Below, piece after piece: positions 1 through 49,780 of a DNA stretch of 49,780 nucleotides; the stretch's first letter is position 1, and each line of letters opens with the position of its first letter. This DNA is from a virus. Both the position numbers and the translations under genes were made by a program. The stretch lies in IMG/VR virus record IMGVR_UViG_3300048586_000634, positions 1-49,780 of that record; one strand, 5' to 3'. The notes beneath the pieces are model-generated. The model did no database searches and had not been told where the DNA came from. It saw only the letters and a program-made list of their open reading frames with translations.

Positions 1-604
1 CGCTGGCTGCCGTAGTTTTACGTCGAGTGGGATTCGAGCTCGACAACCTGCTGCGTTTGTCATGCTGCGATGGAGTCGACTTTTTGCCATGCTGAAGTTG
101 CGGTGCACGACCAGATCGTTTACGCTTGGCCATCCTTGGCTCTCCTGGGGTCGATTATGTTTTGCAACCAACTTGTCCCTTGAGGGCCATTTTCGTTTCA
201 AGAGCAATTCTAGCTCATGCCTGCATTGTTCTCAGATATTTGCCTAAAGTGCAGAATTTAAGCGATCGCCCTGCTCGAATCCTGTCCTATCTTAGCGACC
301 ACTCGGGAGAAACGCGGGCGGGGTTTTTAGATACCGAGGAGAATGGTGTACGATCGCCGGGCGGAGGATCGCCGGTCTTGAACTTATACGCAGCAAATGC
401 AACAAGTAGGTCACCGCGAACAGAGATTCCACTTGGTCGTGATTGGTTCATGCTGCCCCTGCTGGTCTGTCTCGCGTGCTACGGGCTTCAACGGTTAATA
501 GAGGACTTCAGCCTAGTGGTTTGGTACGAAGGCGAGTACCACTTTTGGTTTGAGAAAGATCTACGCAAGTGGTTGTTCAGGTGACGTGATACAGAGGTTT
601 CGAG
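1..604. other. Left edge, no confident gene
   Basis: No reading frame here is convincing. Frame 3 is open from the window edge to a TGA at 93-95 and could be the last 30 codons of a gene entering from the left. A 44-codon frame at 450-584 begins with a hydrophobic stretch (MLPLLVCLACYGL) and ends basic, but has no clear ribosome binding site. Longer open frames in the region have poor composition and look accidental. The stretch may be the leader of the rightward 605-1907 genes. Confidence 0.4.
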
Positions 605-946
605 ATGAGTGAAGTGATCGAGAAAATGGAACCGTGCCCGTTGTGCGAGGGCGAGCAAACACTGCTGGCAACAGGGATCCGATACTCGCCGGATTTTAAG
701 GGACCGCGACCAAATGCTATGAATGTGCCCTGCTTTGGGTGCGAGGGCTCGGGGATTGTGTCGCAGCAAAAGCTCGCTCGCATGGAACGCGGTGAGCGGT
801 GGCATGGTTACAGAGTGAATACATTGCAACTGACGCTGCGTGAAGCGGCTTCGAAGTGGGGCATGAACCCATCGCAATTAAGCCGGCTCGAACAAGGCAA
901 AGAGGAAACAGACTGGTCGCCTCCCGGGTACGTGCACGGGAGCTGA
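605..946 (+). CDS. Zinc-ribbon plus HTH DNA-binding protein
   Basis: A 113-residue protein with two recognisable parts. Residues 11-14 (CPLC) and 43-46 (CFGC) form a four-cysteine zinc ribbon with DnaJ-like CxxCxG spacing. Residues about 77-99 (LTLREAASKWGM then PSQLSRLEQGK) are a Cro/CI-type helix-turn-helix. The zinc-ribbon then HTH order recalls MqsA/YgiT antitoxins, but no toxin partner is adjacent, so the likelier role is a phage transcription regulator. The ATG is preceded by GAGG at seven bases. It heads the rightward group that continues with thyX 36 bases downstream. The architecture is clear; the target is unknown. Confidence 0.7.
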   Translation: MSEVIEKMEPCPLCEGEQTLLATGIRYSPDFKGPRPNAMNVPCFGCEGSGIVSQQKLARMERGERWHGYRVNTLQLTLREAASKWGMNPSQLSRLEQGKEETDWSPPGYVHGS

Positions 947-982
947 TGCTGCCAGTGGTCGCGGACGGGAAGGTGTTGGTGA

Positions 983-1786
983 ATGTCGAAGGTCTTATTG
1001 CTGGATGCCGGCTACGTTCAGTTCGTCGAAGGTTGGGGGTCTGACGAGCGTATCGTCGAAGCGGCGAGGATGTCGACCGATAAAGGCTTTCTAGGTTGGG
1101 GAGTGCCCGGCAAGCCCAAGGATGAAAGGCTGTTGCGGCATCTGTACACCAAGCGGCATAGCAGCCCCTTTGAGATGGGTGGCATGGTGATAGAAGTGAA
1201 GGCTCCGATCTTCGTATTCCGCGAATGGATGCGACATAGAACGCAGAGCTACAACGAAATGTCCGCCCGCTACGTTCCTCTTCCGGATGAGAACTACACG
1301 CCGACGGTCGATCGACTTTTGAGCGGTGCGAACACGAAGACGACGAACAAGCAAGCTCAAGGGATCGGCAGGGGGCTGACTGCCGACGAAGCGTATGAGT
1401 GGCTCGAACGGATTGATCAGCTCTACCACAACATCGAGGACGTTTATCAACACGGGTTGCGGATCGGGATACCCAAGGAACTGGCTCGTATCGTGCTACC
1501 AGTCGCTCGGTATTCCAAGATGCGTGCTTCCGCGAACTTGCGAAACTGGCTCGCATTCATGATGCTTCGTCAGTCTTCCGATGCACAGTACGAGATCAGA
1601 GTTTACGCCGACGCGGTCAGCGATTTGATCCGGCAGAACTTCCCAAGAACCTGGGAACTTTATGATGAGGAGAGGCTTCGTGCCACACGCGAACAGCATT
1701 CAACACGGCGGGGATCATTACAAAAACTTGCAGATCGAGCCGTGGGACTATATCGCAGCCAATGGGCTCGGCTATTTCGAGGGTAG
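983..1786 (+). CDS. thyX: FAD-dependent thymidylate synthase ThyX
   Basis: Makes dTMP from dUMP using methylene-tetrahydrofolate, FAD and NADPH; phages carry it to supply thymidylate during replication. The diagnostic ThyX motif RHR-x7-S is intact at residues 84-94 (RHRTQSYNEMS), followed by ARYVP. Other family blocks are AARMST (28-32 region) and RHSSPFEM (59-65). The 267-residue length is slightly long. The last roughly 35 codons overlap the next gene and lie beyond the conserved core, so the C-terminal tail may be dispensable. The start ATG follows a weak purine-rich GGGAAGG. Function is certain from the motif; biochemical activity is inferred. Confidence 0.96.
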   Translation: MSKVLLLDAGYVQFVEGWGSDERIVEAARMSTDKGFLGWGVPGKPKDERLLRHLYTKRHSSPFEMGGMVIEVKAPIFVFREWMRHRTQSYNEMSARYVPLPDENYTPTVDRLLSGANTKTTNKQAQGIGRGLTADEAYEWLERIDQLYHNIEDVYQHGLRIGIPKELARIVLPVARYSKMRASANLRNWLAFMMLRQSSDAQYEIRVYADAVSDLIRQNFPRTWELYDEERLRATREQHSTRRGSLQKLADRAVGLYRSQWARLFRG

Positions 1787-1907
1787 TGCAGTGAAGTACC
1801 TGACTCGTTGGAAAAACAAAAACGGGGTCGAAGACCTCAAGAAGGCTCGGCATTTTATCGACAAGCTGATCGAATTAGAGGCGGCAAAAGCCGACGAGAA
1901 TCAGTAG
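1680..1907 (+). CDS. DUF3310 (SaV-like) protein
   Basis: A 75-residue protein matching DUF3310, a small family common in phage nucleotide-metabolism regions. Recognisable features are HGGDHYKNLQIEPWDYI near the start and an SAVKYLTRWKNKNGVEDLKKA block, which read as the family's YxG and KYLxRWKxKxG signatures. The best start is the GTG at 1680, which has GAGGAGAGG seven bases upstream; an ATG pair at 1662 is in frame but has no good site. The gene overlaps thyX by 107 bases in another frame, so the two are probably translated from one message. The family was named for a predicted nucleotide-kinase role, which is not proven. Confidence 0.85.
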   Translation: MPHANSIQHGGDHYKNLQIEPWDYIAANGLGYFEGSAVKYLTRWKNKNGVEDLKKARHFIDKLIELEAAKADENQ

Positions 1908-1991
1908 GGACCCAACGGCAAGCTGTTTTGTCCGATCAATTCGCATTAAGTGAGTTCGTCACTCGAACGGCGATATCAAGCAAAGGCGAAG

Positions 1992-2017
1992 TTGCAGCGT
2001 TTTTTTAATCGCTGCAA
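1992..2017. repeat. Perfect 8-bp inverted repeat between convergent genes
   Basis: TTGCAGCG and CGCTGCAA are separated by a ten-base loop containing seven T residues. It lies between the end of the rightward DUF3310 gene (1907) and the end of the leftward gene (2078), where a bidirectional terminator would be expected. No U-run follows the stem on either strand, so it is not a canonical intrinsic terminator. It may be a weak terminator or a protein-binding dyad. Confidence 0.5.
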
Positions 2018-2077
2018 ATCGAAGTGAGCTCTAAATTCGAGAAGGAAAGCTCGCTTCGTACTTGGTGATGTGGTTAG

Positions 2078-3298
2078 CTACCTAAACGAATGCAAATACG
2101 CAAACGGATCTTGCGATTGCTGTGCATTTCTCTCGCGGTGAAATCGGTATGTCTCCTTACCCACCATAACTAAGTGAACTCCGATGCCGAAAGCCGCCCC
2201 CGCAATTGCCCCCTCCGTAGAATAGCCCATACCTGAGGCGATCGTCGATATGATCGGTATGAGGACTTTTTCGTCGACCAAATATCCCATTGCTGTAGAT
2301 GCTAACGAGACGCCGTGCTTTCTTACAGCGTCATCGTATTCTGCAATTCGGAGGCAAATCTCGTCCTCAATATACTTGAGGTCCTTCCCGACAAGGTTAG
2401 TGTCACACCAGTGAAGCATTCGCCGGAGTCGCAACGACGCTTCGCTGTCAGCGCGAATCTCTCGAACTTGATCCCACTCAAGTTTCGCTTCGTCAATTCC
2501 TTTTGCAGATTCGATTGCAGTAAGGATCATTCCTGTGTTCCCGCTTGCGTACACACCCTTCATCCCTGGCTCTGACGAGAAGTAGTCACAAAATTGATGG
2601 GTGCTCTGATGCTGAAGGTCTTTGTTTAAGATTTGCCGATAAGTCGAGTGGATGAGGGACTCAACCTCCGGTTTCTCGACAAAGGTCCACAATACTTCAT
2701 CGATTTTCTCGCCGGAAGTAGCGTCGTACTGCTCGATCATTTCCGCGATGCTGTCCAGCATTCCAAGGGCAAATCGCTCATTGCTCGTACCGACGCGGAA
2801 CCCAATATCTTTCGGTATCGACCTGTCGAGTGTCCATACCCGATCGAAAAACAGGGCCGCAGATTTAGGTCGCGCAATTGCAACGGCTAGACGGTCTGAT
2901 CGCTCAACTGGTAGCCAAGTTTTTCGAGGTAGTTGACCATTCATCCTTACCGCTTCTGCGATAAGTTCTGCATCTTCACTTTCGATCGCCTTTGTAAAGG
3001 ACGGCTCCTCCGCAAGGTTTTCGATAAAATCGCCTATTGCAGCGTTTTTAAGACTCATGCCGGCAACATAGGTAGCAACAAGTTTTGCTGGCTCTGTGTA
3101 TTCCTCGCTATCTTTCGCTTGAAGATGTGATAAGGGCACTATGCCTTTTACAACCAGTTCCAGAAGGATCGCCCCTGGATCGTAAGGCGGCTTTGGAAGA
3201 TTTATTTGGCCATTAGCGACTAATTCTTCTATCTGTCGTTCATCTAGGCCAATAGCCTCGCCAAGTTCTCTGATCGTGCAAATATTCTGATCTGGCAT
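2078..3298 (-). CDS. Unknown protein with N-terminal HTH-like and C-terminal membrane-like segment
   Basis: A 406-residue protein I do not recognise. Residues about 6-26 (CTIRELGEAIGLDERQIEEL) resemble a MerR-type helix-turn-helix. The middle is mostly helical with acidic character, including a KSAALFFDRVWTLD block near 143-156. Residues about 345-379 (VLIPIISTIASGMGY then AIAGAAFGIGVHLVMVG) are hydrophobic and glycine-rich and could insert in a membrane. It is the third gene of a leftward group, 93 bases downstream of the ASCH gene, inside a rightward prophage, which marks it as cargo. A sensor or effector in a defence or exclusion module is possible but unsupported. Confidence 0.6.
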   Translation of the reverse strand: MPDQNICTIRELGEAIGLDERQIEELVANGQINLPKPPYDPGAILLELVVKGIVPLSHLQAKDSEEYTEPAKLVATYVAGMSLKNAAIGDFIENLAEEPSFTKAIESEDAELIAEAVRMNGQLPRKTWLPVERSDRLAVAIARPKSAALFFDRVWTLDRSIPKDIGFRVGTSNERFALGMLDSIAEMIEQYDATSGEKIDEVLWTFVEKPEVESLIHSTYRQILNKDLQHQSTHQFCDYFSSEPGMKGVYASGNTGMILTAIESAKGIDEAKLEWDQVREIRADSEASLRLRRMLHWCDTNLVGKDLKYIEDEICLRIAEYDDAVRKHGVSLASTAMGYLVDEKVLIPIISTIASGMGYSTEGAIAGAAFGIGVHLVMVGKETYRFHRERNAQQSQDPFAYLHSFR

Positions 3299-3391
3299 TC
3301 TGTGGGCCTTCGGCGGCTAATGTGATGGGACGTATTGCCGGGATTTAAACGACGTGGGTGGAGAAGCAGATGATCCGATGATCGGGAAGAA

Positions 3392-3973
3392 TCAGCTTTT
3401 TCCGGGGGAAACAAATGGATAGAACCATGCTGGATTGGGTTGCTGGGTTGGTTTCAGCAGCTTCTTTAGTCGTCTGGGATTCTTAAGAATCCAGCCAAAC
3501 CTACCTTCCCCTAACTCCTCACAACCTGCGATATCCACAGTTCCGACGATCAACCCTCGAGGCAAGTCCTCAATTTCAAACCCTACTTCTTCAACGATCT
3601 CAGCCTGCGAGTACTTGGGGTAACGCCCGAGACTGGCGTACACGTAAACAGTTCCGCGGATGTTGGTTTGCACACTTCGAAACTCAGTTACCTTCTCACC
3701 CCGCATGATCTGCTCCGCCCAGGGCTGACGAATGCTGAGTGCTCGCATCGTGAGGTCAGCGTCTTCTTTCCCTCCAACCTTGGCAGTGGATTTGGTGGAG
3801 GTCGTGTCTTTTCTCTGCGATTTTGGCAACGCAGAAGTCTTGTTCTTTTTGGGCATTGTTTGACTATTCGTTCGGGTTGAAACGCCTTGAGTTCGCTCCA
3901 ACAATCGCTTAAGGTCGCGAATGTGATTGCGAATCAGCACCGGAAAACGCGGGCAAATAGCCCCATCGCTCAA
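3392..3973 (-). CDS. ASCH-domain protein
   Basis: Residues about 78-190 form an ASCH domain, a beta-barrel fold related to PUA that binds RNA or modified nucleotides. Family features are ALSIRQPWAEQIMRGEK-TEFRS, RGTVYVYAS, GLIVGTVDIAGCEE and the W-x-L-x-NPRRL motif. The first roughly 75 residues are basic and low in complexity. The long form starts at a TTG (3973) that overlaps the TGA of the upstream nuclease gene, implying translational coupling. An internal ATG at 3856 would give 154 residues and keep the whole domain. It sits between a nuclease and an unknown HTH/membrane protein. Many ASCH proteins are RNA-modification readers or hydrolases, but the substrate here cannot be told. Confidence 0.8.
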   Translation of the reverse strand: MSDGAICPRFPVLIRNHIRDLKRLLERTQGVSTRTNSQTMPKKNKTSALPKSQRKDTTSTKSTAKVGGKEDADLTMRALSIRQPWAEQIMRGEKVTEFRSVQTNIRGTVYVYASLGRYPKYSQAEIVEEVGFEIEDLPRGLIVGTVDIAGCEELGEGRFGWILKNPRRLKKLLKPTQQPNPAWFYPFVSPGKS

Positions 3974-4446
3974 CCTGAGCCGTTACAGTACGCCACTATC
4001 TTACTCCATTGACCTTCAAACTGCTCGATCGCCGTCATTTTCACGTTATCGACTCCGCGTCTGGCTAGATCCACATGCTGCTCGTACGACAATTCTCGGC
4101 CAGGAGAATTGCAAGCCCCCTGAGCCTCCGCCATTTCAAGATGGGTAAGCACGAAAAATCGTTCGCAGAATCCAGGGGCGTTTGGCACAACATGATAAAG
4201 AACCCAAAAGTCGGGACATGCCTTCTCTTGAGTCGAATACTTTTGATAGAAACCGGTCACAAACGATCTCGTCTGCGAAGACTTCACCTCGACAACTGCT
4301 GATCGTCGATTTTCACCAATTGCGTAGATGTCGGCCCCTTTCTTGTTCCCGAATGTAATCGAGGCGTAGACACCTCGGAGTAGGAGTTCAGCCGCGACAC
4401 GAAATTCGCCGGCTAGATTTAGATTGTATTTGTCGAACGCAGGCAT
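3970..4446 (-). CDS. PD-(D/E)XK nuclease-like protein
   Basis: A 158-residue protein with a restriction-endonuclease-like core near the N-terminus: E14 in AGEFRVAAELL, D39 in KKGADIYA, and E53-x-K55 in AVVEVKSS. This E ... D ... ExK spacing is that of Holliday-junction-resolvase-like and VRR-type enzymes. The rest has no obvious DNA-binding domain. It is the first gene of a leftward operon; its stop overlaps the TTG start of the ASCH gene. The promoter should lie in the divergent gap 4447-4644. It could be a single-gene restriction nuclease, a repair nuclease or an RNA-targeting member. Confidence 0.78.
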   Translation of the reverse strand: MPAFDKYNLNLAGEFRVAAELLLRGVYASITFGNKKGADIYAIGENRRSAVVEVKSSQTRSFVTGFYQKYSTQEKACPDFWVLYHVVPNAPGFCERFFVLTHLEMAEAQGACNSPGRELSYEQHVDLARRGVDNVKMTAIEQFEGQWSKIVAYCNGSG

Positions 4447-4644
4447 GGCAGTTCCGATAGATCAAACAAGTAGTGGGTTGTGATGGGCGATTCGATGCCG
4501 AAGCTAGTTTCAAGCTCTCTGGACTTCCTTAGGCGTTCAGATCCATTCTAAACACATTGGACGCCCTCAGCCCTTGCGGTTTGAGATCGGCTACAATCAG
4601 GTCCATTCGATGGATCCACCCGAAATCTTCATATCGAGGAAATC
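4447..4644. promoter_or_regulatory. Divergent intergenic region with a candidate -10 box
   Basis: This 198-base gap separates the leftward nuclease/ASCH operon from the rightward EEP gene, so it must hold promoters for both. On the plus strand TACAAT at 4592-4597 is a good -10 candidate about 50 bases before the EEP start; no matching -35 box lies at 17 bases. The ribosome binding site for the EEP gene is GAGG six bases before the ATG. No clear leftward promoter was found. Confidence 0.4.
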
Positions 4645-5760
4645 ATGCTCCGACTTGCGACGTTTAACGTTGAAAATCTCTTCGACCGACCAAAAATCAT
4701 CAACATGGAGGACACGAGCAAGTCGAGTAAGCTGCTCAAAGCCGCCGATCTCCTGCAAAAAGAACTGCAGAAAGCGACGTACGACAAGGCTCGCATTGAG
4801 TTACTGCTTACCGAACTCAAAGGATACGTGACGATACGCCAAGATAGAGGCAAGTTTTTTGTTGGTCGTAGCAGAACGAAGGTCAAAGCCAACGGAAAGG
4901 ATGATTGGGACGGAGCTATTGAGTTTACTCGAACCAGTTTTGGTGATAAGCAACGAGCGAATACCGCAAAGTTCATCAAGTCACTCAATGCGGACGTGAT
5001 GTGTTTGATCGAAGTCGAAGGAAGGCAAACGCTATCCGATTTCATGAGGGAGTTTATCCAACCGAAAGCGCAACGCCTTGACCGAAACATGCTCATTGAC
5101 TCTCCAATCGACCCGAGAGGAATCGATATCGCGGTCGCGTGGAAACAAGCCGAGTTGGGAACAATCCGTAGCAACGTTTATGATCAACGAACGATTGCAG
5201 GCAAGGTCCGAAGCGTGTGGAGTAGAGATTGTCTTGAAGTCGAACTTCAGCTCGCTGGTGGCAAGTCTTTGTGGGTGATCGCCAACCACTTTAAGAGCAA
5301 GTTCGGGGGCGACACGCCTGATTCGATTGCAAAGCGGACGGCGCAGAGTGAGCGTTTAGCACAGATACTGACCACCCGATACAACCTGAAAAAAGATCTT
5401 GTTGCGGTAATGGGGGACCTTAACGACACGCCGGACAGCACACCGATCCAACCTCTTTATGCTGTTCCAAAATTGTTTGATGCTTTCGACGTAGCCAATC
5501 TTCCAGCCACGGATCGATGGACCTACTACTACCAACGCAACCCAGTCGCAAAACGATGCACTCAGATCGACTATGTTTTCGTTTCCGATGCTCTTCGCAA
5601 GCTCGTCAAGAATGTCGAGGTAGTGAGAACCGGAATGAGCGCGGTTGCAGAAGGAAAGATTCCTGGCCTCTCGCCTATGCCGGGAGTGACTGGCTGGAAG
5701 GACGCGGCGTCCGACCATGCTGCGATATGTGTCGATGTTGACGGGTTAGATCTTCCATAG
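4645..5760 (+). CDS. Endonuclease/exonuclease/phosphatase family protein
   Basis: A 371-residue metal-dependent phosphoesterase of the DNase I/ExoIII fold. Motifs run in the proper order: FNVENLF (7-13), ADVMCLIEVEG (116-126, metal-binding Glu), NHFKSK (214-219), GDLNDTP (257-263), IDYVFVS, and SDHAAI near the C-terminus with the catalytic Asp-His. An insert of about 90 residues between the first two motifs is longer than in minimal members. Related bacterial proteins act on DNA, RNA or phospholipids, so the substrate is open. It has a good ribosome binding site (GAGG) and begins a rightward run of three genes with the ClpP-like and glycosyltransferase-like proteins. Confidence 0.9.
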   Translation: MLRLATFNVENLFDRPKIINMEDTSKSSKLLKAADLLQKELQKATYDKARIELLLTELKGYVTIRQDRGKFFVGRSRTKVKANGKDDWDGAIEFTRTSFGDKQRANTAKFIKSLNADVMCLIEVEGRQTLSDFMREFIQPKAQRLDRNMLIDSPIDPRGIDIAVAWKQAELGTIRSNVYDQRTIAGKVRSVWSRDCLEVELQLAGGKSLWVIANHFKSKFGGDTPDSIAKRTAQSERLAQILTTRYNLKKDLVAVMGDLNDTPDSTPIQPLYAVPKLFDAFDVANLPATDRWTYYYQRNPVAKRCTQIDYVFVSDALRKLVKNVEVVRTGMSAVAEGKIPGLSPMPGVTGWKDAASDHAAICVDVDGLDLP

Positions 5761-5816
5761 AAATCTAACCGATCTGCAACAGCGAAAAACGTCCGAACAA
5801 GCCTTGAGGAACTGCT

Positions 5817-6371
5817 ATGGGGCAGAGAATTGCTATTGAATTCACGAGCGGCGTTTCGAGTAACTCAGTTGGTTCACTTCTGAAGCATTTGAATCGAGTG
5901 CTACCAGGAGATGAGTTGCTATTGTTGATCAGCTCGAGCGGGGGTAACAACATTGCAGCGCGAGCTGCATTCTCTGCGCTGGCAAATTTGCCGAAAAGCT
6001 GCTCATTGACCACTGTCGGATGCGGGACGGTGGATTCGGCCGCGATACTTCTCTATTGTTCGGGCAGAAAGCGACTTTCGCTCCCACACACTCGTTTTTT
6101 GATTCACTCAGCTGCTTGGGATCTCAACGAGAAAGTACATGTACTTCGTGCCAAAGAAATCTACGAGCTGCTGGTAAGTGACAACCATTCGACGGCCGTG
6201 GTCCTTTCTGAATGTCTGGGAATGGAATTGGAGGCGGCTATTCGATTGGTGAATCTGGGTGTTGTTTGGACGACAGAGAAAGCGATGCAACAAAAGCTAG
6301 TTCACGAAGTATGCGATTCCAAACCGTCGCTTCTCGATGGTTTCGAAGTGCTTCGCATCTTCAATGAGTAG
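5817..6371 (+). CDS. ClpP-like serine peptidase (family S14 fold)
   Basis: A 184-residue protein with the ClpP/crotonase-like layout. LLLLISSSGGNN (35-45) forms the oxyanion-hole strand and Gly-Gly turn, S74 in GTVDSAAILL is the nucleophile, and H97 in TRFLIHSA is the catalytic base. Phage members often process capsids, but a separate S78-type prohead protease is present at 10766, so this one probably has another substrate. No Clp ATPase is nearby. It has GAGGAA before its ATG and lies 56 bases after the EEP gene. Autonomous peptidase activity is inferred from intact catalytic residues. Confidence 0.8.
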   Translation: MGQRIAIEFTSGVSSNSVGSLLKHLNRVLPGDELLLLISSSGGNNIAARAAFSALANLPKSCSLTTVGCGTVDSAAILLYCSGRKRLSLPHTRFLIHSAAWDLNEKVHVLRAKEIYELLVSDNHSTAVVLSECLGMELEAAIRLVNLGVVWTTEKAMQQKLVHEVCDSKPSLLDGFEVLRIFNE

Positions 6372-6518
6372 CATTGACACCTAACGGATGCTATTTCACG
6401 GTTTGAGCTCAACGCTCGTAAGTCGTGCCGCCAACATCACAAATGCTATTTGCTGATTCGTCCGACGTGCGGATATCTCTACTCAACGGAATTCCATTCT
6501 CGGTTCGGGGTAAGAGGT

Positions 6519-7292
6519 ATGTTGATATCATCTGGTTTCTACGTTCATCCAAACTCGCAGTATTCGGTCGACTGGGTAGGCAGGGCGCTGCGTCGACAAC
6601 TGCGCTGGTGCCGAGACCAGGACGTGGAGTACGACTTTTTGGCTTCCACCATGGGGACTTGGGGGAAGCTCGCGACTTGGCCGGGGTCGTGGACGTTCGG
6701 AACGTTGCTCAAGTTCGAATCGATCCGTCGGTTCCTAGATTCGCCCCGCATGGGGGATCGCTACTTCTGGATGGATATTGACGTTTACCCGAGTGTGAAC
6801 GCATCCATCAACGACTTACTTGAGTTGCCTAGCACATCCTTTTTCGCTCCAAAGGCGAGTCCGTCGTTTTGTGGGTTCCCCGGTGAGATGGATCCGAACC
6901 ATGCGCACATGTACTGCAAGCTGGTATGGGCGGGGACATATCGGCGAGAGTTTTTCCATGCGGCCAGTACGGGCATGTTCTCTTTGACTCGATCAGACGC
7001 CGAGCGTTTCTGGGCATGGTTGAATCGAGATTTCTCCATCGATTCACCAGAGTGGTGGGCGGCGTACCGTGATAAGCAGATGCGATGCTCGGTGATTGTC
7101 CAGGAATTGGGGAATGAAGGCGTATCGGAACATTGGTTTGGCTCCGAGGAGATGATCATCGAGGAGTGGCTCAATTCAGAACAGGTCTATTTCGGGCAGA
7201 TCGACACGAGCGTGACGCACCTTGTTGGAATGGGCAATCCAAAGTTTGTGCACTACTACGGCATAACCAAAAACCAGTACCCAGAGATCTGA
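6519..7292 (+). CDS. Glycosyltransferase-like protein (GT-A fold)
   Basis: 257 residues from the ATG at 6519. The region around RYFWMDIDVYP (81-91) has the DxD-type metal/nucleotide-sugar motif (D86, D88) in the usual GT-A context of an aromatic strand before it. Upstream, QLRWCRDQDVEYDF resembles the nucleotide-binding strand region. A TTG at 6450 would add 23 residues with no family-like content. It could decorate virion or host surface glycans. A second protein with similar overall character is at 34379. The stop codon lies inside the first copy of the 12-bp tandem repeat. Sugar donor and acceptor are unknown. Confidence 0.6.
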   Translation: MLISSGFYVHPNSQYSVDWVGRALRRQLRWCRDQDVEYDFLASTMGTWGKLATWPGSWTFGTLLKFESIRRFLDSPRMGDRYFWMDIDVYPSVNASINDLLELPSTSFFAPKASPSFCGFPGEMDPNHAHMYCKLVWAGTYRREFFHAASTGMFSLTRSDAERFWAWLNRDFSIDSPEWWAAYRDKQMRCSVIVQELGNEGVSEHWFGSEEMIIEEWLNSEQVYFGQIDTSVTHLVGMGNPKFVHYYGITKNQYPEI

Positions 7293-7368
7293 TGGCCCGT
7301 CTGATGGCCCGTCTGATGGCCCGTCTGATGGCCCGTCTGATGGCCCGTCTGATGGCCCGTCTGATGGC
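7289..7368 (+). repeat. 12-bp tandem repeat, 6.7 copies, each with a TGATG stop/start
   Basis: The unit CTGATGGCCCGT is repeated exactly six times, then eight more bases of a seventh unit. Copies are identical, implying recent expansion or slippage. Each unit contains TGATG. The TGA of the first copy is the glycosyltransferase stop. In the ATG frame each unit encodes Met-Ala-Arg-Leu, and because 12 is a multiple of three copy-number change keeps that frame open. Confidence 0.97.
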
Positions 7369-7411
7369 TTTCAACAGAAGCAGTGGGAGGAAACTTTCTT
7401 CGAGTGATTAG
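7292..7411 (+). CDS. Possible 39-residue (MARL)n repeat peptide
   Basis: The first ATG of the tandem repeat overlaps the glycosyltransferase stop (TGATG). It opens a frame of six MARL units followed by MAFNRSSGRKLSSSD and a TAG. The product would be a short, basic, amphipathic peptide. Translation by termination-reinitiation is plausible, and every unit offers another ATG, but there is no good ribosome binding site. It may instead be only a non-coding repeat. Confidence 0.25.
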   Translation: MARLMARLMARLMARLMARLMARLMAFNRSSGRKLSSSD

Positions 7412-7508
7412 CAATATCGCACAGAAAAACGCGATGAAAATCCTGCTTTTCCGGCCTTTCTTGGTGTCAGGCAATTGTGTCCATCAAGTCAAGTCGCAGG
7501 AGCGAGTA

Positions 7509-8939
7509 ATGAGTACAGTCGAAATGAAGTCCGTTGGCCCGATCACAAACATCGTGTTTGATCTGCCAGAGGGAGGAGGAGGAGTCAAAATCCTCAAGGG
7601 CACATCGGGAACGGGAAAGACGACAGCGATCCGTGCATTGTCGGGATTGCTCGGGGACAAAGACTCACTAGTCGGCCTTACTCCACATGATGGTGAATCC
7701 GCGGGCGAGGTGACGGGTCTTGGGCGAAGTGTGAAAATCGGCAAACGGTCCACCACTTCGGGGGCTGTCGCCGTTCCAACATTGGGCGGTCGCCTGGATA
7801 TCGCGACATTGGTCGAACCCAAGGTTGCTGATGCGGCGGCTCGGCAGAAGGCTCGCGTGCGATGCTTGATCTCGATCGGGGGCAACAAGCTCACTCCATC
7901 CGACTTGCTGGGGGATCGATTCGAAGAGTTCAAGTCCGAGATTGATATCGATGACATTGCGTCTGCTGATGATCCAGTGACGATGGCTGATAAGCTCAAG
8001 CGGGCGCTGGATTCGTTTGCGCTGGAACAAGAACGGGCGGCCGAGAGGCTTGCTGGAATGGCAACAGCGAAGCGTCAAGAGGCAGGGGACGTCGACCAAC
8101 TGCAGGGCGCATTGGGCTACCAAGAGGCGCTCGAGAACAGCCGAAAGGCTTCGAGCGAGTTGCAAGCGGCCGAGCTGCAAGCGACTCGGTTTAGATCAGT
8201 ATCCGAAGCTAACGCGAAAATCGAAGAGCAGATCCAAGAAGCTGAAGCAAGCGGAGTGGTTTACCAAGAAGATCTGGAATCCAACATCGCCAATGCGAGA
8301 ACTACAGTCGAAGGGTTGCGCAGGCGACTAGAAGCTGCAGAACGTCAACTTCAGTCTTTGCTACAACAGCAAAAGCACGCGATCGAAAAGCAACAGATGT
8401 TGGACAGGTTGCGATCGCAGATCGCCGATCCGGGTGAAAGTCCATCAGAGGAACGATTGGGTGAACTGCGATCCAACGAGCTCAAGGCGATCGAGCTGCT
8501 CAACGTGGCGGCGACCGTGGGACAACGGAAGGGTGCTCTCAAAGAGTCCATGTCGCTGCAAAACGAGTCGGTCGATGTTGCCAATAGGGCGATCGACATT
8601 CGCAAGTTCGCTCAAGAAGTGATCGGTCGCGCTCAGAAGGCTTTGCCTGAGGGTCCGATCCAGATCAAAGATGGATTGCTTGTCGTGCGGCATGAGGGTC
8701 GCAAGAAGGAAGTTGCGTTCGAAGAGCTTTCCACAGGGCAGAAGTGGCGAGTCGCGTTGCAGTACGCCGTTCGGTCGGTTGGCAAAGGTGGGGTGATCCC
8801 GTTGTGCCAAGAGGCGTGGCAGTCGCTCGGGCCGGAGTTGAAGCAGGAGATCGCCGAAATCTGTCGCGAGTCCGGCGTCTACCTCATCTCCGCATCGGTT
8901 GAAGATGGCGGGGAGCTTCGAGTAGAAGATTTTGAGTAG
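7509..8939 (+). CDS. Rad50/SMC-like AAA ATPase
   Basis: 476 residues from the ATG at 7509, which has CAGGAGCG upstream; the longer open frame has no supporting site. Walker A is GTSGTGKT at 31-38. The middle (about 180-370) is a glutamate/alanine/glutamine-rich coiled coil. Near the end, ELSTGQKW (406-413) matches the ABC signature motif of SMC/RecF-type ATPases. The Walker B region reads GVIPLCQEAW, with Gln where Asp is usual before the catalytic Glu. No SbcD-type nuclease is adjacent. A terminator-like hairpin follows at once. Likely role is phage recombination or DNA-end handling. Confidence 0.8.
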   Translation: MSTVEMKSVGPITNIVFDLPEGGGGVKILKGTSGTGKTTAIRALSGLLGDKDSLVGLTPHDGESAGEVTGLGRSVKIGKRSTTSGAVAVPTLGGRLDIATLVEPKVADAAARQKARVRCLISIGGNKLTPSDLLGDRFEEFKSEIDIDDIASADDPVTMADKLKRALDSFALEQERAAERLAGMATAKRQEAGDVDQLQGALGYQEALENSRKASSELQAAELQATRFRSVSEANAKIEEQIQEAEASGVVYQEDLESNIANARTTVEGLRRRLEAAERQLQSLLQQQKHAIEKQQMLDRLRSQIADPGESPSEERLGELRSNELKAIELLNVAATVGQRKGALKESMSLQNESVDVANRAIDIRKFAQEVIGRAQKALPEGPIQIKDGLLVVRHEGRKKEVAFEELSTGQKWRVALQYAVRSVGKGGVIPLCQEAWQSLGPELKQEIAEICRESGVYLISASVEDGGELRVEDFE

Positions 8940-8947
8940 GTTTCGTG

Positions 8948-8969
8948 GCCTCGAAAGAGGCTTTTCCTT
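8948..8969 (+). terminator. Intrinsic terminator after the ATPase gene
   Basis: GCCTC, a GAAA tetraloop and GAGGC form a five-base-pair stem followed by TTTTCCTT, starting nine bases after the ATPase stop. The stem is short but GC-rich and the GNRA loop is stabilising. It separates the accessory genes from the head module. Confidence 0.6.
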
Positions 8970-9130
8970 GGATACCAGATTTTGCGGGGTGGTGCCGTTG
9001 GGGCGACAGGTAGCGAGTGTGCTACAGAAAAACATATCAGCCCCGGCACCTTTATATGTTCAGCTCAGCACAGGGCAGAGTTGAAAAGTTTGTGGCTCAG
9101 AGAGCCAAGATCTACGAGGAGGACGGTAAA

Positions 9131-9700
9131 GTGAAGCGATGGAGTTTAGTAGGAGTCTTGGCGATGTGTGTTGCCTTACTCGCTGGAAGTGACCTGTTTG
9201 CACAATGCAGGAATGGAGTATGCCCGGTGCCGGGTTCAAGGGTTGTGGCCGGAGTTGTCAACGCAGTTGCGATTCCTGTTCAGGCCGTGCGAGAGATTCG
9301 AACCACGGGATTCGCAAGCGAGGGTTGTTCGACGTGCGTGACCAGTGCGGCGACGGATACATCCGGGGATTTCGGTGCACTCGTGTTTGCGAGGAAACTG
9401 GATCGAAGTCGGTTCCTGTATCACGATCGCTATTTTAATGGTCCGGAGGTCGTGTTCAAAAGTTCCGGGTTTGCTACACAGGAGATTGCTGTCGCGGCTT
9501 GGCTAAAGTCGAAGAAAGGGCATCGAGAGTTGCTTCAAAGCGGAGCTATCACGGCGATCCGGTGTTCGGGTAGTGCTTGTGTTGGTCGCGGCGCTCCTCT
9601 AGCAAAGGCTGCGGTAGCAAGTGCGGCTGGGGTGGCGACCGGGGTGGTGAGACGTGCTGTGCGTCCTCTGCGATGCTTGAAGAACCGGCTTTGTCGATAA
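9131..9700 (+). CDS. Secreted cysteine-containing protein of unknown function
   Basis: 189 residues from the GTG at 9131, which has GAGGAGG upstream. The N-terminus is a signal peptide (basic start KRW, hydrophobic VGVLAMCVALLAG, then SDLFAQ as a likely cleavage region). The mature protein starts with a CRNGVCPVPG motif and has a second CSTC pair, suggesting disulphides outside the cytoplasm. The C-terminus is basic (RRAVRPLRCLKNRLCR). It lies between a terminator and the first head gene, an unusual place for an exported protein. Superinfection exclusion or envelope modification is possible but not shown. Confidence 0.65.
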   Translation: MKRWSLVGVLAMCVALLAGSDLFAQCRNGVCPVPGSRVVAGVVNAVAIPVQAVREIRTTGFASEGCSTCVTSAATDTSGDFGALVFARKLDRSRFLYHDRYFNGPEVVFKSSGFATQEIAVAAWLKSKKGHRELLQSGAITAIRCSGSACVGRGAPLAKAAVASAAGVATGVVRRAVRPLRCLKNRLCR

Positions 9701-9730
9701 CCACTGGCTACGCGGTCAAGGTTCTGAGAT

Positions 9731-10447
9731 ATGGAAGTCCCAAACCGGGAGCTACGAGAAAAAGAACTGGAAGCGGTACTCGCTTCGGTTTGGATGGAGT
9801 GGACGGATATTGAAGATCCGTCTTTCCTGAGCGAAGAGACTCTTGTCCGATTGCTTAGGGAGCGATGTCTCGACGCGGTCTGGGCTGTATGGATTCTGGC
9901 AAATCAGAAGTTGCTGGAAGAGTTCGAGGAAGAGCAAAACGCGAACGCTGCATCCGCGGCGTTCATGCTCTTTTTCGGCAGGTGGACTCGAGATATTGCC
10001 GTGAGGTGGAAGGCTCGAGTGATCAATTTCAGGCAAGAGGAAGCCGCTAGGCGGAGGCAGTTTGAATCCGCCCCCCGCACTATCTTTACCGTTCTAGGTG
10101 ATCCGGCGGTTGTGTCTAGAAACCAAGACGCTCTTCGCAGTTCCGTGGATCCGTATTCTCCGAGAGAGTGGCGAGCTGCTAGAGGCGATGCGTTCACGCA
10201 GGCAGATGCGGAGATGACGGCGGTTACAACGGTGACTGAAACGCAGTCCGACGCGGAGATCGCCGGTACCAATGTGTTGCGTGCTAAGGGCAAGACGATC
10301 GTGGAGGTCTGGAGAACGGAGCCGGGCGCGTGCGATATATGTGAACCGCTCGAAGGCACGACTCGAGAAGTATGGGGGGTTAAATTTCCTCGCGGTACGC
10401 CAGCTCATAAGCGATGCCGATGCTGGATTGAACACGTCGCGATCTGA
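9731..10447 (+). CDS. Phage head morphogenesis protein (Mu gpF-like)
   Basis: 238 residues. The C-terminal 45 residues carry the signature of the Mu gpF-like minor head domain: a W-x-T/E context (VEVWRTEPGACDIC), CDIC near 203, EGTTREVWGVKFPRG, and a closing PAHKRCRCWIEH where the cysteines and histidine probably bind zinc. The N-terminal part is helical and charged. Such proteins follow the portal gene and help assemble the procapsid. No portal is seen before it here, so portal and terminase must lie further left. A stem with a T-run follows the stop. Confidence 0.85.
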   Translation: MEVPNRELREKELEAVLASVWMEWTDIEDPSFLSEETLVRLLRERCLDAVWAVWILANQKLLEEFEEEQNANAASAAFMLFFGRWTRDIAVRWKARVINFRQEEAARRRQFESAPRTIFTVLGDPAVVSRNQDALRSSVDPYSPREWRAARGDAFTQADAEMTAVTTVTETQSDAEIAGTNVLRAKGKTIVEVWRTEPGACDICEPLEGTTREVWGVKFPRGTPAHKRCRCWIEHVAI

Positions 10448-10484
10448 TCGCTTGCACTCAGGTCTCAACTTAAGCGATCTTTAT
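10446..10484 (+). terminator. Stem-loop with T-run after the head morphogenesis gene
   Basis: GATCGCTT (10446-10453) pairs perfectly with AAGCGATC (10472-10479) and is followed by TTTAT. The 5' arm overlaps the stop codon. The 18-base loop is long, so termination may be partial. It would lower read-through into the small HTH gene. Confidence 0.45.
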
Positions 10485-10528
10485 GCAATGGGCTCGGTTG
10501 GTACTGATCTTTGGGAGGCAGGAGGATT

Positions 10529-10717
10529 ATGGCGAACGGTCACATGGGGAAGAAGATTTGCGATAAGACGAAGCAAGATGCGCTCAAGCTCGTCAACAAA
10601 GGCAACACGATCCCTCAAGTCGCTCGTCGTTTGGGATTGTCGGAGTCTGTTATTCGCAACTGGGTGCGAGTTCAACAAAAGTCCTCGAAACCGCATTCTC
10701 CGCGGGAGCCCTCTTGA
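10529..10717 (+). CDS. Small HTH DNA-binding protein
   Basis: A 62-residue basic protein. Residues about 26-47 (NTIPQVARRLGLSESVIRNW) are a homeodomain-like helix-turn-helix of the kind found in transposase N-termini and small terminase subunits. The start ATG has a strong AGGAGGATT upstream. It lies between the head morphogenesis gene and the prohead protease and is flanked by RNA hairpins on both sides. Size suggests a regulator of head gene expression; a reduced terminase-like DNA-binding role is the alternative. Confidence 0.65.
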   Translation: MANGHMGKKICDKTKQDALKLVNKGNTIPQVARRLGLSESVIRNWVRVQQKSSKPHSPREPS

Positions 10718-10743
10718 TTTGCTCTGTGTGTTGAGTTTCGCGA

Positions 10744-10765
10744 GTTTCACCTTACGAGGTGAAAC
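10744..10765 (+). promoter_or_regulatory. RNA hairpin that buries the prohead protease ribosome binding site
   Basis: GTTTCACCT pairs perfectly over nine bases with AGGTGAAAC around a TACG loop (UNCG class). The 3' arm contains the Shine-Dalgarno bases (GAGGTG) and ends directly before the ATG at 10766. In the folded message the ribosome binding site is fully paired, so translation of the protease should need unfolding, for example by ribosomes on the upstream small HTH gene. Confidence 0.7.
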
Positions 10766-12289
10766 ATGGAGAAGCGAAAAGTTCAGTTTTCGGAAGTAGG
10801 TCGATTGCTGTTGCCATCGCGGGAAGCGGGTAACACGGGACATCTGTACTTCTGCAAGTCCGGTCCTTACGGGGATCAAATAGCCGTCGACTCTGTCGCG
10901 GCTCCTGCGGTCGACGAAAACAATTTGACGGTTCGCATGCGCATCAGCACGTCGCAGATGGATCGCGTTAATCACGTCGTTAATCAAGATGGGATCAAGC
11001 TCGATATCTATCGCGATAACCCGGTCGTTCTTTATGGCCACGGCTTGGAGGGGATCACTCTTCCCGTTGCAGTGTCCGAAGACGGCGATGGGAATGTAAC
11101 CGTTACGCAAGAAGAAGATGGGACCTACGCGGTCGCACATCACCAAGCCAAGAACAAGCTGAGTATGCAGTTCTTCGATCTCGTGGTGCAGAAGTTTCTT
11201 CGCACGAGTTCTATCGGAATCAGTGTCGAGGATTGCGCGATCGGTTTCGATTCCTTCGGTGACGAGATCTTGTTCATCGAGACAGCTTTTATGAACGAGT
11301 GGAGTTACTGTACTTTGCCGGTCAACCCCGGCGCTCGCATCGTCAAGAGCAATGAGTTTCTCAAGGAAATCGCCGATTTGCAGTGTGAGGCAGCAAATCG
11401 GATTCTCTCACTTAACACCTTGGATGGTCAGTCGATTCATCCGGTGATTCGAAAGAGTCTTCTATCAACGTTGGAGACTCGGGCTTCAACGCCGGGAATC
11501 GATTCGAAGCAAAGCGAGAGGGTAGTCGAGATGAAAAAGCTCACTAGCGAGCAGATCAAAAAGATGGGGCCAAAACAGTTGGCCAAGTCGATGGCGGAAA
11601 TGGGAGAGTATGACGAGATGTCCCAAGGGATGTTACGGGCTGCTGCCGAATTGCTTTCCGACGATGAAGCGCCAGCAACTGGGCCTGTATCCGATGCCGC
11701 GGCTAGCCAAGAGGTGGTTGTCGACGAGCCGGAGATTGTTGGAGAAGAGCTCCCGCTCGGTGCGCAAGTGCTTCGCTCGATCCATGGCAACTTGTTGGGG
11801 TTGATCGAAACCGCAACCAAGGCTCTGGGGCCTGTCGAAGCAGATGACGTTAAGTCTCAAGCGACCGAGGTCCTTCAGCAGGCTCGAGACTTGGCTACGA
11901 GCCTCGAGGGTCTCTATAGCTCGAAGTACTCGGCTCTCGAACCGTTGGTTCCACCGACGGAAGAGCCAACCGATGAAGTTGTGAAGAGCTTCCTCTGCTC
12001 GAGCAACCGAAGTCGCGATCAGCTTCAAGGGCTTGCAGCACGCGTCAACATGATTGCCAAGTCGGCGGCGAAGAATGGCGGCAAGCTCAGTGTTGCCAAT
12101 ATTCGCATCTTGAATCAGACGGTGTCGGACATCGATCGCCTCAATCAGCAAGCGAAGTCGTTCAAGCAGCCTCAAGCGGCAAGCGTGGACGAGTCCAAAT
12201 ACAAGCAGGCATTCGAAAGCCTGCAGAAACGGTTCGAAGACTTGGTTGCAAATCTCGACGTTACGCCGATGCAGATGCGATCCGAGTAG
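10766..12289 (+). CDS. Prohead protease fused to scaffold-like region
   Basis: 507 residues. The first 190 or so form an HK97-type prohead protease (family S78/U35): ISTSQMDRVNHVV near 60-72, NPVVLYGHG (85-92) with His92 as probable catalytic base, and FLRTSSIGIS (144-153) with the nucleophilic Ser at 148 or 149. The remainder is acidic and helical with low-complexity stretches (DEAPATGPVSDAAAS), like an internal scaffold that the protease removes during maturation. It directly precedes the major capsid gene, as expected. Its start lies under a hairpin that masks the ribosome binding site. Confidence 0.88.
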   Translation: MEKRKVQFSEVGRLLLPSREAGNTGHLYFCKSGPYGDQIAVDSVAAPAVDENNLTVRMRISTSQMDRVNHVVNQDGIKLDIYRDNPVVLYGHGLEGITLPVAVSEDGDGNVTVTQEEDGTYAVAHHQAKNKLSMQFFDLVVQKFLRTSSIGISVEDCAIGFDSFGDEILFIETAFMNEWSYCTLPVNPGARIVKSNEFLKEIADLQCEAANRILSLNTLDGQSIHPVIRKSLLSTLETRASTPGIDSKQSERVVEMKKLTSEQIKKMGPKQLAKSMAEMGEYDEMSQGMLRAAAELLSDDEAPATGPVSDAAASQEVVVDEPEIVGEELPLGAQVLRSIHGNLLGLIETATKALGPVEADDVKSQATEVLQQARDLATSLEGLYSSKYSALEPLVPPTEEPTDEVVKSFLCSSNRSRDQLQGLAARVNMIAKSAAKNGGKLSVANIRILNQTVSDIDRLNQQAKSFKQPQAASVDESKYKQAFESLQKRFEDLVANLDVTPMQMRSE

Positions 12290-12355
12290 GGAGTGCGGTT
12301 CTGGGGGTTTTTAGGTAAATACAGCGGCCGCGCGGCGGCGGGGGAAGTTTGAAAG

Positions 12356-13615
12356 ATGAGTTCAGATATTTTGACGGGAATGACCAATCTCGAAAAGCGA
12401 ATGGAAGAGATTGGCAACATGGTAAAGGGGAGTGTTGAAGGCTCTCACTTGAATCATGAAACCAACGCGCTCAGTTTCTTCGAGGAAGATAACTATGAGC
12501 CGACCCAGATTGTGAAGGGTAAGCTCAGGGCAATGCGGAAGGGTCGCCGTTTTCGCGCCCCTGCCGGCTATAAGCGTCAGTTCAAGTCGTTCTCCGAGTT
12601 CTTGCGGTTGGGGTACAAGAATCAGAACGAGTTCGAGTCGCGGCACCACAAAGCGGTCGACATGCTCGTCAAGGCGAACGCCATGAACACGCTCGACAGC
12701 GAGTCGGCTGGTGCGTTGGTGTTGCCTGAGTTCGCCCCTGACATTGCGGCGATCTACTATGACAACGATGTTCTGAGCCGAACCAATCAGTTCACCGTCT
12801 CGGGCAATACGATGGCGTTTCCCAAGCTGCAAGAAACCAGTCGTGCAGATGGGCAGCGATCCGGTGGGTTGCTCGGTTATTGGCTCGAGGAAGGTGACTT
12901 GGCTTCTGCTGGTCGTCCTTCGATCGACGCGACCGAGCTCAAGCTCAAGAAGTTGTGCGTCGTGGTCTACCTGACCGACGAGTTGCTCGAGGATAACAGC
13001 TACGCTTTGGAGCAGTGGGTTCGCCAAGCTGTGCAACGCGAAATCGCGTTCATGACGGGTGACGCTGTGTTCAATGGCCCTGGCGGCAAGCGGATGCTCG
13101 GTTTCCTCAAGAGCACGGCATGTGTCGAAGTTGCGAAGGAGAATGCCCAATCGGCGGATACCATCAACGCACAGAACATCCTCAACATGTGGGCTCGCCG
13201 ACGCACTGGTCAGCCTGTGGATGCTTACGCTTGGTACATCAACCAAGAGATCGAGCCTCAACTTTACTCGATGACAATGGGAAGCGGCGGGCAAAACGGG
13301 GTTGTGTACCTTCCTCCCGGAGGTCTTTCCGCGAGCCCGTATGCGACCTTGATGGGGCGTCCGGTGATTCCGACCGAGTTCAACCAAAAGCTCGGCGACA
13401 AAGGTGACATCGTTTTGGCGAATCTTGGTCAGTACCTGACGATCTCGAAGGGTGGCGTTCAGGAGCTCGTTTCTCCGCACGTCGAGTTCCTCCGTGGTCA
13501 AACGGCGATCAAGTTCACATTCCGAATTGACGGGCGACCACTGTTCGACAAGCCGACGACTCCGAAGTACGGAACGGTTTCGCAAGGCGACTTCATTGCC
13601 CTGGAAGCTCGGTAG
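12356..13615 (+). CDS. Major capsid protein, HK97 fold
   Basis: 419 residues with the HK97 capsid pattern. A charged N-terminal arm of about 110 residues is the likely delta domain removed by the protease. The core then starts near MNTLDSESAGALVLPEFAPDI. Typical features follow: YWLEEGDLASAGRP, KLKKLCVVVYLTDELLED, QREIAFMTGDAVFNGPG, and a C-terminal ALMGRPVIPTEF-like strand (ATLMGRPVIPTEF) ending in GRPLFDKP. The start at 12356 follows a purine-rich GGGGGAAG at some distance. Gene order and strong family resemblance make this certain. Codon use is smooth and GC-rich, consistent with high expression. Confidence 0.95.
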   Translation: MSSDILTGMTNLEKRMEEIGNMVKGSVEGSHLNHETNALSFFEEDNYEPTQIVKGKLRAMRKGRRFRAPAGYKRQFKSFSEFLRLGYKNQNEFESRHHKAVDMLVKANAMNTLDSESAGALVLPEFAPDIAAIYYDNDVLSRTNQFTVSGNTMAFPKLQETSRADGQRSGGLLGYWLEEGDLASAGRPSIDATELKLKKLCVVVYLTDELLEDNSYALEQWVRQAVQREIAFMTGDAVFNGPGGKRMLGFLKSTACVEVAKENAQSADTINAQNILNMWARRRTGQPVDAYAWYINQEIEPQLYSMTMGSGGQNGVVYLPPGGLSASPYATLMGRPVIPTEFNQKLGDKGDIVLANLGQYLTISKGGVQELVSPHVEFLRGQTAIKFTFRIDGRPLFDKPTTPKYGTVSQGDFIALEAR

Positions 13616-13652
13616 CAATTAGCCGCTTCAGCGGTTGCCTGTGTTGATTTTT

Positions 13653-13676
13653 GCCTCGGGAGGCTGCTCCCGAGGC
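13653..13676 (+). terminator. Strong hairpin after the major capsid gene
   Basis: GCCTCGGGAG and CTCCCGAGGC form a perfect ten-base-pair stem with a GCTG loop, followed by TTATTA. The U-tract is poor, so it may act as a partial terminator or a 3'-end stabiliser that keeps capsid message more abundant than downstream message. Confidence 0.65.
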
Positions 13677-13722
13677 TTATTACAAAGCCAGCGATTAAAT
13701 CGAAAACGGAGTCATTCAAAAC

Positions 13723-14247
13723 ATGTTCAAGCAGTTTCCATTCGGCGACAGTGGCTCGCCGGCTCTTCTCGCAGATCTGACTGGTGGCGCGAAGTCCACG
13801 AACTGGGCTGGTGTTACCAACGTCAACGGTTTCCTCAACTTGCTTCTATTCATTGGCGTGGGTACGACGGGTCAAGACATTACGATCACGCTGAACCAAG
13901 CAAAGACCAATGCCGGTGGTAGCTCGAAGGTTCTGCAGATCAAGGAAGTCTTCTTCAAGGCAGGTTCTGCTGGGGCGATCGCGGCCGCGAAGGACTACTG
14001 GACGAAGTCCGTGTTGGTCAATCGTGAAGCTCCAGCGAACTCTTATGCGTCTGCTACGGATCGCGGAGCCGCGACGAATCAGTTCATGGCGTTAATCCGT
14101 ATATCTCCGGCTGATTTGGATGTTGGTGCCGATTACGCATATGTGGGTGCTTCGTTCAACTCTCCAGCGGCTAGTCAGCTTGTGTGCGGTCTGTGGGTCC
14201 CCGAGCACGTTGCCTATCATGGTTCAGATTGGTCGCCTCTCTCGTAG
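13723..14247 (+). CDS. Putative head decoration protein
   Basis: A 174-residue beta-rich protein right after the capsid gene, between two hairpins. The sequence begins with a GSPALLADLTGGAKSTNWAGV block and then VGTTGQDITITLNQAKTN, a pattern I associate with small phage head-surface or decoration proteins, though I cannot name a family. No signal peptide or cysteine cluster is present (one Cys). Position and high predicted expression support a virion role. A tail or neck role is the alternative. Confidence 0.5.
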   Translation: MFKQFPFGDSGSPALLADLTGGAKSTNWAGVTNVNGFLNLLLFIGVGTTGQDITITLNQAKTNAGGSSKVLQIKEVFFKAGSAGAIAAAKDYWTKSVLVNREAPANSYASATDRGAATNQFMALIRISPADLDVGADYAYVGASFNSPAASQLVCGLWVPEHVAYHGSDWSPLS

Positions 14248-14277
14248 CGAACATTTGAATTCTGCCGCGGATAGTAA

Positions 14278-14313
14278 GAAGCTCTCGTCAAACGACGGGA
14301 GCTTCTTTGCTTT
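14278..14313 (+). terminator. Intrinsic terminator closing the capsid module
   Basis: GAAGCTCTCGTC and GACGGGAGCTTC pair over twelve bases (one G-U) around an AAAC loop, followed by TTTGCTTT. It lies 31 bases after the decoration gene and 24 bases before the ATG of the next gene, so it should insulate or attenuate the connector genes. Confidence 0.8.
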
Positions 14314-14328
14314 AATAGGAGACTGGTT

Positions 14329-14958
14329 ATGGGTGAGTTGTTTGCAGTGCTCTTCTTTGGTCGAGCCGTGGCAGATATTCGGAGGCTCTATGAAGAGAGG
14401 TACTTGGTTCAGCGGTGCCTCGACGTTGCTCGGGAGTGTCTCAAATACGACGATCCTCTTTTGGTGCTTCTGCAGTTTTCTAACAGTGTTGCATCCGAGT
14501 TGCCGCGGATGAGCGACGAAGCGATCGCGTATCACGTCAAGCGATGTTCCGAAACCTTGGATCGAGTCACAGTCGAGAGAGTGACTCAAACGGCTGCGGA
14601 GCTGACTGAGAAGTCCAGTGGACCTTCGGAGAAGCAAGCCGAGGATGAAGCGGTTGTGGAGGATGACCAGGGGCTTGTTGGTGCAGAAGCCGAGAAGAGT
14701 CCTGAGGCTGGCGAGGTAAAGGGTTCTCCCGAAGTGGTGGTGCAGCCGCCTATCGAGGTAGCGTCCTCGAAGTCGGGTTCCGTTGCGATTGCCGATCTTG
14801 AATTGGCTGCCGAGCTCAAGAAGCAGCTCATCGGAGCGGGCCTTAATACGGTCGCCGATATCGAGCGATTTCATGCTGAAAAGGGCGTGACATCATTGGA
14901 GCAAATCGGTGAGCGTAAAGCCGAATTGATCTTCGCATCAATCAGAAAATTGGGGTAA
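14329..14958 (+). CDS. Helix-hairpin-helix protein of the neck region
   Basis: 209 residues. The N-terminal 90 are helical; residues about 95-145 are a Glu/Pro/Val-rich linker. The last 55 residues (ELKKQLIGAGLNTVADIERF to LEQIGERKAELI) form a helix-hairpin-helix unit, a sequence-independent DNA-binding motif also used in protein contacts in phage connector-region proteins. It has GGAG before the ATG and ends three bases before the connector gene. Its role is unassigned; small HhH proteins between capsid and connector genes are common in siphoviruses. Confidence 0.6.
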   Translation: MGELFAVLFFGRAVADIRRLYEERYLVQRCLDVARECLKYDDPLLVLLQFSNSVASELPRMSDEAIAYHVKRCSETLDRVTVERVTQTAAELTEKSSGPSEKQAEDEAVVEDDQGLVGAEAEKSPEAGEVKGSPEVVVQPPIEVASSKSGSVAIADLELAAELKKQLIGAGLNTVADIERFHAEKGVTSLEQIGERKAELIFASIRKLG

Positions 14959-14961
14959 GCA

Positions 14962-15894
14962 ATGGCTGGTGTCCGACTAGATACTTTTCGGTTGATAACA
15001 GGCATGAGCGTCGATGTTCTGCCAGACGATAAAGCGATTCAGGCACTTCGCAGCGCGACGGCAATCGTTAATCGGATTACCGGAAAGTACATCGGGCATG
15101 TCATTGAAGAAATAACTACCTTTGACGCAGAGACGTCATTGGCCTCGCTGTCGGGGGATGCGCAGTCCCAGCTCGTTTTGGGTATTGACGGGGGTGATGC
15201 GTTTTCGACTTATGAGATGGATCTCGGCGAAGGGGTAGTGATCAAAGTGTACGGGCATGGTCTGCCGGAATCAGGGACTGTGTTCATCCAGCGAACGGGT
15301 GTTTCTGGCCTCGACGGTGAAGTGGACTTCATTCGAGTCGACGACAACCGAATCGCAGTGTTTGGGACCTTCACGGTGGTCACGCCTGTCACGAAAGGGC
15401 TCCTCTTTGTGCGGAAAACTGCACAGACAAGCGTGGTCGGATGCGTAGCCCGGGTGGCTCCCGGGCCTGTGGCGAAGATTATCGACATACGGGAACGATG
15501 CGGGGAACGTGGGGGCGGCCAGTTTCCTGAGGAGTTCATCTTGGACGAGTCTGCGTATGCCTGCGACTTTGAGAACCAGAGTCTTACGACGCGCATCGAG
15601 GTCTACGAGCGAGTCGGTCGATTGCTTCGAATCCCTGGTCGGATCAGGCCGATCAAGGACCGGCGCCTAAGTGAGTTGCAAGTGAACTACTATGCCGGCT
15701 TTCCAGGTGGTGTACCGGATGACATGCAAGTCGCGTTGGCGGCGTTCGCAAAAACGATCGCAGCGGATCCTACGGGCAGCATGCAATCAGAGAACTTCGA
15801 AGATTACAGCTATTCGACCGCGACGGCGGAGATTATTCGGCAACTACCGACCTCCGCGATTTCTGTGATTATGCGGTATCGCACAGGGAGGTAG
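14962..15894 (+). CDS. Head-tail connector protein with inserted beta domain
   Basis: 310 residues. The ends fit a gp6-like connector: an N-terminal helix pair (DKAIQALRSATAIVNRITGKYI) and a C-terminal part with VPDDMQVALAAFAKTI and a SYSTATAEII helix. Canonical members are only about 100 residues, so the middle is an insertion. Residues about 73-140 of the insert begin with GIDGGDAFSTY and continue with HGLPESGTVFIQRTGVSGLD. That pattern resembles an FCCH-like beta domain and recurs in the 1,220-residue tail protein at 27743. The connector assignment rests on position and the terminal regions. Confidence 0.65.
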   Translation: MAGVRLDTFRLITGMSVDVLPDDKAIQALRSATAIVNRITGKYIGHVIEEITTFDAETSLASLSGDAQSQLVLGIDGGDAFSTYEMDLGEGVVIKVYGHGLPESGTVFIQRTGVSGLDGEVDFIRVDDNRIAVFGTFTVVTPVTKGLLFVRKTAQTSVVGCVARVAPGPVAKIIDIRERCGERGGGQFPEEFILDESAYACDFENQSLTTRIEVYERVGRLLRIPGRIRPIKDRRLSELQVNYYAGFPGGVPDDMQVALAAFAKTIAADPTGSMQSENFEDYSYSTATAEIIRQLPTSAISVIMRYRTGR

Positions 15895-15896
15895 TC

Positions 15897-16280
15897 TTGA
15901 TCAATCGCGAATGGCTCAAGTCGCGTCATCGGATGCTTCCGGGGATTCGTGACGTGTCGGCGACGATCTACCGGGTGAATGCAGACGGTGGCGTTTCGGA
16001 TGGCAAGGCCGTTCCGTGTGTGCGGTTCAAGGATGCGTCCTATGTCGAGCATCGAAGCGAGATGGGGCCCCGGACGGTCTACCTCTATACGGTTCATCTC
16101 TACGAGTTGGAGCTAGGAGAATGGCGAGTTGAGGAGAACGATGTGCTGCATATCGTCTCGGAAACGCATCGGCTCGATCTCTGGGTGCGAGTCGATGCAG
16201 TGCTCAATAACTTGATGGGCACTCGGTTCGTATGCACGTGCACGCCGACGATCCAGCCTGAGGGGTTGGAGCAGCAATGA
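15897..16280 (+). CDS. Putative head closure (neck) protein
   Basis: 127 residues from a TTG with GGGAGG six bases upstream. The fold looks mostly beta (TVYLYTVHLYELELGEWRVEENDVL). It sits between the connector and the tail-completion protein, exactly where head-closure (stopper) proteins of the HK97 gp7/SPP1 gp16 type are encoded. No diagnostic motif is visible, so the call relies on order and size. It overlaps the next gene by four bases (ATGA). Confidence 0.55.
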   Translation: MINREWLKSRHRMLPGIRDVSATIYRVNADGGVSDGKAVPCVRFKDASYVEHRSEMGPRTVYLYTVHLYELELGEWRVEENDVLHIVSETHRLDLWVRVDAVLNNLMGTRFVCTCTPTIQPEGLEQQ

Positions 16281-16744
16281 AGGCGCTCGAGTTCGCGAAG
16301 AAGCTGCGAAAGCTGGCGAAATACGATTTCAGCAGGCAAGAAGAACCGCTCAAGCGGGCGGTCGAGTTGGTCAGGGAAAGCGTGGACGAAAACTTCGATC
16401 GGCAAGAGGACTCTAAGGGGGCGGCTTGGCCCGTTCACTCGGCTCTGACGGTCTTGCTTCATGGTCCGCATCCGTTGTTGATCCTGACCGGGAAGATGCG
16501 AACGGCGGCAACAGGTGGGGCTGGGTCCTATCAGAAGCGATTGCAGGCTCCCAAGAAAATGGCTTACCACATTGGTATCAACAGCAAAGCTGTCCCGTAT
16601 TTCGGTAAGCATCAGTTTGGAACAACAAAAATCCCGCGGCGCCAGTTCTTTTATCTTCATCGGAGCGATCGGGTCGCACTCGTTGCTGAGGTGAAGAGAA
16701 AGATTCGGGCGAAAGTCAGAAAGGACAACCGATGGCAAGCCTAG
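16277..16744 (+). CDS. Tail completion / virion morphogenesis protein
   Basis: 155 basic residues. HPLLILTGKMRTAAT (64-77) and the later PYFGKHQFGTTKIPRRQFFYL are hallmarks of the Mu gpG / P2 gpS-like virion morphogenesis family, whose members join head and tail. The start overlaps the stop of the preceding gene (ATGA) and its end overlaps the next gene by 13 bases, indicating a tightly packed operon. Confidence 0.8.
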   Translation: MKALEFAKKLRKLAKYDFSRQEEPLKRAVELVRESVDENFDRQEDSKGAAWPVHSALTVLLHGPHPLLILTGKMRTAATGGAGSYQKRLQAPKKMAYHIGINSKAVPYFGKHQFGTTKIPRRQFFYLHRSDRVALVAEVKRKIRAKVRKDNRWQA

Positions 16745-17463
16745 CATTCACAGACAACGAAGATGGGACTGGCGGGGTGTTCGTCGTCACGGGGTCTGCG
16801 GTTGGCGATAACCACACCGTCTATGTGAGTCGGTTCATGGGAAGCAACACGGATCGCTCTTTCGCACCGATTGGTAGCCGAGCAGGAAACGGAAGCGTTG
16901 CGTTTGCCGGGGTCGTTGGTTGCTATATCGCTCATCTTGGGACCGTCAACGGAACGACTGTCGCGTTCACGACGCCGAGTGTGTTCCGTATTACGAACGT
17001 GTCAGTTTCGCTCTATGAGCGGGTATTGGAAGCGGTTCGAGAGTTCGTGCTATCGCTGGGACTGCCAGGCGTACCGGCAGATCCATCGAGTCACCAGATC
17101 GCCAAGGTGGGTGCGAAGCTCAAAGACATGCTTCGAGGGTTAGATGAATGTGTTTTCTACATCCCGACGGCGGAAGAAATCAGCGGGGAGGATAATTCCT
17201 TCATCTCGGTGGAGTATCCGGTGAATGTGATCTTCTACCTCAAGGGGAGTAATTCGCTGAAGGGTAAGCTGAGCGAGCTGCTTATCGCCCGGGAGGATCT
17301 GTTCAAATCGATCGAGTCGGTTCCTCTGCCGGATGTTCCGGAGATCCATACGGTCAAAGCGAAGCCTGGTGCAGTGACCGATCACAACGCCTGGGGACAG
17401 GGAATGGATGTTTCGTTCATGACGTTCACTGCCGTTGGCGAGCAAAAAGACGGGATTTTGTAA
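16732..17463 (+). CDS. Putative tail terminator with N-terminal Ig-like domain
   Basis: 243 residues. The first 85 or so are a beta sandwich-like region (FTDNEDGTGGVFVVTGSAVGDNHTVYVSRF) of the kind often grafted onto virion proteins. Residues 93-243 contain RVLEAVREFVLSLGLPGVP and a long strand-rich end, matching the size and position of tail terminator proteins, which cap the tail tube and precede the tube gene. Here the tube gene is displaced 2.6 kb by cargo. The call is by order and size. Confidence 0.55.
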   Translation: MASLAFTDNEDGTGGVFVVTGSAVGDNHTVYVSRFMGSNTDRSFAPIGSRAGNGSVAFAGVVGCYIAHLGTVNGTTVAFTTPSVFRITNVSVSLYERVLEAVREFVLSLGLPGVPADPSSHQIAKVGAKLKDMLRGLDECVFYIPTAEEISGEDNSFISVEYPVNVIFYLKGSNSLKGKLSELLIAREDLFKSIESVPLPDVPEIHTVKAKPGAVTDHNAWGQGMDVSFMTFTAVGEQKDGIL

Positions 17464-17521
17464 CAAGGCGGGGGGCCGAACCGTTTGATAGCAAAGCATC
17501 GCGTTCGGGTGTTGGTCATTC

Positions 17522-17561
17522 TATAATCTTGGATTGGTGATGACACGTAGATTGATACGTG
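17522..17561 (+). promoter_or_regulatory. Candidate promoter and operator of the RLYP/DUF488 cassette
   Basis: TATAAT at 17522-17527 is a consensus -10 box; no good -35 is present at 17 bases. A perfect dyad, CACGTA-gattga-TACGTG, lies at 17544-17561, about +10 to +27 from the expected start of transcription. A dyad at that place would suit repressor binding. The cassette start codon is at 17607. Confidence 0.5.
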
Positions 17562-17606
17562 GTAGTAAAAGATTGCTGGTCCAAAGTTTGCTTGATAGGA
17601 GCGCCC

Positions 17607-18404
17607 ATGTCCAAGATCCCCGGAACAGAGACTTCGTTAGAACTGTTGGTCAATTGCAAGACTTACCCAGCCGTGAGCACGAAGTATGTCGAGACAGTTT
17701 GCACTGGTGGTGTTCAGCCTAGTGGAGAATTCGTTCGGCTTTATCCAATTCAGTTTCGATTCCTCGCCAAGGACGAGCAATACGACAGATGGGATGTAAT
17801 ACGGGTGAAAGCCTATCGAGACAGTAAAGACACGAGGCCAGAAAGTTGGCATTTAGCAGCGGGCAGCGAAATCCAAAAACTCCAACACATTGGCAGCGAG
17901 GCTGAGCGATGGGACTGGATGAAGCATACAGTCCATGAAAGCACAGATGACATGGAACGGAAAGGTCTAACCAACGGCTGTGTTGAGATTGAACCGATCG
18001 AGCTGTACTATGAGCCAGACAAAGTGGAGTGGACGGAAAAGCAAAAGGAACTAATCGCCCAGAAAAACTTCTTTTTGGAAGAAACCGCAATGAGGGCAGT
18101 CGAAGAACGAGTACCCTACCAGTTCCGGCTTAGGTTTCGTCAGAAGATCGGTTCTAAGGAACAAGACGGAAAAGTTTTGGCGTGGAGTTATTACGCAGGC
18201 TATCAAAGGAATCGTCGCGATGGATTATCCGAGAACGAAAGCTTAGAACGTGTCGCAAATCGCGTGAGAGGTAGTATTTTCAATCCAGAGAAGACAGTAT
18301 TCGCCATCTTTGGTACGCACAGTCGGTTCAAAACCTGGATGATTTCCTCCCTTTATCACCTACCCACGAAAATTATTCGAAAAGACAGTCGGAGCCTATT
18401 TTGA
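17607..18404 (+). CDS. RLYP-motif protein of unknown function, partner of DUF488
   Basis: 265 residues from an ATG with AGGAG upstream. The N-terminus has a conserved-looking pattern: LVNCKTYPAVSTKY, ETVCTGGV, then EFVRLYPIQFR (41-51), followed by QYDRWDVIRV and DTRPESW. I recall this pattern in uncharacterised bacterial proteins encoded beside DUF488, but I cannot name a family. The rest is charged with no membrane segment. The stop overlaps the TTG start of the DUF488 gene. The pair has its own TATAAT box and dyad and splits the tail operon, so it is cargo. Confidence 0.6.
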   Translation: MSKIPGTETSLELLVNCKTYPAVSTKYVETVCTGGVQPSGEFVRLYPIQFRFLAKDEQYDRWDVIRVKAYRDSKDTRPESWHLAAGSEIQKLQHIGSEAERWDWMKHTVHESTDDMERKGLTNGCVEIEPIELYYEPDKVEWTEKQKELIAQKNFFLEETAMRAVEERVPYQFRLRFRQKIGSKEQDGKVLAWSYYAGYQRNRRDGLSENESLERVANRVRGSIFNPEKTVFAIFGTHSRFKTWMISSLYHLPTKIIRKDSRSLF

Positions 18405-18862
18405 AAACCATTTTTTCACTTGGTTATGGGAGTCGAAATATCAATGCTTTTGTTGATCTTCTTCAAGAAAACAAGATCAATGTGCTCGTCGACACAAGAG
18501 AGCTTCCGATCAGCAGAAAGTCCGGATTTTCAAAAAAAAGCCTCACTACGAGACTCGAGGACGAAGGGATTGATTACGTTCACTTTAAGCAGCTAGGTTC
18601 ACCATCCTGGGCGCGTTCCGAACTGAAGCGAACTGGCGACTATGACACCTTCTTTTTGAATGTCAGAAATCATCTCGAATGTGCCGCTGAGGACGCGTTG
18701 TCCGCTGTATCTGAGTTGGTTGCTAGAAAAAAACGCCTATGCCTAATGTGTCTTTGCCCGGATGTTTCAAAATGCCATCGAAGTATCGTCCTTGATCTTC
18801 TCGATGAGAGATTTTCGATTAAGCATGCAGGTCTCAGGGACAACCAGCCGCGAGCTGCGTAA
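18401..18862 (+). CDS. DUF488 family protein
   Basis: 153 residues from a TTG overlapping the previous TGA (TTGA). DUF488 features are SLGYGSRNINAFVDLL, VLVDTRELPISRKSGF (D31, R33), GIDYVHFKQLGSP, and the C-terminal CLMCLCPDVSKCHR (C117, C125, H126, R127). The last motif is the family's conserved C...CHR. The family has no settled biochemical role. Tight coupling to the RLYP protein suggests the two form one functional unit. Confidence 0.85.
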   Translation: MKTIFSLGYGSRNINAFVDLLQENKINVLVDTRELPISRKSGFSKKSLTTRLEDEGIDYVHFKQLGSPSWARSELKRTGDYDTFFLNVRNHLECAAEDALSAVSELVARKKRLCLMCLCPDVSKCHRSIVLDLLDERFSIKHAGLRDNQPRAA

Positions 18863-18919
18863 CCTTTTTGGCAATAAACAGATACGTTGGTGGATATGGA
18901 AGACAAATCCACCCGAGGC

Positions 18920-19411
18920 TCAGCTATGAGCACGTGCAATGCGGGGAATGAATGCCCAATTAACAATGCTTCTGTGAATAGCAAGTATAACGCCAACGCT
19001 TTCTACACTGCCGTGCCTCAGATAGTGGGCCATCAAACGATGATTGCCGTCGATTACCGTCAGCCCACCCTGGTGCAGGTCAACGCCAACTAGAACCGGC
19101 TCTTTGTGAACTACGTTGCGTAGATCGATTTTGTTTTCGGCCAGTTGCGGCACTCGTTCCATAGCAGTAACCAGGGCACGCTCGTGCAGGTCGCTAAGTC
19201 GGCAAGATTCCTGATTTGTGCAGTGCCTGAAATCATTAAGAAGATAGATCCTTGAAATATCTTCAGGTTGCAGACGAGAATAATAGAAAAATATCTCCTC
19301 GGTGGGAGACACCGAGTCCATTCCGTAACTGCCGATCCTTATGTTCGCATTCGTGGAGTTCTCAAGCTGACGAATTTCCTCGATTGATATTGAATTGATT
19401 ATCGCGGGCAT
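18920..19411 (-). CDS. ParB-like nuclease-domain protein
   Basis: 163 residues from the ATG at 19411; an upstream extension to 19543 is low in complexity and probably not translated. The key segment is GGLTVIDGNHRLMAHYL (115-131), the ParB/sulfiredoxin-type VIDGNHRxxA motif of ParB-like nucleases and ATP-binding proteins. LVGVDL before it is the typical leading strand. A Cys pair (CTNQESC, 64-70) is present. It is the only leftward gene in this stretch and converges on DUF488. It may be part of the same cargo island. Confidence 0.6.
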   Translation of the reverse strand: MPAIINSISIEEIRQLENSTNANIRIGSYGMDSVSPTEEIFFYYSRLQPEDISRIYLLNDFRHCTNQESCRLSDLHERALVTAMERVPQLAENKIDLRNVVHKEPVLVGVDLHQGGLTVIDGNHRLMAHYLRHGSVESVGVILAIHRSIVNWAFIPRIARAHS

Positions 19412-19574
19412 GCTGGTGAACTCATTTTGATACTGCTGTGACTGTTGATTTCTATATCTATTGCTTATCCGTCGGCAATTGACCTTTTCTTCAGTTTTTC
19501 GCTGGAAATACAGACGATTTCGGGCTCTTACCTTGCTGTTCAATTTGGAGAATAACCTGAAAGAAGTCCCATAG

Positions 19575-19985
19575 ATGATTTTGACTTTTCCTCTTAAGCC
19601 CTTTGAGATTCGTACTCACAACGGTGTAATCACCATGAAGTCGATGAAGACCGGGGAGCATCGAACATTCCGGATACGGACGATGAAGCAAGATGCCAAG
19701 TTCCTGCCCGGGAAGCGGTTGGTAGAGCTGCTCCATGGTCCAGACAACGAGAGCGACTATCGCAGCTTCGGCATGATCGGAGACGATGGTCGTGTCTATC
19801 TTTGGAAGAAGCATCAGGGACAGACATTCTATGTCTGGGTGGCATCCGCATTGCAATCACCTGAACGATATCTTGATCGCGTGGAGTTCTCATTTGAAGG
19901 ACGTTGCCGTCGTTGCAATCGATTGCTCAGCGACCCGGATTCGGTGGCGAGCGGCATCGGCCCGACGTGTTCCGGGATTGAGTAG
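19575..19985 (+). CDS. DUF6011-like zinc-binding phage protein
   Basis: 136 residues. The C-terminal GRCRRCNRLLSDPDSVASGIGPTC (109-132; C111, C114, C132) matches the DUF6011 treble-clef-like motif seen in many phage and bacterial proteins. Before it come GEHRTFRIRTM and LLHGPDNESDYRSFG, which I associate with a recurring phage architecture. The start ATG at 19575 lacks a good site; an in-frame ATG at 19635 would still keep most of the protein. Function is unknown; single-strand nucleic-acid binding is possible. Confidence 0.75.
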   Translation: MILTFPLKPFEIRTHNGVITMKSMKTGEHRTFRIRTMKQDAKFLPGKRLVELLHGPDNESDYRSFGMIGDDGRVYLWKKHQGQTFYVWVASALQSPERYLDRVEFSFEGRCRRCNRLLSDPDSVASGIGPTCSGIE

Positions 19986-20074
19986 ATAGAAAGACAGGTG
20001 GCAAGCAGTTTGAAGCGTGCGGCGCGTTATCAGAATTTGATCCAAACATCCATGCGATCAAAGGGACCGAAACA

Positions 20075-21004
20075 ATGCCAGCAACCAACTGCACAGCCAA
20101 CACTTCCAGGCGTCACGCTTTCGCGTTTTCCAATAGCGGATCGACGGCATTGGTCAATCGGATCGCAGCCCTCAACTTTGGGTTGAAGGGGCAGACGACC
20201 GAGGCGAAGGATGAAGGCGTTTCCGGCTTGCTTCATTATCGGGCCGAGGATTTCGTAATCGACAAGACCCGTGTCAGCGGCTCGGTGTCGTTCAATGTCC
20301 GTCCAACAGACGCGCGGTGGTTCTTGCCGATCATCCTGGGGACTGCGTTCTCTGGGAATGTGATCAAGGCTGGGGCGGCTTGCCCGTTCTTCCGCGTAGG
20401 GCATGTCGATTACGTCGTTCAGCAAATGTACACCTACATCGATTGCATCGTGGCCAAGGCAACGTTCTCGTCTAGCGATGCGGCGGGTAGCTTGCTTCAA
20501 GTAGCGATGGACATCGAAGCGACTCAAGAGACCAAGGCGGCTTCAACCGGCTGGCCAACTGGCTTGAATCTCGCTACGTCGCAACCTTTGACGCATGCGT
20601 CGTCAACTCTCACGGTGAACGGGCAGCTTCGACGGATGAAGGATGCTCAGATCGTGATCGACAACATGGTCCTCGCCGACGAGTTCTACAACAGTCGGTA
20701 CCGCGGGGACTTCCCTTCGGACGGACAGATGATCCAGTTGATTCACACGACTCCGTTTGACGACACAAACGATGTCGCGCTCACCAATCTGACGGGGCCT
20801 GTCGCCGCAGAGGTTGTGTACTCGTCTCCAACGATGAGCATCACTTTCTCGTTCCCGGCGTTGAAGCTCATTCCAGCAGTACCCGAAGTGGGTGGTCGGA
20901 ACTCTCGAGTAACGAATCAATACACATGGGAGGCCGTCCTGGCTGCGGGAGCTGATCCAGCGGTTGATTCACCTTTGGTCATCACGTTGGATGACACCGT
21001 TTAA
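20075..21004 (+). CDS. Major tail tube protein
   Basis: 309 residues, beta-rich. DKTRVSGSVSFNVRPT and the later QIVIDNMVLADEFYNSRYRG, QLIHTTPFD, and SPTMSITFSFPALKLIPAVPEVGG fit the strand layout of siphovirus tail tube proteins. It precedes the chaperone pair and the tape measure, which is the invariant position of the tube gene. The ATG follows AGGGACCGAAACA. Confidence comes mainly from order. Confidence 0.75.
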   Translation: MPATNCTANTSRRHAFAFSNSGSTALVNRIAALNFGLKGQTTEAKDEGVSGLLHYRAEDFVIDKTRVSGSVSFNVRPTDARWFLPIILGTAFSGNVIKAGAACPFFRVGHVDYVVQQMYTYIDCIVAKATFSSSDAAGSLLQVAMDIEATQETKAASTGWPTGLNLATSQPLTHASSTLTVNGQLRRMKDAQIVIDNMVLADEFYNSRYRGDFPSDGQMIQLIHTTPFDDTNDVALTNLTGPVAAEVVYSSPTMSITFSFPALKLIPAVPEVGGRNSRVTNQYTWEAVLAAGADPAVDSPLVITLDDTV

Positions 21005-21031
21005 TTCCGTATCCAAAGCCGAGGTTTGAAA

Positions 21032-21238
21032 GTGAAAAAGTTAATTGAGTATAAGGGCGACGACAGAAAGCACTCCGACCTAAAAGAGGCGTTGGAGTTG
21101 GTGACGTCCCTGAACAATGCTCTGGCCTGCGGGAAGGTCGAGTTTTCCTTGTCGTATGAAAAGGATGAAGGGTCGTCGACTCTTATCCTTCAAACGATTG
21201 CAAAACCTTCCGATGACAAGCCAGCCGATTCCGAGTAG
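21032..21238 (+). CDS. Small acidic protein between tail tube and chaperone
   Basis: 68 residues from a GTG with GAGG seven bases upstream; an in-frame TTG six bases earlier is a poorer choice. The sequence (KLIEYKGDDRKHSDLKEALELV) is charged and helical at the start, strand-like at the end. It overlaps the next start by 26 bases. No family is recognised. It may be an additional tail assembly factor. Confidence 0.5.
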   Translation: MKKLIEYKGDDRKHSDLKEALELVTSLNNALACGKVEFSLSYEKDEGSSTLILQTIAKPSDDKPADSE

Positions 21239-21710
21239 CACGAACGGACCTCAGGAGCTTCTTGACTATCTTCCTGAGGACGACGGCTACACGATTCCAG
21301 TTTTCTATAAACCAGCACCTCGTATTCATCGCGAGGTGCGGTTTCGTTACAGGCCCATTGAAATTCTCGAACGGGCGATCCTTGTCGAGTTCAAAGAACG
21401 CAGGCCGGAAAAAGAAGTCGAAGAGATGTTCGCTGGCGTGATTGCAGGGCGGATCACCGAATGGTCGCTAGTGGAGAAGGTTGGCGATACGGAAGTTCCA
21501 ATGCCTATATCCAAAGCGAAGGTCTTGCGTCTAAAGCCGCCTTTGTTCCTGCGAATGATCAATACCGTCGTATGGGGCTTCGATGGTGGGGATGAGGATC
21601 CAAAGCTCACTGTTGATCAAACGGCAGAGGACCTCGATCGAATGGCACGTGCCGTGGCGGAAGGGCGGCCGATCAGCGATGTGATCGTCGGGGACCTCCG
21701 AAAAAACTAG
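21213..21710 (+). CDS. Tail assembly chaperone, zero-frame product (gpG-like)
   Basis: 165 residues ending at the TAG of 21708-21710. It lies between tail tube and tape measure, the place of lambda gpG. Residues include RYRPIEILERAILVEFKERRPEKEV and a C-terminal GRPISDVIVGDLRKN. The last codons CGA AAA AAC contain a canonical slippery heptamer, so a fraction of ribosomes should shift to the -1 frame and make a longer gpGT-type protein. No sequence motif is diagnostic for these fast-evolving chaperones; context and frameshift signal support the call. Confidence 0.82.
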   Translation: MTSQPIPSSTNGPQELLDYLPEDDGYTIPVFYKPAPRIHREVRFRYRPIEILERAILVEFKERRPEKEVEEMFAGVIAGRITEWSLVEKVGDTEVPMPISKAKVLRLKPPLFLRMINTVVWGFDGGDEDPKLTVDQTAEDLDRMARAVAEGRPISDVIVGDLRKN

Positions 21711-21752
21711 AGAAAGGGCTGTTGTTCGAACTCCTCTATCCGAGGACAGCCC
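21701..21752 (+). promoter_or_regulatory. Programmed -1 frameshift signal (A AAA AAC plus stem-loop)
   Basis: The heptamer A AAA AAC (21701-21707) lies in the correct register right before the zero-frame TAG. Eight bases downstream GGGCTGT (21716-21722) pairs perfectly with ACAGCCC (21746-21752), giving a seven-base-pair stimulatory stem. The -1 frame is open from 21707 to 22099. All three standard elements of -1 programmed frameshifting are therefore present. Confidence 0.9.
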
Positions 21753-22102
21753 AGATCGATTGCAATGCTTGCAAGAAGTACTCGTTCAATCTCAAGACCG
21801 GAAAGGTCAACGAGTACGAAGGAGAGGACGGAAAGATGCTTCCTGTACTTAGGCAGGGAGATCCTCCATGTGGCAGTTGCCCGAAGAAGAGCCCGGAAAA
21901 CGGTAGGCGGTTGCGGCTGCGACTGGAGAATAGGCTCATGCTGGATTTCTATCATCGCTTCAAGTCGTGCCCAACGATGCGTTCGCGTTTGTTGGACTGT
22001 CCTGTCACGCAGCGTAACATCCGCTTGATCGACAACGTGTTCGAGTTGGCTAAGGCGAAGCTCATGAGACGAGCTCAGAAGAAGGCGAGAAAGGTGCACT
22101 GA
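21707..22102 (+). CDS. Tail assembly chaperone, -1 frame extension (gpT-like)
   Basis: 131 codons read after the -1 shift, giving a fused product of about 296 residues. There is no ATG; the only independent start is a TTG at 21722 inside the stimulatory stem, so separate initiation is unlikely. The extension is unusual in having cysteine clusters (DCNACKKY, CGSCPKK, SCPTMRSRLLDC) that could bind zinc. The end is basic (KKARKVH). Its TGA overlaps the ATG of the tape measure gene (TGATG). Confidence 0.85.
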   Translation, partial: LEKGLLFELLYPRTAQIDCNACKKYSFNLKTGKVNEYEGEDGKMLPVLRQGDPPCGSCPKKSPENGRRLRLRLENRLMLDFYHRFKSCPTMRSRLLDCPVTQRNIRLIDNVFELAKAKLMRRAQKKARKVH

Positions 22103-24825
22103 TGGCTGATGACGATTCCGTATTGTTTGAAGTGGGCGTCATTGAGAACCCACAGACAGGCAAACGTATCGAGAAGCTGGCTCAGTCCGTGGAGGAAAGC
22201 CAGGCTAGGATGCAAGGCGGACTCGCGGCGATTGGTGTCACGGCGGAGTCGGTCAAAGGAATGATGACGGGGCTCAACGCTCAGTTGATTTCCTTCCGAG
22301 ATAGTTCAGTCGAAACGGCCTCTCAGATTCGATCCGCGATGAGTCGCATCCGGGCCGAAGCGAGCGTAGTGCCGAGCGCTGGTGTCGGTGCCGCGCCTTC
22401 CGCTGCGTCCGAGATGGGTTCGCTTGGGGCGATGGCTGGATCCGGCGTGGGTGTAGCTGCCGACTCCGTAAAGGACTTGGGCGATGCGGTTAAAGACACA
22501 GGTCCTTCGCTGCAGGACCTGCAACGCGGGCTTGAGAATGTATCCAGCGCTGCGATGGACGCTGGTGACGATATCGACAAAGCGAGGGGCAAGGCGGGAG
22601 ATCCGATTGCGCTTCGGTTCACCGATGAGCTTACTCCCGCGATGCGAAACGTCCTCGACGAACTGTCGGGTATTGCGGAAGAGGAGCTTGCGAAGGTCTC
22701 GCAGATCATCGAAGAGTCGATCGACAAGCTGCCGACAGCGGAACAGCAAGTGACGCAGAAGATTCGGGAAGAGTACGAAGCGAGGATGGTTGCCGCGTCG
22801 GAAGCCTACGCTGCGATGGCGAATGATGTCGAAGGCTACATTGCCAAGGAGGGCACGGCGGCGGAGAAGATCCAGGCCAACATGGCAAAAGCCGAAGCCT
22901 CGGTGAAGGGTTATCGTGATGCTCACAAAGAGGCTCAAGAGCAGGTTGACCAAGCAACCGTAAAAGGTCTGCGATCTTCGCTTCAAATGGTGAAGGGGTT
23001 TGCTGAGCTCGGTCTGATGACCGAGGAGAACACTCAAAAGTTCATGCAAAGCATGGCTGTGATCCAGGGGCTATTCGACATCTTCGAAGGTGGTGTCGAC
23101 ATGCTCGAAGCGGTGTCGCAAAGCTGGAAGGCAGTCTCCAAAGCAACCGACGCTGCTACAAAGGTTCAAATGGTCGAGCAGGCGCTGCAGACGACGCGGT
23201 TTGCGCAAATGCGAGCCTACCATGCGGCTCTGGTTCAGGAGATTGGATTGGCGAACGCGGCGGCTGCTGCTAATGCGAACCTTGGGGCGGCAAGAAACAC
23301 AATGCCTGCGATGGGCGTGGCCGGGAGTGTCGCAAGCGGCGTGGGCGGGCGCGTTGCGGGAGCTGCGGGAGGGGTTGCAGCAGGTGGGTCGGGGATGCTC
23401 GGAACGGTGGCGGCGGCTGGTTTGGCTACTAAGTTCCTACTGCTTGCTGGAGCTGTCGCGGCTGCAACTGGTGCTGTGATCGGATTTAAGGAAATGGTCC
23501 GGGGAGAAACCGGTGATCCCAAATCAGTGTCGGGAAGGGCTGGCACTTGGATAGCCTCGACAGGCGCATGGGCAATGGAAAGCATCGCGGGTCGCGGTGT
23601 CAACAGAGGCATGCAAGCTTTACCGGGAGCGTCTGGTTTAGGGCCGGTGATCGGAGACGTCGCGGCTTTGACGGACAGTAACATTGCGACGAAGCGTGTT
23701 ACTGATGCGCAGAATCGGAGGATTCTGCAAAACAAGATCGACGATGAAAAAGCGGGCATCGAGCGAGATGCCGGCTATGAGACAACCAGGACTCAGTTGT
23801 CGGCGAAAACCGACATGAGTCGCCAGGCGTACGAGGCTCAGACGTCCGAGGCACTTACCGGCCTTGAGTTAGGAGTGAGCTTGGCGATCGACTCCAGCGA
23901 TCTTGCCAAGCAGCAAAAAATCATCGAGCAGTTCAATGCTGGATATGCGTTGGATATGCAAGCGGTGGGAGATGCAAAGTCGCAGATCGTGGCCTTGCAG
24001 GCGGGTATTGTTGACAACCTGAAGGACCAGTCGGAGCTTGCTGCGTCCAAGGGCGCCAAGCAGCTTACCAGCGAACTGGAGATTCAGGCGACAATACGAG
24101 AATCGATTGCTAAGCAGGAAAGTAAGATTGCGGAGCTGGAGACGAACGGCGTTGCTTCGGCCGATGAGCTGAACGACGCTTACGAGCATGCGAACTACCT
24201 CAACGACATGCTTATCGGCAGTCTCGAAAAGCAAAGGCAGATCCAGTCGCAAACAGCGGCGGAACGGTTAGCTGCCGAGCAGGGATTGCAGCAGGAGATC
24301 CGATCGCAGCTCGATGTTCAGACGACCCGAATGCAACGCCTCGAGGAGATGAGCCGCAGTGCAGGCCGAGCCTATGTAGATATGACCGACCTAGAGCGGG
24401 CCCAAGCAGATGCAGCTATCGAGAAGGCGAGAGCGCAGGGGGGTAAATCGCTAGGGCGAGAAGAAAAAGATTTGCTGTCTCGCGTTGGCACGGAGGAAAC
24501 GGCAAGATTTGTGGACCAGTATTACGTGAACAAGCAGGAAGAGCTCGGCTTCTCCCAGAAGTTCGGAGGAGAGATCGAAGCTGAAAAGCAACAGATCGCG
24601 TCAACGAAATCGGTCCTCGAAGCACAGTTGCAGGCGAGTTACGACGTCAGCGTTTCGGTGAAGATGGATGAAGGAGCGATCGTGGATTCCGTTGTGAACG
24701 AGGCAAGCAAGATCATGGATAAGAAAGTCGAAACCATCACCCAGCAGATCACCCAAAAGATGCAGCAGGACAAGGCGACAGCTTTCCAGTCGAAAGTGAT
24801 GGAGTCGAGGCTCAAAAAGCAATAG
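22102..24825 (+). CDS. Tail tape measure protein
   Basis: 907 residues, the classical long alanine/glutamate/glutamine-rich coiled-coil protein that sets tail length. A hydrophobic stretch around 430-465 (TVAAAGLATKFLLLAGAVAAATGAVIGF) is the membrane-active region typical of tape measures. Long helices flank it. No lysozyme or peptidase domain is evident. By the usual rule of roughly 1.5 angstrom per residue the tail would be around 135 nm (inference). It starts on the chaperone stop (TGATG). Confidence 0.92.
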   Translation: MADDDSVLFEVGVIENPQTGKRIEKLAQSVEESQARMQGGLAAIGVTAESVKGMMTGLNAQLISFRDSSVETASQIRSAMSRIRAEASVVPSAGVGAAPSAASEMGSLGAMAGSGVGVAADSVKDLGDAVKDTGPSLQDLQRGLENVSSAAMDAGDDIDKARGKAGDPIALRFTDELTPAMRNVLDELSGIAEEELAKVSQIIEESIDKLPTAEQQVTQKIREEYEARMVAASEAYAAMANDVEGYIAKEGTAAEKIQANMAKAEASVKGYRDAHKEAQEQVDQATVKGLRSSLQMVKGFAELGLMTEENTQKFMQSMAVIQGLFDIFEGGVDMLEAVSQSWKAVSKATDAATKVQMVEQALQTTRFAQMRAYHAALVQEIGLANAAAAANANLGAARNTMPAMGVAGSVASGVGGRVAGAAGGVAAGGSGMLGTVAAAGLATKFLLLAGAVAAATGAVIGFKEMVRGETGDPKSVSGRAGTWIASTGAWAMESIAGRGVNRGMQALPGASGLGPVIGDVAALTDSNIATKRVTDAQNRRILQNKIDDEKAGIERDAGYETTRTQLSAKTDMSRQAYEAQTSEALTGLELGVSLAIDSSDLAKQQKIIEQFNAGYALDMQAVGDAKSQIVALQAGIVDNLKDQSELAASKGAKQLTSELEIQATIRESIAKQESKIAELETNGVASADELNDAYEHANYLNDMLIGSLEKQRQIQSQTAAERLAAEQGLQQEIRSQLDVQTTRMQRLEEMSRSAGRAYVDMTDLERAQADAAIEKARAQGGKSLGREEKDLLSRVGTEETARFVDQYYVNKQEELGFSQKFGGEIEAEKQQIASTKSVLEAQLQASYDVSVSVKMDEGAIVDSVVNEASKIMDKKVETITQQITQKMQQDKATAFQSKVMESRLKKQ

Positions 24826-24923
24826 GCAAGCTTTTCACATGATCCCTATCGCGGTCGCGAAGCGTGGTAAATACAATGACCTCCTAGGTGGGCCGTGAAC
24901 CGCCCCGTTCCTTGTAATTTGCA

Positions 24924-25379
24924 TTGCATGTCGCCATTACTCCAGTACCGATTGCTGTTGCCATGCTGTTCGTTGTTCTAGGTGCTTTCGTAATCGTAGG
25001 TGTTCTAGTTGCCCTCGTTATTCGTGATAGCAAAAAAGGTAGTGAAGCCAGCGCGGACGAGGCACGTCGATTAAAGATGGCGCGAGAGAGGCTGCCGGTT
25101 TTGGCCGCGAAATTGGAGCAATCCCCAGATTGTGAGTTGTCACAGAAGGAGCTTATTCAGATCTGCCGGGCATTTCCGCAATTTGCAAGACCCGTTTACG
25201 ACCTAGCACTGAAAGCTGTGGCGGCAAGTGGTGGAAGCGTAGCAGCAAAGACGTTTGCCTTGAATGTCGGTCGAGCCTCTTACTCACTCGGCCGGCCTGA
25301 AGGTGCCCCGACAGTTTACGACGAACAAGCCATCCTAAATGACATCCGCGTCCGCGAGTCGGCTGGTCGTGCAGGATAG
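24924..25379 (+). CDS. Single-pass membrane protein, possible cargo component
   Basis: 151 residues. A single transmembrane helix (about 9-33, PIAVAMLFVVLGAFVIVGVLVALVI) is followed by a basic/charged, helical cytoplasmic part (SKKGSEASADEARRLKMARERL). The only available starts are TTG at 24924 and ATG at 24963, neither with a good ribosome binding site. It follows the tape measure by 98 bases and precedes the DprA-like/PRTase-like pair by 226 bases. It may be a tail or lysis-related membrane protein, or the membrane partner of the downstream cassette. Confidence 0.55.
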   Translation: MHVAITPVPIAVAMLFVVLGAFVIVGVLVALVIRDSKKGSEASADEARRLKMARERLPVLAAKLEQSPDCELSQKELIQICRAFPQFARPVYDLALKAVAASGGSVAAKTFALNVGRASYSLGRPEGAPTVYDEQAILNDIRVRESAGRAG

Positions 25380-25489
25380 GAGGGTTCCTGGAAGTTCTTT
25401 CCGCACTAAAGGATTCGATGTCCGATTTCAGCTAAAATAGAGACAAGTCTGGTCCCACCCTTCCAAAACTCGGTGGGTTTGGTCGGGAT

Positions 25490-25609
25490 TTGCCGTCAGG
25501 ACTGGAAGGATTGCGAGTTCTGGACAATAACTTGATAGTCTGGATGGCAGCAGGCGAACTTCCTGCGAAAGTGGCTCAAAACATCGCCAAAGTGGAGAAA
25601 GTGACTTGA
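25490..25609 (+). CDS. Possible short ORF coupled to the DprA-like gene
   Basis: An open frame whose TGA (25607-25609) overlaps the TTG start of the DprA-like gene. Possible starts are TTG at 25490 or ATG at 25544, giving 39 or 21 residues with a helical basic end (AKVAQNIAKVEKV). A stop at 25433 limits it upstream. The overlap suggests translational coupling, but the peptide is short and may be a leader or the remains of a longer gene. Confidence 0.3.
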   Translation: MPSGLEGLRVLDNNLIVWMAAGELPAKVAQNIAKVEKVT

Positions 25610-26298
25610 TCACTGAGTACTCGCCAATCGAGCTGATGGGTGTGTTGAACGACGTCGAAATCAAAAATGCCCCGGAACGATTATTCGTTAGGGGGGACGC
25701 GCAACTTCTTCATGGGAATGGTCGCGTTTCCATTGTTGGTTCGCGAAAAGCGTCCCAAGGCGGCATTGGGCGAGCGGCCCGACTTGCGAAAATGCTAGTC
25801 GAACAAGGATTCGTTGTGGTGAGCGGGCTGGCCGAAGGAATTGATGCGGCAGCCCACAAATCGGCAATCAGCCATGGCGGGAAGACCATCGCCGTCATTG
25901 GAACACCCATCGACAAGGCTTATCCGGCGAAGCACAAAGCATTGCAGGAGGAGATTGCGACTAACCATCTTCTGGTCTCGCAGTTCCCAATTGGAAGCAA
26001 GACTTTTCCAAATTGCTTCCCCATGCGGAACAGGACGATGGCATTGCTCTCTCACGCCACTGTGATCATTGAAGCGGCAGACGGCAGCGGCTCTCTTCAC
26101 CAAGGGTGGGAGGCGCTCAGGCTGGGGAGACCGCTCTATTTGGCTCGATGGCAGGTAGAAGACCAATCACTGGAATGGCCCGCAAAATTTCTCGACTATG
26201 GGGCGATCGTACTGGACGAAGAATCGGTTGTGGACCTGATGCTCAGCCTTCCCAAGCAAATTGACGTAGATGAGCACTCAGCCGCCTTTTCCCTCTAA
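25606..26298 (+). CDS. DprA/Smf-like SLOG-domain protein
   Basis: 230 residues forming only the Rossmann-like core of DprA. Motifs: SIVGSRKAS (42-50), VVSGLAEGIDAAAHK (71-85), GGKTIAVIGTPID, YPAKH, FPMRNRTMALLS (138-149) and IIEAADGSGSLHQGWEALRLGRPLYLAR. The last block departs from genuine DprA (SGSLiTa...AvPG), and the N-terminal SAM and C-terminal winged-helix domains are absent. That favours a specialised SLOG paralogue that binds nucleotides rather than a competence ssDNA-loading factor. The TTG start has GGAG upstream. The 3' end overlaps the PRTase-like gene by 29 bases. Confidence 0.85.
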   Translation: MITEYSPIELMGVLNDVEIKNAPERLFVRGDAQLLHGNGRVSIVGSRKASQGGIGRAARLAKMLVEQGFVVVSGLAEGIDAAAHKSAISHGGKTIAVIGTPIDKAYPAKHKALQEEIATNHLLVSQFPIGSKTFPNCFPMRNRTMALLSHATVIIEAADGSGSLHQGWEALRLGRPLYLARWQVEDQSLEWPAKFLDYGAIVLDEESVVDLMLSLPKQIDVDEHSAAFSL

Positions 26299-26935
26299 AT
26301 TGGTATTTGCTTCTTACTTGGTGTACTCGCCAAAAGGGCTGTCTGATGTTTCGGGTCAATCGCGAAACGTCTGCTACAGCGTAAAGAACAACGGGACTAT
26401 TCAGGGAATACGTTCCATAGAACGTCTGGCAACCCGAGTAGCCGAAAGTCGCGAGGAGTTTCCGTTCCTCGGAGAGATTCTGGATAGGAAGTGCATCTTG
26501 GTTCCTGTCCCTCGCAGCAGTTTGATGCAACCAGGTACACTTTGGCCGTCTGACGTGATTTGTGACGAGTTGTCGAAGAACAATCTAGGCGCTAAGGTTC
26601 GATTGCTGCGTCGTCACAAACCTGCTCCGAAATCCTCTACCGCTGGTCCGGGTGGCCGACCTGATCCTGAAGTCCACTTTGAAACCACAGTTTTGGACCC
26701 TAATGCGATCGAACTTTTTCAGGTCCCAATGTCAATCGTTCTCGTTGACGATGTAATCACGAGAGGCTCCACTTTTATCGGAATGTGCGCAAGGGTGAGG
26801 ACCCAGTTCCCGAATGTGCCAATCTACGCCTTCGCCCTGATTCGAACTGAATCCTACAATGATATTGAATCCGTACGATCTCCCGTGCGGGGAGTGATCA
26901 ATTACGAAGTAGGTAGGCTTCATCGGGTCCCATAG
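26270..26935 (+). CDS. Phosphoribosyltransferase-like protein
   Basis: 221 residues. The PRPP-binding loop is IVLVDDVITRGST (156-168), the signature of type I phosphoribosyltransferases, and ILVPVPRSS (76-84) is the family's early strand, as in ComF. The region between has a Gly/Pro-rich flexible loop (STAGPGGRPDPE). It starts 29 bases inside the DprA-like gene, so the two are translationally linked. Together they resemble the two competence proteins DprA and ComFC, here without any other competence gene. Acceptor base or nucleotide unknown. Confidence 0.82.
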   Translation: MSTQPPFPSKLVFASYLVYSPKGLSDVSGQSRNVCYSVKNNGTIQGIRSIERLATRVAESREEFPFLGEILDRKCILVPVPRSSLMQPGTLWPSDVICDELSKNNLGAKVRLLRRHKPAPKSSTAGPGGRPDPEVHFETTVLDPNAIELFQVPMSIVLVDDVITRGSTFIGMCARVRTQFPNVPIYAFALIRTESYNDIESVRSPVRGVINYEVGRLHRVP

Positions 26936-26995
26936 AGTCCTATGTTTGAAGCTTAACAAGAAGGACGACTAGCTTGGTTGCCGGAGGGGACCAAG

Positions 26996-27736
26996 TTGAT
27001 AGTCGTTTACGGCAATTACCGCCATAGGCAAGATAGTACTGGTATCACCGTATCGACCTCGATTGAGGAAAACGAAACGGGAGTGCCCTACCGCGCCGTC
27101 ACCGATATCAACATCGAAGGACGGCTTCGCAACAGGCGACTCGAATCGCCAAAGTCTCTTGATCCCATCATCCGCGAAATGGAGCTTGCGTACTCCCAGC
27201 CCGGTATGGACTTTGGGATGCTTCATGACGACGGCACTCGGTCGACCGTCTGGTTTCGCAATGCGGACACCATAGGCGGGATCCGGCCTCGCATGCTTGC
27301 CTATCCGAACTACCGCGGCGGCGAGTATGTCAACTATCGCCAGTTTCAAATCCAACTTTCGGTCATGCACCCCGTGGTTGGTACGCCCGAATACATCCGG
27401 TTCTCAGAGTCTATCTCCATCGACGGTGGAGGCGGCGAGTGGGATGTCAAAGAAACCAACTTTGGCCGGGGTGTTCGGCATCGACTTCGGACACACAAAA
27501 AGTGCACGGCAGTACAGTCCGGCAGTGCTGTAGGCAGAGACGATTTCCCCAGGATTCCTCCTCCGATATGGCCGTTCGCGCTTCGTACCGAAGAGCCCAA
27601 GATCGATCGGGAGATTCGACCGCGAGGCGGTGCACGTACGGGTAATGTTCGCCTCGAAGAGTGCGAAATCTCATGGACCTACGAATACGTTTGGCCAGTT
27701 CGGCTCGACGGGATTCCTCACTATGCAATTGGGTAA
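26996..27736 (+). CDS. Tail protein, likely distal tail component
   Basis: 246 residues from a TTG with GGAGGGG six bases upstream; an earlier TTG at 26978 is less likely. The sequence is strand-rich (KLIVVYGNYRHR region, STSIEENETGVPYRAVTDINIEGRL) with several Arg-rich turns and a WTYEYVWPV end. It directly precedes the large tail-tip protein, where distal tail (Dit-like) proteins are found. No motif proves it. Confidence 0.5.
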   Translation: MIVVYGNYRHRQDSTGITVSTSIEENETGVPYRAVTDINIEGRLRNRRLESPKSLDPIIREMELAYSQPGMDFGMLHDDGTRSTVWFRNADTIGGIRPRMLAYPNYRGGEYVNYRQFQIQLSVMHPVVGTPEYIRFSESISIDGGGGEWDVKETNFGRGVRHRLRTHKKCTAVQSGSAVGRDDFPRIPPPIWPFALRTEEPKIDREIRPRGGARTGNVRLEECEISWTYEYVWPVRLDGIPHYAIG

Positions 27737-27742
27737 TTGACT

Positions 27743-30700
27743 ATGCCAAGTAACCGATGGATTGGCCAAGCGGTCGCCACTCGCGAGATCGTTCAGTTTG
27801 TACCGCGGAACATAAGCCCAGGAGATCGCTTTCAATTGTCCGATGGTGTTCAGCGGTACGGCTTCACTTATCCGGCTATTCAGCCTGAGTCCGATACAAC
27901 GGCGAAAGATCGGGCCAGTCGTGTCGTCGAAGCGATCGTGTCGGCGGCCAACCAAGACAATACCGTGAACCTGGGTGGCGGTATCGAAGATGAAGTGGAG
28001 ATCGAGGTGTCGAACTATGGAGGGCAGCCGTCGATTCGCGTAGCTGGGTTGGCTTCAGGTCGGCCTGTCAGCTTAGTCGCAACGGCGGTTCCCGCTTCCC
28101 AGAATGCGATTCGTGTTTCGCAGCTCCAAGAGGGAAGCAGCGGCAAGGATCTTGTGTTCGAACTCAAATGGCCGGCAGTGCCTACGCTCGGCAAGTGGGC
28201 GATCGCGGCAGACGGTAAGCGCCCCGAGATCCTTGCGTACAACGCGATTGCAGCCGATCTAAAAAGCGCAATTGAAGGATTTGGCTTGCCTTGCACGACG
28301 GTGACAGTAACCGGTTCACACTCGGCTGGGTATGTCGTCACGTTGAGCGGATTAACGGCAGAAATGCCTAACCCTCCTTTGCTGTTTCCGATCGTACCTC
28401 CGCCTCGTATCGAACAGGTCGTTGAAGTCACGCTTTACGAGCATTCCAAGTACCGGTTTGGTGAAACCAGCTATGAACCGATCTTCATCGAAGCGGACGC
28501 ATCGGCTGCGGAATTCAAGAGCTACCTGCTTGTTGCGGGGTTAAGTTCGATCCATCTGCCGAACATTACCGTGGTGCGAACTGAGATTACGCCGACGATG
28601 GATTATGAGGCCGGAGCGGTTTACGAAGTCTCGTTCAACAGCGACGCCGCGTACGACGCTTTCATGGCGCTACCGAAGTTTCGGATTGGGTACACCTTTA
28701 CCGCGAAGGACTACACGAGCGCGGGCACATTGCCCAATAGCTACTTGTACGATTTTGACCTTCTTCGGATTACCAACATCGGCGGTTACAAACTTCGCTT
28801 GTACCAACCGCAAATATCGGTGGGCGGATCAACGTTGAACCCGTTCAATCGATACTGGCACACGAAGGCGTTTCCGGAATATTCAGTGCCGGAAGTCCCC
28901 ACGACTTGGGACCTGGAGTACGTGATCAATTCGCCGGTGTCGGGATACGATTCCCAGGTGACTATCGCTAGAACAACGCGGCTCTACACCGGCGATGTAT
29001 CGAAAGACGGCGTGGATGTGGTGTTCCGGTTTACGATGGATAATGCGACAGTCGTGAACTTGACGTCGCTACAGATCGGAGTTGCTATAGGTTTGCCAGA
29101 GGCGGAAGTGCCTCTCGAGGTGAATGTGATCACCGGCGCCGAACGCAATACGCTCGGTGTGAACAACAACGCGGGCTACAAGATCACCACCGTTTCCGGT
29201 ACCGGCATTACGAACAAAGTCGTTTTGCTTCCGGCCTTGGATCTTAATCACCAGTCGCTCTATCAGTTCGAATGGAACGGGGTGAGATCGCACCGATTTA
29301 CGGGGGCTTCCAAGCGGGCCGATATCATCGCGGCAGCCGAGTCTGTTTTCGGTAGCGGCAACGTCGCGGTGTCGATAGCTGAGGGCGGCCAATACCAAAT
29401 TGAGTTTTGCGGGGATCAGTCCGAAGTCGATGTCAATTTCAAACTGATACTCCCGGGTAGCTCGGCAGAATCGGCGGTCGTCATCGAGCCTCAAACTCCG
29501 ATGAAGGAATGGGTACTGCGGTATCAATTCCTCGGTGGCGTGTGCTCTGGTAAGTGGAGGTTCCGTGACGCTCTGGGGACTCCGGCTGGTCCAGACTTCG
29601 ATTGGTTGACCGACGAAGAAGTGACGGGGGCCGATATTCTCGACGCTCTGACGGAGATCGAACAGAACTATGGGTCCGTTCTGGAGCCGACCGACGTAGA
29701 GGTCGTCACGGAAGCCGTTGGAAGAAAGTTCCTGGTCCGAGAGTTCACGATCACCTTTCAGGCACAGCCTTACGCGGATCTGGTCGGAGAAGAGGATATC
29801 CCGTTCTGGGTCGACATCGATGTGAGCGATCTGCTTACGGCCGAACCGGCAATGTCGGTGACTGCGATTGGTCAGCCGCAAAAGGTGGAGATTCAAAGCA
29901 TCTCGATTGAGCATGCTCCGACATCGGGGCTCTGGCGATTGTCTTACAACGGATCGAACACGACGGACCTATCGTTCAATGCGAGCGCCGCAAACGTGCA
30001 GTCAGCGTTGACTGCGTTGGGGGAGACCGTCACAGTCGTTGGTGCGAGCGGTGGTCCTTATCGAGTTATCTGGTCGACGGCTGGCGAACGGCATCTCCTT
30101 TCGGGTACCGATCTGACGCTTTCCTCGGCTTCGGTTCCTGCCTTCGATACGGTTGTCGTGCAGCCAGGTACAGGACCGAACCACTTCAACAACGCAGATA
30201 ATTGGTCGCTCGGCAGAACGCCTGCGGATGGGGACCAAATCGTTTTCGCAGACGGATCGGTAAGCTGTCTCTACGGGCTAGAGTGCACAACGATTCCATC
30301 GGGAGTCGATGTTTATCGAAGCTGGACTGGGAGTCTTGGATTAGCCGAAGTGAGAGAAGATGGCAGCGTGGAGACGCTTCCAAGCTGGTTGGTCTTCTCG
30401 GCGACATCGGTCAGTTCCCTGCCGATTCGAATTGGCCTTGGAGAGTCGGGCGAAGGGCCTGCCGTTTGTCGAATAAGCGTTGCGAATCGTCCGTTCGATG
30501 GCAATGTTCTCTATTCCCAAACAGGCACGCGTGTCAAAGCAGTCGCTCTAAAGGGGACCAACGCTGCCAACAAACTGGTGTGCGTCCAAGGTGACGTCGC
30601 GTTGGGTGTACGTCCCGAGGATGTTTCTTCGCTTGCCTTGCTGCAACTTGTGCCGGGATCATCCGGTGAAGAGTTGACGTTCTACGCGAGCGAAGGGGCA

Positions 30701-31405
30701 ACGATCGTTCGCGTCAACCAAATGGGTGGCTCGGCTATTCTCAATAAGCCACCAACAATGATCGTCTCGACTGGAGGCTCCATGGTGGTGAACGGTGATG
30801 GTGCCTGCAAGCTTCTCGACCTGTTCGATACCAACGTGCGTTGGCTGGCAAGCGGCGTGTTGGGCAAGTCGGGCGTGGTTGAAACGGCGATGTTCGGTGA
30901 CACCGAGTCCGGATTGCTTGGCGACATTGACGGGGGAGATGCTTTCTCGACATTCGGGGGAGGAGGCGGGGGACTTGCCGATTCTTCAACGGTAGCGACA
31001 GGGATCAGGATACTCAGCACGGCACATGGACTCACCTCCGGGGATCGCGTCTATATGCGGGCCTACTCTGGGATCATCGGCCTTGATGGCCGAACCTTTG
31101 CTGTTCGTGTGGTCGATGAAGACACATTCGATCTTATTGCAGCGGCAGCCTACGGAACGCTCGTTGGATACGAGGGGCAAGTGCACTGGGGGGAAGCCAA
31201 CACGGTGCGAGTCCGTGGGAGTGCGGTTTTGGATTTTGACTCGGACGGTCGAGATCGCGATATCGTCGCGCCTGTCGTCGTTCAGGGGACTGGAGTTCTC
31301 AGTGATCTCAAAGGGACCATCATCGATTTGCGGATGTGGCCGGAGCAGGTTGAGTCGCTGCTCTACCTCGGTACGCAGGTGGAATTGCGAAGGACGAGTC
31401 GATGA
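27743..31405 (+). CDS. Large modular tail-tip protein with repeated beta domains
   Basis: 1,220 residues from the ATG at 27743. At least five related blocks of about 75-100 residues can be aligned by eye (near 136-212, 222-320, 496-572, 582-702, 716-792), with the pattern GxWxLxYNG, FNASAANVQSAL, then GGPYRVIWS. Residues about 795-1060 start with FNNADNWSLGRTPADGDQIVF and look like a beta-solenoid. Residues 1062-1134 hold an IDGGDAFSTF block followed by an FCCH-like unit (AHGLTSGDRVYMR, GIIGLDGRTF). All this fits an extended tail-tip or fibre protein. It overlaps the next gene by four bases. Confidence 0.75.
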   Translation: MPSNRWIGQAVATREIVQFVPRNISPGDRFQLSDGVQRYGFTYPAIQPESDTTAKDRASRVVEAIVSAANQDNTVNLGGGIEDEVEIEVSNYGGQPSIRVAGLASGRPVSLVATAVPASQNAIRVSQLQEGSSGKDLVFELKWPAVPTLGKWAIAADGKRPEILAYNAIAADLKSAIEGFGLPCTTVTVTGSHSAGYVVTLSGLTAEMPNPPLLFPIVPPPRIEQVVEVTLYEHSKYRFGETSYEPIFIEADASAAEFKSYLLVAGLSSIHLPNITVVRTEITPTMDYEAGAVYEVSFNSDAAYDAFMALPKFRIGYTFTAKDYTSAGTLPNSYLYDFDLLRITNIGGYKLRLYQPQISVGGSTLNPFNRYWHTKAFPEYSVPEVPTTWDLEYVINSPVSGYDSQVTIARTTRLYTGDVSKDGVDVVFRFTMDNATVVNLTSLQIGVAIGLPEAEVPLEVNVITGAERNTLGVNNNAGYKITTVSGTGITNKVVLLPALDLNHQSLYQFEWNGVRSHRFTGASKRADIIAAAESVFGSGNVAVSIAEGGQYQIEFCGDQSEVDVNFKLILPGSSAESAVVIEPQTPMKEWVLRYQFLGGVCSGKWRFRDALGTPAGPDFDWLTDEEVTGADILDALTEIEQNYGSVLEPTDVEVVTEAVGRKFLVREFTITFQAQPYADLVGEEDIPFWVDIDVSDLLTAEPAMSVTAIGQPQKVEIQSISIEHAPTSGLWRLSYNGSNTTDLSFNASAANVQSALTALGETVTVVGASGGPYRVIWSTAGERHLLSGTDLTLSSASVPAFDTVVVQPGTGPNHFNNADNWSLGRTPADGDQIVFADGSVSCLYGLECTTIPSGVDVYRSWTGSLGLAEVREDGSVETLPSWLVFSATSVSSLPIRIGLGESGEGPAVCRISVANRPFDGNVLYSQTGTRVKAVALKGTNAANKLVCVQGDVALGVRPEDVSSLALLQLVPGSSGEELTFYASEGATIVRVNQMGGSAILNKPPTMIVSTGGSMVVNGDGACKLLDLFDTNVRWLASGVLGKSGVVETAMFGDTESGLLGDIDGGDAFSTFGGGGGGLADSSTVATGIRILSTAHGLTSGDRVYMRAYSGIIGLDGRTFAVRVVDEDTFDLIAAAAYGTLVGYEGQVHWGEANTVRVRGSAVLDFDSDGRDRDIVAPVVVQGTGVLSDLKGTIIDLRMWPEQVESLLYLGTQVELRRTSR

Positions 31406-33159
31406 CCGTTTACGACGTCGCAGGCAGAATCAAGTACGGGCTGATCGAGGGGGTCGGGCAGATGTCCGTCACTCGATCTCGTGGGATTCAGCCAGCCACG
31501 ATACAGATCATGCTTCCGTTCAGGCCGGAGCTTCCGTCAGGTCCGGAGCCAGTATTCCTGCATGACGGGATTCGGTCTTTCACGCTTCCGGACTGCGTAT
31601 TCCAGTCGATGGACGTCCAGTTTTCGGATGGTCTCGAATGTCTGATCACACTCTTGGATTACCGGTGGCGGTGGCAATACGGCCAGGTGTCCGGGGAGTA
31701 CAACGTCATTCGTGGGGGCATCGTCATACCGGATTCGAAGAAGAGTCTGGAGGAACTCGCCAAGATCTGCCTCAAGGAAATGGGAGTTACCAACTTCGAC
31801 GTCTCGGTGCTACGGAAGATCGATTCCCTTCCAAGTGTGACGTGGGATCTCGACAACCCGGCTCAAGCTCTTGAATCGCTTGTGAATCAGTTCGGGCTTG
31901 TGATCTGTCCGCAGTTAAACGGCTCCGTCGTCATTGCGAAAAGAGGCGTTGGGAAGCGGCTTCCTCGGATGATAGGCGCGGAGTTCACGAGCACGTTGAA
32001 AGTTCAGACGGCTCCCGATGAGATACACATCCATGCGTTGCCAACGATATGGGAGGTCTCGATCGAGATCGGGGATGCAGTTGGGATCGAACGGAGTAAA
32101 CCGACGGCTACCGACGCGTCTGTCGAGAGCATCGTTCCGGTGGATAAGCTGAGCTACACCCCGGTGACGACATGGGAAAGGGAGAACCCGTTGATGTTCC
32201 CAAACGTGGGGCTTAAGGTTCTTCCCGACAAGGACGCGCTTAAAGAACTTACTGACTTCGAGAGCTTGGAGCTGCGGCGTGAGGCGGATCGTATTCGCGG
32301 CCTGGCTCAAGAAAGCATTTGGAAGCTCTTTACGTTCAAGTTTCCGTTCACGCTGCCCGGGCTCAGTTTTGAGATCAAAGACATCAACCAGATCGAGTTC
32401 CTCGACGAGCTTGTGTCAGAGACCGTCGTTGAGTACGAAACGCCGTTGCAGAAAAAAGCCGCCGAGGTTCGTCGGCAGAAACCGTTCGTCTATGGAATGT
32501 TCTACGATCAGAACGGCTTTGGGAAGAACAATGTCGATAGCTTCTCGCACGACTACGACAAGGATGCGAGGTTGATCTATCAAGGCGGGTTCAATGTCGA
32601 CAAGCAGCGGGGGCTTATTGTCTTTAGTAATCCGGTTTACCTGTTCGAACGGAATCAAGGCGAGTTGATTTACTCCGCGCCAAAGCTCTTCCTTCGCACG
32701 GCGATATCGGTTCGAGATCCGAAGTCTCGAGCTCTCTGGCGAGAGGTTCTCAAAGTTAAGACGGGATATCGAAACGACTCCTTGCCGATGGCAGTGAGGG
32801 GGGATTTGGCCCTGGAGGTGGTTCAACAACCGAACAAGAGCAAGAGTACGGACAACAAGAAAGAACTTGAGAAGGAGTTGAGGAAGCGGCTTAATGCTGA
32901 GGTCGAGCGCATATTGCCCGATGTTCCCGAGACTGGAAGCTACTCGGGATTTATTCCGATCGAGCTGGACGGCACGATCGAGCAAGTGAGTTACCAGATT
33001 GATGCGTCTGGGTTTGCAACCACCGTCGCTAGCTTTGGAATGGAACACTCGCTTGTTGTAGCCTCGCATGAAGAGCGAATGCGTATCGCTCGAACTGATG
33101 CGTTTATTAAACGCAGTAACTCCATGCTTCAAAACAACGTTCCGGCTGGTCCAAAGTGA
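31402..33159 (+). CDS. Tail hub / baseplate protein
   Basis: 585 residues starting on an ATGA overlap. The first half (GVGQMSVTRSRGIQPATIQIML, LEELAKICLKEMGVTNFDV, PAQALESLVNQFGLVICPQLNGSVVIAKRG) has the beta-barrel and helix order of the gp27/tail-associated hub fold, in which a LysM-like or alpha/beta insert is common. The second half is a charged region with a helical ELEKELRKRLNAEVERILP segment. Position after the tip protein agrees. No catalytic residues are apparent. Confidence 0.65.
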   Translation: MTVYDVAGRIKYGLIEGVGQMSVTRSRGIQPATIQIMLPFRPELPSGPEPVFLHDGIRSFTLPDCVFQSMDVQFSDGLECLITLLDYRWRWQYGQVSGEYNVIRGGIVIPDSKKSLEELAKICLKEMGVTNFDVSVLRKIDSLPSVTWDLDNPAQALESLVNQFGLVICPQLNGSVVIAKRGVGKRLPRMIGAEFTSTLKVQTAPDEIHIHALPTIWEVSIEIGDAVGIERSKPTATDASVESIVPVDKLSYTPVTTWERENPLMFPNVGLKVLPDKDALKELTDFESLELRREADRIRGLAQESIWKLFTFKFPFTLPGLSFEIKDINQIEFLDELVSETVVEYETPLQKKAAEVRRQKPFVYGMFYDQNGFGKNNVDSFSHDYDKDARLIYQGGFNVDKQRGLIVFSNPVYLFERNQGELIYSAPKLFLRTAISVRDPKSRALWREVLKVKTGYRNDSLPMAVRGDLALEVVQQPNKSKSTDNKKELEKELRKRLNAEVERILPDVPETGSYSGFIPIELDGTIEQVSYQIDASGFATTVASFGMEHSLVVASHEERMRIARTDAFIKRSNSMLQNNVPAGPK

Positions 33160-34379
33160 TGCAGAATCAAAGATACTTCGTGAATGTGTCTGGGGAGAAG
33201 GTCCCGCCGTTTGCGGCAATGCAGCTCACGTGCAATCCGAAGAAATGGAAGGAGATAGATAGCCAGCCATTCAAGTCGGACCTGCAGAAGGAGATAGACA
33301 AGCTGGTGGACATTAAGTCCGATTTGGAAGTCGGAAATATGCCGGTGATCTACTGCACGAAGCCGAACAAGGCAGGGCAGGTGTTGCAGGATGCCTCGCT
33401 TGTTGCGTTCAACGGAGAAACGGAGGTTCCAGCCAGCGGAACAGGCGTTTGCAGTTTTGGAGCTTATCAATACAAGACGCTCGGCGGGGGTGCGATAGGC
33501 TCGAGGAGCTTCTCGTTGCAAGCAGGGGAGTGGTCGCTGGTCACGAGTGGGTTCACGTACGGGCCGTTTCGATCGCTCTCAACAACAAGCCATCGCGTAT
33601 CGTACAAGGGTAACAGCAACCATCCCGTGATGATGGTGATCCCCAATCAAGCCCAGCAGAGATCGCTCACTCCGTTGGCTTCCGCTCGATACAAGGTAGA
33701 TGGTATTGGGGAGTTCCCATTTTACTCCGTTGTGTCTCCACGTGCGGGTGTTGGATTCTGGCACGAGTTTGGTGCGTTGGGTTCCGAGTTCAGTGGTGTC
33801 GACGCTCTCTTCTTCCAAAGTGGCGAGTCGTTCCGCTTTGAGCTTCCGGGGACTTATGACGTGCAGGTGTTAGGAACGATCAGCGTCAGAGACGTTCCGG
33901 AAGAGCTGAATCTAGTGCCGATTGATTTTGGGCTGTCTTGGAATTATCCAGGTTGGGCCGAGTTTCAAGATGCTACGGGGGCCGGGGCGAGAGCTGGCAT
34001 CGTCATGGTCAAATACATTAAGACCCCGGACGGCGTAATAAGGCCTATGGATGTTAACGAAGAGATGGTCGCTCCCAATGCGTACGCTTGGTCGAGAACT
34101 TCGTTTATCTACCAGGACCGGATCACCGTGAAGGCAGGTGGTGTCGAGATGTACCTGACGCAGACGGGCTCCCCGTATGTTTCGATCAGCGAAGGCGTAC
34201 TCAACGTCAAGAAGGTCGACTCAGCCGTGTACGGTGAAACCTTGTTCAACGAATCCAGGACGTTTTCGTGGGCTCCGTACCAGGGCTTGTATGCGTCGAA
34301 TTTTCTTTACTCAAACGTATTCAACACCTCGGTCGCTATTGGCCGTATTGCTGTCGTCAACGAAACACCTCAGTTCTGA
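33159..34379 (+). CDS. Virion protein of the tail tip, unknown function
   Basis: 406 residues from the ATG at 33159 that overlaps the hub stop. It is beta-rich and glycine/serine/tyrosine-rich toward the end (GVEMYLTQTGSPYVSISEG, SNFLYSNVFNTSV), with no membrane segment or enzyme motif. The first 60 residues include a short helix. Its stop overlaps the next ATG (TGATG). A receptor-binding or upper-baseplate role is likely from context only. Confidence 0.55.
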   Translation: MQNQRYFVNVSGEKVPPFAAMQLTCNPKKWKEIDSQPFKSDLQKEIDKLVDIKSDLEVGNMPVIYCTKPNKAGQVLQDASLVAFNGETEVPASGTGVCSFGAYQYKTLGGGAIGSRSFSLQAGEWSLVTSGFTYGPFRSLSTTSHRVSYKGNSNHPVMMVIPNQAQQRSLTPLASARYKVDGIGEFPFYSVVSPRAGVGFWHEFGALGSEFSGVDALFFQSGESFRFELPGTYDVQVLGTISVRDVPEELNLVPIDFGLSWNYPGWAEFQDATGAGARAGIVMVKYIKTPDGVIRPMDVNEEMVAPNAYAWSRTSFIYQDRITVKAGGVEMYLTQTGSPYVSISEGVLNVKKVDSAVYGETLFNESRTFSWAPYQGLYASNFLYSNVFNTSVAIGRIAVVNETPQF

Positions 34380-35254
34380 TGGACCAAGCTCGTCAGCATG
34401 TCGAGGCGTGCGCCCGAAAGTTGGGAATTGCCTTTAGCAAGGCTCACTACCTCAGGTGGTGCAAAGATCCGTTCGATCCAAATCGCAAACGGATTGAAAG
34501 TGCTTTTGGGTCGGTGTTCGCTCATGCCGTTTTGCAGCCAGCGGATTGGAGGTCGATTCAACAGCCGGTAGTTTCCCATGTCGTTGCCGTGACGTCGCTT
34601 CCTCAATTGCCCAAGGCGAGGCACGTGCGGGCTGTAGAGTCTTGGAAGCGGGCGGGCTTGTATGTTGTGTCTGTGAACAGCTCAGACGAGGTTCGTCAGC
34701 TTCGTGGGCGAGTAGCGGTCGATGAGTTCATGCCATGCGACGACTTGCCGACGGCGTTCAAGATTCCAACTCAGTACGTGCACACGATGCTTCGAAAGGC
34801 GAGCCAGTTTGGGAGGTCTGTTCTTCTAGTCAACTCTGACATCGAGATCCTGGGTTCGCATGATGTACTTCGCCATCTCAGTGACAATGAAGCAATGATC
34901 GGCATTCGAACGAACTACTCTGGTGCGTTCACAAACGTGCAGAGGGAGAGATGGGGGCTGGATGTCTTTCACTTGTCAGATGCGATCGCTCGATCCATTC
35001 CGGACTCCATATACGCGATTGGACGGCCGTTCTGGGATTATTGGCTGCCGTGGTTGCTGCAGCGAGACAAGGTTTCGCTGCGATGGGTCGGTGATGAAGT
35101 GTTCTTTCACGAGCGACATCCGCAGGCTTGGACCGATGAAGATTGGCAGCTCGGTCGAGCTTGGTTCGAAGAAAAGTACGACCTGTCGATCAACTGGGAG
35201 ATGTGGAGACGTCGCCAGCCTTTCCCGCCTAGTCGCGTGACAATGATTTCGTAA
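34379..35254 (+). CDS. Second glycosyltransferase-like protein
   Basis: 291 residues. VVAVTSLPQLPKARHVRAVESW and SVLLVNSDIEILGS (147-160) resemble a GT-A nucleotide-sugar site, with NSDIEI in place of DxD. WVGDEVFFHERHP and the C-terminal Trp-rich segment are also glycosyltransferase-like. It shares general character with the protein at 6519 but not obvious sequence identity. It starts on the previous stop (TGATG), so it is co-expressed with virion genes and could glycosylate a tail protein. Confidence 0.5.
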   Translation: MDQARQHVEACARKLGIAFSKAHYLRWCKDPFDPNRKRIESAFGSVFAHAVLQPADWRSIQQPVVSHVVAVTSLPQLPKARHVRAVESWKRAGLYVVSVNSSDEVRQLRGRVAVDEFMPCDDLPTAFKIPTQYVHTMLRKASQFGRSVLLVNSDIEILGSHDVLRHLSDNEAMIGIRTNYSGAFTNVQRERWGLDVFHLSDAIARSIPDSIYAIGRPFWDYWLPWLLQRDKVSLRWVGDEVFFHERHPQAWTDEDWQLGRAWFEEKYDLSINWEMWRRRQPFPPSRVTMIS

Positions 35255-35271
35255 TTCGGGCCTATAGGGGT

Positions 35272-35673
35272 ATGTCATTGGCTTCCGTGGTGGATATGTC
35301 AATCGACTCGCTGGGGCGAACGATGGAAGCATGCAATTTGATTTCGCTTCTGAAACATTGGAAGCTACCGACGTCGAACGAGAATCGGCTTCAAGCGGCC
35401 TTGGAACAGGTGCTTATCGAGCTTGAGATTCCATTCGAAAGAGAAAAGAGGCTTGAGGCTGGCGTCATTGACTTTTGCGTCGATGGGCTTGGTGTCGAGT
35501 GCAAAGTAAAGGGCTCCTACCCAAGCGTGATGGAGCAGGTGGCTAGGTACTGCGGTTCGCAAGCGATCGATAGCATCCTTGTTGTGACCACGGTGGCTGC
35601 GCATCGCAAACTGGACGGTATGCAATTCCAAGGAAAGGTCGTTCGTGTCTACTGGCTTAACGTCTGGCAGTAA
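35272..35673 (+). CDS. PD-(D/E)XK nuclease (VRR-type)
   Basis: 133 residues with an intact core: NRLQAALEQVL (helix with E45), EIPFEREKRL, D67 in GVIDFCV, and E76-x-K78 in GVECKVKG, then VMEQVARYCGSQAIDSILVVTT. This matches small phage VRR-NUC-type nucleases. Its 3' end overlaps the helicase start by 29 bases, so nuclease and helicase are made together. The pair is embedded in virion genes. Confidence 0.82.
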   Translation: MSLASVVDMSIDSLGRTMEACNLISLLKHWKLPTSNENRLQAALEQVLIELEIPFEREKRLEAGVIDFCVDGLGVECKVKGSYPSVMEQVARYCGSQAIDSILVVTTVAAHRKLDGMQFQGKVVRVYWLNVWQ

Positions 35674-37444
35674 TAAGCCTTCGTGCCGATTGGTCGGTAA
35701 GGAGTGGGTGATCTCTGGCGACCCTTACGTGCTGACTCGCTTGCTTTCGATCTTCCCTTTGGCTTGTCGCAGCAAGCAGGATGATTCGGTCTACTTGCCA
35801 GCAACGCCGGAACAATCGAGAGACTTGCTTTGGTTTGCTCAGCGATATCCGTTGCGGGTCGAGCACGAGAACCATCTTCGAAAGCAAGCGGCACTGTACG
35901 TTCTTCGGCACTCGAAGGCGGATCGCATTCTCTCGGAAGGTTACCAGGGGCGAAGTGTTCAGTTCGCTCGGGGGAAGTCTCCGCGTCCTTATCAAATCGT
36001 GGCCGCGGACCTCTGGCGGTCGGTGGGGAGTTTGTTGCTCGGTGACGATCTTGGTCTTGGAAAAACGATCTCCGCAATCACCGCATTAACCGACGAAAAT
36101 CTTCGGCCCGCCGTGGTAGTCTGTCCGCCTCACTTGGTTATTCAGTGGCGCGACGTGATCGCTCAATTCACACCGGAGCTAACGAGTCACATCGTTCGCG
36201 ATACGATGCCTTACAGTCCCTACGTTCTTGTCGACTGTCGGCACTGCGGGGCGACGATCGACCGCGTGTACCAGCTCGGCGGAAGGAAGAAGCGTTGTCC
36301 GGTTTGCCAAACCGAGATTCCGCTCGCGGTTTGTCCTAGACCAGCAGACGTGTACCTCCTGAGCTACAGCAAGCTCCAGCAATGGCCGGACAATCTTGCG
36401 AAGGTTTGCCGATCGGTCGTTTATGACGAAGTGCACGGGCTCCGTGGCGGTTCAAGAACGGAGCGATGGAAAGCGGCGAGGCGATTGAGTCAGAAGATGG
36501 ACTATCGCATGGGGATGTCGGCTACCCCGTTCGCCAATCTTGGTGGCGAAGCGTTCAACGTCCTCGAGTGTTTGATGCCTGGCTTCCTCGGAACAGAAGA
36601 GCAGTTTCAGACGAATTGGTGCACAAGCGTGTCGCTTACGAAGGCTCCACCACTTCGAGATCCCGATGCGTTTGGGAACTACCTTAAAGAGCAGAAAGCG
36701 ATGTTGCGGAGGACGGCTGTCGAGCTTGGGCTACCGGTCCATGATTGTTCGATTCACTACCGCACCGTTGAGGCGGACTCCAAGCTGTTCAACGATGCGA
36801 CCACTAAGGCGGAGGAGCTCGCTCGGGCGCTGCTTCAAGATGTGTCCAGCAATCGAGGGGCAGCGACGATGGAGTTCGATAGCATGCTACGGCAGGCAAC
36901 GGGGCTCGCGAAGGTCGATGCCGTTGCAAGCATGGTTCGGGAGTTCACGGACCAGGGCGAAAAGGTCGTTCTGTTCGCTTGGCACCAAAGGGTGCATGAC
37001 TTGTTAATGGAAAAGCTGAGCGACCTGCTGCCGGTTCGGTACACGGGCAGTGAAACGAAAGAGCAAAAGGCTGCGTCGGTCAACAAGTTTGTGACGGGCG
37101 ACTCCAAGGTGTTCCTCATGTCGCTTCGGGCGGGTGAGGGGCTGGACGGTCTGCAGTTCGTTTCGTGCACCGCTGTGGTTGCTGAGCTGGACTGGACGTG
37201 GGCTGTTGTGAAGCAGAATGTCGGGCGGATCGCGAGAAGTGGACAGACTCGGCCGTGCAATGCGTACTTTGCGGTGACGGAGTTTGGGTCCGATCCGATC
37301 GTTTCGCAGGTGCTTGGAATCAAGAAAGATCAGCTCAATGGGTTCCTTGGAGAGAAGATGACTGGTCCTCAGCGATCGATCGATGATGCCAACGCGATCA
37401 AGCTCATGGCGAAGAGCTTTTTGAGAAGTCGCTCCACGGTTTGA
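35645..37444 (+). CDS. SNF2-family helicase with zinc-ribbon insertion
   Basis: 599 residues from a GTG. Walker A is DDLGLGKT (134-141), Walker B DEVH (261-264), motif III SATP (292-295), and the second RecA domain ends with NVGRIARSGQTRPCNAYF (motif VI). Between motifs Ia and II a four-cysteine ribbon (C198, C201, C218, C221) is inserted. SNF2-type phage helicases are known beside VRR-NUC nucleases and are thought to act in replication or in degrading host DNA. The preceding nuclease overlaps it. Confidence 0.92.
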   Translation: MSTGLTSGSNKPSCRLVGKEWVISGDPYVLTRLLSIFPLACRSKQDDSVYLPATPEQSRDLLWFAQRYPLRVEHENHLRKQAALYVLRHSKADRILSEGYQGRSVQFARGKSPRPYQIVAADLWRSVGSLLLGDDLGLGKTISAITALTDENLRPAVVVCPPHLVIQWRDVIAQFTPELTSHIVRDTMPYSPYVLVDCRHCGATIDRVYQLGGRKKRCPVCQTEIPLAVCPRPADVYLLSYSKLQQWPDNLAKVCRSVVYDEVHGLRGGSRTERWKAARRLSQKMDYRMGMSATPFANLGGEAFNVLECLMPGFLGTEEQFQTNWCTSVSLTKAPPLRDPDAFGNYLKEQKAMLRRTAVELGLPVHDCSIHYRTVEADSKLFNDATTKAEELARALLQDVSSNRGAATMEFDSMLRQATGLAKVDAVASMVREFTDQGEKVVLFAWHQRVHDLLMEKLSDLLPVRYTGSETKEQKAASVNKFVTGDSKVFLMSLRAGEGLDGLQFVSCTAVVAELDWTWAVVKQNVGRIARSGQTRPCNAYFAVTEFGSDPIVSQVLGIKKDQLNGFLGEKMTGPQRSIDDANAIKLMAKSFLRSRSTV

Positions 37445-37489
37445 AGCGTCGTGTCTTTATTGCAAGACTGATTCCGAACAGGAGTCATT

Positions 37490-40400
37490 GTGAAGTCAAT
37501 TGTGATCAGCGGCGGATGCGCATCGATGGTTAGAAGGGCGCCGGTTGTCTCAAAGGCAATCGTCGAAGCCCTAAGCAATCCTGCTGCGCTGAGCGGTACC
37601 GAACTTCGTATTCAACTGCGACGAGATGAAGCGACAAACTGGGGAGCTGAGAACCCAGTACTGTTCGAAGGCGAACTGGGCGTCGACACCACATCCAAGA
37701 ATCTTAAGCTGGGAGATGGATCGTCGGCATGGAACGACCTTCCCTTTTTGAGCGTTAAGCCTAGCGATGTTTCGTCAGCAATCGCGGCCGCCCTCGCTGC
37801 GTACACCCCGACGTCATCCCTCGCGGCCGTAGCAACATCCGGCAGCGCCTCCGATCTCGTCACAGGAACGCTCGCCAACGCTCGCCTCTCCGCGCAAGTC
37901 GTCCGCAGTGACTTCTCGTACCCCGATCCGGCGTGGATCACCGCGATCGCCTCAAGCAAGCTAACGGGGACAATTGCCGATGCGAGGCTCGGCAGCAATG
38001 TTCCTTTGAAGAACGCGAGCAACGTCTTCTCCGCACTCAACACGTTCGCCGATGTTGTCGCGACGGGCACATTGCAGATCGGCGGAGCCGCAGGGCATCT
38101 CCTTCGATGGAACGCGGGCGCTGCAGCCTTGGAGGTCCGTGACTCTGGGAACTCTTGGTACAGGAAGACTCGACTCGGTGAACTGCAGATCATCGCGGAC
38201 ACCGGTGGTAACTTCGTAACTCCCGCCAACGCTCGAATGGGTTTCTTGACTCAAATAGGCGGGTACATTGCCGGAGCGATCAGCGGTCGAACTTATTCAG
38301 GGAGCGCGATTTACGGTGACATTGTCATATCGGCGAGCCCGGCCATCGGTACAGGACAAAATGATTATTCCGGTTTGACTGACGACTTGGCAGTTCGGGG
38401 GAACACTGGCAATGTTGAGATCAATCGCGGTTTGTTGGGGGTCGGTATGGCACCGCAGACTTGGCGGTCCATTACCGTACTCCCAGTTAACACTGGCGAT
38501 CGCTCAGGGGTCAGGATCAACGACTATGGTTCTTTTGCGAGCGCTGTCAATCAATCGGCTTTCGAGGTTGCCTACCTAGGCGGCACGCCTACTGCACCGT
38601 CGTCTCCGGTGGCGGGTCAGTACCGAAACCTATTAGTATTTCGAACGGGCGGGACCAACGGATTACTATCCTCTTCACCGGGATTCGCCATTCGAAGTAC
38701 GATTGGAGCCGTTATCGGTTCCTCGCTGAGTATGGTCGATACGTCATTTGTCGTGACTCCCACGGGGACGGGCGTCCCGATCTTTGCTCAAACCATATAC
38801 GGCAACACTGGCTTGACTGATTTCCCCCAAGGTCAACTCCAACTCGGAACGAATGTTCGGCTGAAGAATAGTGGTGGTAATCTCCATGTTCGCAACAGTG
38901 GAGATAGCGGGTTCTCAAGCCTTGAAGCGTTCAATGGGACGTTCAACAATTATGTAACATCCGTCCAGGGCATATTCTCCGGTGCCGGAGGAGTGGCCCA
39001 CCTTAACGGTGCTGTTGGTGTTGGTAGTGCTGTATGGCTTGACTACACCGCTAATAGCAACGTTCTATACCGAAGAGATGCTACCAACGGTAGGATGCAC
39101 GCCACCTATACCCAGGGTGCTACTGCTGCTTTAGCATTAACACAATTCCATTCCCGAGTCACAGTCGACGACAGATTAGTTGTTTCGTCACCACAAACCG
39201 GTAACACGCTACAGGCAACCTTCACGAATACAACAGCCAATGAACCGGCTGGCTTTCGGATGAACAACGGTTCGTGGGACATAGGATTTAGAACGAACCC
39301 AGTAGGTAGTGGATGGTTTGAAATTACTAGTGGAGGTAGTGGTGCAATTCAACACCGATGGACTGGTGTTGACTACCTGTTAGCTTCTTCTGCAAAAATC
39401 TATTTTTCTGGTGGTGGAAGTTCCATCAGTGGGGTAGGTGTAGCCAGCCAAGACGTTGGTATTGGCAGAGCTAGTAATGGAACTATTCGCATTTACAACT
39501 CGGCAGGTAATGATGGATCATTGCAAGCAGCCAATGGAGCTTTCAGCGGCACTCTCACTTCTGCATTCCAATCGTTATCGTCGGACCCAAGCACGCTTGA
39601 CATAGCTTCAGGGTTATCCCGTTTAGTCAAGAACACCACGTCAGGGGAAATTGCGAAGTTCGTCAACGATGGCGGCGTGATCAAAAAGGCGGGATCCACA
39701 GTCCCTGGAATCACGAACCTGGATGGCCTCAGCGATGTAACTGTGACGAGCCCAGCCGAAGGCCAAGTCATACGGCATAACGGGACCGAGTTCGCGAACC
39801 ACACTCCTACATCGACGACGCAGATTTACGATACCCCCGGCACGACAGCATGGATTAAACCAGCAGGAGCAACTCGGGTCACCGTCGTTTGTATCGGTGG
39901 AGGAGGCGGTGGTGGATCGGGAAGACGTGGACCGCCGGGAGAAGCTAGTGTGGGCGGCGGTGGAGGGGTCGCTGGAAGTGTAGGAATGAGAGTCTACAAC
40001 GCATCGATACTGCCAAGCACTGTCGATGTAACGATTACTGCAGGCGGTACCGGAGCTACTGGCAGAACGACGGATGACACCAATGGAGCGAACGGTGGAC
40101 ATGGTGGGTCTGCAAGTTTCGGTGATGTTGGGAGTCCTATAAGACTACTCGCGGGTGGAGGTGCTTGGGGTAGCGGAGGCGCTGCCGGAAGTGGAGGCGG
40201 TAGTGGTGGAGGAACAACCGCCAACATAATTGCTCCATTCGCAGGTGAAGCAGCTTCGACTAGTGGCGGGGCGGCAAACAGAGCAGGAGTACCAGCCCCT
40301 GCGCCGATGGGTTTCATGATTGCAGGAGGAGCCGCAGGAGGTGGAGTATCTGCTGCAAACGCATCGAGTCGTGGAGGACACCACACAGATCAAGGTGTGC

Positions 40401-40690
40401 AAGCTGGTTGGTTTGGAATAGGGGCATCGACGGGCGGCGGTGCAGCTGGTGGAGGTAATGGAAGTGATGGGCCAGCAACCATAGTCGAAACAATCAGTCA
40501 CCTCGGAGCAATGCTCGGACTGGGAGGCGGTGGTGGTGGATCTAACACCGCTGGTCCTGGTGGCAATGGAGGTAATGCACTCGGATATGGTTGTGGTGGT
40601 GGCGGTGGTGGCGCGTCAAGAAACGGATTTGCTTCTGGTGCGGGCGGCAATGGTGGCAAAGCCGCAGTTTTTATCATCACGGAGTTCTGA
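37490..40690 (+). CDS. Tail fibre with glycine-rich C-terminal domain
   Basis: 1,066 residues from a GTG with AGGAG upstream. Residues about 36-83 (IQLRRDEATNW, GELGVDTTSKNLKLGDG) are a fibre N-terminal module that recurs at 44478. The central part is repetitive, with T/N/G/S-rich shaft-like sequence of lower GC than its flanks. From about 775 on, WIKPAGATRVTVVCIGGGGG starts a polyglycine-rich region of around 290 residues resembling the glycine-rich adhesin domains of phage fibre tips. It ends AAVFIITEF. Receptor recognition is the likely role. Confidence 0.85.
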   Translation: MKSIVISGGCASMVRRAPVVSKAIVEALSNPAALSGTELRIQLRRDEATNWGAENPVLFEGELGVDTTSKNLKLGDGSSAWNDLPFLSVKPSDVSSAIAAALAAYTPTSSLAAVATSGSASDLVTGTLANARLSAQVVRSDFSYPDPAWITAIASSKLTGTIADARLGSNVPLKNASNVFSALNTFADVVATGTLQIGGAAGHLLRWNAGAAALEVRDSGNSWYRKTRLGELQIIADTGGNFVTPANARMGFLTQIGGYIAGAISGRTYSGSAIYGDIVISASPAIGTGQNDYSGLTDDLAVRGNTGNVEINRGLLGVGMAPQTWRSITVLPVNTGDRSGVRINDYGSFASAVNQSAFEVAYLGGTPTAPSSPVAGQYRNLLVFRTGGTNGLLSSSPGFAIRSTIGAVIGSSLSMVDTSFVVTPTGTGVPIFAQTIYGNTGLTDFPQGQLQLGTNVRLKNSGGNLHVRNSGDSGFSSLEAFNGTFNNYVTSVQGIFSGAGGVAHLNGAVGVGSAVWLDYTANSNVLYRRDATNGRMHATYTQGATAALALTQFHSRVTVDDRLVVSSPQTGNTLQATFTNTTANEPAGFRMNNGSWDIGFRTNPVGSGWFEITSGGSGAIQHRWTGVDYLLASSAKIYFSGGGSSISGVGVASQDVGIGRASNGTIRIYNSAGNDGSLQAANGAFSGTLTSAFQSLSSDPSTLDIASGLSRLVKNTTSGEIAKFVNDGGVIKKAGSTVPGITNLDGLSDVTVTSPAEGQVIRHNGTEFANHTPTSTTQIYDTPGTTAWIKPAGATRVTVVCIGGGGGGGSGRRGPPGEASVGGGGGVAGSVGMRVYNASILPSTVDVTITAGGTGATGRTTDDTNGANGGHGGSASFGDVGSPIRLLAGGGAWGSGGAAGSGGGSGGGTTANIIAPFAGEAASTSGGAANRAGVPAPAPMGFMIAGGAAGGGVSAANASSRGGHHTDQGVQAGWFGIGASTGGGAAGGGNGSDGPATIVETISHLGAMLGLGGGGGGSNTAGPGGNGGNALGYGCGGGGGGASRNGFASGAGGNGGKAAVFIITEF

Positions 40691-41268
40691 TGAAACAATT
40701 CTTGCTCAAGCCAGATGGTTCATATCCTGACGGTATCACTACCGAACAACTCGAATCACTTGGCTTAACCCCTGTAATGCCAACTACTCCGCCCGTCGTT
40801 GAGTTCGATCAATTGTGCGTGGACTCTCAAAACCCAGTGCTGTTGGATGGAGTTTGGTACCAGCAATGGACGGTGCAGCCAATTGAAACGGAAGAGCTCT
40901 CCGATGAATCCCTACTCATTAGGTTGGCGGAGATTCGTTGGATGCGCGAGTCCAGCGGTATTCGTGTAGGTACGCAAGAAGTGACGACTCTACGCGAAGA
41001 GATGCCCGTTTGGCAGGGAATGTTGCTGGACATCACGTTACGCCCAGGAGCAACGGTAGCGTTCGAATACAAGCCAAGGGGAGGAGTGAATGTTACCCTC
41101 ACCTCGCAACAGGTTACTCGCATCTATGAATGCTTTGCATGGTACGTGAACGCGTGTTTTGCAACTGAACGATCCTTAGTCGCCCAAATCGGCACGATCA
41201 GCAATTCGCAGATTCTGGATCTCGCAAACTCTGATTCGACTTGGCCACAAAAACAATTCCAACCTTAA
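40690..41268 (+). CDS. DUF4376-like fibre accessory protein
   Basis: 192 residues. The second half matches DUF4376: EIRWMRESSGIRVGTQEVTT, MLLDITLRPGATVAFEYKPRGGVNVTLTSQQV then ACFATERSLVAQI and a closing WP. This family is encoded beside tail-fibre genes and is thought to assist fibre assembly. The ATG overlaps the fibre stop (TGATG), and the gene follows the fibre in operon. Confidence 0.75.
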   Translation: MKQFLLKPDGSYPDGITTEQLESLGLTPVMPTTPPVVEFDQLCVDSQNPVLLDGVWYQQWTVQPIETEELSDESLLIRLAEIRWMRESSGIRVGTQEVTTLREEMPVWQGMLLDITLRPGATVAFEYKPRGGVNVTLTSQQVTRIYECFAWYVNACFATERSLVAQIGTISNSQILDLANSDSTWPQKQFQP

Positions 41269-41282
41269 TCATTGGGGAAACC

Positions 41283-42206
41283 ATGTCAGAAGTACGATCC
41301 GCATTGCCGTATATTTCGCACCTTCGTGTGACCAAACGCCCCACGATCAAGTGGGAGGCAACTGGCTACATGAACCAGAACGGCGAGGACCTCTATCGCC
41401 AAGGAGTCGATCTCCCTGGAATCGAATGCGAAGTGACTCCCTACATGGGGTCGGTGAAGGGACCGGCTGCCAACTATCGATTCCCGCTGAAAGCCTTCTT
41501 CGAAGCGCACTTGGCCAAACTGCAAGCACTGCCAACGAAGACCGAGCAAGACAACGCAGCAATCGCGAACCTTCAGGCGACGATCGCCAATCCGGAGACG
41601 ATTTGGGCCGAATCAATTCTGCTTGCCGGAGGACTGCCAACTCTCACCGCCTTGTGGCAAGACGTGTTCAGCGACGCGCTAGATGAATTCACAGAGTGGA
41701 GCGAGCCCGAAGTAGCTGCCGGTGGAATCCCGCTCTACGTGCGCGAAATGCAATGGGACGCTCGCATCCCATACGAGTCCGCCAAGTCGATCACGCTCAA
41801 GGTGGGGCTGTTCTCCAACAATCAAGACAAAGGCGATCCCTCGCTTTACACGCTTAGCTTCGAGGACGCCGCTACGCGAGCCCAGCGCGAGGCCTATAAC
41901 GCACAGCTCGTGCAACGTATCGCGCAGCTGACAGAGGCAATCGCTGCTCTTCCTGAAGGCCCGAGCCCCGAGCGAACGCAGAAGGAGCAAGAACTCGCAG
42001 GGTACCAATCGGAAATGGCTCAACGCGACGCCGTCGAGAACGGGCTCATGAGCGATCTGCTATCCAATGCATCCGTGCAGCAATCGCTCCCGACATTGTT
42101 GCTCGCGATCCTCGGATCGCTCAAAGCCGTCTACTGGCCGGACCTCGACATGGTGACCGTGCAAGCCAAGCTCGCCGAGACGCTAGGGGAGTTGGCGGCC
42201 GCGTAG
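41283..42206 (+). CDS. Phage protein with coiled coil, unknown function
   Basis: 307 residues from the ATG at 41283; an upstream in-frame start is inside the previous gene. The first part is strand-rich (HLRVTKRPTIKWEATGYM, LYVREMQWDARIPY). Residues about 215-265 are a Gln/Glu/Ala-rich coiled coil (REAYNAQLVQRIAQLTEAIA). No family recognised. It is the last rightward gene before the leftward cargo genes and ends eight bases from the facing gene. Confidence 0.5.
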   Translation: MSEVRSALPYISHLRVTKRPTIKWEATGYMNQNGEDLYRQGVDLPGIECEVTPYMGSVKGPAANYRFPLKAFFEAHLAKLQALPTKTEQDNAAIANLQATIANPETIWAESILLAGGLPTLTALWQDVFSDALDEFTEWSEPEVAAGGIPLYVREMQWDARIPYESAKSITLKVGLFSNNQDKGDPSLYTLSFEDAATRAQREAYNAQLVQRIAQLTEAIAALPEGPSPERTQKEQELAGYQSEMAQRDAVENGLMSDLLSNASVQQSLPTLLLAILGSLKAVYWPDLDMVTVQAKLAETLGELAAA

Positions 42207-42214
42207 TTTCAACT

Positions 42215-42988
42215 TTATGGCCAGCGAGTATCGCGGTTGGATTGTTCCAACCGCATTGCCTCTTCAAACTCAGCCCGATATTGTCGATCGAACTCGCGCT
42301 GTCTTGCATCAGGATCGTATTCGTCGTCTCCCGATCCGCCGGTCAATAAGGCCTGGAATAATGATCCGAGTGCACGTGCATTTTGCATTTGCCTCTCTTG
42401 CTCAGCCCTCTCCCTTTCGGCTAACGCGATTTGCTCGGGACTGGGCTTAGCTGCGCCCTCAAGGATTGCCATCAGCTGGAGAAGCGACTCGTCTGAGGTT
42501 TGCATCCTTGCGCGGAGTTCGGGGGTAACCGGAAAATCAGGATGCGGGGCGGGTACCACAGCGGCTGCAGTCGTCGTCTGCGGCTCAATCCTTGGTTGCG
42601 GCGTTGGCGTATTCAAGTCTACGACTACAACATCGGAGTCCTTCAAATCAGGAAATGCCTCCTGGAACATTGTCGCAGGCAGTCGAATTGTACTATCGAT
42701 CGGTTCCGTGCTCAAATCGTCCTGGATCGCGTAACCACCGGAAAATGCGGCGTTTGCATATTCAACGTCGGAAAGCGATCCTCCGAGGCCACCACCTCCC
42801 AAGCCATAAGAACTACTATCGAATTGCGCGTCTGATTGTGCAACTCGTTGCTTGTGCTTATAGACACCTACGCCGACAACCAAGCTCATTCCGCCTAGCA
42901 ATAGTGCCCACAGTGCTAGATTCAAAGGGTTAAACACCGATGGCGTTTCAATCTCGGTGTCGGGCGATAGTTGCTCAGGCTGTGACAT
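42215..42988 (-). CDS. Single-pass membrane protein of unknown function
   Basis: 257 residues from the ATG at 42988; an upstream TTG would add 32 residues with no obvious content. A transmembrane helix (about 19-42, FNPLNLALWALLLGGMSLVVGVGV) is followed by a Ser/Gly-rich stretch (SSSYGLGGGGLGG), a Pro/Thr-rich linker, and a charged C-terminus (QREFDRQYRAEFEEAM). The sequence is leftward in a rightward prophage. Acidic, disordered character after the helix suggests an exported or periplasmic face, which fits lysogenic conversion. Confidence 0.55.
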   Translation of the reverse strand: MSQPEQLSPDTEIETPSVFNPLNLALWALLLGGMSLVVGVGVYKHKQRVAQSDAQFDSSSYGLGGGGLGGSLSDVEYANAAFSGGYAIQDDLSTEPIDSTIRLPATMFQEAFPDLKDSDVVVVDLNTPTPQPRIEPQTTTAAAVVPAPHPDFPVTPELRARMQTSDESLLQLMAILEGAAKPSPEQIALAERERAEQERQMQNARALGSLFQALLTGGSGDDEYDPDARQREFDRQYRAEFEEAMRLEQSNRDTRWP

Positions 42989-43108
42989 GGCGGGTTCCCA
43001 CTGCGGTACGTTGGCGTAAAGACTGCCGGATTGTAAACCTCTTCGAAACACGCCGCCATAGATTGATAGAATTCCGTCCTTCAAGGTGATGCGGCTTTCC
43101 GAGGGACA

Positions 43109-44074
43109 TCAATCCTTCTCTAAACACTCCCCAATCACCGCTGCGAGCCTCACCGACGCCAATTTTGCCCGCTCCTGGGCTACTCGCCCCGCTTTTTTCA
43201 GGTAGGCCTCGGAGAGGTCTACCTTTGGCACTTCGGTGGCCAACCCTCGGCTGACAAGTGCCACTTGGCTCAGAACCTCGTCGGTGTAAACGGACTCGAC
43301 GGCGAACTTGCGGCTTTCGTCGATCCAGACGGTCGGGTTGACCTGCTGTTCATTGGACCCCGCATCGACATTCAGCTTGGCAATTTCGTCAACGCGACGT
43401 TTGACGTCTCCCTCATCGTACCTATCACCGAGGAGCTGGTCCCACAGTGCGTGCATGTTGCCCCGCTGCGCCGTCAGGATGCGGTTTGCTCCTCGGTCCC
43501 CATCCTTTTCCTGAAAGACGCCCTCGACGTACAGTGAGCCTGCGTGGCAGGGCTGGTGGGCATCGGCGACCAGGTGAGCGATCCAGCAAAGCGCGACGGC
43601 TCGATCGGCGTCCGGGCGGCTCTTGTCCTTCAGGACCGACCTGCACAACTGGACGGCTTGGACGATGTGAAGGTCCTGGGTGGCGAGAGAGGCATCCGCG
43701 GGGACAGGTCCGGGTGTCTCGGGGACCTGGAGCTTGGTTTTGTCTCCGATCGCCAGCGAGGCTCCAAGCTGGTAGTGCCAAGTCGACCGATGGTACTCGG
43801 GTTGGCGTCGGGCGACGTCCGGCCAGTAACCGATCCGACCGATCATCCAAGCGAGTTTGCTGCTGTCGGACTGGATGCCGTTCGGTGGTGCAAAATCATC
43901 GGCGAACCGTGGGTGCGCCTTCATGAGACGTTCGATTTCGGCACGTTCGGCAGCTGAGGAGTTCCGGTAGGCCAATTGCATGATGATCGCGTGACCGCAT
44001 TCTGACCAGGCAAAAGCTGGAGCGGAACTGAGTGCGACCATGGCGGTCACGAGAAATGTAAAGAATCGTTTCAT
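43109..44074 (-). CDS. Secreted S1/P1-type nuclease
   Basis: 321 residues from the ATG at 44074. A signal peptide (FLVTAMVALSSAPAFA) ends just before Trp23, and S1/P1 enzymes need a mature N-terminal Trp for zinc binding. H28 in SECGHAI, AHLVADAHQPCHAG, GDRGANRI and NMHALWDQL are the family's zinc-ligand motifs, all present. The enzyme degrades single-stranded nucleic acid. Its location in a prophage suggests host-benefit cargo or an import from the host. GC content is higher than in the neighbouring fibre genes. Confidence 0.92.
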   Translation of the reverse strand: MKRFFTFLVTAMVALSSAPAFAWSECGHAIIMQLAYRNSSAAERAEIERLMKAHPRFADDFAPPNGIQSDSSKLAWMIGRIGYWPDVARRQPEYHRSTWHYQLGASLAIGDKTKLQVPETPGPVPADASLATQDLHIVQAVQLCRSVLKDKSRPDADRAVALCWIAHLVADAHQPCHAGSLYVEGVFQEKDGDRGANRILTAQRGNMHALWDQLLGDRYDEGDVKRRVDEIAKLNVDAGSNEQQVNPTVWIDESRKFAVESVYTDEVLSQVALVSRGLATEVPKVDLSEAYLKKAGRVAQERAKLASVRLAAVIGECLEKD

Positions 44075-44246
44075 CGGTTTAGAAAATTCTGTGAATGCTG
44101 ATCGACCAGGAAAACTCACCTCAGAATAGCAAAACCATCTGAGCAGACTTGCATTTTCACCCAATCTTCACGGCGATCGGCACCGGTCAGTCCATCACCA
44201 AAATGCCGATAGCTTGAAATTTCTCTTTCGCACACAAGACAAACGC

Positions 44247-44338
44247 TTGAAACAAAATCCTTGATCGAATAGTTTTATTGAAGCCTCGGGGGGCAGCAGT
44301 ATTTCGGGCGTGATGCTCTCTCCCCGGGGCTTTTTTGT
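44247..44338 (+). promoter_or_regulatory. Promoter followed closely by an intrinsic terminator
   Basis: TTGAAA (44247-44252) and TAGTTT (44270-44275) are separated by exactly 17 bases. The predicted start (about 44282) coincides with an 11-base-pair stem, AAGCCTCGGGG with CCCCGGGGCTT (one G-U), then TTTTTTG at 44331-44337. This could make a short hairpin RNA of about 56 nt or act as an attenuator in front of the fibre-like gene at 44478. No gene lies between promoter and stem. Confidence 0.45.
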
Positions 44339-44477
44339 TTCCCCATGCGGTGCTGGACTCGAGATGCTCCACGCATCTTTTCTCGGGACGAAGGCATCGC
44401 ACTTCTGTAGAAGTACGTTCCACAAGTTGAAGTGGGCGACTCCCCTTGCGATTCTTCCTCATGGAAGGAAATGCCAA

Positions 44478-44828
44478 ATGGAATCAGAAGCACTAAGTAG
44501 TTTGCAGGTAAAACAGCTCGTTGCGGAAGCGATGTCCGCGATTGTCACAAGGATCATCTTGCGGCGCGACGAGGCTGCTAATTGGTTGGCGGCTGATGCG
44601 GTGCTTGGAGATGGTGAGCTAGGGTTCGAGACTGATTCGAGGCTACTCAAAATCGGGGACGGGTCGACCCCTTGGCCGGACCTCGATTATCTCGGAAATG
44701 TCATTTGGGGAACGCCTACATCCGCCTCAGCTCCAGGCACGCGAGGGATGTGCATGTACGACGCAAACTATGCATACTTTTGCGTAGCGGACAGCACATG
44801 GAAACGGACGGCGTTGTCGACGTGGTAG
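44478..44828 (+). CDS. Short fibre-domain protein
   Basis: 116 residues from an ATG with GGAAGGAA upstream. Residues about 25-70 (RIILRRDEAANW, GELGFETDSRLLKIGDGS) are homologous to the N-terminal module of the large fibre at 37490. The rest (GTRGMCMYDANYAYFCVADSTWKRTALSTW) matches a small module found at ends of phage tail proteins. It is a complete compact protein, not a simple truncation. It could be a second fibre or a fibre cap. Confidence 0.65.
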   Translation: MESEALSSLQVKQLVAEAMSAIVTRIILRRDEAANWLAADAVLGDGELGFETDSRLLKIGDGSTPWPDLDYLGNVIWGTPTSASAPGTRGMCMYDANYAYFCVADSTWKRTALSTW

Positions 44829-44839
44829 CCTAGGTTGAT

Positions 44840-45070
44840 TCAGCGAAAGTCGCTGCGATCTTCCTCCAACTCGCCAAGCTGCTCGTGTAGGCTTGTTTGG
44901 CTGGCAGGAGCTCCTGTCGCAATTAGGTTTCGGACGCGAGTCCAGACGGCTTGTAGAGGGCTCCCGCTGAACTCGCTTCGATAGATGTCCATGAGTGAAG
45001 TGCAACGGGCTCTTTCAGCTTCGACTGCCTTCTCGATCATTTCCCTGATCTTCGCTTGGTCCGTATCCAT
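44840..45070 (-). CDS. Small helical acidic protein downstream of the integrase
   Basis: 76 residues from an ATG with GAGG seven bases upstream, overlapping the end of the integrase gene by 56 bases on the same strand. The sequence (KIREMIEKAVEAERARCTSLMD ... EQLGELEEDRSDFR) is helical and charged. It would be co-expressed with the integrase. It may be an excisionase-like or regulatory partner, but no HTH is visible. No family recognised. Confidence 0.5.
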   Translation of the reverse strand: MDTDQAKIREMIEKAVEAERARCTSLMDIYRSEFSGSPLQAVWTRVRNLIATGAPASQTSLHEQLGELEEDRSDFR

Positions 45071-45935
45071 CTGGTCGCCTCGGAACAGAGTATTGTCGGC
45101 GTGCTCTATGGTCTATGTAAAATTTGCGAACGATCCGAGTTCCGCTCGTGTGACCGAGCGACTCAGCGGCGGCTGACTCGCCACTGCTGATGTAAACTTG
45201 GGTTGCATTCGTCTTTCTGAGTGTACCAAGATTCTTGCCCCGTACGCGACGAAATCCGTACTTCGCAGCCCCGCGAAAGATCTTCTCCATCCACTTCCGG
45301 ACGACGGTCCAGGTCACCGGGAAAACAAACTCCGGATCGGAATTTCGGATCTTCTGCAAGGCTTCGATCGCCGGGTCGTCTAGGAACGTTACATGGGGCT
45401 TCTTGGTTTTGTTCTGGATAAGGCAAATGCTCTTGGTCGCAAAATCGATATCCGCCCATTGCATCAAAAACAAGTCGGTTGGTCGCAAACCAGTATTGTA
45501 GGCGACCCAAATCATGGCAGTGAACAAGTCCCCTGGGTGGACCGGTATGTTTCGGAAAGAGCCCGTAAGTTCGCTTGCGCTTTGCAGCAATGCGTGAAAG
45601 TCCTGAAGGCTCCATGCCGTGACGGGGGTCTCTTCGGCTTTGGGGCGTCGCAGCCGCTTGATCTCGTACGCAGGCTTATGTTCCACCTGAGTCAAGTGGT
45701 TCCAGACTCGGCACAAGGCGCGACGGTAGTTGCCTGCGGTAGTGTTGGATCGAGATTGCTGGATGTACTGGATGAACTTGTTGAGGTTGTCTCGCTCTAG
45801 GTCGTCAGACTGCGCCTGCTTGCCAAGCCAGTCAGAAAATCTCCGAACCGACCGCGAGTACATGTTCTGGGTCTTGTAGCAGAGATCGTGCTCCATAGCG
45901 ATTTGTTCGAGGGCTGTCTTCAAAAGCATGGCCAT
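45015..45935 (-). CDS. int: Tyrosine recombinase / integrase
   Basis: 306 residues from the ATG at 45935, preceded by AGGAGAACGA; upstream frame to 46052 is not needed. Core residues are R151 (NTGLRPTDLF), R240 in LGTLRKTNATQVY, H262 in SLGHTSG and Y273 in RKFYID. The usual first His of the HxLR box is replaced by Gly237 (GTLR), a known but uncommon variation. N-terminal SAM-like core-binding domain at about 1-100. It is adjacent to the tRNA-derived attachment site, as expected for a prophage integrase. Confidence 0.92.
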   Translation of the reverse strand: MAMLLKTALEQIAMEHDLCYKTQNMYSRSVRRFSDWLGKQAQSDDLERDNLNKFIQYIQQSRSNTTAGNYRRALCRVWNHLTQVEHKPAYEIKRLRRPKAEETPVTAWSLQDFHALLQSASELTGSFRNIPVHPGDLFTAMIWVAYNTGLRPTDLFLMQWADIDFATKSICLIQNKTKKPHVTFLDDPAIEALQKIRNSDPEFVFPVTWTVVRKWMEKIFRGAAKYGFRRVRGKNLGTLRKTNATQVYISSGESAAAESLGHTSGTRIVRKFYIDHRARRQYSVPRRPDGYGPSEDQGNDREGSRS

Positions 45936-46050
45936 TCGTTCTCCTCTCGGGGGAAAGTGATGAAACGATATACGCCGTAGAATTCCGGATGCGTTCCTGT
46001 TCCGGTGCGGTTTGCCGCAAGTCAGTGGGAAATGAGGTGGCTTTCTGGAC

Positions 46051-46099
46051 ACACGGCTTCATAAGCCGTGTGTCGGTGGTTCGAGTCCACTCATCGCTA
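46051..46099 (+). other. attR-like site: 3' part of a tRNA-Met gene
   Basis: ACGGC / GCCGT anticodon stem (46053-46069) encloses the loop TTCATAA with anticodon CAT. A five-base variable loop follows, then T stem GGTGG / CCACT around TTCGAGT (46075-46091), then a 3' acceptor strand CATCGCT with discriminator A (46099). The matching 5' strand AGCGATG and D arm are missing: the 26 bases upstream do not fit. So this is the 3' tRNA fragment left at a prophage end. The intact tRNA should lie at the left border. Confidence 0.8.
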
Positions 46100-46280
46100 C
46101 TTACGAAATCTCAAGCAATTCGTTGATAAAACGAAACCTTTCGGTTGCCGAGAGCATTCTTTCATCCTCAGCAGTTTTCAGTGGTTACTGAGAACCCCCG
46201 GCTGGAACGCGTGCCCCGGCCCTTTTTAGGCACCGCACCGGGCAAGGTGTGGTGCAAATGGATCCAGTCTATCTACGCAT

Positions 46281-46712
46281 TGATCCCACAGAAAATGCCG
46301 GAGGCATAGCAGCTTGTAGCCGGCGGTTCGTTCTTTTTGCTGATAGATCCAGCTGTGGGCCATATCTGCAACTTTCCTGAGCAACGGAAGCTCATCACGA
46401 CAAAAGGAGGAGCTGGATTCCCAGACCTTCTCTATCTCACTGCTACTATTTGAATCCGTGGTGAATCAACCGCGGAGGAGCGCGGAGGATCGCGGAGTAG
46501 ATACCGAGTCGTTAGTGACAATGTTTTCCTTCCAACGCGTTGGCTGAATGCTCGCCTCCTCTCGCATTCGGTTCTCTTCTTCGCGCCGTGGCGCCGTAGC
46601 GAGAAATTCTTCACTAGCCTGGATCCGAAGAGAGTGGCGCGCCACGGCGCCAAGCTCGCAAGGGATTGAGTTGGGAATCGGACGAGGATCGTTGGGGATG
46701 GAGAGTTTAGCC
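46281..46712. repeat. Dispersed intergenic repeat, copy A
   Basis: Near-identical to copy B at 49058-49463. Shared blocks include a GCCGG-x-GGCATAGCA start, a segment ending GCTGGATTCCCAGACC, an ACCGCGGAGGxGCGCGGAG block, and a long imperfect hairpin (GCGCCGTGGCGCC with GGCGCGCCACGGCGCC). Copy A has an extra roughly 50-base block (from CCGAGTCG to GAATGCTCG) that is absent from B but present in C. No gene is apparent in 46102-46714 apart from repeat sequence. Confidence 0.85.
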
Positions 46713-46714
46713 TT

Positions 46715-46819
46715 TTAGACTCGGCTGAAGTTCACCCCGTAGCGAGTCCCGGATTCGGTCTCGTTACGCCAAATGGCAGCCTTCTGCTTCGCGGTAAACT
46801 TTCTAGGTGGTTTGGTCAT
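46715..46819 (-). pseudogene. Short transposase-like remnant
   Basis: 34 codons, MTKPPRKFTAKQKAAIW..., resembling the N-terminus of a transposase HTH (K-x-FTAKQKAAI), then stops. An AGGAGG ribosome binding site lies upstream of an overlapping ATG that opens a six-codon frame, as if a frameshift had disrupted a longer start. It borders the dispersed repeat. Probably a decayed gene fragment. Confidence 0.35.
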
Positions 46820-46931
46820 CGGATTGGTTTGGACATCGGAATCCTCCTGGAATCAGGTTATGCTAGCCTAATCAGGGAGAGTTCCACCTTGGAGAGAGGC
46901 AAGACAAACTGCAAAAACGCAAGTCCGAAAC

Positions 46932-47366
46932 CTATTCCACTCGTGCTAGAGCTTCTGCAACGACCTTGCCTTTGCTTCGGAATTTAATCTTCAGTTCACC
47001 TGGCTCAAGGTCATTTGGAAGTTTGATCTTGAACCGGATGTATCTTCCGTCATTTCCCTGCTTCGCACTCGGAAAGCTAGTCGAGTTAACAATCAAACCT
47101 GCGCGATCGAAGTGAACTACACCTCCATTACCCAACACAGTAACTTTGTCGGGACTCAGTCTGGCGGAGAACGTCATCTCGACGCCACGATTTAGAAAAA
47201 CCACTTCCCCACTATCGAAAGATCGACCATTGACAGACAGCTTTCCCATTGAAAGCACTGCCTTTACTGGTTTTGAAACTTCCCTTGAGCATCCTGCATG
47301 GAAAAGTACGACGTATTCGAAACACAGTAGAAGGCAAAGATTCTTACGTAACATCCGATACCCCAT
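46932..47366 (-). CDS. Putative exported protein, possibly lipoprotein
   Basis: 144 residues from the ATG at 47366 with GGAGAAG upstream. The N-terminus is hydrophobic (NLCLLLCFEYVVLFHAGC) with an atypical lipobox before Cys. The mature part is a beta-rich domain with charged strands (FKIKLPNDLEPGELKIKFRSKGKVVAEA). No family recognised. It lies outside the prophage and is co-oriented with two further exported proteins. Confidence 0.65.
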   Translation of the reverse strand: MGYRMLRKNLCLLLCFEYVVLFHAGCSREVSKPVKAVLSMGKLSVNGRSFDSGEVVFLNRGVEMTFSARLSPDKVTVLGNGGVVHFDRAGLIVNSTSFPSAKQGNDGRYIRFKIKLPNDLEPGELKIKFRSKGKVVAEALARVE

Positions 47367-47404
47367 GGTCTTCTCCAAGCAGGCGCTCAGAGTAACGAAA
47401 AGTT

Positions 47405-47812
47405 CTATGGAATAAGCCTAACTTGGGCTGTATCTTTCAACGCACCTCCAACCCGCAGCTCAATATTTCCCGCGATAAAGGGAAGGTTTTGCGGAATAGG
47501 CCAACCACCCTGCGGTTCAGCGAGAATTGCAGCCCATGTATTCGATTGGCCATACCCACTGTCACTACTCATAACGTTTCCCGGGCCATCCTTCATCAAT
47601 AACACCCATGCAGAATCGCTACTTGCCTCTCCGCTTGCTGCAACTTGTCCGGAGAAATACATTATTCCCTCATCGAAGTTGGGGTCCAAAATAGTCCATT
47701 CGTAAGAGGTCTCACTACCTCCTTCCTCCTCCTCTTGTCCTATACTGATTGGAGATACGAATGCTAAAGTCAAACCACAAAGCAGTAGCCGTCGAACACA
47801 ATCCCTAGACAT
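47405..47812 (-). CDS. Small secreted protein
   Basis: 135 residues from the ATG at 47812 with GGAGA upstream. A signal peptide (RRLLLCGLTLAFVSPISIGQ) precedes an acidic run (EEEEGG), then a beta-rich domain (YEWTILDPNFDEGIMYFSG, IELRVGGALKDTAQVRLIP). No motif recognised. It follows the DUF1559 gene by 35 bases and is probably in the same transcript. Confidence 0.65.
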   Translation of the reverse strand: MSRDCVRRLLLCGLTLAFVSPISIGQEEEEGGSETSYEWTILDPNFDEGIMYFSGQVAASGEASSDSAWVLLMKDGPGNVMSSDSGYGQSNTWAAILAEPQGGWPIPQNLPFIAGNIELRVGGALKDTAQVRLIP

Positions 47813-47847
47813 GAACTGTCTCCTAAAAAGAACAACTCTAACAATAG

Positions 47848-48744
47848 TTAGCGAGTGCCTATGTCCCTCCAAACATTGGAGTCAATTGTACTCGCCTGAT
47901 ATTCAATATGCCCATCTGCGAAGAGCACATTAACGCCTTTTGAATGCAAACTGACGGGGGTGAAAAGCGATGACTGCACTAGATTTCCGTTCCCACAAGA
48001 ACGATCGCATGGATTCAGAATGTGGTAATAGTTTGCAACTGCTAAGCCTAGCCACGTACTGCCATTATCGAGGTCGCTTTTTGTTAGAGTCGATAGATTA
48101 ACGCATCTATTAATGATCTCATCACCTACCTGATCAACCCGACTAGATCTCGGCATCTTCCACACAGCCCCGATGTTTGAAGTGTTAGTCGATGGACAAG
48201 CTTCTGATACCAAAGCCGTTCTGGCAGAACCACGAGAGAAACTTCCCAGCTTTGGGAACTGACTTTTAGTTTCGTCACTTTCATCCATCCAAGGACCATT
48301 TCGAACAGAACCAAGACTGGTACCTCTATTAAAAACATAGTCAGTCCTAGCACGGTCCTGAGCTTCCGTTGAAGGGCACCGATAAAGATCGATCTTCAAT
48401 CCAACTAGAGAGCGATTGAAATCGATATACGCCAGATCGAAGTCAATTGTTGAGTATACGTCCCCTCTTTCGATGTACGGCAAAATGGCGACGAGTGGTC
48501 CACTTCCGTTTGGGAGAGCCAGTCTTGGAAATACTCGATGAGATTGGTGGTAGTTCTGGAGTGCTAGACCAATCTGCCTCAACCGATTGGTGCAATCAAC
48601 CCGACGCATCGCCTCCCGCGTGTAGCTAATAGCTGGGAGCACGATCGTGAGAAGCAAACCCACAACCAGAATGGTTACAACGAGTTCGGTCAAGGTGAAC
48701 GCCGAGCGTGTGCCTGTACAATGGCGAGAAACTTTTTGGGGCAT
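47848..48744 (-). CDS. DUF1559 pilin-like protein
   Basis: 298 residues. The N-terminus has a type IV prepilin-like signal (RSAFTLTELVVTILVVGLLLTIVLP) followed by the DUF1559 core: RRVDCTNRLRQIGLALQNYH, then a beta-rich region and the C-terminal GVNVLFADGHIEY block. These H-x-DG/ADG motifs and the prepilin start are characteristic of the family, which is expanded mainly in planctomycetes. Role: exported structural or surface protein of unknown function. A consensus-like promoter lies 45 bases upstream. Confidence 0.93.
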   Translation of the reverse strand: MPQKVSRHCTGTRSAFTLTELVVTILVVGLLLTIVLPAISYTREAMRRVDCTNRLRQIGLALQNYHQSHRVFPRLALPNGSGPLVAILPYIERGDVYSTIDFDLAYIDFNRSLVGLKIDLYRCPSTEAQDRARTDYVFNRGTSLGSVRNGPWMDESDETKSQFPKLGSFSRGSARTALVSEACPSTNTSNIGAVWKMPRSSRVDQVGDEIINRCVNLSTLTKSDLDNGSTWLGLAVANYYHILNPCDRSCGNGNLVQSSLFTPVSLHSKGVNVLFADGHIEYQASTIDSNVWRDIGTR

Positions 48745-48788
48745 GACTCATTCCCAAGCGAAATTCGGGGGTAATGAGAGGAGCGTTG

Positions 48789-48817
48789 AAATTATTCGAT
48801 TCTAGGGTGCAAGTCAA
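48789..48817 (-). promoter_or_regulatory. Promoter of the DUF1559 operon
   Basis: On the minus strand TTGACT (48817-48812) and TAATTT (48794-48789) are separated by exactly 17 bases, close to the sigma-70 consensus. The expected start is about 48782, some 40 bases before the ATG at 48744. It should drive the DUF1559 gene and the two secreted-protein genes after it. Confidence 0.7.
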
Positions 48818-48849
48818 GAAATCTATCAAAAAAATTTCACCAGGACTTT

Positions 48850-49057
48850 GCGATTGCGATCCTCGCCGATTGAGGCATTTCGCTGACTTCGAAGTACTAC
48901 GAACCTTGTTAGCGACTTGTTACAACTGCCTATGCTTACGCTTTCGCTCCCAGGGCATCTATCGAAGAGGTGTTTCTGAACAATGGGTTCAAGCAGCAGC
49001 ATTTGCATCTTCTTGCCCCCGTCTTCTTGCCAATGGATCAAGTCTCTCCTGTCGATG
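48850..49057. other. Intergenic DNA with no gene seen
   Basis: Region between the DUF1559 promoter and repeat copy B. A minus-strand frame here is open but runs through the repeats and has no family character. I see no RNA gene, terminator or regulatory motif I can support. Confidence 0.4.
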
Positions 49058-49463
49058 ATCGCACAAAGAATGCCGAAGGCATAGCAAGCTTGTAGCCGGC
49101 GGTTGAGCGCGAGCGACACCGCCGGTTTGTTCTTTTTGCTGATGGATCCAGGTGTGGGCCATATCTGCAACTTTCCTGAGCAACGGAAGCTCATCGCGAC
49201 AAAAGGAGGAGCTGGATTCCCAGACCTTCTCCATCTCACTGCTACCATTTGAATTCGTGGTGAATCAACCGCGGAGGGCGCGGAGGAGCGCGGAGTAGAT
49301 ACTCGCCTCCTCTCTCGTTCGGTTCTCTTCTTCGCGCCGTGGCGCCGTAGCGAGAAATTCTTCACTGGCCTGGATCCGAACAGAGTGGCGCGCCACGGCG
49401 CCAAGCTCGCCAGGGATTGAGTTGGGAATCGGACGAGGAGCTTTGGGGATGGAGAGTGTGGCC
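49058..49463. repeat. Dispersed intergenic repeat, copy B
   Basis: Matches copy A closely over most of its length. It contains a complete GCCGGCGGT ... ACCGCCGG hairpin element (around GAGCGCGAGCGAC), which copy A has lost, and lacks the roughly 50-base block of copy A. This points to modular mosaic repeats. Minus-strand frames across it in both copies are by-products. Confidence 0.85.
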
Positions 49464-49477
49464 TGATCGAATCCGAT

Positions 49478-49780
49478 TCAGAACTTTATCATCGCCTCCC
49501 CCTCACCAGGTCTTATCGCGACTCTATCCTGTGATCTTTTTGATGTCCCTTGGTCTTCCCTCCGCGCCCCTCCGCGTTCTCCGCGGTTAACTCTTCTCAC
49601 GCAGATTGGTGATGCCGTCCGACTAGAGCTTATGAATCTTATCGCTACTATTTGAATTCCGTGGTGAATCAACCGCGGAGGGCGCGGAGGAGCGCGGAGT
49701 GGACAACGACGCACTTGACAATGTTATCCTTCCAACGCGTTGGCTGAATGCTCGCCTCCTCTCGCGTTCGGTTCTCTTCT
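49478..49780. repeat. Third repeat copy (partial) and an inverted CCGCGG element
   Basis: From about 49640 to the window end the sequence follows copy A (ACCGCGGAGG block, then CTTCCAACGCGTTGGCTGAATG) and is cut by the edge. At 49557-49590 the inverse form occurs: CTCCGCGCCCCTCCGCG then CTCCGCGGTTAA, so the elements are found in both orientations. A 237-base minus-strand frame here is a by-product. Confidence 0.7.

What the first reader, a model, noticed from the sequence alone, without database searches (positions are those of the whole stretch)
24924..26935. Candidate membrane + DprA-like SLOG + PRTase cassette inside a phage tail operon
Seen: a single-pass membrane protein, a DprA-core protein lacking its SAM and winged-helix domains, and a ComF-like phosphoribosyltransferase, with TTGA and 29-bp overlaps binding the last two (and a short ORF). 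Known: DprA belongs to the SLOG nucleotide-binding superfamily, whose members occur in nucleotide-signal conflict systems. Inferred: a nucleotide sensor (SLOG), a nucleotide-modifying enzyme (PRTase) and a membrane effector may form an anti-phage or superinfection-exclusion module carried as cargo. I cannot confirm whether this exact combination has been described.
Basis: partly seen in the sequence, partly recalled or inferred. Interest (0 to 1): 0.75.

Follow-up and report, generated by a model that had tools for sequence, protein, structure and literature searches.

The report
ShosTA-type defence pair in planctomycete prophage
A virus sitting in a bacterial chromosome carries, wedged between two of its tail genes, a compact version of a known two-gene self-poisoning anti-virus system (ShosTA: a DprA-like antitoxin and a phosphoribosyltransferase toxin), so the finding is real but mostly an already described kind of system in an unusual place.

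Summary
At 25606-26298 there is a DprA core and at 26270-26935 a phosphoribosyltransferase (PRTase), with a 29-bp overlap, preceded by a single-pass membrane ORF (24924-25379), inside a prophage tail operon. The pair matches PADLOC's ShosA (8.7e-73) and ShosT (2.4e-23). DprA+PRTase was shown in 2022 to defend E. coli against T7 and lambda, and ShosTA has solved structures. The pair recurs widely: most PRTase relatives found in bacterial and archaeal genomes have a DprA core just upstream, usually overlapping. In a tree the window's DprA groups with these cassette copies and phage copies, away from full-length DprA of the same genomes. In five related planctomycete prophages the two flanking tail genes overlap by 1-19 bp; here 2.15 kb lies between them, so the interval is accessory cargo. 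The membrane ORF has no relative beside any other copy, so a three-part module is not supported. This version lacks the HAD-like domain of E. coli ShosT, like two sequenced phages' copies. Best reading: a compact ShosTA-type toxin-antitoxin cargo pair that aborts infection by competing phages. Function is inferred; nothing was tested. Known kind, new member, unusual location.

The parts
25606..26298 (+). ShosA-like antitoxin: DprA Rossmann core, 230 aa, TTG start, no SAM or winged-helix domain
   Evidence: Pfam DNA_processg_A 4.5e-54; PADLOC ShosA PDLC03961 8.7e-73; tree placement; model mc4506b0fb031, fold hits DprA 3uqz and ShosA 8zva
26270..26935 (+). ShosT-like toxin candidate: type-I phosphoribosyltransferase, 221 aa, PRPP motif at residues 156-168, no HAD domain, no CxxC zinc ribbon
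   Evidence: PADLOC ShosT PDLC03962 2.4e-23; PRTase_2 9.4e-5, below Pfam's cut-off; motif and cysteines; fold hits ComF 7p0h, ShosT 8zvc/8zvd/8zvb; invariant D160, D161, T164, G166, T168 in 40 homologues
26270..26298 (+). 29-bp overlap of the two genes (suggests translational coupling)
   Evidence: the same -29 spacing in planctomycete loci L042, L044, L045, L050 and viral L077
25436..25609 (+). short open frame ending in the TTGA at the DprA start; no homologue, may be a leader or nothing
24924..25379 (+). single-pass membrane protein of unknown family, in the same inserted interval but not a conserved partner
24826..26977 (+). accessory (cargo) interval between two tail genes that overlap in five of seven compared relatives
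22102..24825 (+). tape-measure-like tail gene, left flank of the insert
   Evidence: colinear homologues in planctomycete prophages; no named family
26978..27736 (+). tail gene, right flank of the insert (start may be 26978 or 26996)
   Evidence: homologues directly after the tape-measure gene in relatives
45015..46052 (-). tyrosine integrase next to tRNA-Met 46024-46100: the element is a temperate prophage

Best explanation
The two genes 25606-26298 and 26270-26935 are a compact ShosTA-type toxin-antitoxin pair carried as cargo by a temperate planctomycete phage. Shown: pair identity, conservation, separate DprA lineage, intact PRPP-binding motif, inserted position. Inferred from characterised relatives: the PRTase, when free, spends PRPP and disturbs the purine nucleotide pool, damaging DNA replication and stopping growth; the DprA-like partner, made from the overlapping upstream gene, binds single-stranded DNA and keeps the PRTase harmless; infection by a competing phage (through DNA replication/recombination intermediates or a phage protein) breaks this balance, so the infected cell dies or stalls before the competitor multiplies and the lysogen population and its prophage survive.
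For: PADLOC ShosA and ShosT matches; the same models hit phages Mana and Riah, Pf phage PfAC02a (annotated ShosTA) and E. coli P2_4C9, whose second gene is the crystallised ShosT. The PRTase model's top solved matches include three ShosT entries; the DprA model's include ShosA 8zva. Of 68 genome loci found by PRTase similarity alone, most have a DprA core directly upstream, usually overlapping; of the five without, three are cut by contig ends and two have none. The tree puts the window's DprA in the cassette clade (99) away from 11 full-length DprAs. DprA+PRTase in a P2-like prophage hotspot protects against T7 and lambda (PMC9122126); ShosT is described as PRTase and pyrophosphatase acting on purine metabolism, ShosA as a DNA-binding antitoxin, with T7 Gp0.7 as trigger (PMC12593503 citing Pu et al. 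2025). Related RqlH: PRTase domain genotoxic, mutation of the PRPP site largely removes toxicity, a DprA-like partner restrains it (PMC4670107). Cargo: the flanking tail genes overlap in relatives.
Against: No function measured. The PRTase lacks the HAD-like region of E. coli ShosT, so the pyrophosphatase half of that mechanism may not apply. In the tree E. coli ShosA and PfAC02a ShosA fall outside the compact clade on long branches, so common descent with characterised ShosTA is not proven. Sequence profiles of the PRTase family do not find ShosT in the PDB, and the fold match to ShosT is partial (TMq 0.48). The position in a late operon and the lack of a sigma-70-like promoter leave expression in the lysogen unexplained.
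Confidence: 0.73

Rival explanations
1. The pair is a toxin-antitoxin addiction module that stabilises the prophage (or plasmid) and does not itself block other phages.
For: Overlapping two-gene layout with the DprA gene first; several homologues on plasmids, one beside parA and a replication initiator, one beside repB; DprA homologues act as antitoxins.
Against: The DprA+PRTase pair from a P2-like phage gave phage resistance when tested; many copies lie on long genome contigs not known to be plasmids. Both roles can hold together.
Confidence: 0.13
2. The pair is a DNA-handling helper like the competence proteins DprA and ComF, used by the phage for recombination or nucleotide salvage during replication.
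For: Closest solved structures are DprA 3uqz and ComF 7p0h.
Against: No CxxC zinc ribbon in the PRTase; ComF model far below its cut-off (0.0068, 16 of 233 bits); the DprA lineage is separate from housekeeping DprA; pair absent from the same junction in related prophages, so not needed for their growth.
Confidence: 0.07
3. One reading: a three-part system in which the membrane protein 24924-25379 is the effector.
For: The membrane ORF lies in the same inserted interval and looks coding.
Against: No homologue in any cassette locus; 226 bp separate its stop from the DprA start; a related prophage (L171) has unrelated small membrane genes at the same junction without the pair.
Confidence: 0.04

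Closest known systems
ShosTA (E. coli; PDB 8zvb-8zvd ShosT, 8zva/9vzo ShosA; PADLOC PDLC02997/03012 and PDLC03961/03962)
   Same: DprA-family protein directly followed by a PRTase in one operon (as in P2_4C9, L081); both window proteins match the ShosA/ShosT profiles; PRPP motif present; carried by a temperate phage.
   Different: The P2_4C9 ShosA is 349 aa and ShosT 424 aa with a HAD-like region; the window's are 230 and 221 aa, with no such region.
DprA-PRTase pairs of phages Mana (Burkholderia) and Riah (Pseudomonas)
   Same: Same order, same-sized PRTase without HAD domain, same 99-supported DprA clade.
   Different: DprA 282-311 aa with an N-terminal extension; different subclade; not between tape measure and distal tail genes.
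DprA+PRTase defence system of the P2-like phage hotspot (Rousset et al. 2022)
   Same: Same two components, same kind of carrier; shown to protect against T7 and lambda.
   Different: Hotspot next to cos, not inside the tail operon; different host group.
PsyrTA / RqlHI
   Same: DprA-like antitoxin with a PRTase-domain toxin.
   Different: Toxin is a RecQ helicase fused to the PRTase; PsyrA profile is weaker than ShosA for the window protein (93 against 243 bits).
ComF and DprA of natural transformation
   Same: Folds of the two proteins.
   Different: No zinc ribbon, no SAM/winged-helix domains, gene pair often on mobile elements.

Membership tests
ShosTA | ShosA: DprA-family protein matching the ShosA profile better than PsyrA | tested here: met
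   243 bits against 93
ShosTA | ShosT: PRTase-fold protein with PRPP-binding motif matching the ShosT profile | tested here: met
   PDLC03962 2.4e-23; motif IVLVDDVITRGST
ShosTA | The two genes adjacent, same strand | tested here: met
   29-bp overlap, conserved across loci
ShosTA | HAD-like region in ShosT (present in E. coli ShosT and PfAC02a ShosT) | tested here: not met
   Absent from the window, Mana and Riah PRTases. So the window pair is filed as ShosTA-type (compact branch), not as E. coli ShosTA proper; PADLOC's 237-aa ShosT model does not need this region
ShosTA | ShosA shares a clade with characterised E. coli ShosA to the exclusion of housekeeping DprA | tested here: inconclusive
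   Separated from housekeeping DprA, but E. coli ShosA sits on a long branch outside the compact clade
ShosTA | Toxin kills or arrests, antitoxin neutralises, phage defence | not testable with these tools
   needs expression and plaque assays
Housekeeping DprA (Smf) | Full-length protein with SAM/winged-helix parts, clustering with genomic DprA | tested here: not met
   most of the 12 host genomes checked hold a separate long DprA
ComF competence PRTase | N-terminal cysteine zinc ribbon and ComF profile | tested here: not met
   no CxxC; TIGR00201 16 bits against a cut-off of 233
PsyrTA/RqlHI | RecQ helicase domain on the toxin | tested here: not met
   PRTase is 221 aa, no helicase

The most novel reading that the evidence does not exclude
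The compact, HAD-less DprA-PRTase pair is a distinct and very widespread defence lineage of bacteria and archaea that works without the pyrophosphatase step of ShosT, using the bare DprA core as sensor-antitoxin; phages place it in late tail operons so that it acts late in the lytic cycle against co-infecting phages and not only in lysogens.
Probability: 0.15. Interest if true: 0.5.

Novelty: new member of a known kind. Interest (0 to 1): 0.27.

Why it matters
It extends a recently explained phage-defence pair to a planctomycete prophage and shows, by comparison with related prophages, that it occupies a tail-gene junction as removable cargo. The same compact pair in archaea, Bacteroidota, Pseudomonadota, Planctomycetota and viruses gives a natural minimal version in which the PRTase toxin can be studied without the extra HAD-like region of E. 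coli ShosT.

Tried and rejected
Close relatives by single-protein scans of viral contigs: none, also none for the 31402-33159 tail protein. PRTase against sequenced phages by tblastn: no match, although Mana and Riah carry one when their DprA hits are followed. Membrane ORF as a conserved partner: rejected. A recalled planctomycete C-terminal motif for the membrane ORF (YDEQAI.NDI) was tested and not found in 149 genomes. The short ORF before DprA as a remnant of a ShosA N-terminal domain: no similarity. A link of the pair with the PDC-M19 genes: only one locus (L048), so not claimed as part of the system. The primary ShosTA mechanism paper (Pu et al. 2025) is not held; its content is taken from a review.

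Full report
What is there. The window is an entire virus record of 49,780 bases. A tyrosine integrase (45015-46052, minus) lies against a tRNA-Met (46024-46100), and beyond it comes a DUF1559 protein with a weak pilin-type N-terminus (47848-48744), a family typical of planctomycetes (the taxonomic habit of DUF1559 is from my own knowledge). So this is a temperate prophage with some host flank at the right. Capsid, adaptor and tail genes run from about 9.7 to 40 kb on the plus strand. The three reported ORFs are real and placed as stated.

Identity of the pair. The 230-aa protein is a bare DprA core (Pfam 4.5e-54) whose best defence-database match is ShosA (8.7e-73, against 4.3e-27 for PsyrA); the 221-aa protein matches ShosT (2.4e-23). 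Pfam's own PRTase models reach only 9.4e-5 and stay below their cut-off, so the PRTase call rests on the ShosT profile, the motif IVLVDDVITRGST at residue 156, the invariant D160, D161, T164, G166 and T168 across 40 homologues, and a confident model (pLDDT 94.9) whose top solved matches are ComF 7p0h and ShosT with PRPP 8zvc, with ShosT 8zvd and 8zvb at ranks 4 and 7. These fold matches are partial (TM-score below 0.5 by query length). The DprA model (pLDDT 95) matches DprA structures first and ShosA 8zva at rank 14.

Recurrence. Plasmids of Allochromatium, Roseivivax, Paracoccus and Chryseobacterium carry the same pair in the same order (in Roseivivax the PRTase is only partly annotated). A scan of one genome per species, by PRTase similarity only, gave 68 loci. 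In the great majority a DprA core lies directly upstream on the same strand. Of the five without one, L008, L052 and L067 start at a contig end, and L024 and L039 have none. Over all loci the gap between the two genes is mostly an overlap of 4 to 95 bp, and exactly 29 bp, as in the window, in four planctomycete loci (start codons were chosen mechanically, so single values are approximate). The pairs come from both bacteria and archaea. Seven viral contigs carry relatives too. In L077 the pair stands opposite to, and inside, a head-gene block, and in L080 it follows a minor tail protein, so a place among structural genes is not unique to the window.

Separate from normal DprA. Full-length DprA genes were taken from genomes that also hold the cassette. 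In a quick maximum-likelihood tree of 83 proteins all cassette DprAs plus those of phages Mana and Riah form one group (SH-aLRT 99), the window's nearest neighbour being viral contig L074, and the 11 long DprAs lie outside. E. coli-type ShosA (L081) and PfAC02a ShosA (L083) also lie outside on long branches; the program warns that such placements are unsafe.

Cargo position. A search of 294 planctomycete genomes with the 31402-33159 tail protein gave nine with relatives. Eight regions were fetched; seven show the window's tail gene order around this site. In L170, L172, L173, L174 and L176 the tape-measure-like gene and the homologue of 26978-27736 overlap by 1 to 19 bp; in L169 they are 90 bp apart; in L171 about 1 kb there holds two reverse-strand genes for small membrane proteins. 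In the window 2,152 bp (24826-26977) separate them. The interval is therefore accessory. I infer insertion here and not loss elsewhere because the uninterrupted, overlapping state is shared by most relatives. The membrane ORF lies in this interval but has no relative beside any other copy of the pair, one weak hit in 149 planctomycete genomes, and no convincing similarity to membrane ORFs near the same site.

How it probably works. Nothing was measured. Rousset et al. 2022 (PMC9122126) tested a DprA+PRTase pair from a P2-like phage: it protected against T7 and lambda, and they proposed that DprA senses phage DNA and the PRTase is the effector. A 2025 review citing Pu et al. (PMC12593503) states that ShosT is a PRTase and pyrophosphatase that disturbs purine metabolism, causing DNA duplications, filamentation and death, that ShosA binds DNA and counteracts it, and that T7 Gp0.7 triggers the system. 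In RqlHI the PRTase domain is the genotoxic part, changing its PRPP site largely removes the toxicity, and the DprA-like partner restrains it (PMC4670107). I carry this over: PRTase as toxin, DprA-like protein as antitoxin, release upon infection by a competitor. One step may differ: E. coli ShosT has a HAD-like region which the window, Mana and Riah proteins lack, so I do not assume pyrophosphatase activity. How a pair inside a tail operon is expressed in the lysogen is open; no sigma-70-like promoter was found (0 against 1.7 expected), but planctomycete promoters may not fit that pattern.

Verdict. I score it as a new member of a known kind with a modestly interesting location and a compact build.

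Noticed in passing
window 17559-18404 and 18401-18862: A second candidate defence pair in the same prophage: PADLOC PDC-M19B (7e-38) and PDC-M19A/DUF488 (4e-34), overlapping genes, next to a low-GC patch.
   Followed up: partly
L048 2311-5178: In a Bathyarchaeota contig the M19A and M19B relatives and the DprA-PRTase pair sit back to back as four tightly packed genes; the only such case among the cassette loci.
   Followed up: partly
L171 9808-10782 (reverse strand): A related planctomycete prophage has two small membrane-protein genes, reversed, at the same tail-gene junction, so the junction looks like a site for accessory genes.
   Followed up: partly
L172, L173, L174, L176, between the homologue of 21722-22102 and the tape-measure gene: Small reverse-strand membrane-protein ORFs fill this gap in several related prophages: a second likely accessory site.
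   Followed up: no
L024 4004-5633, L039 3978-5639: PRTase relatives without DprA; the gene directly upstream looks like a MobA/MobL-type relaxase (recognised by eye, not tested) and overlaps it in L024.
   Followed up: no
L074 4127-4786: The PRTase of the window's nearest viral relative matches over nearly its full length but its open frame stops early, so it is probably frameshifted; this contig also shares genes like 7383-8939 and 34268-35254 with the window.
   Followed up: no
window 35645-37444: SNF2-family helicase gene within the late region, matching DpdE and ZorD defence models only in its helicase part.
   Followed up: no
window 983-1786 and 43109-44164: Thymidylate synthase ThyX and an S1/P1 nuclease gene carried by the element.
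   Followed up: no
window 7288-7371: Perfect 12-bp tandem repeat (TCTGATGGCCCG, about seven copies) just before the ATPase-like gene 7383-8939.
   Followed up: no
window 46320-46722 and 49119-49473: Two long direct repeats (92-95% alike) in the host flank around the DUF1559 gene.
   Followed up: no
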